A stretch of DNA of 42,846 nucleotides, from NCBI GenBank assembly GCA_020049045.1, contig JAIFLN010000002.1, forward strand, positions 1 to 42,846, in the 5' to 3' direction. Both the position numbers and the translations under genes were made by a program. Source of the stretch: Spirochaetota bacterium (lineage in GTDB: Bacteria; Spirochaetota; Spirochaetia; JABEVK01). Positions 1 through 42,846 of this stretch are shown here, one piece after another. The notes beneath the pieces are model-generated. The model had not been told where the DNA came from. It ran no database searches and saw only the letters and a list, made by a program, of their open reading frames with translations. Every line of letters starts with the position of its first letter. The first letter of the stretch is position 1.

Positions 1-375
1 TTGTCGGTGCTGAACTCGTAGGCGGTTCCGCGGTGCAGGTACTGAAAGGTGATCGAGCCGTCGGCGTTTTTCCAAGCCTTGGGCAGGTCCATAGCGTACT
101 GAGACTCAGGAGAGACAGGGTACTTCACCAGCGACTGGAACCCGCCAGGCATGGTCGAGGCACCCTTGACGTCAGGCCGGTACATGTTCCACATCTTGGT
201 GCCTTCGAGCTTGCTGGCACCAGTAATCACATCCACCTGATCCTTAGCAACCGAAACCAATTTGCCCGTAAAGGTCAGATAGCTGCCAGCGACATCCTTG
301 CCCGGTCAGGTCGGCGGCGCACGCTCCGGCGGTCAAAACCACCGAAGCAACAAACAGAAACAGAATCTTCTTCAT
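1..375 (-). pseudogene. Secreted hypothetical protein, 3' truncated by window edge, with one-base frameshift
   Basis: Read from ATG at 375 on the minus strand, this begins with a clear signal peptide (MKKILFLFVASVVLTAGACA, probable cleavage after ACA) and a GGAGG Shine-Dalgarno. The frame hits a stop about 45 codons in. Moving one base at the GGG run (CCC at 301-303 on the plus strand) gives an open frame that continues to the window edge: DLTG followed by KDVAGSYLTFTGKLVSV and later KMWNMYRPDVKG, MPGGFQSLVKYP and FQYLHRGTAYEF. Deleting one G would restore a single protein. I do not recognise the family. It may be a real frameshift or an assembly error in a short homopolymer. It is divergent from the gene at 465. 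Confidence 0.7.
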
Positions 376-464
376 GAGATCCTCCATGGGCGCCAATGCT
401 CACCACAAATAACGATATGGTCAAGTCCAGTAAATGATGATAAACCTATGATCGAGGAGAACTC

Positions 465-1424
465 ATGAACCATCCGTTTCTTTCACTGGCCTTGGTTTTT
501 GTCTCTGCGGGTCTGGCAGCCCAGAACCCCGTTCCCCGGTTTACCTACGAAAACCGTTCCGGAACCGCCGGAAACACCCTGACCGTCGAAGGCAAGTCCT
601 TTGGTCCTTATAAAGATATCTATTCCATGACTCCCTCTACCTCGGCTATGACAGGACTCTTTCTCGTGACAAAGCGAGACAAGACCTATATCGTCGCCCA
701 GGGAAAAGAAACGGGACCGTTGGGCCAAAATTACGAACCCGACCAAAGCGCCATCTCCGATGATGGAAAATTCTCGTTCGTTTCTGCTGTCGCTTACTAT
801 GAGGATGAAAGAGAGACCACCGACACCCAGCTCTGGGTCAATGGAAAGCTCTACGGGCCGTTTTTCAGCCTCCAGCTCGTCGACTATGCCGAAACAGGCG
901 GGTTCTGGATGGCCACCGTCGGTTTGGGGGACGACCAGTACGGTCTGCTGCTCAACGGAAACTTTCTCGGGCCCTTTGTTTCGGTGGAACACACCTGGAT
1001 TTCACCCGATGGAAAGAACTGGGGTTATGCGACCACTGATGCAAACGGTATCACCACCGTGGTGACTGCCGATAAAACCTATGAAGATGTGATGGATTTC
1101 AACTTCAATATGATGTACCCACGAGAACCCCACTGGGGCTTCGGCATCAAGTTGACAGAGGACGAAGAGCTGATCGTGGTTGACGGAAAAACTTACGCAG
1201 GCTACCTCGGTTTCTCCGGACTTTACACCACCTACTCTGGACGGCACTGGGGCTTTGAGGCCCAGAAACACACCGACACCGGCGATTCTTCGTTTGTCAT
1301 AATCAACGGCAAAGAATACGCGGGAGAGGGCTTGGGAACCTCCTACCTGGGCAACAAAGAGTCGTTTACGTGGACCCTCCGTGACGGCAACAAAGCCACG
1401 GTCCAGATTCTGACCCTACCATGA
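465..1424 (+). CDS. Secreted seven-repeat (predicted beta-propeller) protein, copy 1
   Basis: 319 aa with an N-terminal signal peptide (about residues 1-19, ending LAAQ), so exported. The mature part carries a motif of the form xxGKxYGPY at residues 41, 78, 125, 163, 201, 239 and 280, that is seven units spaced 37-47 residues. Units are followed by stretches such as SPDGKNWGY or YSGRHWGF. Seven evenly spaced beta-rich units suggest a seven-bladed propeller; this is inference from spacing, no family is firmly recognised. GAGGAGA lies just upstream of ATG 465. The stop overlaps the start of the next gene (ATGA at 1421), a paralogue, so the two are translationally coupled. Confidence 0.85.
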   Translation: MNHPFLSLALVFVSAGLAAQNPVPRFTYENRSGTAGNTLTVEGKSFGPYKDIYSMTPSTSAMTGLFLVTKRDKTYIVAQGKETGPLGQNYEPDQSAISDDGKFSFVSAVAYYEDERETTDTQLWVNGKLYGPFFSLQLVDYAETGGFWMATVGLGDDQYGLLLNGNFLGPFVSVEHTWISPDGKNWGYATTDANGITTVVTADKTYEDVMDFNFNMMYPREPHWGFGIKLTEDEELIVVDGKTYAGYLGFSGLYTTYSGRHWGFEAQKHTDTGDSSFVIINGKEYAGEGLGTSYLGNKESFTWTLRDGNKATVQILTLP

Positions 1425-2395
1425 ACCGGTCCCAATCCCTGCCGGGAATTCTGCTGCTCTGGACCTGTTTTTCGGCGTGGGCCCAACCCGTCCAAGGTCC
1501 CCAGACCCGGCTGACCTATGAAGACCGCTCCGGCACCACCGGTCACACCCTGATTCTGGAAGGCAAATCGTACGGTCCCTACAAAGACATTGCTGCGGCA
1601 GTGTATTCCACCTCCGGGACGGCGGCGGCCTTTGTTGTCGTCAAACGCAACAGGCTCTGGATTTTAGCCCAGGGCAAGGAGACTGGTCCCCTGCCCGCGG
1701 GCTTTGAGCTCGACAGGCTTCAGATCGCCGACGACGGTAAGGTGTGGGTTTTGACGGCCACGAGGGCCAGCACTCTGGAGGACGAACCGCCGGAAACCCT
1801 GCTGTGGGTCAACGGAAAGAGCTATGGGCCTTACCCGGAGCTGACCACGGTGGAGTATGCAGAAACCGGGGGTGCCTGGTTGGCTGCCGTACGCAGTGCC
1901 CCGGAAGAAGCCGGTGTCCTGATTTCGGGAAAGGCAGCGGGGCCGTTCTACACCGTGGACCACGCCTGGCTGCTTCCCGATGGAAAAGGCTGGGGCTACG
2001 TCGTGTCGGATTCCGACGGTAAAGTCAGTGTGGTGACTTCAGAAAAAACCTGGCCTGACATTGTGGGCGGCAACTTTGCCGCCCTCTACCCACGGGAACC
2101 CCACTGGGGCTACTCCTTGAGAATCGGGGACGAGGAAGAATGGATTTTTGTGGATGGGCAGACTTACAGCGGATACTTGAACTTTCAGGGCCTGCTTCTC
2201 ACCCCTAGCGGCGGGCATTGGGCCTTCGAAGCCGAAAAACTCTCCGATGCCGGAGACTCGGCTGTTGTGGTGGTCGACGGCCGAGAGTACCCAGGTGAGA
2301 ACCTTGTCTGGAGCCGCCTGGGCACCCACGAATCGTACACCTGGACCGTCCGCGAGGGCGGCAAAATCAGCGTCCAGACCCTCAAACTCCCTTGA
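1421..2395 (+). CDS. Secreted seven-repeat (predicted beta-propeller) protein, copy 2
   Basis: 324 aa, clearly paralogous to the preceding gene over its whole length: both start the mature region with LTYEDRSGTTGH or FTYENRSGTAGN and share YPREPHWG, AETGG and the final TWT segment. A signal peptide (about residues 1-21, ending AWAQ) precedes seven repeats of the type VNGKSYGPY. Function is unknown; an extracytoplasmic binding or scaffolding role is a guess from the fold prediction. The start overlaps the upstream stop by four bases. Its last 14 bases overlap the 3' end of the convergent GGDEF/EAL gene. Confidence 0.85.
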   Translation: MNRSQSLPGILLLWTCFSAWAQPVQGPQTRLTYEDRSGTTGHTLILEGKSYGPYKDIAAAVYSTSGTAAAFVVVKRNRLWILAQGKETGPLPAGFELDRLQIADDGKVWVLTATRASTLEDEPPETLLWVNGKSYGPYPELTTVEYAETGGAWLAAVRSAPEEAGVLISGKAAGPFYTVDHAWLLPDGKGWGYVVSDSDGKVSVVTSEKTWPDIVGGNFAALYPREPHWGYSLRIGDEEEWIFVDGQTYSGYLNFQGLLLTPSGGHWAFEAEKLSDAGDSAVVVVDGREYPGENLVWSRLGTHESYTWTVREGGKISVQTLKLP

Positions 2396-4325
2396 TCTTG
2401 GGGGTGTACTCCAAGGCCGCTTCCAGCAGCAGGGGCTTGGAGTAGTAGTACCCCTGAATTTGGTCGCAGCCAATCTCAGCAAGGAACTGCTTCTGCTCGG
2501 CGTATTCCACTCCCTCAGCCACGACCTTCATATCAAAGGATTGGGCCATTTGAAGGATGGCCCTCACCAGCTTGGAGTTCTTTGCATCACCGGGAATACC
2601 GTCGATAAAGCGTTTGTCCACCTTCAGAACCTCGGCTTCAAAGTTCTGCAGGTACCCCAGGTTGGAGTACCCCGTTCCGAAGTCGTCGATGGAAAAGGTG
2701 ACACCCAAGGTCCGCAAACGACGGAAGTGCTGGGTAATGGCCGGATCAAGAACCATCAGAATGCCCTCGGTGATCTCAAGCTCCAGATAGTGGGCTAGGC
2801 GGGTGGACTCACATTCCTGGTAAATGCTCTCGAGGAACCGGGGCGTCAGCAGCCCGGGCGAAAGGTTGATGCTGACCCGGAAGTCCCGCCGCCCCCGCTC
2901 CAGCAACCCCATCACCAGGCCGAGAGTCTGTTTTAGAGTCCTGGTAGTCAGGGCCTCGATCAGACCATATTGCTCAGCCAGGGGAATGAATTCTGCAGGA
3001 GAGATCGGGCCGAGACTGGCACTGTTCCAGCGGGCCAGCGCTTCAAAGCCAGACAGAGACTCATCAGAAAGCCTGACCTTGGGCTGAAACATCGTGAAGA
3101 CTTCAGAGTTGTGAACCGCTTGGGCCAAGGCTTCCTTGATCTGCTCCCTTCGGACAGATTCTTGATAGGCTTTGGGATTGAAGGGGTGGAATTGGCCCAA
3201 ACCAGTTTGCGCACGGGTATGGAGGAGGTTGAGAAGATTTCGGACCAGCTGGGCGGGTGAGTCGCTGTCATCGGGGAAGAGAGTAAACCCACCGCGAAAT
3301 CCAAGCGGATGCCCCAAGGAGACTTTTCTGTTCTCCTCCGTCAAAAGTTCCTGTATAAGCCCCTGAAAGGGACCTTGCTCGGGGCGGGTTCCCGGTGGAA
3401 TGGTCAGTGAAAACAAAAAAGTGCTGCCCTCAATGCGGTACAGCTGGGCTAAACCCTCGGGTGGGCGGAACTGGGGCTTCTCCTCGATTCCTACTTTGAG
3501 ACCTTCCGCACAGCCACGGGCTACCCGCTGCACCATTTGGGTGGTGTACTCCAGCCCCTGCGACTCATTGAGTCCATCCAGGCCCTCGAGGCGCATTCCC
3601 GCCAGCACAAATTTGTAACCGGCAGGCAGGTTTTCCTGCCTCCATGCTGCAATGTCTTTTTCCAGTTTTCTTGCGTTGGGCAGATCCGTATCGACATCGT
3701 AAAAGGCAATGCGGCTCAGTGTTTCCGCCGCCTTGCGGGCCTGCCCGGTCAGAGTGGCGGCAATCTGATTGTTGAGGAACACAAAAAAGGTCACAGTGGG
3801 AATGGCAAAGTAAAGAATCTGCGTCATGTATTTTACCTCCTCCTCCGAGCTGAGGACGAGGTAAAAGTAGCGGCTGGGATCATACGAGAAGAGAAAGAAG
3901 GTCAGCGCAAGCAGACCCAGACCAAACAGGGCAGTTATCCACTGACTCTTGGAAAAAAACCCGACCATCAACACGAAAAGGGGAGAAATCAACAATAAAG
4001 AACCCTGGCCTAGGACAATGTTGCCCCCGGAACCAGTGAGTACGGCCATAGAAATCACAAAATGGAAGATGGTGCTGCTCAAGGCGAGGGGAAACAGCCA
4101 GGAAGAATCCGCCTTCATTTTCAAGGTGACCATCAAAGCCAGAACCGAAAAGAACAATCCAATTAACCGCAATACCAGGACAAGCCCGAGATTGGGGTAC
4201 TGAAGTTGATCGGGCAGGTGCTGACTGACCACTGCTGTTGTGTACAGAACCACAAAAAGCATACAAAGGCCCAGAAACGTCCGGTGCAAGACTCTCCACT
4301 CAAAGGAGTCGGGTATGGGGTTCAT
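2382..4325 (-). CDS. Membrane GGDEF-EAL protein, probable c-di-GMP phosphodiesterase
   Basis: 647 aa from ATG 4325, chosen because GGAGGTGG lies just upstream; the open frame extends 25 codons further without a better start. The N-terminal ~190 residues form several membrane helices. The GGDEF domain is degenerate: the signature position reads RIEGSTF, so cyclase activity is unlikely. The EAL domain keeps the expected catalytic and metal residues: FEALARW, INLSPG, ELEITEG, IDDFGTGYS, LKVDKRF, AEGVE and QGYYYSKPL. It should therefore hydrolyse c-di-GMP at the inner membrane, with the GGDEF domain perhaps sensing GTP. It lies 76 bp downstream of the LuxR-type regulator gene, probably in one transcript. 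Confidence 0.9.
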   Translation of the reverse strand: MNPIPDSFEWRVLHRTFLGLCMLFVVLYTTAVVSQHLPDQLQYPNLGLVLVLRLIGLFFSVLALMVTLKMKADSSWLFPLALSSTIFHFVISMAVLTGSGGNIVLGQGSLLLISPLFVLMVGFFSKSQWITALFGLGLLALTFFLFSYDPSRYFYLVLSSEEEVKYMTQILYFAIPTVTFFVFLNNQIAATLTGQARKAAETLSRIAFYDVDTDLPNARKLEKDIAAWRQENLPAGYKFVLAGMRLEGLDGLNESQGLEYTTQMVQRVARGCAEGLKVGIEEKPQFRPPEGLAQLYRIEGSTFLFSLTIPPGTRPEQGPFQGLIQELLTEENRKVSLGHPLGFRGGFTLFPDDSDSPAQLVRNLLNLLHTRAQTGLGQFHPFNPKAYQESVRREQIKEALAQAVHNSEVFTMFQPKVRLSDESLSGFEALARWNSASLGPISPAEFIPLAEQYGLIEALTTRTLKQTLGLVMGLLERGRRDFRVSINLSPGLLTPRFLESIYQECESTRLAHYLELEITEGILMVLDPAITQHFRRLRTLGVTFSIDDFGTGYSNLGYLQNFEAEVLKVDKRFIDGIPGDAKNSKLVRAILQMAQSFDMKVVAEGVEYAEQKQFLAEIGCDQIQGYYYSKPLLLEAALEYTPKIKGV

Positions 4326-4401
4326 TAACCACCTCCACCTCTTTGATGACAGCACGCTTCTGCATCGGTGCAAATCCCCCGTTTGGGGGATAGTCCGCAA
4401 T

Positions 4402-5460
4402 TCAGGATTCGGTTGATGCTTCCAAAATCAGTCGTATCAAATCAACACGGTTTGTGATGTCTAACTTTTCGTAAATATGGGCCAAATGGGTTTTCACGGT
4501 TTCTTCCGAAATAAACAGTTCTCTGGCGATATTCGCCCGCGTCTTGCCGTCCAGTACGCAAGTAGTGATTTCCTTTTCCCGCTTTGTCAGACCCAAGATT
4601 TCCACCCGGTCCTTGCGCTGACTTGCCGAAAGCCCTTGCAAACTGTCACCACTGCGATCACGAAGCATCACAGCCTGATAGTCCGGCCCCAAGGACGGCA
4701 CAGCGACCTCTCGCAGGCTGAAAGGAATCTGCGTGAGAAGCGACAGTACCTCAGTCAACGGGCGGTTCTGAACCTGTTCCAGACGCAGACCTGTCAGCTC
4801 CAGAAAGGCCCGGTTGAACTCGACCACAACACCCTGCCGGACAATGACGACAGCCTCAAAGGTCAGGTCGGCAAGGATTTGCTTGAACCGCAAGGATTCC
4901 GAGGCCGCTTCCCGGTGAAACCGCTCGGTGGCCATCATCCGGTTCATGGTCAACAGAAGAAAGGTCCCGGCCAAAAACATGGACACCAGCGAAAAGGCGA
5001 TCACATGGGGAACCGGATGAGGAAAGGTCTTGTAAGTGTACAGAAGCACCAGATTGAAGCAAACCGTGAGCGCGGGTATTCCCAGTTTGGCGGCTGTTGG
5101 CGCGGGCAGAATCAGCAGGCTGAAAGCCAGCCCGTTAAGGGTTCCCAAATACATAGCCGAAAAGTCCCGGGGCAAAAGAAGCTGCAAAGCCATATCTCCC
5201 AAACAGAACAGGACGAGTATGACCACCGCCAGACTGTGGTAGACCCTCAGTGGCCAGTCACGGTGGAAGGCCCACCCGAGAAGCACAAACAGACCAAGTT
5301 CCAACAGAAAATTCATCCAGATCAGAATCGGTATGGTGCCAGGAAGCGGCAGGTCGGAAACAAAGACGGTGAATCCCACCAAGCCAAAAATGGCAATCAA
5401 TACCAATGGTAGGGAAAGGCGTGCCATGACAGGGTAGCGTTGACCAACGGTTTCTGACAT
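4402..5460 (-). CDS. Membrane-bound PAS/LuxR-family transcriptional regulator
   Basis: 352 aa from ATG 5460. The first ~180 residues contain about six hydrophobic helices, followed by a PAS-like stretch (FEAVVIVRQGVVVEFNRAF, then LTGL) and a C-terminal LuxR-type helix-turn-helix (LTKREKEITTCVLDGKT, then ANIARELFISEETVKTHL). It is thus a one-component, membrane-tethered DNA-binding regulator; no receiver domain is visible. A start 13 codons upstream (5499) would overlap the divergent chemoreceptor gene, so 5460 is preferred. No Shine-Dalgarno precedes ATG 5460, and a promoter-like -10 sits 7 nt upstream, suggesting a leaderless message. The neighbouring EAL gene is a likely target or partner. 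Confidence 0.85.
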   Translation of the reverse strand: MSETVGQRYPVMARLSLPLVLIAIFGLVGFTVFVSDLPLPGTIPILIWMNFLLELGLFVLLGWAFHRDWPLRVYHSLAVVILVLFCLGDMALQLLLPRDFSAMYLGTLNGLAFSLLILPAPTAAKLGIPALTVCFNLVLLYTYKTFPHPVPHVIAFSLVSMFLAGTFLLLTMNRMMATERFHREAASESLRFKQILADLTFEAVVIVRQGVVVEFNRAFLELTGLRLEQVQNRPLTEVLSLLTQIPFSLREVAVPSLGPDYQAVMLRDRSGDSLQGLSASQRKDRVEILGLTKREKEITTCVLDGKTRANIARELFISEETVKTHLAHIYEKLDITNRVDLIRLILEASTES

Positions 5461-5467
5461 TAAAATT

Positions 5468-5496
5468 AGAATACACCCAAACCAAGGAGAGTTGAA
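5468..5496 (-). promoter_or_regulatory. Promoter for LuxR-type gene, possibly leaderless
   Basis: On the minus strand TTCAAC (5496-5491) and TATTCT (5473-5468) are 17 bp apart. The start codon begins 7 nt after the -10, so transcription would begin at or next to the ATG. The -35 overlaps the start of the divergent chemoreceptor gene. Prediction by eye only. Confidence 0.4.
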
Positions 5497-5497
5497 C

Positions 5498-7108
5498 ATG
5501 GCAAATTGGCTGAGCCTTTATGAGAAGGCCGACTACGAGGTTCGAATCAAGGCACGGCTTTTGTCCTTGGTTTTATGGATTATGATTGGGGTTTACGCTG
5601 TTTTCTGTGGACTGTTTGCGGTGTTCAACACCTTCAACGTGGCTTTTGCTGTCTTCCTGGCAAGCCTTCTGGGACTGATTCCTCCACTGGTGTACCTGCG
5701 GAGTGGCCGCTATGATCTGAGCACCCAAATTGCAACACCTTTGCTGCTGTTTGGAATGTGGCTGGGCAATGTCACCAATGATTATACAGGAGACCAGACC
5801 ATTGCCGTAGCAGCGCTCGGTTATGCAGCCATGTTCCTGGTTATGACACTGTTTCTGCGGGGAAAAAACCTTCTCCTGGGTTCTGCCATCTCCATTTTTG
5901 TTTTGTTTCTGATTCAGATCGGCCTCTCCTATACAGACATTGAAGCCACAAAGGCCAACCTCACTTCGGTGGCCGCCGGCCCCACCATCTTTCTACTGGT
6001 GATTTTGGTGTTGGGTATCACCATCCAGCGGGTGTTTCTAACGGTATCCAACGATCTGTTTTCGGAATTGGAGCGGATTGCCGAGGCCCGCCGAAAAAAT
6101 CAGGCGGTGGTGACCAAGGTCGCAGCCAGCCTGGATCAGAGCGACGCCCTGATGGCCAACTCAACGGAAACCGCAGCCTCAACGGTCGAAATCGAACAAA
6201 ATGTCCGGCATATCAAGGAGCGGATTCTCAACCTTGACCAAAGTTTTGGAAATACGGGCAAATCCCTGGAAGCCATCAGCCGGAACCTCGAGACACTCAC
6301 AGACCTGATTCAGAAACAGACCGCCATTGCGGGGACGTCCTCTTCGGCTGTTGAGCAGATGGTGGCCTCTATACAGAATGTTTCGGGAATCATTGAGAAG
6401 CGCGAAGCCGAAGTGCAAGCCCTTGATCAGACCTCACGGGATGGCCAGACCGCGATGGAAGAGACCGTGGAGTCGTTCAAATCGGTGGTCCTGCAGATCG
6501 ACAGCATCAAGGAAATGACCCTGATCATCAAAAAAATCGCATCCCAAACGAACCTTCTGGCCATGAATGCCGCCATTGAGGCAGCCCACGCCGGTGATGC
6601 CGGACGCGGCTTCTCGGTGGTAGCCGACGAAATCCGCAAGTTGGCTGAGTCCAGCACTCAGAGTGCCGGGTCCATCGACCAGAATCTCAAAATTCTTATG
6701 GACTCGCTGAAGGGAACCGGATCAAGGGTCGATGCCTCGGGAAAAGCCTTCGAAAAGGTCAGGCTCAACGTGGAACTGGTTTCCAATGCCATGCACGAAA
6801 TCGCTGCCAGCACGCTGGAAATGAACGCTGGAACCGATGAAATTCTCCGTTCCACCGGCCAGCTGAGCACAGCAACGCAGGGGGTAGAAACCAGTGTGGA
6901 TGAGGTGACCAACGCCTACCGCCAAATTCTGGAAGACATCCGAAAGGTCAGTGAGGTCATCACGGAAATTGCCTCCGGGATGGAAGAAATTGGAACCGGC
7001 ACTACGGATATCCGGCAGGCTGTGGCTGAGATCAGCCGTTTGGCAGAAAGTCTGAAGGAACAGACCGCCGAGTTGAACCAGGCGGCGGCCGATTCCGGAC
7101 AGACCTGA
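5498..7108 (+). CDS. Methyl-accepting chemotaxis protein with multi-spanning membrane input
   Basis: 536 aa. ATG 5498 is preferred over an in-frame TTG six bases earlier because AAGGAGA ends 7 nt before it. The N-terminal ~190 residues contain about six membrane helices and no large periplasmic domain, so the signal is probably sensed within or through the membrane. A long coiled-coil follows, with the conserved hairpin tip [20 protein letters not shown] and then [16 protein letters not shown], which contacts CheA and CheW. No HAMP domain is obvious. The gene is divergent from the LuxR/EAL pair and ends three bases from the convergent aldo/keto reductase gene. Confidence 0.93.
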   Translation: MANWLSLYEKADYEVRIKARLLSLVLWIMIGVYAVFCGLFAVFNTFNVAFAVFLASLLGLIPPLVYLRSGRYDLSTQIATPLLLFGMWLGNVTNDYTGDQTIAVAALGYAAMFLVMTLFLRGKNLLLGSAISIFVLFLIQIGLSYTDIEATKANLTSVAAGPTIFLLVILVLGITIQRVFLTVSNDLFSELERIAEARRKNQAVVTKVAASLDQSDALMANSTETAASTVEIEQNVRHIKERILNLDQSFGNTGKSLEAISRNLETLTDLIQKQTAIAGTSSSAVEQMVASIQNVSGIIEKREAEVQALDQTSRDGQTAMEETVESFKSVVLQIDSIKEMTLIIKKIASQTNLLAMNAAIEAAHAGDAGRGFSVVADEIRKLAESSTQSAGSIDQNLKILMDSLKGTGSRVDASGKAFEKVRLNVELVSNAMHEIAASTLEMNAGTDEILRSTGQLSTATQGVETSVDEVTNAYRQILEDIRKVSEVITEIASGMEEIGTGTTDIRQAVAEISRLAESLKEQTAELNQAAADSGQT

Positions 7109-7111
7109 GCC

Positions 7112-8071
7112 TTAGCTGCGGGATAAAGTATCGATCGTCGCCAGTTCTTCCTTAGTCAGGGTGAACTGGAGGGCTCCGGCAGCTTCCTGGGCGTGTTTGA
7201 CCTTGGTGGCACCGGGAATGGCCACAACGGTATCGCCGTGAAAGCGCACCAGCCAGTTCAAAGCTACCTGGCTGGCACTGGCGTTGTGCTTTTTGGCTGT
7301 CTCCTGTAGAAAGCGGACCAGCGCCTCGGTCTTTTTGAGGCCTTCGGGGTTCAGACCCGAATACTGACGGCGCATAAAGCTGGCAGCTTTCAGAGCCGCA
7401 GGGTCGTCGTGGAAACGGCCCGACAGCAGTCCCTGGGCCAACGGTGAATACGCGATGATAGTGATTCCCAGTTCTTTGGCCACCGCCAACGTGCCATCGG
7501 CCTCGATGGATCGGTCAACCAGGCTGTAGCGAACCTGGTTTGACGCCAGGACCTGGCCCTCTTCCTTCAGAACGCGGTGAAAAGCCCGCATGGCTTCGCC
7601 GCGGAAATTGCTGATGCCGACAGACCGGACCTTATGGTCCTTCAGGAGCCCGGCCAGTGCCAGCGCCTGCTTTTCAATGGAGGAAAGGGAAATGGGCTGG
7701 TGGATCTGCAAAAGGTCGATGGGGTAAGGGGACAAAGCCGCCTGACGGGCGGGGAAGGTTTTACCGATCGAGGCGGCCGTCCGCAGCGCCGGCCACCACT
7801 TGGTGGCAATGACGACCTCACCGGGCTTCACAGCACGGCGGACCAAGGCACCGGCCAGCGCCCTTTCAGAGTTGCCTCCCCCGTAAACTTCGGCAGTGTC
7901 AAACCAGTTGATGCCACCCTCGAGGGCGGCTTTGACGATGTCGTCCATCACCTGAGTTTCGAGAACCGGCCAGAACTTCGACACCAAACCCCTGCCCTGG
8001 CTGAACTGCCAGCAACCCAGGCCAAGGGGGGTAATCTTCACGTCGCTTTTTCCAAGTGTCCTGAGTTCCAT
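7112..8071 (-). CDS. Aldo/keto reductase
   Basis: 319 aa, normal family length, cytosolic NADPH-dependent carbonyl reductase type. The catalytic tetrad is present: Asp58 and Tyr63 in FDTAEVYG, Lys91 in ATKWW and His124 in QIHQP. The C-terminal part has the cofactor-binding pattern AIPGATKVKHAQEAAGAL. The substrate cannot be inferred. CGGAGG lies 5 nt upstream of ATG 8071. It lies 23 bp downstream of the DMT transporter gene on the same strand and could be co-transcribed with it. Confidence 0.92.
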   Translation of the reverse strand: MELRTLGKSDVKITPLGLGCWQFSQGRGLVSKFWPVLETQVMDDIVKAALEGGINWFDTAEVYGGGNSERALAGALVRRAVKPGEVVIATKWWPALRTAASIGKTFPARQAALSPYPIDLLQIHQPISLSSIEKQALALAGLLKDHKVRSVGISNFRGEAMRAFHRVLKEEGQVLASNQVRYSLVDRSIEADGTLAVAKELGITIIAYSPLAQGLLSGRFHDDPAALKAASFMRRQYSGLNPEGLKKTEALVRFLQETAKKHNASASQVALNWLVRFHGDTVVAIPGATKVKHAQEAAGALQFTLTKEELATIDTLSRS

Positions 8072-8094
8072 GGGAACCTCCGGGTCTCAAGATA

Positions 8095-8979
8095 CTACTG
8101 AGGCTTGCGAACCGGCCACACCTGGGCCAAAACCATTCCTGCCAGCATCAGAGCGCAGCCCAGAATTTCCCGAGGTCCCAGGGTTTCGCCCAGCAGCAAA
8201 CCCCCGCCAAAAGCCGCAAACACGGTTTCGAGGCTGAGGATGAGCGCTGCTGGACCCGGTGCGACGCCCCGCTGGCCCACCACCTGCAGAGTGTAGGCAA
8301 TTCCCACCGAACCGAACCCGGCGTACAGTAACGGAACCAGGCCACCCTGAAGCCCGGCCCAGGTGAAGGTCTCCAACGGCACTGCCACGCCCAAACTGAG
8401 CAGCGAGCAGACGCCAAACTGGATCACCGATAATTTCAACGGATCAAGGTTGGGCACAAACCGATCAATGACCAGAATATGGAGCGCCCAAAACACCGCA
8501 CCGATCAGTTGAAGTCCGTCACCAAACCCCATGGTGAACTCGGCTGTGATGCTCAGAAAGTAGAGGCCGACCAAGCCCAGGACAGCGCCGATCCAGACGC
8601 CCAGCGTGGGGTGGCGCTTGATGAACACACCGAACACGGGAACCAGCAGAATGTAAAATCCTGTTAAAAAGGCGGCTTTACCGGCTGTGGTCCAGTTCAA
8701 ACCGATCTGTTGCAGGCTGGCGGCAATAAAAAGGATGACTCCGGCCAACAGGCCAGGCAGCAGCGCCGCCTTCCATCCCGCCTGCTCCTTGGTGAGACTC
8801 GAGGACTTGAACAGAAAGGTCAGGGGAATGAGGGAAAGGCCGCCCAAGGCGAATCGCAGACTGTTGAAGGTGAAGGCTCCCATATGGTCAAGGCTGACCC
8901 GTTGGGCGACAAAGGCAATGCCCCAGATAAAGGCAGTTGCGAGAAGGGCGAGGGAAGAACGGACGGGATGGGAAGAAAT
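8095..8979 (-). CDS. DMT-superfamily (EamA) transporter, probable ATT start
   Basis: Two EamA repeats, about ten membrane helices, C-terminal GETLGPREILGCALMLAGM; a probable metabolite exporter. The first ATG is at 8883, but starting there would remove the first helix. The reading frame is open upstream and encodes a typical DMT N-terminus (ALLATAFIWGIAFVAQRVSL, then DHMG). In that frame there is no ATG, GTG or TTG. AAGGAG (8991-8986, minus) lies 6 nt before an ATT codon at 8979, so I place the start there, giving 294 aa, the usual family length. The ATT start is inference; a sequencing error in an ATG is the alternative. Confidence 0.75.
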   Translation of the reverse strand: MSSHPVRSSLALLATAFIWGIAFVAQRVSLDHMGAFTFNSLRFALGGLSLIPLTFLFKSSSLTKEQAGWKAALLPGLLAGVILFIAASLQQIGLNWTTAGKAAFLTGFYILLVPVFGVFIKRHPTLGVWIGAVLGLVGLYFLSITAEFTMGFGDGLQLIGAVFWALHILVIDRFVPNLDPLKLSVIQFGVCSLLSLGVAVPLETFTWAGLQGGLVPLLYAGFGSVGIAYTLQVVGQRGVAPGPAALILSLETVFAAFGGGLLLGETLGPREILGCALMLAGMVLAQVWPVRKPQ

Positions 8980-9047
8980 GATGGACTCCTTGACAGACGT
9001 AGACTTTACCGAGAGCGCCCAGGCTTGCCAATAGGGACTTGTTGGCC

Positions 9048-9075
9048 TTTACTTTCCTGAGTAAATTGGTAAGAT
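9048..9075 (+). promoter_or_regulatory. Promoter and inverted repeat upstream of chemoreceptor gene
   Basis: TTTACT (9048-9053) and TAAGAT (9070-9075) are 16 bp apart and could be a sigma-70-like promoter. TTTACT and AGTAAA (9060-9065) also form a 6-bp inverted repeat across the spacer, a possible operator. GGGAGG at 9086-9091 is the ribosome binding site. Confidence 0.4.
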
Positions 9076-9096
9076 ATTGAGATCCGGGAGGTCTGC

Positions 9097-10923
9097 ATGC
9101 ATTTCCGCCTGACGATCAAGATTGCCCTTGGAATTGCGGCCATCGTCTTTGTCAACTTGTTGGGTTATGGTTTCTTTTTTGTCGTCAACCTCCAGACAGT
9201 GGGTGAACTGACCGCGCGGGAGGCCTTTCAACAAAAACTGGACGGCGACCTGACAATCTTTGGTCAAAGAGTCGAGGAAGCTTATGGCAAACTCTCGCTT
9301 CAAGATCTCAAACTGGTGGGAGAAAAGGGGGAATCCCTCGAGAATCAGTTTGCCATTGTCGACAGAATGGAAGCCGAGCTGCACGTTCAGGCAACCATTT
9401 TCCAAAAGGATGACAAAGACTTCCGCCGGATTTCGACCAGCATACGAACGGCCGAAGGCGAACGTGCCATAGGGACCTTTTTGGGGACAGACAGCAAAGC
9501 CTATCCTTCGATCAGCCGGGGTGAGGACTATCATGGCGAGGCGAATATTTTGGGGGAGCCCTATGTGACAACCTATCATCCCCTCAAGGATGACGCGGGC
9601 ACAACCATCGCAGTTCTGTTTCTTGGTGTCTCCAAAAAAACCATTGGAGGGATCATTGAGGCTCAGTCCCAGTCCAGTCTCTTCAATCTGGTTTGGATTT
9701 CCCTGATTTTCGCCGTTGCTATGGTCACCGCCGGTGTTCTTGTCTTTCAGCGTCTGCTGGTTCGGCCCATCCGTGAAGTTTCAGGAACTCTGGGGATGAT
9801 TGCCCAGGGGCAGGGAGACCTGACCCTGCGGGTGATGAAGCGGACGCATGATGAAATTGGCGATCTGGCGGAAAACTTCAACCGCTTCAGCAGCCAGATG
9901 GCCGATATGGTGCGCAGCCTTTTCAAAGTCGTCGCCTCTTCCGAGGTTCAAGGGACCGAGCTGGCCACCAGTTCTGAGGAACTTTCCGCCACCATGGTTC
10001 AGGTCTCAGCCAATATGACCAGTCTGGCCAAACGGACCCAAACCTTGTTTGTTGAAGTCGGAGCCGCCTTCCAGGCCGTGCAGGGAATTGAAACCCAGAG
10101 TCAAAAGGCTTCTCGGATTGTGGAGGACCAGGCGGCGGCCATCCAAGAGACCTCCCAGGCCATCCACTCCCTGGTTCAGAAGCTTCTGGTGGTTTCGAAC
10201 GAAATCACCTTGAGGAGAAACCAGATGGTTGAGCTTGATGAAAGTGCCCGTTCGGGCGGTGCCCAAATGGAAAAAACCAATCAAGCCATGGAAAAGATCT
10301 CGAAGTCAGCGGTCGGCATCAACGAAATGATTGCGATCATCAACTCTGTTGCCATTCAGACCAACCTTCTGGCTATGAACGCCGCCATCGAAGCAGCCCA
10401 CGCCGGTCAGCATGGCCGTGGCTTCTCGGTTGTCGCCAATGAAATTCGAAAACTGGCCGAGGCGACGGCTGCCAACGCCAAAGGCATTGAAGGGTCCTTG
10501 AAAGAAATCACAGGCCAGATTGACTCTGCCGCCGTTCTTGCCCGAGGTACCGAGGCCTCCATCCGACAGATCCTTCAGGGAATAGGATCGGTTTCTTCAA
10601 GTCTCGACAGCGCTTCCAAAGAGCTGACTCAGTTCTCGAGCGAAGGTCAAACCGTGGAATCGCAGCTTTCAGCAATGAACGGGCTGACCCAGGAGGTTTT
10701 GACAGCTTCGGGGCTTGTTCTGGCCGGAAGCGGACAGATCAAAGCTTCCATGGAAGAGATCGAGAATTTGGCTCAGGAGAACAAGGAAGGCATCGAAGAG
10801 ATGAATGCCGGCATAAGGGAAGGCTCGGAAGCCACCCACAATCTGGCCCTGCTGGGGGACAGCAACGCCCAGAGCATCCGGGAACTGGACCGGTTGATCT
10901 CGGGCTTCAAAATTGCACCCTGA
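9097..10923 (+). CDS. Methyl-accepting chemotaxis protein (Cache-HAMP-MCP)
   Basis: 608 aa. One membrane helix (about 7-32), a periplasmic region of ~160 residues whose second half ([20 protein letters not shown], then [19 protein letters not shown]) resembles Cache3-Cache2-type sensors, a second helix (about 193-217), a HAMP domain ([12 protein letters not shown] to [13 protein letters not shown]), and a cytoplasmic signalling coiled-coil with the tip [20 protein letters not shown]. It should sense a small periplasmic ligand and signal to CheA/CheW. GGGAGG precedes ATG 9097. The ligand is not predictable. Confidence 0.93.
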
Positions 10924-10988
10924 AGCACAGCGTTCACCTTTACAGCCCTCGATTGGCTGACTATGGTGGGGGGCGTAGGAGTGCCTCA

Positions 10989-11735
10989 TTGAGCTCAGTT
11001 CCACCCGCTTCCAGGCGTTTGAGCCTGTTGGAGCCCATCATTGCCCTCACCGTTTGCCTCATGCTGGTCAGCAACATCATTTCACAGAAGTTTTTTGCGG
11101 TTTCCCTTTTAGGACTACCGGTCACCACCGATGTCGGCACCCTTCTGCTGTTCCCTTTCACCTACATCCTGTCCGATATTCTGACTGAGGTGTACGGCTA
11201 CGGTACCTCGCGCCGGGTGGTCTGGTACGCTTTCGGGGCCAATGTCTTGGCCGCCCTGATGTTCACCGCTGCCGTCGCTTTGCCCGCAAGCCCCGATTTC
11301 GCCAACCAGAATGCCTTCGCTGCGGTCTTGGGTCAGGTTCCCGGTTTGGTGGTGGCGTCACTGGCCGGTGCCTGGTTCGGTAGTTTCGCCAACGACAGTA
11401 CGTTGGCCGCCCTGAAGGTCTGGATGGTGAAGTGGGACCCCCAGCACCGCTGGTTGCCCCTGCGCACCATCGGGTCGACCCTTTTGGGCGAACTGATCGA
11501 CACCACCCTTTTTGTCGGCATTGCGGTTCTTTTTGGAGTCTTCCCCGCCGAGGCTCTGGTCAGCCTGATCATCAGTCAATGGGTACTGAAAACTTTGGTG
11601 GAAATCGTTTTCACGCCTCTGACGGTGGTGGTTATTCGAGCCCTCAAACGCCACGAGGCCCTCGATATGGTAGGCACCGAGTCTTGGAACCCCTTTGCCT
11701 TCCATAAGGACGGCGGGGAGAACCGGTACCGGTAA
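10989..11735 (+). CDS. yhhQ: Queuosine precursor transporter, YhhQ/VUT family
   Basis: 248 aa, about six membrane helices. Recognised by the family pattern LVSNIISQKFF, FPFTYILSDILTEVYGYG, GSFANDSTLAALKVW, RTIGSTLLGELIDTTLFVG and VEIVFTPLTVVVI. YhhQ-type proteins import queuosine precursors (preQ0/preQ1) for tRNA modification. Start chosen as TTG 10989 because AGGAG (10977-10981) lies 7 nt upstream; an in-frame TTG at 10953 has no such signal. No queuosine biosynthesis gene is adjacent. Confidence 0.85.
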   Translation: MSSVPPASRRLSLLEPIIALTVCLMLVSNIISQKFFAVSLLGLPVTTDVGTLLLFPFTYILSDILTEVYGYGTSRRVVWYAFGANVLAALMFTAAVALPASPDFANQNAFAAVLGQVPGLVVASLAGAWFGSFANDSTLAALKVWMVKWDPQHRWLPLRTIGSTLLGELIDTTLFVGIAVLFGVFPAEALVSLIISQWVLKTLVEIVFTPLTVVVIRALKRHEALDMVGTESWNPFAFHKDGGENRYR

Positions 11736-11747
11736 CCAGGGGGCACC

Positions 11748-11776
11748 TTGTCTTGTCTTCAGGAATTGGTTACTTT
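11748..11776 (+). promoter_or_regulatory. Promoter of PEP carboxylase operon
   Basis: TTGTCT (11748-11753) and TACTTT (11771-11776) are separated by 17 bp. The -35 lies inside CCTTGTCTTGTC (11746-11757), a 12-mer found again at the -35 of the promoter before the gene at 25762. Ribosome binding site AGGAGG is at 11794-11799. Confidence 0.45.
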
Positions 11777-11805
11777 GCTGGTCGTGAATTCCCAGGAGGA
11801 CACCC

Positions 11806-13272
11806 TTGAAAATTCCCCGATGCATGAGCACGCAGCATCCTGACAACGTCAATGTTCCCTTTTTCTCCAAGGGACAGAAGATCGGCGGTGAAGATGAGAT
11901 CAAGGAAGCGTACTACACCTTCAGCCACCTGGGCATTGATGAGCAGATGTGGGACGTGGAAGGAAAAGAGGTGGACAACTACGTGGTCAAGAAGCTTCTG
12001 ACCACCTACGAGCATTTCTTCCGCGAGAACCTTTTGGGCGAAGATGTCCGTCTCACCCTGCGTGTGCCCAACCCGGTCGAAGAACGCGCTGAAGCCAAAA
12101 TCCTGCTCGAAACACTCGAGTCCATTCCCCGCAGTTTCGATGCCAGCGCTCTTTTTTACGGCGAGGACAGGGCTCCCATTTTCGAGGTGATTCTGCCCAT
12201 GACGGACAGCGCTCCGAGCATCGACCATATTTACCGCTATTACAAAGATTTCATTGTCGGCCGCCAAAACCAGGTGTTCAAAAAAGGCGGCATCACTATA
12301 GGTCAATGGATCGGTCAGTTCAAACCGGCGACCATCAATGTCATTCCGCTGATGGAAGACCTGTACCACCAGCTGGCCGCCGATACCATTGTCCGCGAAT
12401 ACCTTTCTGACAAACCGGCCCCTGACGGTGGCCAGCGGGTGTTCCTGGCCCGTTCTGATCCTGCCATGAACTATGGAACCTTCGGTGCCGTCGTCAGCAA
12501 CAAGGTGGCGCTGATGCGCCTTCAGAAACTGTCGGCTGAAATGGGCGTCGAACTGCACCCCATTCTGGGAGCCGGTTCTGCTCCTTTCCGGGGCAATCTC
12601 AACCCCAGGACTGTCCGTCGGTTTTCCCGCGAGTACCCCTCGGTAGAAACCTTCACCCTGCAGTCTGCCTTCAAGTATGACTATCCGCTTGATGAAATTC
12701 GTGAGGCGGTACACTTTCTGCGCAATGACTACAAGCCCGGCCGGGCCATGATTTTTGATGCCGAAAGCGCGTTGGCACTAGCCGAGCCCTACACGGTCGA
12801 GTACAAGAAGCAGGTCATGGCGCTGGCACCCGTGGTCAACAAAATGGCACCGTATATCCCCAAGCGGCGTGACCGCAAGCTGCACACGGGCCTGTTTGGA
12901 TACGCCCGCAGCCTCGACGGTGTTACACTTCCCCGGGCCATCACCTTCACAGCCGCCCTGTATAGTCTGGGCCTCCCCCCCGAATTGCTGGGCCTCACAG
13001 CGTTCCAACCAGCCACTTACCACCGTGCCCGGGAGATCTACTATTTCTTTGAAGAAGATCTGCGGGATGCTCTGCGGGGTCTGAATCCCGACAGTCCATA
13101 TCTGCCCGAGGGTCTGCTGGACAAGCTCGAGGAACTGGGAATCCGCTACGAAATCGATCAGGAACAGAAGAGCCTGACGGACCAGATTCTTCGCTGCCTG
13201 AAAGAGGGAAAAACCGACAGGATTACCGAACTGGTGCTAATGGCGGGCCAAGCCCGCCGGTTCCTGGGCTGA
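11806..13272 (+). CDS. ppcA: Archaeal-type phosphoenolpyruvate carboxylase
   Basis: 488 aa. Converts PEP and bicarbonate to oxaloacetate and phosphate. It belongs to the short archaeal-type family (about 480-550 aa), not the ~900-aa bacterial enzyme: the N-terminus reads KIPRCMSTQHPDN, followed by DEIKEAYYTF, GEDVRLTLRVPNP, FEVILPMTDS and GAGSAPFRGNLNPR. The start is TTG 11806, supported by AGGAGG and by the family N-terminus beginning just there. The next two genes encode a bicarbonate transporter and its PII-like partner, so the operon probably supplies bicarbonate to this enzyme. In bacteria the archaeal type is patchily distributed, so transfer is possible. Confidence 0.93.
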   Translation: MKIPRCMSTQHPDNVNVPFFSKGQKIGGEDEIKEAYYTFSHLGIDEQMWDVEGKEVDNYVVKKLLTTYEHFFRENLLGEDVRLTLRVPNPVEERAEAKILLETLESIPRSFDASALFYGEDRAPIFEVILPMTDSAPSIDHIYRYYKDFIVGRQNQVFKKGGITIGQWIGQFKPATINVIPLMEDLYHQLAADTIVREYLSDKPAPDGGQRVFLARSDPAMNYGTFGAVVSNKVALMRLQKLSAEMGVELHPILGAGSAPFRGNLNPRTVRRFSREYPSVETFTLQSAFKYDYPLDEIREAVHFLRNDYKPGRAMIFDAESALALAEPYTVEYKKQVMALAPVVNKMAPYIPKRRDRKLHTGLFGYARSLDGVTLPRAITFTAALYSLGLPPELLGLTAFQPATYHRAREIYYFFEEDLRDALRGLNPDSPYLPEGLLDKLEELGIRYEIDQEQKSLTDQILRCLKEGKTDRITELVLMAGQARRFLG

Positions 13273-13286
13273 ACGGAAGGTCCTCG

Positions 13287-14270
13287 ATGGATCTCAACAT
13301 TCTCCTAGGAAATGTCCCTGTCCTCTTTTTCTTTTTGGGAGCCCTGGCAGCTTTCGTCAAATCGGATTTGGAAGTGCCACCTCCGCTGCCAAAACTCTTT
13401 GTTCTGTACCTACTGCTGGCCATAGGTTTTCGTGGCGGCGTGGAACTCAGCCATTCCCCGCTGACGGCCGAAGTCATAGGAACCATGCTTGCTGGAATCG
13501 GGGCTGCCACCTTGATTCCCTTGGTACTGTATTTTGCCCTTGTGAAATCCTTGGGGCCCGCCAACTCGGCAGCAGTGGCAGCCACCTATGGATCGGTCAG
13601 CGCGGTGACCTTCATCACAGCCTCCGGGTTTCTTGAGGCCCTGGGACAAACCCCTGGGGGCCACATGGTGGCGGTCACAGCTTTGGTTGAGACTCCGTCA
13701 CTGCTCGTGGCGGTTTCCCTGGCAAGAAGGGGTCTGCGGGAGCGGCGGGAAGAGACTCTGTTCCATTGGAGAGAGTTTCTCAGGGATACGTTTTTCAACG
13801 GCTCAATTCTGCTGCTCATGGGTGCCCTTCTGATTGGTGTGATAGCAGGGGCCGCAAACTCCCGGGGAGCCGAGGATCTTCTTCCTTTTACAAAGGGTTG
13901 GTTATTTACTGGTGTCCTGTGCCTGTTTCTGCTTGATCTGGGAGTTTCGGCTGCCAAGCGGTTGAAAGAGATCCGGACAAGGGTGGTCTTTATGGTGGCA
14001 GGGGGGATTCTCATTCCCCTCGTCAACGCCGCCCTTGGCCTGGGACTGGCTCTCTTGGTGGGGATGTCAGCCCCCAACGCCTTCCTGTTCGTGGTCATTC
14101 TGGCCAGCGCTTCTTACATCGTTGTGCCGGCCGCCCTCAGGTATGCTATGCCCGAGGCGAACCCAGGGTTGTTTCTGCCCATGGCGCTGGCAGTCACCTT
14201 TCCCTTTAATGTGTTATTGGGTCTACCATTATACTGGGCTGTGATCGGATCCTTCTGGAGTTTGCCATGA
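13287..14270 (+). CDS. sbtA: SbtA-type sodium-dependent bicarbonate transporter
   Basis: 327 aa, about ten membrane helices in two halves. Family signatures include PVLFFFLGALAAFVKSDLEV and PPPLPKLF at the N-terminus, GFRGGVEL in the first half, AATYGSVSAVTFITA, and a second half with FTGVLCLFLLDLGVSA and ASASYIVVPAALRYAMPEAN. Cyanobacterial SbtA imports bicarbonate with sodium. The gene follows the PEP carboxylase gene by 14 bp and overlaps the PII-like gene by four bases (ATGA at 14267), matching the known sbtA-sbtB pairing. Confidence 0.9.
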   Translation: MDLNILLGNVPVLFFFLGALAAFVKSDLEVPPPLPKLFVLYLLLAIGFRGGVELSHSPLTAEVIGTMLAGIGAATLIPLVLYFALVKSLGPANSAAVAATYGSVSAVTFITASGFLEALGQTPGGHMVAVTALVETPSLLVAVSLARRGLRERREETLFHWREFLRDTFFNGSILLLMGALLIGVIAGAANSRGAEDLLPFTKGWLFTGVLCLFLLDLGVSAAKRLKEIRTRVVFMVAGGILIPLVNAALGLGLALLVGMSAPNAFLFVVILASASYIVVPAALRYAMPEANPGLFLPMALAVTFPFNVLLGLPLYWAVIGSFWSLP

Positions 14271-14566
14271 AAACCGTCAAACGGATAGAAATCATCATTG
14301 AGCGCAATCAAAAAGACAAGGTGACCCAGTTGCTTGATCACCTTGGCTTGGAAGGATGGACAGTCATTGCGGTTGAAGAAGGCCAAGGTGACAGGGGTGC
14401 CAGGGCCAGCGGGGGGTTAGGTGGAACCGTGGAGAACTGCCTGGTATTGGTCGTGGTCCAGCCAGAGCGCTTGTCGCCAGTGTTGGAAGGACTGCGACCT
14501 CTCTTGGCCCGTTGGGGTGGGGTCTGCCTGGTCACAGATGCCCTTTGGCTAAAACACCCGAGTTAG
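14267..14566 (+). CDS. sbtB: SbtB-like PII-family protein
   Basis: 99 aa, the size of a PII monomer. The fold is suggested by beta-alpha-beta halves: KRIEIIIERNQKDKVTQLLD, then WTVIAVEEGQGDRGARASGG (T-loop region) and NCLVLVVVQPERLSPVLEGL. SbtB proteins bind adenyl nucleotides, cAMP among them, and gate SbtA. The cysteine-containing C-terminal R-loop of cyanobacterial SbtB is not visible here. Placement directly after sbtA with a start/stop overlap is the strongest evidence. An adenylyl cyclase gene lies 2.8 kb downstream; a functional link through cAMP is speculative. Confidence 0.82.
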   Translation: MKTVKRIEIIIERNQKDKVTQLLDHLGLEGWTVIAVEEGQGDRGARASGGLGGTVENCLVLVVVQPERLSPVLEGLRPLLARWGGVCLVTDALWLKHPS

Positions 14567-14592
14567 CCTAAATCCCGTAGAGACAGTATACT
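14563..14592 (+). promoter_or_regulatory. Promoter of hybrid kinase gene, possibly leaderless
   Basis: TTAGCC (14563-14568) and TATACT (14587-14592) are 18 bp apart. ATG 14599 begins 7 nt after the last base of the -10, and the six bases between are CTTTTC-like with no Shine-Dalgarno. This fits a leaderless transcript. Confidence 0.4.
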
Positions 14593-14598
14593 TTTCCT

Positions 14599-17370
14599 AT
14601 GCTCACTTCCTACGGTTCTCTCCCTTTGCGCCTGGTACCCAAAACTGTTCTCCTTCCAGCCTTATTTCTGTTTTGTGCGGGGTTGGGCGGTGCCAACAAC
14701 CTGGTTGACGCTTTTGCCAACCATTACTTCTTCCAACCCGAGACCTGGTGGACGCCCTGGCTGAGTCTTTTGATCTTCAATCTCAGTTTGATCGTTTTCC
14801 TCCATCCCATCTTGCGTTTGGCAGCCTGCGGCGACCTTCCTCCGGCGGAAGTCGGCTGGTTGGCACGCGCGGCGCTCAGACGGTTTCGACACCTCCCCGG
14901 TTTCACTATTTTGTTGTCTATTGCGTTGCTGTTTACCGGCGACGCCCTGGCAATGCTTCGAGACACCCTTGCAGGAACAATGACTGCCTTTACCATGCTG
15001 AAGGTTCTGGTCAATCTCGGTTCCGGCCTTTTCCTCGGAGTGCTGATCCATTTTTTTCTCGAGAATTCTCTCTTCTACACCAAAAAACAGCTGCGCGCCC
15101 TGGCCCCTGACCTTCCCCTCCCCTACCATTCCCTTTACTTCAAAGTCTTTCTGGTATTGACCGCCATCACTGTCCATCTCGCCGTTCAAACCGTTGCCAT
15201 TATTCCGACGTTCATTATGGTTGACCGACCGGCGCTGGCGGTTCCTGAGGCCCCCACCCCCAACCACAGCGGCACCATGCAGTGGTTGAAAAAGAACGCC
15301 GATGTTCTGTTCAACGCCTCACGGTACGGCGCTCAAGAAGTGCTCAACGTCTTCTTTTTCCAAATGGCGTTCTACTTGATTTTCATCGCTCTGATGCTTC
15401 GAGAAATCAAACTGCTGATCAAACGCCCCCTCGAAACGATTGGCGGTAGGCTGAAGGATCTCAACCGGGGCCGACCCGAAGACCTCTGTGCCATCGATGT
15501 GGTGCAGAACGATGAATTTGCCCAGGTTTTCCTCGAGATCAACCGCATGATCGAAACCCAGCAAAGCGCCCTTTCTGCTTCCCAGCAGCGGCTCTCGCAT
15601 ATTGTTGCGGGGGCGGCCGACCCCATCGTTGTCTTTGACGGGCAGGGTGTCATCCATGTGTTTAATCCGGCGGCCGAAGAATTTTTCGGTTACACCGGGG
15701 CCGAAGCCCAAGAGCTGCCGTTTTCAAAACTGGTCGATCTGCCCGAAGAAGTCGCGTGTGCTTGTGAAACCGATGCCCTGCCGCTGATCCATTACCTTCT
15801 GGAAGAAAGCTCCGCCCTTGCAAGGCACTATGGTCTTCATAAAGATGGAAGCCGAAAACCCTTCGAGTCGAACATCAGCACCACTCAGACCCCCGAAGGC
15901 TCCTTGTTCACGGCCATTTTGCGGGACATTTCCAATCAGCTGGCCGTCGAAGAAGCCTTGACCCGGGCCAAAGTCGAAGCCGAAAACGCCAACCGCATGA
16001 AGAGCGAATTTCTAGCCAACATGAGCCACGAGTTGCGCACCCCCCTGAACGCGGTCTTGGGGTTCACCCAGCTGCTCGACAACGACAAGAACCTGACAGA
16101 CGGCCAGAGAGAAAAGATCCGCACCATTTCGCGAAGCGGTGAGCATCTTCTCGAACTCATCAACGATATCCTCGACATTTCGAAAATTGAGGCCGGCAAA
16201 ATCGAGATGCATGAAACAGCCTTCGATCTTCCTACCTTTGTTGCCGACATCCGCGACATGTTCTTGCTCCGGGCCAAAAAGAAGGGTCTCAACCTCGATG
16301 TCGAAATTCTGGACGGGCTGCCGCAGTACGTTCGGGGAGACCTGGGCAAACTGCGCCAGGTTGTCATCAACCTGGTCGGCAACGCCATCAAATTCACGGC
16401 CGAAGGGGGCGTGGGACTGGTGGTGGGCCGCGACGGAGATAAAATCCGCTTTTCCGTCAACGATTCCGGGCGGGGTATTCCCGAATCCGAGCAAGAAGCC
16501 ATCCTTCAACCCTTTGTCCAGTCGTCGCTGACCGATCACGAAGGAGGCACGGGCTTGGGCCTGGCAATCTCGAGCCGGTTTGTTGAGATGATGGGGGGAA
16601 AACTCCAGGTGGCCAGCGTCGTCGACCAGGGGAGCACCTTCAGTTTCGATGTGGCTTTGGTGGAAACCGATGAGCGGCCCGAAACCCCCGACCAGGAAAT
16701 CAAGGCTGCCGCCGTCAAGGCGGGCACCTCGGTGCTGGCGCTGATTGTTGACGACAAACTGACCAACCGCCTCATTCTCAAGGAAATGCTGGAAGGCGCC
16801 GGCTTTACGACCATGGAGGCCGAAAACGGCCAACAGGCTTTGGAGCGCGCCCAGGAATACCATCCTCGTATTGTCTTTATGGACATCAAAATGCCTGTGC
16901 TCGACGGCTATGCCTCGGTGACCCGGCTCAAGGCCGACCCTCAGACTCGGGAAATTCCTGTTTTTGCTCTGACCGCCAGCGCTTTCAAGCACGATGAGCA
17001 AAAGATCAAGGAAGCCGGATTCAACGGCTTTTTGGCCAAACCGTTCAAACAGAGCGCGCTGTTCCGCCTTATCTACGACCACACCGACATTGAGCTGGAG
17101 TACGAAACAGGAGTCGTGGAATCTGAGGTGGCGGCCGGTCCGGTGGACTACAACCGAGTCCGGCAGCATCTGGGGAAAACGGGACTGGCGGCCCTGGAAG
17201 ATCTGGCAATGATTAACGATTTTGCGGCGGTGCGCCGCCTGGCAGACGAGTGGGCCGCCGACCTGCCGGAGTTTGCACAGGTGCTGCGTTCCCTCGTTTC
17301 GAGCTTTGACGAAGCCGGCTTGCAGCGGGAAATCGATGCGCTGAAGCCCTTGCAGGAGACCACGGCATGA
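14599..17370 (+). CDS. Membrane hybrid sensor histidine kinase (PAS-HisKA-HATPase-REC)
   Basis: 923 aa. About six membrane helices occupy residues 15-265, followed by a linker, a PAS domain near residues 330-450 (ADPIVVFDGQGVIHVFNPAA), a HisKA domain with phospho-acceptor His477 in NMSHELRTPLNAVLGF, an ATPase domain (VVINLVGNAIKFT, DSGRGIPE, GGTGLGLAIS), and a C-terminal receiver with Asp762 in IVFMDIKMPVLDG. A further ~75 residues after the receiver show no clear HPt motif. It probably passes phosphate to the receiver of the next gene, with which it shares ATGA at 17367. The stimulus is unknown. Confidence 0.92.
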   Translation: MLTSYGSLPLRLVPKTVLLPALFLFCAGLGGANNLVDAFANHYFFQPETWWTPWLSLLIFNLSLIVFLHPILRLAACGDLPPAEVGWLARAALRRFRHLPGFTILLSIALLFTGDALAMLRDTLAGTMTAFTMLKVLVNLGSGLFLGVLIHFFLENSLFYTKKQLRALAPDLPLPYHSLYFKVFLVLTAITVHLAVQTVAIIPTFIMVDRPALAVPEAPTPNHSGTMQWLKKNADVLFNASRYGAQEVLNVFFFQMAFYLIFIALMLREIKLLIKRPLETIGGRLKDLNRGRPEDLCAIDVVQNDEFAQVFLEINRMIETQQSALSASQQRLSHIVAGAADPIVVFDGQGVIHVFNPAAEEFFGYTGAEAQELPFSKLVDLPEEVACACETDALPLIHYLLEESSALARHYGLHKDGSRKPFESNISTTQTPEGSLFTAILRDISNQLAVEEALTRAKVEAENANRMKSEFLANMSHELRTPLNAVLGFTQLLDNDKNLTDGQREKIRTISRSGEHLLELINDILDISKIEAGKIEMHETAFDLPTFVADIRDMFLLRAKKKGLNLDVEILDGLPQYVRGDLGKLRQVVINLVGNAIKFTAEGGVGLVVGRDGDKIRFSVNDSGRGIPESEQEAILQPFVQSSLTDHEGGTGLGLAISSRFVEMMGGKLQVASVVDQGSTFSFDVALVETDERPETPDQEIKAAAVKAGTSVLALIVDDKLTNRLILKEMLEGAGFTTMEAENGQQALERAQEYHPRIVFMDIKMPVLDGYASVTRLKADPQTREIPVFALTASAFKHDEQKIKEAGFNGFLAKPFKQSALFRLIYDHTDIELEYETGVVESEVAAGPVDYNRVRQHLGKTGLAALEDLAMINDFAAVRRLADEWAADLPEFAQVLRSLVSSFDEAGLQREIDALKPLQETTA

Positions 17371-18413
17371 ACCTACCCGTTTCACGAATCCTTATTGTCG
17401 ACGATATTGAGGAAAACCTGAAAGTTCTCACTGAGACCCTGCAGGAGAGCGGCTACAATCCTTTGCAGGCCAAGAGCGGCGAGCGGGCCTTGCAGATTGC
17501 CGCCAAGGCAATCCCCGATCTGATTCTGCTCGATGTGAAAATGCCCGGCATGGACGGCTACGAGACCATTGCGGCGTTGAAGGCCAATCCGGTGACAGCC
17601 GACATACCTGTGATTTTTATTTCAGCCCTCGGGCAGATTGAGGATAAGGTCAAAGGCTTCCAATCGGGAGCCGTCGATTACGTGTCCAAGCCCTTCCAGA
17701 AAGAAGAGGTGCTGGCACGGGTGGGCACCCACCTCAAACTGCGGCAGACTCAGCGCGCGGTGGAAGCCGAACGGGAAAAGTCTGAAAAGCTTCTGCACAA
17801 CATTCTGCCCCGCGCCGTGGCTCAGTCCCTTAAGGAGCACGGTTGCAGCGACCCCCAGCTGTTCCCCGAGGTGACGATTTTGTTTTCGGATCTGGTGGGG
17901 TTTACCGAGCTTTCGGCACAGCTGGACCCCAAGACACTGATTGCCGAGCTCAATGCGCTGTTCACGGCCTTTGACGCCATCATGGAGCGGCACGGCTGCG
18001 AACGGATCAAGACTGTGGGCGACGCGTACTTTGCCGCTTGTGGCATTCCCGAGCCCCGGGAAAACCATGCCTTGCGGATGGCTTCGGCGGCGCTGGACAT
18101 GCGCGATTTTGTCGTCCAGCGGAAAAAGACGGCGGCCCTTTCATGGGATATGCGCATTGGCCTCCATTCCGGACCGGCGGTGGCCGGCATCGTCGGTACC
18201 CACAAATACATTTATGACGTCTTTGGCGACACCGTGAACACCGCCAGCCGCATGGAAAGCCTTAGTGAACCAATGAAAATCAACTTGTCTGATACCACCA
18301 GGTCTCTGATCAAGGACCGCATGGTGACCACGGCCCGTGAACCGGTTCCGGTCAAGGGAAAGGGCGAGATGCGGATGTGGTTTTTGGAAGGGCCGTCTTC
18401 CGGGCCATCCTAA
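17367..18413 (+). CDS. Response regulator with class III adenylyl cyclase output
   Basis: 348 aa. Receiver domain (residues 5-125) with phospho-acceptor Asp56 in LILLDVKMPGMDGYE and Lys108 in VSKPF. A coiled linker ending HNILPRAVAQSL leads to a class III cyclase domain (165-345). Metal ligands are Asp175 (LFSDLVGF) and Asp219 (VGDAYFA). Lys215 and Asp284 (YDVFGD) are the adenine-selecting residues, and Asn291 and Arg295 (NTASRM) are the transition-state pair. All point to an active ATP-using cyclase controlled by the coupled kinase, so phosphorelay to cAMP. Its last 62 bases overlap the convergent NUDIX gene. Confidence 0.93.
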   Translation: MNLPVSRILIVDDIEENLKVLTETLQESGYNPLQAKSGERALQIAAKAIPDLILLDVKMPGMDGYETIAALKANPVTADIPVIFISALGQIEDKVKGFQSGAVDYVSKPFQKEEVLARVGTHLKLRQTQRAVEAEREKSEKLLHNILPRAVAQSLKEHGCSDPQLFPEVTILFSDLVGFTELSAQLDPKTLIAELNALFTAFDAIMERHGCERIKTVGDAYFAACGIPEPRENHALRMASAALDMRDFVVQRKKTAALSWDMRIGLHSGPAVAGIVGTHKYIYDVFGDTVNTASRMESLSEPMKINLSDTTRSLIKDRMVTTAREPVPVKGKGEMRMWFLEGPSSGPS

Positions 18414-18906
18414 GCTGTGACTCCTCCTGGGTGTATCGGCCCAGATCGGACAGCGCCACCCAGGCCAAAGCGTGGCTTTCCTCACTGACGGTCAGCGGGA
18501 CGCTGTCGTCGGCTTCCACCAGAAATCTCAGGTCGTAGTGGTCGTGCTTTTCCTGCCCCGGCCGGGTTGGAATTTCGTGGATATCGAGATCAAACAACCC
18601 CGAAAACACGAGACGCAGGCCGGTCAGTCCAGACTCCTCGCGGGCTTCGCGCAGGGCCGCTTCGGTCCAGTCTTCGCCCTCATCGGTATGTCCACCCAAC
18701 TGAACCCACTTGTGAAGCTTGGCGTGGTGGGTGAGCAGCACCTTGGACCTGTCCGGATTCACAATCCAGGTGCTGGCCGTGATGTGCCGGTGGGGATTGG
18801 ACTTTCCTTGAAGCACCTCTCCCGAGGCCAGGAACTCACGGAAACGCGCCGTTACATTGGCTTCTTCCGGGTGGCGTAGGGCGTAATCGTCAAGAAGGCA
18901 TCTCAT
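18352..18906 (-). CDS. NUDIX hydrolase
   Basis: 184 aa from ATG 18906. The NUDIX box is complete: GGHTDEGEDW and AALREAREESGL, fitting GX5EX7REUXEEXGU. NUDIX enzymes hydrolyse nucleoside diphosphates linked to another moiety; the substrate is not predictable. ATG 18906 is chosen over one seven codons earlier because it forms an ATGA overlap with the stop of the HDOD gene. The 3' end runs 62 bp into the convergent cyclase gene, a long coding overlap. Confidence 0.92.
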   Translation of the reverse strand: MRCLLDDYALRHPEEANVTARFREFLASGEVLQGKSNPHRHITASTWIVNPDRSKVLLTHHAKLHKWVQLGGHTDEGEDWTEAALREAREESGLTGLRLVFSGLFDLDIHEIPTRPGQEKHDHYDLRFLVEADDSVPLTVSEESHALAWVALSDLGRYTQEESQLRMARKTALPKTTSASRPFP

Positions 18907-19760
18907 GGTAAGAACAGGGTACGGCATTCCCGATACAGGGGCAACTCTTCCATTGTACCGACAAACGTCTTTGCCCAGGCCGCCACTGCCGCCAGGTCCA
19001 GTTTCAGCAGAGCCAAATCACCCGCCACCAGGTCCAGGGGGAGCGAACGGGTACCAAGCCGCAGGTTGGACGCCAGGAATCCGGCGACCGTCACCAGGGC
19101 TACCGTCTTGGCGTGGATCGACAGGCCCGGTGGATTCCCGTGCTGGCGGGCGACCTCGATGTAGAGTTCGGGAAAGTTCCAGCTGTCGAGAACCTGGGCC
19201 CCCACTTCCTTGTGGTTGGTCCCGAAACGCTTGTGCTCCAGCACTTCCAGGCGACCTGCGGTGCCGACACTGGTCCTTAGCGACTCATAGCCGACGGTGT
19301 CGGTGTAGTACAGCGCGGCCTGACCGATGTTGTGGAGCAGACCGGCCGTAAAGGCCTCTTCATCAAGGTTGGGAAGAGCGGCAAGCACCGCCAGGCCTTT
19401 GGCATGGAAGGCGGTGTTCAAAGATTGCCTCCAAAAACCTTGAAAAAAGGGCTGTCTGCGGTCTTTTTCAAAAAGGGAAGCCCCGACGACCAGAACCACC
19501 AGACTGCGAATGGTGTCGAACCCCAAAAAGGAAATGGCAGTCGAAAGCTGAGTCACCGCCCGAGGCCTCGAATAGAGCGCGGAATTGGCCACCTTCAGAA
19601 CCTTGACCGTCAGGCCAGGGTCACCGCTGATTACCTGCTCCATTTCGGCGAAGGAAAAATCCTGGCCTTTTTCGAGCATCTTCATCAATTTGGCCGCCAG
19701 ATCGGGCACAACAGGCATGGTCCGCAGGTACTCTGCAAAAGGTCGGGAGGGGTTTACCAT
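18903..19760 (-). CDS. HDOD-domain signalling protein
   Basis: 285 aa. The HDOD fold is seen from PVVPDLAAKLMKML through ISGDPGLTVKVLKVANSALY, TQLSTAISFLGFDTIRSLVV, DEEAFTAGLLHNIGQAALYY and RFGTNHKEVGAQVLDSWNFP. HDOD domains resemble HD phosphohydrolases but usually lack full metal ligands and act in signalling; here GLLHNIG stands where HD enzymes have HDIG. It lies 9 bp after the MerR-type gene and is coupled to the NUDIX gene, forming a three-gene minus-strand unit. Confidence 0.9.
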   Translation of the reverse strand: MVNPSRPFAEYLRTMPVVPDLAAKLMKMLEKGQDFSFAEMEQVISGDPGLTVKVLKVANSALYSRPRAVTQLSTAISFLGFDTIRSLVVLVVGASLFEKDRRQPFFQGFWRQSLNTAFHAKGLAVLAALPNLDEEAFTAGLLHNIGQAALYYTDTVGYESLRTSVGTAGRLEVLEHKRFGTNHKEVGAQVLDSWNFPELYIEVARQHGNPPGLSIHAKTVALVTVAGFLASNLRLGTRSLPLDLVAGDLALLKLDLAAVAAWAKTFVGTMEELPLYRECRTLFLP

Positions 19761-19769
19761 ACCTTGATT

Positions 19770-20516
19770 CTAAACCCCCAATCCCGATCCGTACACAGCC
19801 TCGACGCACTGACGGATATAGTCGGCCAAGCGGGGGTCGATTTTGTCGTAGGTAGCCTTGAACCGGGGGTCGTCGAGGTACATCCGGGACAGCCCGACCA
19901 GAATTTCCGGGGTCGGCGTGTAGAAAAACTCAATGCCCTGGCGCCAGCGGGCGACAACGGCGCGAGCGGCAGGCCCGGCAGGGTCGGTGCCGATCAGCGC
20001 GGCCCAGTCGTGGTTCAGTGTCTCGCCAGCTTCTTTCATGGCTTTCTTCTGCTCGGTGGTCAGGCTATTGTACCTCCGGTGCGATTCCCGGACCACCTTG
20101 GGGTCCCAGCGCTCCAGGGCCTCTTCGGCATAGTCCCGCTCCTGCGGGGTCAAATTCTGAAACAGTTCTTCATCACTCATCGTTGTTTCTCCTTTTTGTG
20201 CTGCGATGGTTTTATCCACGGTTTCGATCAGGCGCTCCAGGCGTTCCATGCGCCGCCGCAATGCCGCTTTGTGGTCTTCGAGAGCCTTTATCACCGAAAA
20301 GTCTTTTTTTTCCATCATCCGCTTGATGGACTCCAAATCCAGGCCCAGCTCGCGGTAGAAAAGAATTTGCTGTAACAGCAGCAAGGCCTCCTCCCCGTAC
20401 CAGCGGTAGCCGTTGTCGCCGAGACGGGACGGCTTGAGAAGGTCAATGAAATCGTAGTGGTGCAGGGTCCTGGGGGTGACTCCCGCCAGTTCCGCAACTT
20501 GTCGTACCGTGTACAT
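19770..20516 (-). CDS. MerR-family regulator with TipAS ligand domain (TipAL type)
   Basis: 248 aa. N-terminal MerR winged helix (TVRQVAELAGVTPRTLHHYD, then GYRWYGEEAL), a coiled-coil dimerisation helix (about 80-125), and a C-terminal TipAS-like domain (LTPQERDYAEEALERWDPKV, then ESHRRYNSLTTEQ, DPRLADYIRQCVEAVYG). TipAL proteins bind small molecules, often antibiotics, and activate multidrug resistance genes and themselves. The intergenic region has a MerR-type promoter with a 19-bp spacer, pointing to autoregulation. No Shine-Dalgarno precedes ATG 20516. Confidence 0.92.
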   Translation of the reverse strand: MYTVRQVAELAGVTPRTLHHYDFIDLLKPSRLGDNGYRWYGEEALLLLQQILFYRELGLDLESIKRMMEKKDFSVIKALEDHKAALRRRMERLERLIETVDKTIAAQKGETTMSDEELFQNLTPQERDYAEEALERWDPKVVRESHRRYNSLTTEQKKAMKEAGETLNHDWAALIGTDPAGPAARAVVARWRQGIEFFYTPTPEILVGLSRMYLDDPRFKATYDKIDPRLADYIRQCVEAVYGSGLGV

Positions 20517-20522
20517 GGAGCA

Positions 20523-20553
20523 AAGGTAAACTATGACGTTACGTTAGAGTCAA
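20523..20553 (-). promoter_or_regulatory. MerR-type promoter/operator with 19-bp spacer
   Basis: On the minus strand TTGACT (20553-20548) and TACCTT (20528-20523) are 19 bp apart, the stretched spacing typical of MerR-activated promoters. The spacer contains the partly dyad-symmetric CTAACGTAACGTCATAG, similar to operators of TipAL/Mta-type regulators. ATG 20516 starts 7 nt after the -10, so the message may be leaderless. Confidence 0.6.
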
Positions 20554-20628
20554 GCGTGTTGTACAATTGTTTCATGACACCCGACGAACTGCCCGAGACC
20601 TACGTTCGCTGGTTCAAAGGAACACCCT

Positions 20629-21306
20629 ATGAAGACACTGCCGACTCCCATCCGTGATGAACTAGCAGGGTTCTGGAACCTCGCCTCGGTGGAGGGCCGC
20701 GAGGTGGTCCTTAAGATTCTCGACTTTCCTCTCGAGGACCAGGGGACGTTGCTGCGTGCCGAGGAACGCATTCGCTTTGTCCGGTTTTTTGGCGAGCTGT
20801 TTCTGGCCTACGCCTACACCAAGGTACCGGGTCGTCCCGCGCAGCGAAACGATGCTTGCGTTCAGTCCGGAACCTATTTTCGGGCTATTGGCGCCGAGCT
20901 GGGGAGGCTCCACGCCGCCTGGGACCATCTGCAGGTCGCGCTGGAAGGTCTCTCCCCCCACGTAGGGAACTTCCTCATCGATCCGAACAGCAGCGCCGAC
21001 GAACCCGAGTTGACCATCATCGATTTCGACGTGGCCAACTACCACTGGTACCTCAACGACTGCGCCGTGGCCCTGTACTCGTTCGGCCTTCAGCAGACCG
21101 GGGGTATCGAGACCGAGGCCCGCCCGCCGGAAGGGTTTGCAAAACGGGCTTCGGGCCTGTTTTGGGAAGGGTACAGCCGGCACAAGGACCCCGGCTCGCT
21201 GGATTTGGACAAGCTGGAGCTGTTTTTGCAGTACCGGCGATGCCTGCTGTTCATGCCGTTTCAGGAACAGACCGCCCTCGAAGCCGACCGTAAACTCTTC
21301 GGCTAG
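20629..21306 (+). pseudogene. Decayed or catalytically dead APH-family phosphotransferase
   Basis: 225 aa against about 330 for the aminoglycoside/homoserine-kinase phosphotransferase family. Recognisable blocks: ELAGFWNLASVEGREVVLKI (nucleotide-binding start), ERIRFVRFFGE, AYTKVPGRP, IGAELGRLHAAW, NFLID, LTIIDFDVANYHWYLNDCAV and FWEGYSR near the C-terminus. Two segments look deleted: that between FFGE and LFLAYAY, and that between LHAAW and NFLID, which should hold the catalytic HGDLHxxN motif but reads LSPHVGN. The catalytic Asp is therefore missing. AAAGGA precedes ATG 20629, so it may still be translated. A short frame at 20574-20657 may be the remains of the N-terminus. Divergent from the TipAL-type regulator. 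Confidence 0.7.
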
Positions 21307-21307
21307 A

Positions 21308-23125
21308 CTACCGGTTCTCCAGCCATTGGGCAAACTGCTCGCCCAGCGCCCCATCCCCCCGCTGGTTGTCGGCAATGGTCAGGGTTCCATCTACAATGCG
21401 AATATCGGCCTTGAGGGACAGAGCTGGTTCGGGGTAGACCCTGGTACGCGCTGCCTCCATGGAAACCTGGGCCTGAGCCCAGACCTCCTCGACGGTGCGG
21501 TTGCAGACCTCGGCCAGAGCCCGCCCCGAAAAGGGTTCACCCATCAACGAGCGCAGGGTGGCATCGTGGCTGACCGAGTTGCCCGGCGCCCAATAGTGCA
21601 GGGCCAACAAAGGACCGATAGCGGGGTTATCGGCCAGGTAGCCGAAGCGGTTCAAAAACCAGGCTCTCGTCTGGGCAACTGCCATCTCGGCCAGCAGGTA
21701 CCCCTGATAGCTGGCGGCGCTCTCCTGGTTCAGCAGATGGGGCACAGCCACCGTGGGGCGGGGACCTTCGGTGCCGAAAATCTTCCTCTCGGTCTGGCGG
21801 GCTAGGTCCAGAACGCGTTCGGCAGTCAGTTCGGCGTCGGGCAACCGGTAGAGTTCCCGCTCAAAACAAGGAAGGGCCAGAATACCGCGCTCGGAGGTGA
21901 CCTTGAAGGGCTGAGCCGCCTCGATGTGCCGCCGGATCAGGTCGGCGGGTATGGTGCGGCCGTCGAGGCTGCGGGCGTATCGGATCCGCCAGTCGGGATC
22001 GCGGATCAGGCTGTCGAGAAACATCGACTGCGTTTCGGCGTAGGCCATCGAGGTGGGTGCAAACTCCTGGCTGAAGCAAGGAGAATCACCAGTCACATTG
22101 GCGAAATGCGCGGCATGGCCGCCCTCGTGAAACAGCGTTTCCAGCGCATCGAGCCCGGACCCGATTTGGGATGGTTGCGCGTTCGACGTGAAATTCACCA
22201 CGGCCGGCACCCATTGGTCCCCATCGAAGAAGGCGGGCACGGGGCCGTGGCAGAAGCCGTTCTCATCCTTTCCTTTGCGGTCCAGCAGGTCGAGCGTCAG
22301 TCTGGCACCCCGGTAGGTGATACCCAGCCGCCGGAAACTCTCAGCCCAAACGGACACCGCCCGGGAAAACGGGTGGTACGGGTCCATTTCGGCAGTGGTG
22401 TCTCCGGAGGCAAAGAACCGCTGATTCCAGGGGGCCAGAGCGGCCTCACCACCGCGCTTCTTCAATTCCTCAAGGCTTCGGGACTGGGCGTCACGGGTCA
22501 GAAGCTCAAACTCGTCGAGGATGACAAACAGTTCGTCGGCCGACATCCGCTCAGTCTTGCGAACCTTATACTCGAAGTAGTCGGCAAAGCCCTGAAGGCG
22601 TGCAAAAGCATTGCGGGCCTTCACAATTTCGAGAAGACCGTGGGAGAGAACCCAGGTTTCGAGGGCCCGAAGGCCTTCAAAACTGCTCTTTCGTCCGGCT
22701 TCATCGGGGTTGGTGGCCATGGCCATCAGCAGAACGCCGAGGCTGGCAGGCTCCACCGCTCCCGAGGGTGCCGTATGGGTGGGCTGAAAGTCGCGGCGCA
22801 GGGCGAACAACTGTGATTCCAGAAGAAGCACCCGGTCCCAGGCTTCGCGGGCCTCGGCCGACTCAACGATATGGCTTTCGAAGAGGGCCTGCCACCCGGC
22901 CAAGCCCCGGTGGTCAGGGGCCTGCCGGCGAAGTTCGCGCACCAGGCGCAGTTTGGCGGGGTCGGAAAGGAAGGCCGTCCACGCTTGTTCGGCCGCTAAG
23001 AACCCGGCGTCGTCGAGGTCTGTCCCCATGTGGATGCCCCAGTAGCGGTCCTCCTTGGCACGGTGAAGCGCCAGATACTCGTGGTTGAGGTGATCAAAGG
23101 CCTGTTGGATTTCGGTGGAGTTCAT
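21308..23125 (-). CDS. M3-family (oligoendopeptidase F-like) metallopeptidase
   Basis: 605 aa. The zinc site is HEGGH (His333, Glu334, His337) in ALETLFHEGGHAAHF, with the third ligand expected in PTSMAYAETQSMFLD about 25 residues on. The overall architecture, an all-helical protein of about 600 residues with no signal peptide, fits cytosolic oligopeptidases of family M3. ATG 23125 is chosen because it overlaps the response-regulator stop (ATGA); nine codons upstream would be inside that gene. Last gene of a minus-strand operon. Convergent with the phosphotransferase remnant, one base apart. Confidence 0.9.
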   Translation of the reverse strand: MNSTEIQQAFDHLNHEYLALHRAKEDRYWGIHMGTDLDDAGFLAAEQAWTAFLSDPAKLRLVRELRRQAPDHRGLAGWQALFESHIVESAEAREAWDRVLLLESQLFALRRDFQPTHTAPSGAVEPASLGVLLMAMATNPDEAGRKSSFEGLRALETWVLSHGLLEIVKARNAFARLQGFADYFEYKVRKTERMSADELFVILDEFELLTRDAQSRSLEELKKRGGEAALAPWNQRFFASGDTTAEMDPYHPFSRAVSVWAESFRRLGITYRGARLTLDLLDRKGKDENGFCHGPVPAFFDGDQWVPAVVNFTSNAQPSQIGSGLDALETLFHEGGHAAHFANVTGDSPCFSQEFAPTSMAYAETQSMFLDSLIRDPDWRIRYARSLDGRTIPADLIRRHIEAAQPFKVTSERGILALPCFERELYRLPDAELTAERVLDLARQTERKIFGTEGPRPTVAVPHLLNQESAASYQGYLLAEMAVAQTRAWFLNRFGYLADNPAIGPLLALHYWAPGNSVSHDATLRSLMGEPFSGRALAEVCNRTVEEVWAQAQVSMEAARTRVYPEPALSLKADIRIVDGTLTIADNQRGDGALGEQFAQWLENR

Positions 23126-23823
23126 AACGATAGACGATACCCCAGACCCCAAACCGTTTCAATCAGTTGGGGATCGGCTGGGTCGTCCTCGACTTTTTCC
23201 CGCAACCGGCGCATGTGCACGGTGACCGTAGTGATATCGCCAATGGTGTTTTCGCCCCACACGCGGGCGTAGAGTTCTTCTTTGGAGTACAGCCGCCCCG
23301 GGTTCTGAATCAGCAGGGCCAGCAGTTCCATTTCCTTGGCCGTTAGAGCCAAAATCTGATCCCTCAGGCGGATCTGCTTCTTTTCGAGGTCAAGCACCAG
23401 GGGACCGGCGCGGTACTCCTGGGTGGGAGCTACCCCGGCGGTGCCAGTCAGGCGGCGGTAGCGGGCCAGGTGCGATTTCACCCGGGCCACCAGCTCGGCG
23501 GGGCTGAAGGGCTTGGAAACATAGTCGTCAGCTCCCATACCCAGCCCGCGAATTTTGTCGACATCGTCTCCCCGCGCCGAAACTACCAGAACCGGGTAAG
23601 GCCAGCGGGGCCGGTAAGCCCGCAAAATCTCCAGACCCCCCAGTCCCGGCAGCATCAGGTCGAGCAGGAGCAAATCGTGCTGTCCGCTCATCGCCACCTC
23701 CAGACCCGTCTGCCCGTCGGTGCACAGGCTGACCTCGAAACCCTCGGCCTCCAAGTAATCCTGAACCAGCTCGGCCAATGCCGGGTCGTCCTCAATCAGC
23801 AGGATGCGCGTCGGCGACGTCAC
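23122..23823 (-). CDS. OmpR-family response regulator
   Basis: 233 aa. Receiver domain with acidic pair in LIEDDPALAEL, phospho-acceptor Asp in LLLLDLMLPGLGGLE and Lys in YVSKPF; winged-helix output domain with LTAKEMELLALLIQNPGRLY and TVTVHMRRLREKVEDDP, ending VWGLGYRLSL. A DNA-binding transcription factor. The start is GTG 23823, overlapping the stop of the kinase gene (GTGA), so the pair is translated together. Confidence 0.95.
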   Translation of the reverse strand: MTSPTRILLIEDDPALAELVQDYLEAEGFEVSLCTDGQTGLEVAMSGQHDLLLLDLMLPGLGGLEILRAYRPRWPYPVLVVSARGDDVDKIRGLGMGADDYVSKPFSPAELVARVKSHLARYRRLTGTAGVAPTQEYRAGPLVLDLEKKQIRLRDQILALTAKEMELLALLIQNPGRLYSKEELYARVWGENTIGDITTVTVHMRRLREKVEDDPADPQLIETVWGLGYRLSL

Positions 23824-25178
23824 GGCAAAGTCACCGTGAACACGGCCCCGCCTTCGGGATGGTTGGACGCGGTCACCTCACCACCGAGGCTTCGAGCCAG
23901 CGTCCGGGCAATGGTCAGGCCCAGTCCACCGCCGCCCTGTGCCGGGTTGCGGGCCGGGTCTCCGCGGAAAAACCGGTCGAACACCTTGGGTAGAACCTCG
24001 GGGGATAGACCAGGGCCTTCGTCACGGAAGGTGATGTCACAGCCCGAAGGTCCCTCGGTGAAACTCAGGTGAAGCCGGGGATAAGGCCCGGCATGCTGAA
24101 CGATATTGCGGACCAAATTGTCGAAAATCCGCCTCAGCGCCACTGGGTCAGCCTTCAAAGGCCGGCTTCCCCGCAAAGGCACGGAGGTGACCTCGAGTTC
24201 GGGCCAGTCGGTGGACCAGGTAGTGAGAGCAGCCCGCAGTTCCTCAATCAGATCAAGCTCTTGAATTTTTAACTGGGGCTGGCCCCAGTCCCAGCGCGCC
24301 CATTGAAACAGATCGTCGACCTGACGCTCCATCTGAAGAGCCCGCTCCAGGATAACGCCGTGGTAGCGGCTCTGCTTTTCGGGGGTGGGGGCAATGCCGT
24401 CGCGCAGACCCTCGGCGTACCCCCGGATCACAGCAAGGGGTGTGCGCAGGTCATGCGACACACTGGCTACCCAGGTACGCCGTTCCTCCTCAAGGGCCTG
24501 CCGTTCCAGCAGCGACTCCTTGAGGCGGCTTCTCAGCTCGTCGAAGGCCAGGCCGACACGCCGGAACTCGGGGGGTTCCTTGGGAAGACTGCCGGGTTCG
24601 AGGTCGCCCTCACCCAGCCGTCTTGCAGCGGCTTCCAGCTGGCGCAGGGGCCGCAGAACCGCCCGGCTGACCAACCAGGTGAGGGTGGCGTTGGTGCCAA
24701 TCAGAATGGTCATCATGCCTAAGAACCCCATCAAAGCCCAAAGGCTCCATTCGCCCATGTAAACCTTGGGAGTCCAGCGCACTTCCAAACGGGCTTCCCG
24801 ACCCGGGGCGGCTTCAAATTCCCAGGTAAACAAGGTGCGGGAACCTCCACCTGTATGGAACAGCTTCTTTGTTGTGTCAAAGAATCCTTCGGTAGTTCGG
24901 ACCCAGCGGTCCTCGGACCAAGTCCCCATGCTGACACCGCGGGGCAAGGCTGCCGCCAGACGGTCAAACCCTGCCCCGTCCAGCAGCGCCAACGGGTCCT
25001 GCCGCAACTCGGTGTTCAAAACTCCCACCGCCCTGAACTCATTGTTCAGCGACCAAGTATCAGCTCCCGCTGCCGGGTCCCACCACCAGCGCACCAAGGC
25101 GCCGATCAGGAACAACAGGGCAAGGGGAACCAGCAGCATGGCGCTGAAGGCCCAGGCAAGGCGGGAGCGCAATGTCAT
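23820..25178 (-). CDS. Two-component sensor histidine kinase
   Basis: 452 aa. Two membrane helices (about 8-30 and 150-172) flank a periplasmic domain of ~115 residues. HAMP follows (RAVLRPLRQLEAAARRLGEG), then HisKA with SVSHDLRTPLAVIRGYAEGL and an ATPase domain with FDNLVRNIVQHA, FRDEGPGLS and GGGGLGLTIARTL. Cognate partner is the overlapping OmpR-type gene. The gene upstream, 11 bp away, encodes a small membrane protein that may be part of the same sensory unit or its target. Confidence 0.93.
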   Translation of the reverse strand: MTLRSRLAWAFSAMLLVPLALLFLIGALVRWWWDPAAGADTWSLNNEFRAVGVLNTELRQDPLALLDGAGFDRLAAALPRGVSMGTWSEDRWVRTTEGFFDTTKKLFHTGGGSRTLFTWEFEAAPGREARLEVRWTPKVYMGEWSLWALMGFLGMMTILIGTNATLTWLVSRAVLRPLRQLEAAARRLGEGDLEPGSLPKEPPEFRRVGLAFDELRSRLKESLLERQALEEERRTWVASVSHDLRTPLAVIRGYAEGLRDGIAPTPEKQSRYHGVILERALQMERQVDDLFQWARWDWGQPQLKIQELDLIEELRAALTTWSTDWPELEVTSVPLRGSRPLKADPVALRRIFDNLVRNIVQHAGPYPRLHLSFTEGPSGCDITFRDEGPGLSPEVLPKVFDRFFRGDPARNPAQGGGGLGLTIARTLARSLGGEVTASNHPEGGAVFTVTLP

Positions 25179-25189
25179 CCTGAAGAATC

Positions 25190-25762
25190 CTACATCCGCA
25201 TCCGGAAGCCGAGACCCCGTTCAAAGACCGTCGGTTCAAACGTCACCTTATCGCTGTCAAGGTTGGCCTGCGCCTTGGTTTTGGCGTCTTTCGAGGACCA
25301 AACGCTGTGCAGCAGAGCCAGGGCCATACCACCAGCCATCACACCTGCCGCCGGAGCCACTTTGGCAGGATCCGTTTGCCAGTAGTTCTTCATCAGTGTC
25401 CGCCGGGCCTCATGACTCAGGCTCGTGGATTGCAGGTCGCCGGGCAACAAGGCCCAGGAACCGTACATGGTAGCTCCTACCAAGGCCAACTGACCGACCA
25501 GGCTGACCGTTCCGCCCAAGGGGTCACCGACCTTGAACTGTCCCGTTCCGGGGATCAGAAAGGACGAAACAGCGGCACCGTAAACATACATCTTCTCTTG
25601 CCGTTCGACCGACCAAGCCTCTGCCAGGGCCTTGTAATCGCCTACCGTCAGGTCGCTCATCTTCACATCTTCGCGGGCCTGCACCCAACTCTCGAGGCTG
25701 TCGGCCCCTACACTGAACCCCAGGGCCAAACTCAGGACCGCCGCCGTTAATACACGCTTCAT
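25190..25762 (-). CDS. Small secreted/membrane protein with PGTGQ motif
   Basis: 190 aa from ATG 25762, with AAGGAGG 5 nt upstream. A signal peptide (about 1-20, ending GVGA or VGAD) is followed by a soluble stretch and two or three hydrophobic helices containing SFLIPGTGQFKVGDPLGG. A PGxGQ...G..G pattern occurs in small envelope proteins such as the DUF5683 group, but I cannot assign a family firmly. First gene of the operon with the kinase, response regulator and M3 peptidase. Confidence 0.75.
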   Translation of the reverse strand: MKRVLTAAVLSLALGFSVGADSLESWVQAREDVKMSDLTVGDYKALAEAWSVERQEKMYVYGAAVSSFLIPGTGQFKVGDPLGGTVSLVGQLALVGATMYGSWALLPGDLQSTSLSHEARRTLMKNYWQTDPAKVAPAAGVMAGGMALALLHSVWSSKDAKTKAQANLDSDKVTFEPTVFERGLGFRMRM

Positions 25763-25786
25763 GTCCACCTCCTTGGTGATGGACTC

Positions 25787-25814
25787 AAACTACCGCGTTT
25801 TTGTGACAAGACAA
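25787..25814 (-). promoter_or_regulatory. Promoter of membrane-protein/two-component operon
   Basis: On the minus strand TTGTCT (25814-25809) and TAGTTT (25792-25787) are 16 bp apart. The -35 is embedded in CCTTGTCTTGTC (25816-25805), identical to the sequence around the -35 of the PEP carboxylase promoter. Confidence 0.4.
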
Positions 25815-25847
25815 GGAACCAAGCCTTAAACGTTTCTTAACAGTCTG

Positions 25848-26267
25848 TCAGGTCGCTTTCCACGGGTTGAGCAGAGCGCACCCCGAAACCTCAAAATCGG
25901 AGATGTTGCGGGTAGCCAGAACAGCCCCGGGGGCCAGCGCATGAGCGGCCAGCTGGGCATCAAGGGCCGGCATGGGTGTACCCGCCCGTCGCAAACGCGT
26001 CATCAAAGCGCCCCAGCGGGCAGCCACATCGCCGTCGAACGCCAAAATCCGCCCTGCAAAGCGGTCCTCCAGCTCCACCAGCCACAACGACAAGGCGGCA
26101 CGCCGGTTCAAGGACGGCAGCAGATCGACACCCCTGCGAAGCTCGCCCAGCACCAGGGCCGGTAGAAACACATCAACCTCATCCAGAGTATCCAGCCACG
26201 CCAAAACCCTCGTGTCGGGCTCAGGCTTCAAGGTTTCACTAATCACACAGGTGTCGAGGATAATCAT
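25848..26267 (-). CDS. vapC: PIN-domain toxin, VapC/FitB type
   Basis: 139 aa. PIN-domain RNase with acidic residues in ILDTCVISE (Asp5, Glu11), LGELRRG, ALDAQLAAHA and RNISDFE. Such toxins cleave tRNA or other RNA and are inhibited by the partner antitoxin. The start overlaps the antitoxin stop (ATGA at 26264-26267), the usual antitoxin-first order. Confidence 0.92.
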   Translation of the reverse strand: MIILDTCVISETLKPEPDTRVLAWLDTLDEVDVFLPALVLGELRRGVDLLPSLNRRAALSLWLVELEDRFAGRILAFDGDVAARWGALMTRLRRAGTPMPALDAQLAAHALAPGAVLATRNISDFEVSGCALLNPWKAT

Positions 26268-26506
26268 CCGAAATCCACCTCGCGGCCCGGTTCACGCGAC
26301 CGCTCCAGGTGCAGCTCGGCCCTGGGTGCCGAACGGAAAAACGCCCCCAGACTCTGGCGGGGCGCTGTCAGACGCAGGTATTCCTCATAAGGAACAATCA
26401 CCACCGCGTTGCGCCCGTGCCGCGTCACCGTCTGCGGCCCCTCTTTCAGGCACAGCCCCACCAGCTCGCTGAACTTCGCCTTGGCATCCTGCAACGAATA
26501 CACCAT
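26264..26506 (-). CDS. Phd/YefM-type antitoxin
   Basis: 80 aa from ATG 26506, with CAGGAGG 5 nt upstream; the open frame extends 24 codons upstream but those codons are promoter sequence. The N-terminal DNA-binding fold is Phd-like: YSLQDAKAKFSELVGLCL, then VTRHGRNAVVIVPYEEYLRL. The C-terminal tail (GREVDFG) would wrap the toxin. It should repress its own promoter; a 15-bp palindrome lies 43 nt upstream of the start. Confidence 0.9.
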   Translation of the reverse strand: MVYSLQDAKAKFSELVGLCLKEGPQTVTRHGRNAVVIVPYEEYLRLTAPRQSLGAFFRSAPRAELHLERSREPGREVDFG

Positions 26507-26548
26507 GGTTGCCTCCTGAGAGAAGCATAATGCCGAGAGGGACAAACG

Positions 26549-26563
26549 ACTAGTCGGACTAGT
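26549..26563 (-). promoter_or_regulatory. Palindromic operator candidate upstream of antitoxin gene
   Basis: ACTAGTC-G-GACTAGT is a perfect 15-bp inverted repeat, itself made of two ACTAGT palindromes 9 bp apart. Position and symmetry fit an operator for the Phd-type antitoxin. The rest of 26507-26699 contains GC-rich sequence with an imperfect hairpin (near 26613-26632) and no gene that I can support. Confidence 0.5.
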
Positions 26564-26699
26564 TGGAAAGAGGGGCATGCCGGCTGACGCCGCCGCCGTG
26601 GCTCCGGGGTCCCGTTCTTGCTCCGCAAGGAACCGGCCTGCGGCCGCCCTCCGCCTGGCTCATGCTTTTTTTGCTATTATTGAAGCAGGAGCACAGGGA

Positions 26700-26738
26700 T
26701 TGCCGTTTGCTCTGGTAAACCCGTACAATCGGGTACGG
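26700..26738 (+). promoter_or_regulatory. Promoter with overlapping inverted repeat for methyltransferase gene
   Basis: TTGCCG (26700-26705) and TACAAT (26724-26729) are 18 bp apart. CCGTAC (26721-26726) and GTACGG (26733-26738) form an inverted repeat over the -10, so a bound protein would block initiation. No separate C-protein gene is seen; the methyltransferase itself could bind here. A GGGGAG ribosome site lies at about 26752-26757. Confidence 0.45.
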
Positions 26739-26765
26739 TCGAAAATGACCGGGGAGTTGTGCTGA

Positions 26766-27920
26766 ATGATCTTTCGGTTGGGTGAGCTTTTTTGCGGTCC
26801 AGGAGGAATCGCTCAGGGTGCGGATTTTGCCTCCCGTGCCATGCGTGAAGAAGGATGGGCCATCGACCATGCCTGGGCCACCGACTATCACCCCGAAACC
26901 TGTGAAACCTACCGTGCTAATTTCTTTCCGCAGGACCCCGAACGAGTTGTCTGCGATGACATTCGGACACTTTCGCAGAACTATGAGAAGCTGGAGGCCG
27001 TTTCACCTATTGAAGCGCTGGCTTTCGGTTTCCCGTGCAATGACTTCAGCATGGTCGGCGAACAGAAGGGTATCAACGGAACCTTTGGCCCCCTGTACAC
27101 CTATGCGGAGAAAGCTCTGCGCCATTTCAAACCCCAGTGGTTCCTTGCAGAAAACGTCGGCGGTCTCAGCAGCGCCAATGAGGGAAAGGCCTTCGTCTCG
27201 ATTCTCAAGGCATTCCGAGATTGCGGATACACCCTCGTTCCCCATTACTATAAATTCGAAGATTACGGCGTACCACAGGCAAGGCACCGGATCATCATCA
27301 TCGGCATCCGCGAAGATATCGATGTCACCTACCAGGTTCCTGCTCCTACAATGGTTCGAAAAACCGCCCGGGAAGCCCTGGCAGGGATACCCGACTGGGC
27401 GGCGAACCAGGAACTCACCAAGCAGTCCGCTGGCGTCGTAGACCGCTTGAACCACATCAAGCCCGGGCAGAATGCCTTCAACGCCGATCTTCCTGATCGG
27501 CTGAAGCTCAACGTCAAAGGTGCGAAGATCAGCCAGATCTACAAAAGACTCGATCCGGACAAACCGGCCTATACCGTAACTGGAAGCGGTGGGGGCGGCA
27601 CCCACATCTATCATTGGGCAGAACCAAGAGCGCTGACCAACCGCGAGCGGGCCAGACTCCAGACTTTCTCAGACAGCTTCGTTTTTCAGGGAACCAAAGA
27701 GAGTGTCCGCCGTCAGATCGGCATGGCGGTTCCGCCTGAAGGGGTCCAACACATCTTCGAGGCTGTTTTGAAGTCGTTTGCGGGAATCCCTTACGCTTCC
27801 GTTCCGTCGAACCTTGAAACGCTCAAGGCCCACCCGGGGTATGCCGCCCAGGAAGCAGAACAGCTGATGCTGTTGGAAAAGGCGGCCATCGAGTACGGGC
27901 GAAGAAAGATTGTGGTTTAG
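26766..27920 (+). CDS. DNA (cytosine-5) methyltransferase
   Basis: 384 aa. Motifs in the order expected for a C5 methyltransferase: I, GELFCGPGG (SAM site); IV, FGFPCNDFS (catalytic Cys; PCN instead of the commoner PCQ); VI, FLAENVGGL; VIII, QARHRIIIIG; IX, LTNRERARLQTF; X, QIGMAVPPEGV. The target-recognition region between VIII and IX is short. It protects host DNA from the endonuclease of the next gene (11 bp downstream). A Vsr nuclease follows, as in other C5-methylating systems. GGGGAG precedes ATG 26766. Confidence 0.95.
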   Translation: MIFRLGELFCGPGGIAQGADFASRAMREEGWAIDHAWATDYHPETCETYRANFFPQDPERVVCDDIRTLSQNYEKLEAVSPIEALAFGFPCNDFSMVGEQKGINGTFGPLYTYAEKALRHFKPQWFLAENVGGLSSANEGKAFVSILKAFRDCGYTLVPHYYKFEDYGVPQARHRIIIIGIREDIDVTYQVPAPTMVRKTAREALAGIPDWAANQELTKQSAGVVDRLNHIKPGQNAFNADLPDRLKLNVKGAKISQIYKRLDPDKPAYTVTGSGGGGTHIYHWAEPRALTNRERARLQTFSDSFVFQGTKESVRRQIGMAVPPEGVQHIFEAVLKSFAGIPYASVPSNLETLKAHPGYAAQEAEQLMLLEKAAIEYGRRKIVV

Positions 27921-27931
27921 GCAAGGGCGTA

Positions 27932-29491
27932 ATGATCAACTACTGGTGGGTTACCAGACCAAAGCGAAAACTGACAGAAGTACCTGAAATCCTGGCTCTT
28001 TTTGCAGAAACAGCCCTCCATCAACAATGGACGGGTCAAAGAACAAGGCATCTGGAAATTGAAGAAGCTCTGGAAAGGGAAGGTCTGAAAAGGACCGGTC
28101 AGCGGCGAGATCAGACGGGAGGAGGAGCTAGGACATACAGGGCTTGGATCGAAAGCCTAGGACTGCTGTTCAGACAGGAAGGCACTGGATTATTGCACCT
28201 GACACTCGCAGGTGAAGACATGATGACTGGTAGGTCTCCAGTCGAAATATTGACTGCCCAGGTACTGAAATACCAATTTCCCTCCTCATTCTCGATTTCA
28301 CCTGGTGTAAGGGTGCATGAACGTTTTCGAATTCGGCCGTTCAGATTCCTTCTTCGCCTTCTGGCAGAACCCGGCGTCGAAAGCCTGACTGAAGAGGAAA
28401 TTGCCAAGATCATAGCTGTCGAAGCTGAAGACGAAAGCCAGAAATGTTTTCGCAAAGTAGTTCTCCGTCTGCAAGAATTCCGAGAGCTTGGTGACAAGGC
28501 TCTCGATGCGGACTTTGCCATCCGCTATGCCTCTTCGCGGGGCGGACAAGGCAATACACACCCTCTGAGCCACTTGTTTGACCTGGCAAACACGCTAGTG
28601 AACTGGCTTGAATACACTCAGCTGATCGGCCGTTCAGACGGAAAGATCTTCATCCCCTCGGATAAAAGGGGCGAGGTCGAACGGATCTTGTCATTCACGC
28701 CCTCGTTCATTGATAGACCGGAACATCATGAGTATTTCCAAAGAAAGTTCGGTACTTCGAATGAGCACAAGCGGGATAACAGAGACCTACTAACATCGAC
28801 GCCTGTCTCTACCCGGTTGATTGCGGAAAAGAAAATCCAGCGGATCTTTCTTTCGATGGCGGTTTCGCGGCCGATTCACCGCATTACCAAGGAACTGATC
28901 AATGAGATCGAAAACAAATCAGGGTACCGGAGCGACCTCATTGAGGAGGCTCTTTCGCGAAACCACCCGAGAGGAGCGATTTCTGCTTTCCTTTCTGAAT
29001 ACTACCACATGGCCTATTCGGGACGGGAAAAAGCAACCGACTTTGAGCTTGCGACAGTAACCATTTTCCAGGAGGTTTTCGGTTTCCGAGCCAGGCACGT
29101 CGGGCCGCAGAGACTGAGTCCTGATGTGCTGGTTGTTTCGGAAACTGAAAAGTACACGGCTATTATCGACAACAAGGCTTATTCAGCCTATAGCATTTCA
29201 AACGACCACAGAAACCGGCTTGTCCACAATTACATTCCCAAGTTTCGAAACTACGAAGGCCTTCCCTTGGCCTTCTTCACCTATATTGCGGGCGGCTTTG
29301 GGACGACGGCAACCGGATCCATACAGTCTGTGGCGGCCGAGACAGGCATCCACGGTAGCGGCATTGCTGTCTCAAATCTGATCAGAATGATTGAGACTCA
29401 GGAGAAGAAATCTTACGGACACCGCGCCTTCCGAAGTATTTTCTCTGCTGACAAGGTGATATTGGGTACCGATCTCGATCTTTATGACTGA
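27932..29491 (+). CDS. Type IIS-like restriction endonuclease, AlwI/BstNBI type with FokI-like nuclease
   Basis: 519 aa. The N-terminal half resembles AlwI/BstNBI enzymes: WWVTRPKRKL, a short region on to WTGQ, then ESLGLLF, LLHLTLAGEDMM and LKYQFPS followed by PFRFLLRLLAEPG and LTEEEIAKI. The C-terminal half has a PD-(D/E)xK site like FokI: SPDVLVV (Asp397) and IIDNKAY (Asp413, Lys415), 16 residues apart against 17 in FokI. It should bind a short asymmetric site and cut outside it. Base composition looks less GC-rich than neighbouring genes, suggesting acquisition. It overlaps the vsr gene by 8 bp. Confidence 0.85.
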   Translation: MINYWWVTRPKRKLTEVPEILALFAETALHQQWTGQRTRHLEIEEALEREGLKRTGQRRDQTGGGARTYRAWIESLGLLFRQEGTGLLHLTLAGEDMMTGRSPVEILTAQVLKYQFPSSFSISPGVRVHERFRIRPFRFLLRLLAEPGVESLTEEEIAKIIAVEAEDESQKCFRKVVLRLQEFRELGDKALDADFAIRYASSRGGQGNTHPLSHLFDLANTLVNWLEYTQLIGRSDGKIFIPSDKRGEVERILSFTPSFIDRPEHHEYFQRKFGTSNEHKRDNRDLLTSTPVSTRLIAEKKIQRIFLSMAVSRPIHRITKELINEIENKSGYRSDLIEEALSRNHPRGAISAFLSEYYHMAYSGREKATDFELATVTIFQEVFGFRARHVGPQRLSPDVLVVSETEKYTAIIDNKAYSAYSISNDHRNRLVHNYIPKFRNYEGLPLAFFTYIAGGFGTTATGSIQSVAAETGIHGSGIAVSNLIRMIETQEKKSYGHRAFRSIFSADKVILGTDLDLYD

Positions 29492-29948
29492 CTCCCTTTC
29501 CCCCGCCGCGCGGTCGGCCAACATGGCAGCTATCCGTTCCCTTAACACGGCTCCCGAAATGATGGTCCGCAAGGCGTTGTTCCGGCTCGGCTTCCGGTTC
29601 CGGATTGCACCGAAAAAGATGGTGGGCCGACCCGACATCGTTCTGCCCAAACACAAAGCTGTTGTTTTCATCCACGGATGCTTCTGGCACGGTCACGGGT
29701 GCCCGAAGTACCGGCTCCCTAAGTCAAACACCGGCTTCTGGGCAGAAAAAGTCCACAACAACAAGGTTCGCGACCACAACGACATCGAAGCCCTGCTGGA
29801 ACAGGGCTGGCGGGTAGCCGTCGTTTGGGAATGTGTTGTCAAAGGTCCGAGGAAGGATAACCCGTTGCCAGTGACCATTGAGACATTGCGAGTCTGGCTG
29901 TACAGTTCCGACACGGAACTCGAATTGCCCCGCCCACAGAGGGGGTAG
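29484..29948 (+). CDS. vsr: Very short patch repair (Vsr) endonuclease
   Basis: 154 aa, full length. Family signatures: SANMAAIRSLNTAPEMMVRK, LFRLGFRFRI, GRPDIVLPKHKAVVFIHGCF, WHGHGCPKYRLPKSNTGFW, and a C-terminal GWRVAVVWECVV. Vsr nicks 5' of the T in T:G mismatches produced when 5-methylcytosine deaminates, so it offsets the mutagenic cost of the adjacent C5 methyltransferase. The ATG lies within the end of the endonuclease gene. Confidence 0.95.
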   Translation: MTDSLSPAARSANMAAIRSLNTAPEMMVRKALFRLGFRFRIAPKKMVGRPDIVLPKHKAVVFIHGCFWHGHGCPKYRLPKSNTGFWAEKVHNNKVRDHNDIEALLEQGWRVAVVWECVVKGPRKDNPLPVTIETLRVWLYSSDTELELPRPQRG

Positions 29949-29957
29949 CGCAAGAAC

Positions 29958-29976
29958 AACCGGCCTGCCCGGTTTT
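29958..29976 (+). terminator. Probable intrinsic terminator after vsr
   Basis: AACCGG (29958-29963), loop CCTGC, CCGGTT (29969-29974), then T residues. A 6-bp GC-rich stem followed by a short T tract, 10 bp after the vsr stop. Confidence 0.55.
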
Positions 29977-29983
29977 CTGGAGC

Positions 29984-30003
29984 GAGGGGGAGACTTCCCC
30001 CTC
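29984..30003. terminator. Perfect 8-bp hairpin between vsr and gene remnants
   Basis: GAGGGGGA (29984-29991), loop GACT, TCCCCCTC (29996-30003). No T run follows on either strand, so terminator activity is uncertain; it coincides with the stop of the PIN remnant. Confidence 0.35.
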
Positions 30004-30100
30004 ACCAGACAATTTCAGCGCCCAGTTCGAAAAGCCTCACATCCGTGGTGACCAGGTGTTTCAGGGATAGCGCCAAGAGGATCACCTTTCCCTGGATGGA
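30002..30100 (-). pseudogene. C-terminal remnant of a PIN-domain protein
   Basis: The last ~32 codons of a minus-strand frame read DSIQGKVILLALSLKHLVTT, DVRLFELG and AEIVW before the stop. That is the usual PIN-domain ending (helix, LVTxDxR, then EVVW-like strand). Upstream the frame runs into the antisense of the RibD/DHFR-like gene and loses any PIN resemblance, so the body of the gene is gone. Confidence 0.5.
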
Positions 30101-30658
30101 GTCATCCAGGCTCCCGGTGGACCAGACGAAGATACCAGCGGAGGCTTCGCTCATGGCGGGTGGATAAGCCCTTATTCCGATGCGGTCCTGGGGACGGCGC
30201 TGAGAGGTCAGATGAACCTGCCGTTTGATCTGTTGTTGGGCCGTAAAACCTACGAGATCTGGGCGCCTTACTGGCCGCAGAATACCGAGGCCTGGCCTGG
30301 CGTCAACACGGCGACCAAGTACGTCGCCTCGAACACCCTGACATCGGCCTCCTGGGAGCCGTCTGTGGTGCTCAGTGGCGATCTTGCCGAAAAAATCACC
30401 CGCCTCAAGCAACAGACAGGACCAGATCTGCACGTCTGGGGAAGCGCCAATCTGGTTCAGACTCTGCTCAAACAGGATTTGGTCGATGTGCTTTGGCTGA
30501 TGATTTATCCCATAACGTTGGGGGCCGGAAAGCGGCTGTTTGCCGGGGACACGGTGCCAAGGGCGTTCACCGTGACACAGAGCATCGTCACACCGAAGGG
30601 CGTCCTGGTGGTGAATTACGAGCGGTCTGGTGCAATCACAGCCGGTGGTCTATCCTGA
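30089..30658 (+). pseudogene. 5'-truncated RibD/DHFR-like reductase family protein
   Basis: The frame reads SLDGVIQAPGGPDED, FAHGGWISPYSDAVL, DLLLGRKTYEIWAPYWP, VVLSGDLAEKI, DLHVWGSANLVQTLL and LIYPITLGAGKRLF, with MIYP preceding; this is the RibD C-terminal/dihydrofolate-reductase-like family (YyaP/YwjB group). The usual first ten residues (a strand like MRKIIVSxFV) are absent: the frame has a TAG at 30068-30070 and no ATG, GTG or TTG before SLDG. The first ATG (30212) would remove the cofactor-site start, and no Shine-Dalgarno supports it. The lost 5' end meets the PIN remnant. A one-base deletion near 30089 with a distant start is a less likely reading. Confidence 0.65.
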
Positions 30659-30662
30659 AGAC

Positions 30663-31070
30663 ATGACACCCGATATCCGCTGGAAACAACGCTTTCAGAA
30701 CTTCGAAAAAGCCTACCGGTTTCTCAGAGCGGCCCTCGACAAACCCCGTCTGAACGAGCTTGAGCGGACCGGAGTCATCCAGGCCTATGAGTTCACCTTC
30801 GAACTGGCTTGGAATACAGCTAAAGACTATTTGAATGCAAGAGGAGTCGAGGCAGCGTTTCCGCGCGATGTCCTGAAGAAAGCCTTTCAGTACGAGCTGG
30901 TGGCCAACGGCGAAGTGTGGATGGACATGCTGGAAAAGCGGAATCTGATGGCCCATTCCTACGATGAAGACCGAGCCCAAACGGCTCTTTCGCTGATCCG
31001 TGACATCTACGAACCGGAGTTTCGCCGCTTGATGGCGACTCTAGCTGTCAAAGGCGAAGTCGGTGAGTGA
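30663..31070 (+). CDS. HEPN toxin (HI0074 / nucleotidyltransferase substrate-binding family)
   Basis: 135 aa, helical. Recognised by FEKAYRFLRAALDKP, GVIQAYEFTFELAWNTAKDY, FPRDVLKKAFQYELV and the RX4H motif in EKRNLMAHSYDE (Arg, His). HEPN proteins of this kind are RNases neutralised by a partner minimal nucleotidyltransferase that AMPylates them. ATG 30663 is chosen over GTG 30630, which lies within the preceding remnant. The next gene overlaps by 8 bp and encodes the partner. Confidence 0.88.
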   Translation: MTPDIRWKQRFQNFEKAYRFLRAALDKPRLNELERTGVIQAYEFTFELAWNTAKDYLNARGVEAAFPRDVLKKAFQYELVANGEVWMDMLEKRNLMAHSYDEDRAQTALSLIRDIYEPEFRRLMATLAVKGEVGE

Positions 31071-31383
31071 TACCTACGGCATTAGGCCGTTTTCTTGGCA
31101 ACGGCTTCAACTGGTGCTCACGGAAACGGCCCAGGTACAGCGCGCCGTGCTGTTCGGCAGCAGAGCCCTGGGCCGCGCCAGGAATGGCAGCGATATTGAC
31201 CTGGTTCTGCAGGGACCCGCTGTGACCGCTAAGGTCGCACTGGACGTTTCAGGCCGGCTTAACGAAAGGGAACCCCTTCCCTACGAGTTTGATGTGCTCA
31301 GCTGGAATACCGTCGAAAGCCCTGAGCTGCGCGATCATGTGGAACGGGTGGGCAAGGTGATTTTCGAACGCGGAAATCCTTAA
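31063..31383 (+). CDS. Minimal nucleotidyltransferase (MNT) antitoxin, HI0073 type
   Basis: 106 aa. The nucleotidyltransferase signature is complete: VLFGSRALGRARNGSDIDLV (GSx10DxD). MNT antitoxins of HEPN/MNT pairs use ATP to AMPylate the toxin. The start is GTG 31063, overlapping the end of the HEPN gene. Together they form a toxin-antitoxin or defence module at the edge of the restriction-modification block. Confidence 0.9.
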   Translation: MSDTYGIRPFSWQRLQLVLTETAQVQRAVLFGSRALGRARNGSDIDLVLQGPAVTAKVALDVSGRLNEREPLPYEFDVLSWNTVESPELRDHVERVGKVIFERGNP

Positions 31384-31425
31384 AAAAAAGTAACACATTG
31401 TGCTGCGGCCCGTGTTGAACACTAT

Positions 31426-31450
31426 GAACGGAAAAAAAGCCGTTCGGAGG
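31426..31450 (+). promoter_or_regulatory. Hairpin abutting the ribosome binding site
   Basis: GAACGG (31426-31431) and CCGTTC (31440-31445) form a 6-bp stem with an A-rich 8-nt loop. The Shine-Dalgarno GGAGG (31446-31450) begins directly after the stem and GTG starts at 31456. An 11-bp palindrome, GTGTTGAACAC (31412-31422), and a promoter-like pair TTGTGC/CACTAT lie just upstream. Confidence 0.35.
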
Positions 31451-31455
31451 TTGTT

Positions 31456-32025
31456 GTGAAAAAACTGCTGTTCAGTGTGGCCCTTGGGCTGTTCGTAATC
31501 CTGAATGTCCCTGCCGCCGACACCCTGCAAGTCCGCTTGCCGTTGACGGTGACCACTCCCTGGTTGGGGGACGATCTCTCCCGGGCCATGCTCGGGTTGG
31601 CCCCGGAGCTGATTTTTGACCAGGTTGGTTTCGGCATCGACGGCAACGTGAGGTTCACCCGCGACAGCAGCCAGTTGTGGAGCATGGACTTCCGCGGCCA
31701 GCTTTTTGCCAGCTACCATTTGTCTGGTGTCGAGTCCCGCTTCGACCCCTTTGTCCTGGCTGGCCTTGGGTCTGCCGGATGGTTGGATCTGAGCAGGGGG
31801 GCTCGAAGCACCAATGCTGTCAACCTTTCGGGAATAGCCCTGGCGCTGGTTCCTTCCATGGGTGCCGGGTTTGCCTTCGACCTGGGCGGGCTGGTGGTGG
31901 GAGCCAGGGTTCTCTGGTTCCCTGCCTCGTGGGATATTCCTGCGGCTCCGATCAATCTGTATCAAAAGTCCCCGACCGAGGTGAGTGTTTTTGTCGCCTG
32001 GGCCCTGGTAGACCACGCTCCGTGA
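31456..32025 (+). CDS. Secreted outer-membrane barrel-like protein, first gene of sigma/caspase operon
   Basis: 189 aa with a signal peptide (about 1-21, ending PAAD). The mature protein alternates short polar and hydrophobic strands (LIFDQVGFGIDGNVRFTRDS, SMDFRGQLFASYHLSG, FDPFVLAGLGSAG, VSVFVAWAL), typical of small beta-barrels of the outer membrane. No named family. The GTG start is supported by GGAGG 5 nt away. Its stop overlaps the sigma-factor start (GTGA at 32022), so it belongs to that operon. Confidence 0.8.
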   Translation: MKKLLFSVALGLFVILNVPAADTLQVRLPLTVTTPWLGDDLSRAMLGLAPELIFDQVGFGIDGNVRFTRDSSQLWSMDFRGQLFASYHLSGVESRFDPFVLAGLGSAGWLDLSRGARSTNAVNLSGIALALVPSMGAGFAFDLGGLVVGARVLWFPASWDIPAAPINLYQKSPTEVSVFVAWALVDHAP

Positions 32026-32501
32026 TCGACATCGAGGCTTTGTTCCGCCGCTATGGACCCATGGTCCATCGCCGATGCCGGTCTTTGCTGGGAGATGAGG
32101 ACCGGGCAGCCGATGCCTGTCAGGAGGTCTTTGTCCGCCTGATTCGGACCGGCGAGCGGTTGGAAGACAAAGGCCTTTGCAGCCTGCTGTTCACCATGGC
32201 CACCCAGCAGAGCCTGAACGTCTTGAGGTCTGAGAAATCTCGCCCCGGCTACACCGGGGGAGAGTTGCTGGACGAGATCGCCTGCCTCGACGACCAGAAC
32301 CGCCTTTTTGCCGCTGATCTGGTGGATAGGATTTTTCGCCGTCACCCCGCCTCGAGCCGCACATTGGCCACCTTGCACTGGGTGGACGGCTTGACCCTTG
32401 AGGAAACGGCGGAGGCGGCTGCCATGTCGGTGTCGGGGGTGCGAAAACGTTTACGAAAACTGAAGGAATCGGGACAACTTCTCAAGGAGGCTTTGTTGTG
32501 A
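32022..32501 (+). CDS. ECF-like sigma factor
   Basis: 159 aa, typical length. Region 2: IEALFRRYGPMVHRRCRSLL, then GDEDRAADACQEVFVRLIR; region 4: RTLATLHWVDGLTLEETAEA, then AAMSVSGVRKRLRKLKE. It would direct RNA polymerase to its own regulon. The start is GTG 32022, overlapping the preceding stop; a longer open frame upstream is antisense-free but lies in the barrel gene and has no sigma similarity. The stop overlaps the next start (GTGA at 32498). Confidence 0.88.
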   Translation: MIDIEALFRRYGPMVHRRCRSLLGDEDRAADACQEVFVRLIRTGERLEDKGLCSLLFTMATQQSLNVLRSEKSRPGYTGGELLDEIACLDDQNRLFAADLVDRIFRRHPASSRTLATLHWVDGLTLEETAEAAAMSVSGVRKRLRKLKESGQLLKEALL

Positions 32502-33208
32502 AACTCAATGCCCTGCGTGCCGAACAGCTCCACTTAGGCGAGTTGCCCGCGAAGGCCGCGGTCAACTGGACAGACGAACAAGCCGCTGAAAGCAAGGCGG
32601 TACTGGATGCCGACGACCGGCTTCACCGCCAAAACTATCCTGCCGAAAAGGCCGCAATGGCTATCCGGTCCCGCTTGCTCACCACAAAAAAGACCACGCG
32701 GCGCGCGGCAACCCTGCAACTGGGTTCCTGGCTGGCGGCGGCTGTTCTGATTGTCGGCGTGGGGGTGAGTCCCGTGCTCGACAACGTTTCGTCTGAAAGA
32801 ACCAAGGGAACCTCGGCTCAAATTGCGGTGTACCGTCAATCGGGAACGGGAGTGGCACGGCTGGCCGATGGGGCCAAGGCCAAAGCCGGAGACCGTCTGC
32901 AGGTCGAGTTTTCCGCCCCTTCTCAAAGCTGGGTACTGGTCTTTTCGGTGGATGGCGGGGGGGTACTGACCTCGCACTATCCGGAACAAGGAATTGCGGC
33001 CTCGCAGTTGACTGGCAACACAACCCTGGTTCCCCAGTCCTATGTGCTCGATGCGGCTCCCTTATTTGAACGATTTTACCTCGTTGTCGGCGACCACCCC
33101 TTTACCCGGGAAGAGGTCTGGCGTACCCTGCGGGATCGTCCGATGGAAGCCCGTCTGCCATCAGGTCTGACAGCGTATCCATTGACGCTGATAAAGGATA
33201 GCAAATGA
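32498..33208 (+). CDS. Membrane-anchored DUF4384-like protein in anti-sigma position
   Basis: 236 aa. Residues 1-75 are cytosolic and polar, one helix spans about 76-94 (LGSWLAAAVLIVGVGVSPVL), and the remainder is extracytoplasmic. The outer part resembles DUF4384: AKAGDRLQVEFSAPSQSWVL, then VFSVDGGGVLTSHYPEQG. Topology and place directly after a sigma factor suggest an anti-sigma factor, but no zinc-finger or other classic anti-sigma motif is seen. The GTG start is preceded by AAGGAGG. Overlaps both neighbours by four bases. Confidence 0.8.
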   Translation: MKLNALRAEQLHLGELPAKAAVNWTDEQAAESKAVLDADDRLHRQNYPAEKAAMAIRSRLLTTKKTTRRAATLQLGSWLAAAVLIVGVGVSPVLDNVSSERTKGTSAQIAVYRQSGTGVARLADGAKAKAGDRLQVEFSAPSQSWVLVFSVDGGGVLTSHYPEQGIAASQLTGNTTLVPQSYVLDAAPLFERFYLVVGDHPFTREEVWRTLRDRPMEARLPSGLTAYPLTLIKDSK

Positions 33209-35097
33209 AAAGGTTGCTTTCACTGGTGTTGTTTTGCAGCCTGCTGACGGCTGCAGGAGCGACAGAACTGCGTCGGTATGCCCTGTTTGTGGGAGCTGAC
33301 AACGGTGGTGCGGGCCGCACTGTCTTACGGTATGCGGTTTCCGATGCGCAAGCTCTCAAGAGAGTTCTCACCGAGCTGGGTGGTCTGACCAGCAACAATT
33401 CCCAGGTGCTGGGAAACCCGGACCGAAACTCGGTGTTGTCCTCGCTGGCCGGGTTTGCACCTCGGATTGCCCAGGGCAAAAAGGCGGGTGACCGCGCCGA
33501 GTTTCTCTTCTACTATTCCGGCCACTCCGACGAAAACGGCTTGCTTCTGGGCAACACCCGCATCGGTTACGGCGAACTGCGCGACGCCCTGGCCAAGGTG
33601 GGGGCCGACGTGCGCCTTGCCGTGCTCGATTCCTGCGCTTCGGGAGCCTTCACCCGGCTGAAGGGCGGCACCAAAAGCGCTCCGTTTTTCCAGGACGAGT
33701 CGGCCTCGCTGGAAGGGCACGCCTACCTCACCTCGTCTTCCGAGAACGAAGCCAGCCAGGAATCCGATAGGATTGGGGGGTCATTTTTCACCCACTACCT
33801 GATTTCGGGCCTGCGGGGCGCCGCTGATGCCACCGGTGACGGGCGGGTGAGCCTGAATGAAGCCTACCGCCACGCCTTTGATGAAACTCTGGCCCGTACC
33901 GAAGACACACAAGCAGGGCCCCAGCATCCTTCGTACGATATTCAGCTTTCAGGTACCGGCGATCTGGTTTTAACCGACTTGACCCGCAGGACCAGCCGCC
34001 TGGTGCTGGCCGCCGATGTGGGCGGTCAGCTGTTTGTTCGGACGGCAACCGGAGCTCTCGTCGCCGAGGTTCGCAAAACTACCGGCGAAGCCCTGACCCT
34101 CGCCGTTCCTGCCGGTATTTACGACGTGGCACTTCAAACCGCTTCAGGCTATGGACTGGCCCGACGCACCGTGGCCGACGGCGAAGTGGTCAACATGGCC
34201 GCCTCAGACCTGGCACTCGGTGCCAAGCAGCCCACCCGTTCCCGTGGAGGGATTGCCGACAGCGCGTATCTTCCGCTCAACTTTGGCTTTACCCCGGGAC
34301 TCGAGCTGTACCCCGGATCTGAGAAGACTACTGCCGTCGCCCTCTACGCCTTGCTATCGGTGGCGGGACATATTCGAGCGGCACAGATTTCGGGGATTGG
34401 GAACATATCCGAGAGCAATACCGGCTTTCAAAGTGCCGGGGTGTTCAACTTGACCCAGTCCAGCCAGGGTTTCCAGTCCGCCGGGGTGTTCAACAAGGCC
34501 GACTCGGTCCGAGGGTTTCAGAGTTCCGGTGTGCTGAACATTGCCGAAGATGTTTCGGGTTTCCAAGTGGCCGGTGTTGTGAACATCGCCCGGGACGTCA
34601 GGGGCTTTCAAATCGGTGTGGTCAACATCGCCCAGCACGTCGATGGCTTTGCCCTTGGCCTGGTGAACATCTCTGACGAAAGCTGGGGCCGGGTCGGGTT
34701 CGATTACGACCAGCGGGGCGGAGCCTGGGCCACCTTCGAATGGGGGGCCGGAGCTCTGAGCAATATCGTGATGATCGCCGAGGAACGGGGTACGGTGGGG
34801 GCAGGCTTGGGTTTGAGTTGGGGAAAAGGAATTCGGCTCGGGACCCAGTTGCTGGCCTTTGTTGACCGTTCTCTGGCGTACCTTGTCCCCGTTACCCCGG
34901 CCCTGCGGTTAGCAGTGAATGCCAAGCTTGGTGTACTGGGGATCCACGCCGGTTGGCTGGGCACAGCCTATTTCCCGGAGTTCACAAGTTCCAACCTGGT
35001 GGGCGGTCCCGGCACAAGCACCACCGACGCCTTTACCTCTGGCTATCCCTGGCATTATACGGGGCGTCTCTTCTTTGGAATGTCAGTGGGGTTCTAG
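33205..35097 (+). CDS. Secreted caspase (C14) with 15-residue surface repeats
   Basis: 630 aa. Signal peptide 1-19. Caspase domain about 22-260: substrate-fold strand RRYALFVGADNGG, catalytic His107 in FYYSGHSDENG and Cys144 in VLDSCASGAF, then GHAYLTSSSENEASQE and GDGRVSLNEAY. Residues 262-340 look beta-rich. Residues 407-490 hold six repeats of 15 residues with the core GFQSAGVFN (407, 422, 437, 452; shortened at 467 and 481), resembling Leptospira LA_2272-type surface repeats. The end looks barrel-like and finishes in SVGF. The enzyme is therefore exported. Overlaps the DUF4384-like gene by four bases (ATGA at 33205). Confidence 0.9.
   Translation: MKRLLSLVLFCSLLTAAGATELRRYALFVGADNGGAGRTVLRYAVSDAQALKRVLTELGGLTSNNSQVLGNPDRNSVLSSLAGFAPRIAQGKKAGDRAEFLFYYSGHSDENGLLLGNTRIGYGELRDALAKVGADVRLAVLDSCASGAFTRLKGGTKSAPFFQDESASLEGHAYLTSSSENEASQESDRIGGSFFTHYLISGLRGAADATGDGRVSLNEAYRHAFDETLARTEDTQAGPQHPSYDIQLSGTGDLVLTDLTRRTSRLVLAADVGGQLFVRTATGALVAEVRKTTGEALTLAVPAGIYDVALQTASGYGLARRTVADGEVVNMAASDLALGAKQPTRSRGGIADSAYLPLNFGFTPGLELYPGSEKTTAVALYALLSVAGHIRAAQISGIGNISESNTGFQSAGVFNLTQSSQGFQSAGVFNKADSVRGFQSSGVLNIAEDVSGFQVAGVVNIARDVRGFQIGVVNIAQHVDGFALGLVNISDESWGRVGFDYDQRGGAWATFEWGAGALSNIVMIAEERGTVGAGLGLSWGKGIRLGTQLLAFVDRSLAYLVPVTPALRLAVNAKLGVLGIHAGWLGTAYFPEFTSSNLVGGPGTSTTDAFTSGYPWHYTGRLFFGMSVGF
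34423..34674 (+). repeat. In-gene 45-bp repeat array (15-residue units)
   Basis: Six units of about 45 bp encode GFQSAGVFN-like motifs, degenerate at DNA level. The first four keep the full motif; the last two read GFQIGVVN and GFALGLVN. Confidence 0.85.
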
Positions 35098-35167
35098 TTC
35101 TGAAGTACCAGATTTCTCTTTTTTTCAATCCATGACTATTTTGGTCAGGTAAAAGGAGATTATCGTT

Positions 35168-35944
35168 ATGGACAAAGTTTTTGGACTAGGACTAGTAATG
35201 ATGGTAATTGCGGCACTTCCGGGTATGAGTCAGACGGATCGGAAAGATATCTTCACCAAAGAGGTCCGTTACAAAGTCGGTTCAGAAGAATTTGTGGGCC
35301 TGCTTGCCTACGACAAGTCCCTTACCAAGGCAGTCCCAGGGATTCTTGTCGTTCACGAATGGCAGGGTATCAATGACTACGCCAAAAAGCGCGCCGTAGA
35401 CTTGGCCGCCGAAGGTTATGTGGCATTGGCCCTGGACATGTACGGTGGCGGCAAGGAAGTCCCGGTAAGCGAAGCCCGAACCCTTTCGGGAAAAGTAGGT
35501 TCTGATTTCCCCCTGATCAGGGCCCGGTTTGACGCCGCCTTGGCGGAACTGAAAAAAGAAGCGTTGGTCGACCCGAAAAAGCTCGCCGCCATCGGTTACT
35601 GTTTCGGTGGAGGCATTGTCCTGAATATGGCCCGCATGGGAACAGACCTGACCGGAATTGTGAGTTTCCACGGAAGCGTCAACACAGGACTAACAGCCAA
35701 AATGGGTGACATTAAGACCCCGATTCTTGCTATCCAGGGAGACGGCGACCCCTCAACTCCTTTGGCCAAGCGTGAAGCTCTGACCAAGGAAATGGCCGAC
35801 GCACAAGCTGATTTTGAACTCATTGTCTACCCTGGCGTTGCCGCCCATAACTTCACCAATCCGTTGGGAAGCACCTACTATGCCAAAGAAGCCACGCAAG
35901 CCTGGGACACCATGAAGGAATACTTTCAAAAGATTTTCTCGTAA
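35168..35944 (+). CDS. Secreted dienelactone hydrolase-family protein
   Basis: 258 aa. Alpha/beta hydrolase of the dienelactone hydrolase family with Cys nucleophile in GYCFGGGI, Asp in QGDGDPSTP and His in GVAAHNFTNP; oxyanion region VVHEWQGIND. An N-terminal hydrophobic segment (about 1-22, ending GMSQ) suggests export. AAAAGGAG lies 9 nt upstream of ATG 35168. The physiological ester substrate is unknown. Confidence 0.92.
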   Translation: MDKVFGLGLVMMVIAALPGMSQTDRKDIFTKEVRYKVGSEEFVGLLAYDKSLTKAVPGILVVHEWQGINDYAKKRAVDLAAEGYVALALDMYGGGKEVPVSEARTLSGKVGSDFPLIRARFDAALAELKKEALVDPKKLAAIGYCFGGGIVLNMARMGTDLTGIVSFHGSVNTGLTAKMGDIKTPILAIQGDGDPSTPLAKREALTKEMADAQADFELIVYPGVAAHNFTNPLGSTYYAKEATQAWDTMKEYFQKIFS

Positions 35945-35958
35945 CGGCAGAATCCATC

Positions 35959-36666
35959 ATGAACGCTCAGGACATCGTTTCGCAGATTCAGCTTCTCGGT
36001 AAAGACAGTTACAAACGGGTGATCCAGCGTCACGGAGCCCGGGAACCTGTTTATGGTGCCAGTATCGAAGACATGAAAACACTCGTGAAAGGCATCAAGA
36101 AGGACTATGGACTGGCGAAACAACTCTATGCTACGGGAGTTTATGATGCGATGTACCTTGCGGGGTTGATTGCCGATGACCAAGCCATGACCAAGGACGA
36201 ACTGCAAGAATGGGTATCGCAGGCCTACTGTGTCGGTTTGGCCGAAAGCACCGTTGCGTGGGTTGCCTGCGAAAGCCGTTTTGGGTTCGAACTGGCCGCT
36301 GAGTGGATCGAATCACCGGTAGAGCTGATTGCCGCCGCTGGTTGGTCTACCTATTGCGGCCTAGTGGCCCTTAAGCCCGACAGCGAGCTCAATCTTGAGC
36401 AGCTGTCGGTGCTTTTGCAGCGTATTGGCAAAACAGTACAGTCTCAACCAGATCGAGTTCGCTACTGCATGAACAGCTTCGTCTCGTGTGTGGGTTCCTA
36501 CGTCGTCAGTCTGACAGAAGAAGCTCTGCAAACGGCCCAAACCATGGGGACAGTGTCCGTCCTGATGGAAGGAACTTCCTGCAAGGTCCGGACACCCCAA
36601 GACATGATCGAAAAAGTCCGCGCGCGCGGAACGTTGGGCAAGAAGCGCAAAACAGTGAAATGCTAG
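35959..36666 (+). CDS. DNA alkylation repair protein, AlkD-like
   Basis: 235 aa, all-helical HEAT-like repeat protein. Family hints: GAREPVYGASIEDMKTLVKG and IKKDYGLAKQLYATGVYDAM, then YLAGLIADD and FELAAEWIESP. AlkD-type glycosylases excise bulky or cationic alkylated bases; this branch is often annotated simply as DNA alkylation repair protein and catalytic residues are not certain here. 14 bp after the dienelactone hydrolase gene and 7 bp before the DUF1697 gene. Confidence 0.75.
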   Translation: MNAQDIVSQIQLLGKDSYKRVIQRHGAREPVYGASIEDMKTLVKGIKKDYGLAKQLYATGVYDAMYLAGLIADDQAMTKDELQEWVSQAYCVGLAESTVAWVACESRFGFELAAEWIESPVELIAAAGWSTYCGLVALKPDSELNLEQLSVLLQRIGKTVQSQPDRVRYCMNSFVSCVGSYVVSLTEEALQTAQTMGTVSVLMEGTSCKVRTPQDMIEKVRARGTLGKKRKTVKC

Positions 36667-36673
36667 GGAACCC

Positions 36674-37207
36674 GTGAAAATCGTCGGGCTGTTACGCGGC
36701 ATCAATGTGGGAAAGTCCGTGAAAGTTCCCATGAAGGAACTGAAAGCGCTGGTAGAAGAGCAGGGCGTCACAAATGTCGTTACCTATCTCAACTCGGGAA
36801 ACGTGGTGTTTGATTCGGAAACGCCGCCAACTGCCTTGAGGACGATCCTCGAGGCAAAGCTCGAACAACAGTTTGGCCAGCGCATCCCCCTGCTCTTGCT
36901 CGAGGGAGAGGCTATCGTTGCCATTCGAGATGCGATTCCCCCGGAATGGCAAAACAACGAGACCGAACAAACCTACGTCGCCTATTTGTTTCCCGAAGCC
37001 GACCAACCCGAGCTGATACAGGAACTCCCGGTAAAACGCCAATACATCGACCTGCGGTATGTCCCCAACGCCCTTCTTTGGAACATCAAACGGGCCGACT
37101 ACAACCGGAGTCAGATCACGAAGATCGCGGGGCATGCGTCGTACAGTCAGATGACCACCAGGAACGTCAACACTGCCCGAAACCTGGCGAAAATGTGTGA
37201 GACTTGA
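36674..37207 (+). CDS. DUF1697 family protein
   Basis: 177 aa. DUF1697 is clear from IVGLLRGINVGKSVKVPMKE, VVTYLNSGNVVFDSE and the C-terminal TRNVNTARNLAKM with SQMTTRN. The function of the family is not established. The start is GTG 36674 with AGGGA upstream. Confidence 0.92.
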   Translation: MKIVGLLRGINVGKSVKVPMKELKALVEEQGVTNVVTYLNSGNVVFDSETPPTALRTILEAKLEQQFGQRIPLLLLEGEAIVAIRDAIPPEWQNNETEQTYVAYLFPEADQPELIQELPVKRQYIDLRYVPNALLWNIKRADYNRSQITKIAGHASYSQMTTRNVNTARNLAKMCET

Positions 37208-37252
37208 AGAGCCCTTGCAGATTTTGGCTGAGTTTGGCTTCATAGGGTAACC

Positions 37253-38332
37253 ATGGAGTTCGTGATTGTCGCCGGAAGTTCCATTGCTCTCTTCTCGTGC
37301 CTCCTTTTGCTGGCGAAACGACCACAGACAAGCTCCGAGAGCACTGCCGTAGGACTCTTGGCGGCCCTCGTCCTGCCGATGGTCGAAAAGCTGGTTCTCG
37401 AGGGAACGCTGCCGCTACCCTATTTCGGGTCGTCGGTGCTTTCAGGAGCTCCCTTGGTGTTTGGTCCGTTGCTATACCTGTACGCGCGCAGTGTGATCGA
37501 GCCGGACCGCCCCAAGGACCCGCGCATGCTGGGCCACTTTGTTCCGTTTGCCAGCGCCACCGCGTTCCTTCTGACAGCGCAAGGGCTGGGGCAACCTCCC
37601 GCGTCGTTTGATTTCCAAGGTGTGATCGTCAGTATGGCAACGGTCTCCTCGTTTCTCGTTTACACGCTATGGATCGCTGTCAAATTGCGACACTACCGCC
37701 AAGGGATGAAGGACTACTTCTCACACGCTTCTCTCGACAACAACCTGAAATGGCTTGGCTGGATCACCCTGGCGTTTTTCGTGGCCTACGCTCTGGCGGT
37801 TTTCGGGGAGTTCGCGCTTACTATGCTAGCCACCGACCGATCAGACCTGTCGTACTTTCGCGACGTCGGTACGCTGTTCTTCGCGGTGGTCTTTGGCTTC
37901 GGGGCCATTAAGCAGCCCGCCTTGTTCCGCACGGCAACCACCGAACCGCCGGCCAAAAAGTACGAACGCTCGGGCTTGGGCGGTCAGGAGAGCCCGGCGC
38001 TGTTGGCCCGCCTGGAAGAGCACATGCGCACCGCTCAGCCGTGGCTCGACCCCAACCTCACCATCGAAGGACTCTCGACGCAGCTGGCGGTTGCGCGGCA
38101 CCACGTCACCCAGGTCATCAACGAACGGCTGGGCAAGAACTTCTACCGGTTCGTCAACGAGTACCGAATTGAGGAAGTGAAACGCAAAATCGCAGATGGC
38201 GAAGCCGACCGTCTGTCGCTGCTCGGCGTTGCCCTCGATGCAGGCTTCAACTCGAAGTCCACCTTCAACGAAGCATTCAAGAGCATTTTGGGTGTGACGC
38301 CCTCCGCATACCGAAAAAGCGTCCGAGCTTAG
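37253..38332 (+). CDS. Membrane AraC-family transcriptional regulator
   Basis: 359 aa. About seven membrane helices in residues 1-220 (for example SSIALFSCLLLLAKRPQ, GAPLVFGPLLYLYARSV, WLGWITLAFFVAYALAVFGE), then a C-terminal AraC domain of two helix-turn-helices: LTIEGLSTQLAVARHHVTQV and FNSKSTFNEAFKSILGVTPS. It resembles 7TM-AraC regulators that sense signals in the membrane. It is upstream of and on the same strand as the DUF1566 operon and could control it, but nothing in the sequence proves that. Confidence 0.9.
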   Translation: MEFVIVAGSSIALFSCLLLLAKRPQTSSESTAVGLLAALVLPMVEKLVLEGTLPLPYFGSSVLSGAPLVFGPLLYLYARSVIEPDRPKDPRMLGHFVPFASATAFLLTAQGLGQPPASFDFQGVIVSMATVSSFLVYTLWIAVKLRHYRQGMKDYFSHASLDNNLKWLGWITLAFFVAYALAVFGEFALTMLATDRSDLSYFRDVGTLFFAVVFGFGAIKQPALFRTATTEPPAKKYERSGLGGQESPALLARLEEHMRTAQPWLDPNLTIEGLSTQLAVARHHVTQVINERLGKNFYRFVNEYRIEEVKRKIADGEADRLSLLGVALDAGFNSKSTFNEAFKSILGVTPSAYRKSVRA

Positions 38333-38385
38333 CGGATCGGGCGAAAGCCCCTGGTTTTCCCTGTAGGTTGCCTGCAGGAGAGTCC

Positions 38386-39576
38386 ATGAAGCCCCTGTTT
38401 TTTCCCGGAGTCCTGCTCAGCCTTTTCGGCCTGCTAGCCGGTTGTTCCTCCGTCTCGATTCCACCCGTCACCCGCGCCGCGCCCAGCGCGATGTCGTACC
38501 CCATCGTCACCACCTCGTCGTACCGCGACAACGGTGACGGCACCGTCAGCGACCTGGTGACGGGCCTGATGTGGACCAAGAGCCCCGACCTCAATGGCGA
38601 CGGCACGATCAACCTCGCCGACCAGCTTACCCTCGCTCAGGCGCTGAAAAGCATCAGTGGCGTGACGACCGGGGGCCACAGCGACTGGCGCTTGCCGACC
38701 ATCAAGGAGTTGTATTCCTTGATCGATTTCCAGCTGGGAAGGGATGGGCCTCCCGAGGGCCCAGACGCAAGCCCCTTCTGGCCGTTTCTCGATACCCGGT
38801 ACTTCGATTTCGGGTACGGCGACGTGAAGGCAGGCCAGCGGATCATCGACGCTCACGCCGCCACCTCGACGCTCTACGTCGACAAGACCTTCCTGTTCTT
38901 TCAGACCATGTTCGGCGTGAATTTCGCCGACGGCCGGATCAAGGGCTACCCGCTCGCGGTAAACGTGCAGGGCTTTTCGGACACGACGTTCTACGTCTAC
39001 TACGTGCGAGAAAATCCGGCGTATGGGGTCAACGACTTCGTGGCCGCCGACGGCGTCGTTACCGACCGGGCCACGGGTTTGATGTGGGCGCAGGCCGACA
39101 GCGGCAAGGGGATGGACTGGCCCACGGCCCAAGCCTGGACAGAAACCCAAAATGCGCAGAGCTATCTGGGCCACAACGACTGGCGGCTGCCTACCATCAA
39201 GGAACTTCAGAGCATCCTCGACTACACCCGCTCCCCGGCGACGACCCATTCGGCGGCGCTCGACCCTGTCTTCCAGGCCACCAAAATCTCCAACGAGGCT
39301 GGGCAGGAGGACTGGGGCTTCTACTGGTCTTCTACTCCCCACCTGGCCAACGCCGGACCGCCCGGTGACCCGGAAATCGCGTATTTCAGCTTTGGTCGCG
39401 CTATGGGCAAGATGTTCGGCCTTTGGATGGACGTCCACGGCGCCGGTGCCCAGCGAAGCGACCCGCCCACCGGTGACGTCTCTCAATTCAAGGACGGCAA
39501 GGGCCCCCAGGGCGACGCGATCCGAATCCAGAATTTCGTGCGGCTGGTCCGCAATTCCCAGGAGGGAAAATCATGA
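38386..39576 (+). CDS. DUF1566 (Lcl C-terminal domain) lipoprotein 1
   Basis: 396 aa from ATG 38386 with CAGGAG 5 nt upstream. Lipobox LLAGC gives a lipidated Cys in the mature N-terminus. Two DUF1566 modules: first NGDGTVSDLVTGLMWTKSPD and HSDWRLPTIKELYSLIDF; second GVVTDRATGLMWAQADSGKG and HNDWRLPTIKELQSILDYTR. The C-terminus reads DAIRIQNFVRLVRNSQEGKS. DUF1566 has a C-type-lectin-like fold used in surface adhesion in Legionella Lcl. Ligand unknown. The stop overlaps the next start (ATGA). Confidence 0.92.
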   Translation: MKPLFFPGVLLSLFGLLAGCSSVSIPPVTRAAPSAMSYPIVTTSSYRDNGDGTVSDLVTGLMWTKSPDLNGDGTINLADQLTLAQALKSISGVTTGGHSDWRLPTIKELYSLIDFQLGRDGPPEGPDASPFWPFLDTRYFDFGYGDVKAGQRIIDAHAATSTLYVDKTFLFFQTMFGVNFADGRIKGYPLAVNVQGFSDTTFYVYYVRENPAYGVNDFVAADGVVTDRATGLMWAQADSGKGMDWPTAQAWTETQNAQSYLGHNDWRLPTIKELQSILDYTRSPATTHSAALDPVFQATKISNEAGQEDWGFYWSSTPHLANAGPPGDPEIAYFSFGRAMGKMFGLWMDVHGAGAQRSDPPTGDVSQFKDGKGPQGDAIRIQNFVRLVRNSQEGKS

Positions 39577-39586
39577 ACCTGTTCAA
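39502..39586 (+). repeat. 85-bp exact direct repeat, copy A
   Basis: Covers the last codons of lipoprotein 1 (from the codons for GPQGDAIRIQ), the ribosome site AGGAGG, the overlapping start and the first codons of lipoprotein 2. Identical to 40773-40857. Confidence 0.95.
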
Positions 39587-40847
39587 ACTGCTTTTCGTGG
39601 CAAGTGCCGCCCTGCTTGCGGTCGGTTGCGCCACCACCCCGGCCCCGGTGGCCCGCACGGCACCCAGCCCTGGGTCGTACCCCCTCGTCGGCACGGGCCA
39701 GCTCACCTTCTGGGACACCGACGGCAACCAGACGCCGGCCCCCGCCAAGGGCGACGCGCTCTACGGTCAGGATGCCCAGTTTCCCGGCACCGCCCCCAGC
39801 TACCAGAACAATGGCGATGGAACGGTCACCGACAAGGTGACCGGCCTGATGTGGACCCAAACGACCGACCTCAACAAGGACGGCCTGATCAACAAGTCCG
39901 ACAAGCTGACCTACGCCCAGGCCATGCGGAGCGCCGCCAAAGTCACCACGGGCGGCTACGACGACTGGCGTCTGCCCACCATCAAGGAACTGTATTCCTT
40001 GATCCGCTTTGACGGGCAAGAGCCGCGGCCAGAAGACACGGCCGACAGTGTCTCGTCCATGAGCCCCTTTCTCGACCGGTCGGTTTTTGGGTTTGGGTAC
40101 GGCGAAGTGGCGGCGGGTGAGCGCATTATTGACTCCAACTACGCCTCGTCCACGCTTTACGCCGCCAAGACCACCATCATGATGGGTTCGGTCGTGGGCG
40201 AAACTGAGACGATGTTCGGCGTGAACTTTGCCGATGGCCGCATCAAGGGCTATCCCGTCCACCACGGCTTCTACGTGATCTACGTGCGCGGGAGCCTAGC
40301 CTACGGCGTCAACGATTTTCGGGACAACGGCGACGGCACGATCACCGACAACGCCACCGGGTGGATGTGGAGCCAGGCCGACAGCGGCGAGGGCTTGGAC
40401 TGGGCCGCCGCCCTGCAATGGGTGCAGAAGAAAAACGCCGCCAACTACCTGGGACACAGCGACTGGCGCCTGCCGAACATCAAGGAACTCCAGAGTCTGG
40501 TGGACTATTCGCGATCCCCTGCGACCACGTCTTCGGCGGCCATTGACAAGCTGTTTTTGTCGACCGGGATCACGAACGAGGCCGACCAGCCGGACTGGGG
40601 CTGTTATTGGTCATCGACCACCCACCGGGGCATTCAAGGCGAAAAAGCCGCCTATATGGTTTTTGGCCGGGCCATGGGCCTCAAGGGCACCGTTTGGGGT
40701 GACGTGCATGGCGCCGGCGCCCAACGGAGCGACCCCAAGGTCGGCGATGCAACCCAGTTCGTCAATGGCCGTGGCCCCCAGGGCGACGCGATCCGAATCC
40801 AGAATTTCGTGCGGCTGGTCCGCAATTCCCAGGAGGGAAAATCATGA
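39573..40847 (+). CDS. DUF1566 lipoprotein 2
   Basis: 424 aa, lipobox LAVGC after MNLFKLLFVASAALL. Like its neighbour it has two DUF1566 modules (NGDGTVTDKVTGLMWTQTTD, YDDWRLPTIKELYSLIRF; NGDGTITDNATGWMWSQADS, HSDWRLPNIKELQSLVDYSR). A ~30-residue insert after the lipidation region is not found in copy 1. Its first 14 bases and its last 75 are part of an 85-bp exact repeat. It overlaps both neighbours by four bases. Confidence 0.92.
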   Translation: MNLFKLLFVASAALLAVGCATTPAPVARTAPSPGSYPLVGTGQLTFWDTDGNQTPAPAKGDALYGQDAQFPGTAPSYQNNGDGTVTDKVTGLMWTQTTDLNKDGLINKSDKLTYAQAMRSAAKVTTGGYDDWRLPTIKELYSLIRFDGQEPRPEDTADSVSSMSPFLDRSVFGFGYGEVAAGERIIDSNYASSTLYAAKTTIMMGSVVGETETMFGVNFADGRIKGYPVHHGFYVIYVRGSLAYGVNDFRDNGDGTITDNATGWMWSQADSGEGLDWAAALQWVQKKNAANYLGHSDWRLPNIKELQSLVDYSRSPATTSSAAIDKLFLSTGITNEADQPDWGCYWSSTTHRGIQGEKAAYMVFGRAMGLKGTVWGDVHGAGAQRSDPKVGDATQFVNGRGPQGDAIRIQNFVRLVRNSQEGKS

Positions 40848-40857
40848 ACCTGTTCAA
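40773..40857 (+). repeat. 85-bp exact direct repeat, copy B
   Basis: Covers the same positions at the lipoprotein 2 to lipoprotein 3 junction, 1271 bp from copy A. Recombination between copies would remove one gene and leave all reading frames intact. Confidence 0.95.
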
Positions 40858-41923
40858 GATGCTTTTCGTGGCTATTGCCACCCTTCTTGCCGTGGGCTGT
40901 GCCACGGTGAGTGACACGCCCAGCGTCCCCCGGTTGCCCGCTTCAGCGGGCTCGTACCCCCTCGTGGTCGAAAGTTCCTACACCACCAGTGCCGACGGCC
41001 TGAGTGTGAAGGACAATGTGACCGGCCTCACCTGGCAGAAAACCTACGAGTTGGGCGACAGGGGCGCGGTGTCCTGGGTCGAGATCCAGGCCAAGGTCGA
41101 CGCGATGAACGCCCAGAAGGTCGGCGGGTTCAGCGACTGGCGCGCGCCCACCATCAAGGAACTCTACTCGGGGTGGCCCTACCTCGACACAGAAGCCTTT
41201 CCACTCACCTATGACAACGAGCAGGCCCTGAGCCACAAGATCTTTCTGAGCAGCACCAAATACACCAGCACCATCGCCGGGTCTGAACTGGCGTTTGGCG
41301 TTAACTTCGGCACCGGCCACATCAAGGCCTATGCCACCAAAGACGGCCCCCGTCACTTCTTCCGCGCTGTCCGGGGCAACCTGGCCTACGGCGTGAACCT
41401 GTTTCAGGACAACAAAGACGGCACCGTGACCGACGCGGCGACCGGCCTCATGTGGCAGCAACAGGACGGGGCCGTGGCCATGGACTTTCCCGCCGCCAAG
41501 GCGTACGCCGAAGCCCAGAACAAAGCGAACTCTTTCGGCCACAACGATTGGCGCTTGCCGACGAGCATGGAACTGCAGACCCTGGTGGACTACACCCGTT
41601 CCCCCGGCGCTACCGACCCGGCCCACGTCGGACCGGCCATCGACCCGCTGTTCACCTGCACCCCCATCACCAACGAGGCCGGACGGGCCGACTACCCCTA
41701 CTACTGGACCAGCGTTCCCGCCAAGGGGAGTGCAGATGGGCCGTACTCGGCGGCGTGGTACGTCGCCTTTGGCCGAGCGGTCAATGAAAATGGCGAGGAC
41801 TTGCACGGCGCCGGAGCCATCCGCTTTGACTCGACCATGGCTGCCACCGAGCCCGGAGCCAAGGATGCCGAGCGGGTGCTGAACTTTGTGCGGTTGGTCC
41901 GCACTTCCCCGGAGGGAAAATGA
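40844..41923 (+). CDS. DUF1566 lipoprotein 3
   Basis: 359 aa, lipobox LAVGC after MNLFKMLFVAIATLL, nearly identical to lipoprotein 2 in its first 20 residues. Two DUF1566 modules (LSVKDNVTGLTWQKTYELGD, FSDWRAPTIKELYSGW; DGTVTDAATGLMWQQQDG, HNDWRLPTSMELQTLVDYTR). The first module is shorter than in copies 1 and 2. C-terminus NFVRLVRTSPEGK. The stop overlaps the barrel-like gene (ATGA at 41920). Confidence 0.92.
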   Translation: MNLFKMLFVAIATLLAVGCATVSDTPSVPRLPASAGSYPLVVESSYTTSADGLSVKDNVTGLTWQKTYELGDRGAVSWVEIQAKVDAMNAQKVGGFSDWRAPTIKELYSGWPYLDTEAFPLTYDNEQALSHKIFLSSTKYTSTIAGSELAFGVNFGTGHIKAYATKDGPRHFFRAVRGNLAYGVNLFQDNKDGTVTDAATGLMWQQQDGAVAMDFPAAKAYAEAQNKANSFGHNDWRLPTSMELQTLVDYTRSPGATDPAHVGPAIDPLFTCTPITNEAGRADYPYYWTSVPAKGSADGPYSAAWYVAFGRAVNENGEDLHGAGAIRFDSTMAATEPGAKDAERVLNFVRLVRTSPEGK

Positions 41924-42636
41924 TGAAACATCGACTTCTTGTTGCCTTCGGTCTGGCGAGCTTGCTGACGGGCATGCTTTCTGCCCAAGACGGACTTCAG
42001 TTTGCCCAGGGCATAGGTGCCCAATACGACAGCAAGCTAGGCTTCGTTCCCTCGTACCGGGTTGAGCTGACAGCGCCTCTGGTCCGAAATCCAGGCTTGA
42101 GTCTCGAGGCCAAAGTGTCCAACGACTTCGCCGTCCTGGCCGACACCCTGGGCGCCTCGCTTGCCGTCCACTTCCGTCTTGCTCCGCTGGTGTCCTTCAC
42201 CCTCGAAACACCGGCTTCGGTGACTTTTCGAGTGCTGGCAGACTTCCAGGCCCAACTCGCGGGCAGTGCGAAGCTGGCGGTCAGCAATCAACAGGACTCG
42301 CAGAATCGACCCGGTCCCGTTCCTTCGGGCTGGGTGCTAGGGTCTGAACTGTCGTCGACGGCGTCAGCAGCTTTCGGCAACCGCCCAACCGGACAGGGGC
42401 TTCTCTATCAGGCAGCTGGCCAGCTCGAAGTCGGCTACCAGTCCGCCGTGGTTTCACCCAACCTCAAGCTCGTCGCGACGGCCGATCTCGGTGCGCTGAA
42501 ACTCACCGACGTGAAAAGCACCGCGAGTTTGAACTTCAACTGGGACCACCTGTTGGGCAGCGTTTCGGTTGGAGTCTCCCTGCTCAGCACCTCGCCCGTC
42601 TACGACTATGCTGTTGGAGTCGGTTATCGGTTTTGA
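41920..42636 (+). CDS. Secreted beta-barrel-like protein, last gene of lipoprotein operon
   Basis: 238 aa; signal peptide about 1-22 (ending MLSAQ). Alternating amphipathic strands (YRVELTAPLV, LSLEAKVSNDFAVLADTL, VSFTLETPASVTFRVLADFQ, KLVATADLGALKL) and a terminal aromatic residue (YDYAVGVGYRF) suggest an outer-membrane barrel. No named family. GGAGGG lies upstream. A second ATG directly follows the first (MMKH) and could be used instead. Confidence 0.8.
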   Translation: MMKHRLLVAFGLASLLTGMLSAQDGLQFAQGIGAQYDSKLGFVPSYRVELTAPLVRNPGLSLEAKVSNDFAVLADTLGASLAVHFRLAPLVSFTLETPASVTFRVLADFQAQLAGSAKLAVSNQQDSQNRPGPVPSGWVLGSELSSTASAAFGNRPTGQGLLYQAAGQLEVGYQSAVVSPNLKLVATADLGALKLTDVKSTASLNFNWDHLLGSVSVGVSLLSTSPVYDYAVGVGYRF

Positions 42637-42645
42637 GGGGACAAT

Positions 42646-42846
42646 TCAATCCTTGCGCAGAATCTTCTCCATCGCCTTGCCCTTGGCCAGTTCGTCGATC
42701 AGCTTGTCGAGCCAGCGGACTTTCTGCACCAGCTTGTCTTCGATATCTTCCACCCGGTAGCCGCAGATGACACCCGTGATCTTCGAGGCATTGGGGTGAA
42801 GCTGCGGAGCCTGAGCAAAGAAATGCTCAAAATCGGTGCCGGCAGC
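42646..42846 (-). CDS. DUF2200 family protein (partial, 5' end outside window)
   Basis: Only the C-terminal 66 codons are present on the minus strand: [20 protein letters not shown], then [20 protein letters not shown], then [20 protein letters not shown] and D before TGA. This is the conserved end of DUF2200, a small cytosolic family of unknown function. Convergent with the barrel-like gene, nine bases apart. Confidence 0.9.

Follow-up and report, generated by a model that had tools for sequence, protein, structure and literature searches.

The window analysed here is a 42,846-nucleotide stretch of DNA from a Spirochaetota bacterium. Four open reading frames at positions 31456–35097 of its forward strand encode, in this order, a barrel-like protein, an ECF sigma factor, a protein with one transmembrane (TM) helix and an exported caspase (Table 1). 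Consecutive genes overlap by GTGA (barrel/sigma), GTGA (sigma/TM) and ATGA (TM/caspase). The order is seen directly, and the four-gene operon with these overlaps, which had been described in an initial annotation made from sequence alone, was confirmed. The barrel-like protein returned no match in a Pfam search. Its gene is part of the operon here, as initially proposed, but a conserved sequence is shared with just one other genus within the family (L073); in some relatives, other small exported barrel-like genes occupy its slot.

Table 1. Features of the operon and its upstream region, in positions of the window.
Feature	Position	Strand	Details
Predicted sigma-dependent promoter, GTAACA-N16-GTGTT	31390..31416	+	39 nt before first start codon; genome match to motif
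Small exported barrel-like protein, operon gene 1	31456..32025	+	GTG start, 189 aa; homologue at matching position in L073
ECF sigma factor, regions 2 and 4	32022..32501	+	GTG start, 159 aa; Sigma70_r2, TIGR02937
Candidate anti-sigma factor (TM protein)	32498..33208	+	GTG start, 236 aa; cytoplasmic helices, one TM, linker, DUF4384-like periplasmic domain
Cytoplasmic anti-sigma domain	32498..32713	+	AlphaFold2 model: helices 2-12, 18-21, 26-46, 49-71
Transmembrane helix, residues about 75-93	32720..32776	+	Hydropathy; family has single TM
Predicted cleavage site R101-T-K103-G104, periplasmic linker of anti-sigma	32798..32809	+	R 115/121, K 121/121, G 119/121
Exported caspase	33205..35097	+	ATG start, 630 aa; Peptidase_C14, signal peptide
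Caspase domain, residues 22-258	33268..33978	+	His107, Cys144; S1 residues D47, D142
R151-L-K153-G154 after catalytic Cys, predicted self-processing site	33655..33666	+	R 114/127, K 126/127, G 127/127
Beta-sandwich domain, residues 265-331, between caspase and barrel	33997..34197	+	AlphaFold2 model
Predicted outer-membrane beta-barrel, about 16 long strands, final residue Phe	34327..35091	+	AlphaFold2 model

The sigma–TM–caspase order was kept in all 58 of the close caspase loci that were retrieved within the phylum, one of which (L060) has an internal deletion in its sigma–TM pair. In 393 genomes from this phylum, each member of the caspase clade is matched 1:1 by a member of the TM-protein family, and unpaired matches occur only at contig edges. 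The module is also present in Myxococcota, Acidobacteriota, Aminicenantes and others; over several phyla it accompanies 118 of the 127 caspases, mostly as a single copy per genome. The genes flanking it vary, and the only conserved neighbours are the sigma and anti-sigma genes. None of 22 caspases from outside the clade has an adjacent sigma gene, and none carries the R-x-K-G motif after the catalytic Cys. L166 and L179, which at first looked like exceptions to the linkage, proved to have rearranged loci in which the promoter is present in separate copies; in L131 and L174 the anti-sigma gene is kept and no sigma gene was found beside it. These comparisons show computationally that the last three genes of the operon form a conserved module.

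The sigma factor was identified by Pfam Sigma70_r2 (E = 1.2e-12) and by NCBIfam TIGR02937 (57.5 bits against a cut-off of 42.9); its region-4 match is weak. It meets the criterion for ECF factors, which comprise sigma regions 2 and 4 only within about 160–200 residues. Class I anti-sigma factors have a four-helix domain (PMC7406223), and the criterion for this class, a four-helix ASDI domain at the N-terminus whether or not a zinc finger is present, is met by the four-helix model of the TM protein. Members of this protein family have one TM helix after a cytoplasmic domain of 58–109 residues, in which E9 and E15 are each conserved in 115 of 118–119 sequences. The Pfam search did not find the anti-sigma zinc finger zf-HC2 in the window's own protein; it is recognised in two relatives above the cut-off of 22.2 bits (25.3 bits at residues 3–36 of L094, 25.2 bits in L095). 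The initial statement that the protein lacks a known anti-sigma motif needs correction in this respect, as far as its relatives are concerned. The helical N-terminal domain, together with the zinc finger that some relatives carry, makes it very probable that the TM protein is a class-I-like anti-sigma factor; that it binds and inhibits the sigma factor is inferred. Mutual information over 118 sigma/anti-sigma pairs (effective number 66) gave top pairs that are not enriched in the cytoplasmic domain, and a fold search with the anti-sigma model returned weak beta-sandwich matches only, such as RhoGDI. An apparent sigma–anti-sigma fusion in L144 proved to be an artefact spanning a run of N in the contig.

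Beyond the membrane helix, the TM protein matches DUF4384 (PF14326) only below the curated cut-off of 27 bits (17.5 bits, E = 0.0044); 35 of 58 relatives match DUF4384 at E up to 0.1, and Pfam gave no FecR match for the window's protein. Many residues of this DUF4384-like beta domain are invariant across the family. In the AlphaFold2 model, residues 74–102 have pLDDT below 50 and the first strand of the folded domain is at residue 108.

The caspase matches Peptidase_C14 (E = 4.6e-10), with LA_2272-type repeats just under the cut-off, and carries a signal peptide that is present in nearly all relatives. The catalytic residues H107 (127/127) and C144 (126/126) satisfy the criterion of a His-Cys dyad within a caspase fold, and the best PDB matches of the domain, by fold and by sequence, are solved caspases and metacaspases. 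The acidic residues D47 (125/126) and D142 (127/127) align with the S1 Asp pair of metacaspases, meeting the criterion for an equivalent pocket; their equivalents in the Trypanosoma brucei metacaspase TbMCA2, Asp95 and Asp211, are pocket-lining residues, and Arg and Lys are the residues after which metacaspases cleave (PMC4357240, PMC6426788). The caspase has the S1 make-up of these Arg/Lys-cleaving enzymes; cleavage after Arg or Lys is inferred, without enzyme data. These domain calls are shown computationally. They uphold the initial identities of the sigma, DUF4384-like and caspase proteins, including the catalytic pair and the signal peptide, with the reservation on DUF4384 given above.

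The C-terminus of the caspase is predicted, by one model only, to form an outer-membrane barrel, and fold searches gave weak matches to such barrels (E from 0.02). We consider the caspase domain better read as anchored to the outer membrane and facing the periplasm; this topology is inferred, and the side of the membrane is not known. The location first proposed for the caspase, outside the cytoplasm, is refined accordingly: it and the DUF4384-like domain are predicted to share one compartment, the periplasm.

The comparison of both families shows a shared R-x-K-G motif, located in the disordered periplasmic linker of the anti-sigma factor and just after the catalytic Cys of the caspase. In the linker, the residues flanking the motif show near-random conservation; in the caspase, the motif lies within a low-confidence loop of the AlphaFold2 model. 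It is absent from three DUF homologues without a caspase. Because the two proteins share this short, near-invariant motif and their genes are almost constantly adjacent, we suggest that cleavage of the inhibitor by the caspase is what activates the switch. The linker motif is a candidate cleavage site; the periplasmic site-1 cut is inferred and not shown. Several observations temper this assignment. Caspases outside the clade often carry AKKG near the equivalent place, so that K-G in the caspase loop may predate the link to sigma factors. The anti-sigma motif adjoins the border of the folded domain, and conservation of K103-G104 might be structural. Joint change of the R in caspase and anti-sigma (L091, L156) does not reach significance when taken as a sign of general coupling (P = 0.11) and remains only suggestive.

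A dyad count upstream of 118 operons showed a bipartite motif, GTRACA-N16-GTGTT, that precedes most of them. The exact pattern TRACA-N16-GTGTT was found in about 55 of 119 upstream regions, against 1–3 in shuffled sequences. The motif precedes the caspase gene itself where this is unlinked (L166, L175, L179) and outer-membrane-type genes in L239, L240, L243 and L179. Elsewhere in the window's genome, outside the operon, the exact pattern is no commoner than the control (three exact matches versus two), and no further regulon member is claimed there. Use of the promoter by the operon's own sigma factor is inferred.

Based on this evidence, the reading we favour, with moderate confidence, gives the outer-membrane-anchored caspase the role of site-1 protease in a switch made of sigma and anti-sigma factor; no experiment supports the cleavage or the sigma binding, which are both inferred. 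In this view, the operon would encode a proteolytic switch that spans the cell envelope and works in one direction only. The class-I-like anti-sigma factor would keep the ECF sigma factor at the inner membrane, and the exported caspase would be anchored in the outer membrane through its C-terminal barrel and expose its protease domain to the periplasm. A signal from the outer membrane, which may be the barrel's own state, would activate the caspase, probably by self-cleavage after K153, and the active enzyme would cut the anti-sigma factor after K103 in the periplasmic linker. An RseP-type intramembrane protease and cytoplasmic proteases would then destroy the anti-sigma stub. Once free, the sigma factor would use the GTRACA-N16-GTGTT promoter to transcribe its own operon, and among relatives also outer-membrane barrel and TonB-receptor genes. 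The signal and the order of cleavage are likewise inferred. This genome encodes an RseP homologue (Peptidase_M50, E = 7.4e-54), and the criterion for an ECF system controlled by regulated intramembrane proteolysis (RIP), a one-TM anti-sigma factor plus a site-2 protease in the genome, is met. On a bolder reading, which we can neither endorse nor set aside, the module represents a widespread class of envelope signalling in which the caspase–barrel fusion is a dedicated site-1 protease that reports on the outer membrane and cuts the anti-sigma factor after the K of R-x-K-G, the motif at which it would also cut itself to become active. Exported bacterial caspases would then gain a conserved natural substrate.

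The initial annotation had already proposed a circuit in which the sigma factor is released by extracytoplasmic action of the caspase on the DUF4384-like domain or the barrel protein, with conserved gene order as one check. The order is kept in relatives and the circuit was not refuted; it is supported, with cleavage and sigma binding not shown. The substrate changes in detail: the likely cut lies in the linker before the DUF4384-like domain, not in the barrel protein. Our analysis adds the candidate linker site, the matching caspase motif, the zinc finger in relatives, the predicted outer-membrane anchor and the shared promoter.

Of the alternatives, the one that survives best, and which remains possible, places the caspase among the outputs of the sigma factor and not as its activator: a DegS/HtrA-type site-1 protease would cut the anti-sigma factor, and the induced caspase would act on envelope or outside proteins. 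The caspase belongs to the predicted regulon, has its own promoter copy when unlinked, and its operon position alone is compatible with a target gene. However, one would not expect an ordinary target to stay linked 1:1 in every genome while other regulon genes vary, and this reading leaves the shared R-x-K-G unexplained. It is unlikely that R-x-K-G is instead a docking or pseudosubstrate motif, through which the DUF4384-like domain keeps the caspase inactive, the anti-sigma factor inhibits both partners and a signal separates them without cleavage. The position of the motif at the very edge of the folded domain and the many invariant beta-domain residues, as in a binding surface, favour docking; against it, the motif lies in a low-confidence linker and fits the predicted P1 preference, and self-processing explains the matching tetrapeptide in the caspase loop more simply. 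That the cluster serves in cell death or defence, with the activated caspase acting as executioner like in the EACC or CHAT systems, is very unlikely: the caspase fold, a weak PADLOC 'caspase' match, a match to the EACC1-associated caspase model NF047832 of NCBIfam below its cut-off (67.5 bits versus 140) and the caspase–ECF neighbourhoods known in such systems (PMC8195603) speak for it, but the caspase is an exported protein with a predicted barrel anchor, the module is mostly single-copy with a conserved place, a shared promoter and outer-membrane-type targets, and the loci have no defence neighbours in common.

The natural substrates of bacterial caspase homologues are largely unknown. The large, cross-phylum clade described here comes with a candidate substrate, a candidate cleavage site at residue level, a putative self-activation site and a promoter usable as a reporter. 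If the favoured reading is true, caspase-fold proteolysis would be part of ordinary trans-envelope gene regulation in spirochaetes, myxobacteria and Acidobacteriota, in parallel to DegS-RseA.

A 2012 study noted operons that combine metacaspase and sigma-70 genes in Myxococcus, Anaeromyxobacter, Haliangium, Sorangium, Ralstonia and Fibrobacter (PMC3501461). The linkage of caspase homologues with sigma factors reported there is a shared feature, and these operons probably overlap the present family; the section bearing on them does not describe an anti-sigma factor or a mechanism, nor a shared motif, a promoter or a barrel. In the literature that we searched, which did not cover one central ECF classification, no anti-sigma factor, cleavage motif or promoter was found for caspase/sigma operons. 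ECF54 also has CHAT/caspase-type protease genes near an ECF sigma gene, but is proposed to work without an anti-sigma factor (PMC8999054). In the type III-E CRISPR system Csx29-Csx30-CASP-sigma (PMC10028731), a caspase-fold (CHAT) protease similarly cuts the inhibitor of an ECF-like sigma factor; that system, however, is cytoplasmic and RNA-triggered and has no TM anti-sigma factor, export or barrel. No Cas7-11 or TPR-CHAT protease was detected among the neighbouring genes scanned with Pfam, which were part of the window's genes only. FecI-FecR-FecA likewise combines an outer-membrane barrel bearing a periplasmic N-terminal domain with a one-TM sigma regulator and an ECF sigma factor; FecA signals by contact and, unlike the caspase here, has no protease domain. 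The E. coli RpoE-RseA/DegS/RseP system (PMC8103513) shares an ECF sigma factor, a one-TM anti-sigma factor, a predicted periplasmic first cut, an RseP homologue in the genome, outer-membrane-related targets and predicted autoregulation. Whereas DegS is an inner-membrane serine protease, the candidate site-1 protease of this module, which has no RseB gene, is a caspase-fold cysteine protease joined to a predicted outer-membrane barrel, encoded in the operon and paired 1:1 with its putative substrate.

The initial annotation had claimed four operon genes joined by GTGA, GTGA and ATGA overlaps, and this held: all were found at the positions it gave. Family scans identified an ECF sigma factor, a one-TM protein with a sub-threshold DUF4384 match, and a caspase with a signal peptide, His107, Cys144 and LA_2272-type repeats. 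The barrel-like product of the first gene had no match in Pfam. The window represents one contig of a 3.97 Mb genome, and the gene order is also kept in two other genomes of the organism's small family.

Coordinates of the operon, of other window genes and of related loci in other genomes
Location	Position	Strand	Feature
Window	26766-29948		Apparent set of restriction-modification genes for a C5-cytosine methylase, a nuclease whose cleavage domain is FokI-type, and a Vsr endonuclease (gene overlaps that of the nuclease)
Window	30630-31383		Overlapping genes for a nucleotidyltransferase and a HepT-like substrate-binding partner (MNT/HepT toxin-antitoxin type), shortly before the operon promoter
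Window	31390-31416	+	Promoter motif GTRACA-N16-GTGTT
Window	31456-32025	+	Barrel-like protein
Window	32022-32501	+	Sigma factor
Window	32498-33208	+	TM protein
Window	33205-35097	+	Caspase
Window	38368-41923		Lcl_C domains in three consecutive genes with slight overlaps
L060 (genome G315, one contig)	4772-5391		Internal deletion that leaves the sigma factor without region 4 and the anti-sigma factor without its N-terminus; caspase gene still open
L166	about 6531-7889	-	Exported protein with LA_2272 repeats
L247	2493-4040 (minus-strand coordinates)	-	Tandem pair of exported DUF4384-like proteins lacking an anti-sigma domain, a caspase and R-x-K-G
L253 (genome G354)	2799-4091		Decayed module

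A search for the caspase domain across the phylum (393 genomes), with the clade cut at E < 1e-65, identified 58 further loci, followed by a gap before more distant caspases. A sigma gene and a TM-protein gene were located directly upstream on the same strand in all 58, and neither was directly upstream of two distant control caspases. Among 20 more distant caspases, which enlarged the control set to 22, the sigma gene was adjacent in none and no convincing TM-protein gene was found; one weak TM-protein match (E=7.6e-4), at the control locus L211, was on the opposite strand. The reverse search of the same genomes with the TM-protein profile gave 63 strong matches versus 62 for the caspase, and the pairs were all adjacent save three matches truncated by contig ends. 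Scanning about 85,000 named genomes yielded more than 500 relatives, the best 80 belonging to Spirochaetota, Myxococcota, Acidobacteriota, Aminicenantes, Fermentibacteria, Chitinispirillaceae and Gemmatimonadetes records. Both partners were immediately upstream in 118 of 127 distinct caspases, and most of the other nine reflected contig-end truncation or rearrangement. With start codons picked by rule, the sigma-TM gap in the phylum set was ≤30 nt in 54/58 loci and the TM-caspase gap ≤35 nt in 55/56. Flanking genes were not conserved, the largest common neighbour family occurring in only 8/58 loci, while the sigma-TM-caspase order was kept; the conserved unit is therefore these three genes, with the barrel gene as a variable extra.

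Across the family, the single TM helix is preceded by 58–109 residues. The model of the TM protein shows four helices ahead of it, low confidence at residues 74–102 and a beta domain starting at 108. Class I anti-sigma factors combine a bundle of three helices with one further helix, zinc being optional (PMC7406223). Two relatives (L094 and L095) match zf-HC2 above the curated cut-off at residues 3–36, and weaker matches of the TM-protein profile in other proteins of the phylum chiefly covered the N-terminal part and TM. Based on this layout and these matches, the TM protein is very likely the anti-sigma factor, although sigma binding is inferred, without binding data.

In 121 aligned TM proteins, the linker columns preceding an R-x-K-G motif were near random, and the motif itself was kept (R101 in 115, K103 in 121, G104 in 119). 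The caspase carries R-x-K-G nine residues past the catalytic Cys, in a loop that the model renders with low confidence (R151 in 114/127, K153 in 126/127, G154 in 127/127). In both proteins, K-G is available within a flexible segment. Out-of-clade caspases lack R-x-K-G at the site after the Cys; many have AKKG nearby. The processing site of animal caspases is ~14 residues after beta4 (PMC4357240), and K153 is positioned 10 residues beyond the corresponding strand. D47 and D142 show next to no variation and can be aligned with metacaspases; their T. brucei MCA2 equivalents, Asp95 and Asp211, can hold basic residues (PMC4357240, PMC6426788). Given this match, we predict that the caspase cuts after Lys or Arg, cleavage itself being inferred. 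At L253, the caspase is broken ahead of the catalytic Cys and the anti-sigma motif has become G-V-K-G, a change that fits a caspase-motif link, but this locus is decaying in general.

The full caspase model comprises the caspase domain (22–258), a beta sandwich (265–331) and ~16 long antiparallel strands (375–629). Its top solved folds were caspases and metacaspases, with outer-membrane barrels further down and weak. The C-terminal residue is hydrophobic or aromatic in many relatives, in a G-x-x-F-like context. We infer an outer-membrane anchor with a periplasmic protease domain, which would bring protease and anti-sigma linker together in a single compartment. The puzzle raised by the initial annotation, that protease and sigma factor are in different compartments, would thereby be solved.

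Searching regions upstream of sigma genes for spaced pairs of 4-mers identified TGAC-18-TGTT in 34/118, against a maximum of 12 for any pair in shuffles. Exact TRACA-N16-GTGTT, with fixed spacing, occurred in about 55/119 versus 1–3 in shuffles; a matrix trained on these sites placed 99/119 above the 2% shuffle threshold, a partly circular count. The site is mostly 40–80 nt ahead of the sigma gene. In the window, L042, L044, L051, L073 and others it is 630–1090 nt upstream, and in the window, L042, L044 and L073 it directly precedes an additional gene for a small exported barrel-like protein. Where the caspase is separate from the sigma gene (L166, L175 and L179), the caspase has its own promoter copy. 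Further copies precede genes for a TonB-dependent receptor (L179, L240), for a pair of exported barrel-like proteins that are orthologous between two genomes (L239, L243) and for the LA_2272-repeat protein of L166, for which no caspase domain was seen in the part of the sequence inspected. Based on these motif positions, the regulon likely comprises outer-membrane proteins in addition to the module itself; in the window organism's genome, the operon site alone stood out. Separately, a TonB-receptor-like gene follows the caspase in L076, L082, L089, L090 and L092, and the next gene in L076, L089, L090 and L092 belongs to the same family as the ExbB-like protein of L074.

On balance we favour a DegS/RseA-like cascade, in which the caspase would be the site-1 protease, followed by RseP; cleavage and sigma binding are both inferred. 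An RseP homologue is present in the window organism's genome, and the barrel would be the natural place to look for signal input. That the caspase is merely an output of the system appears unlikely, as does the reading of R-x-K-G as a docking site.

A 2012 survey reported that metacaspase operons in Myxococcus and a handful of further genera include sigma-70 genes (PMC3501461). The literature searched, which did not cover the main ECF classification paper, contained no description of the anti-sigma factor, shared motif, promoter or barrel; the sigma group may already bear a name. ECF54 and TRADD-N neighbourhoods tie caspase-type domains to ECF factors by routes other than this module. Csx29/Csx30, where cutting of Csx30 by Csx29 frees an ECF-like factor, represents a cytoplasmic analogue of the caspase module (PMC10028731).
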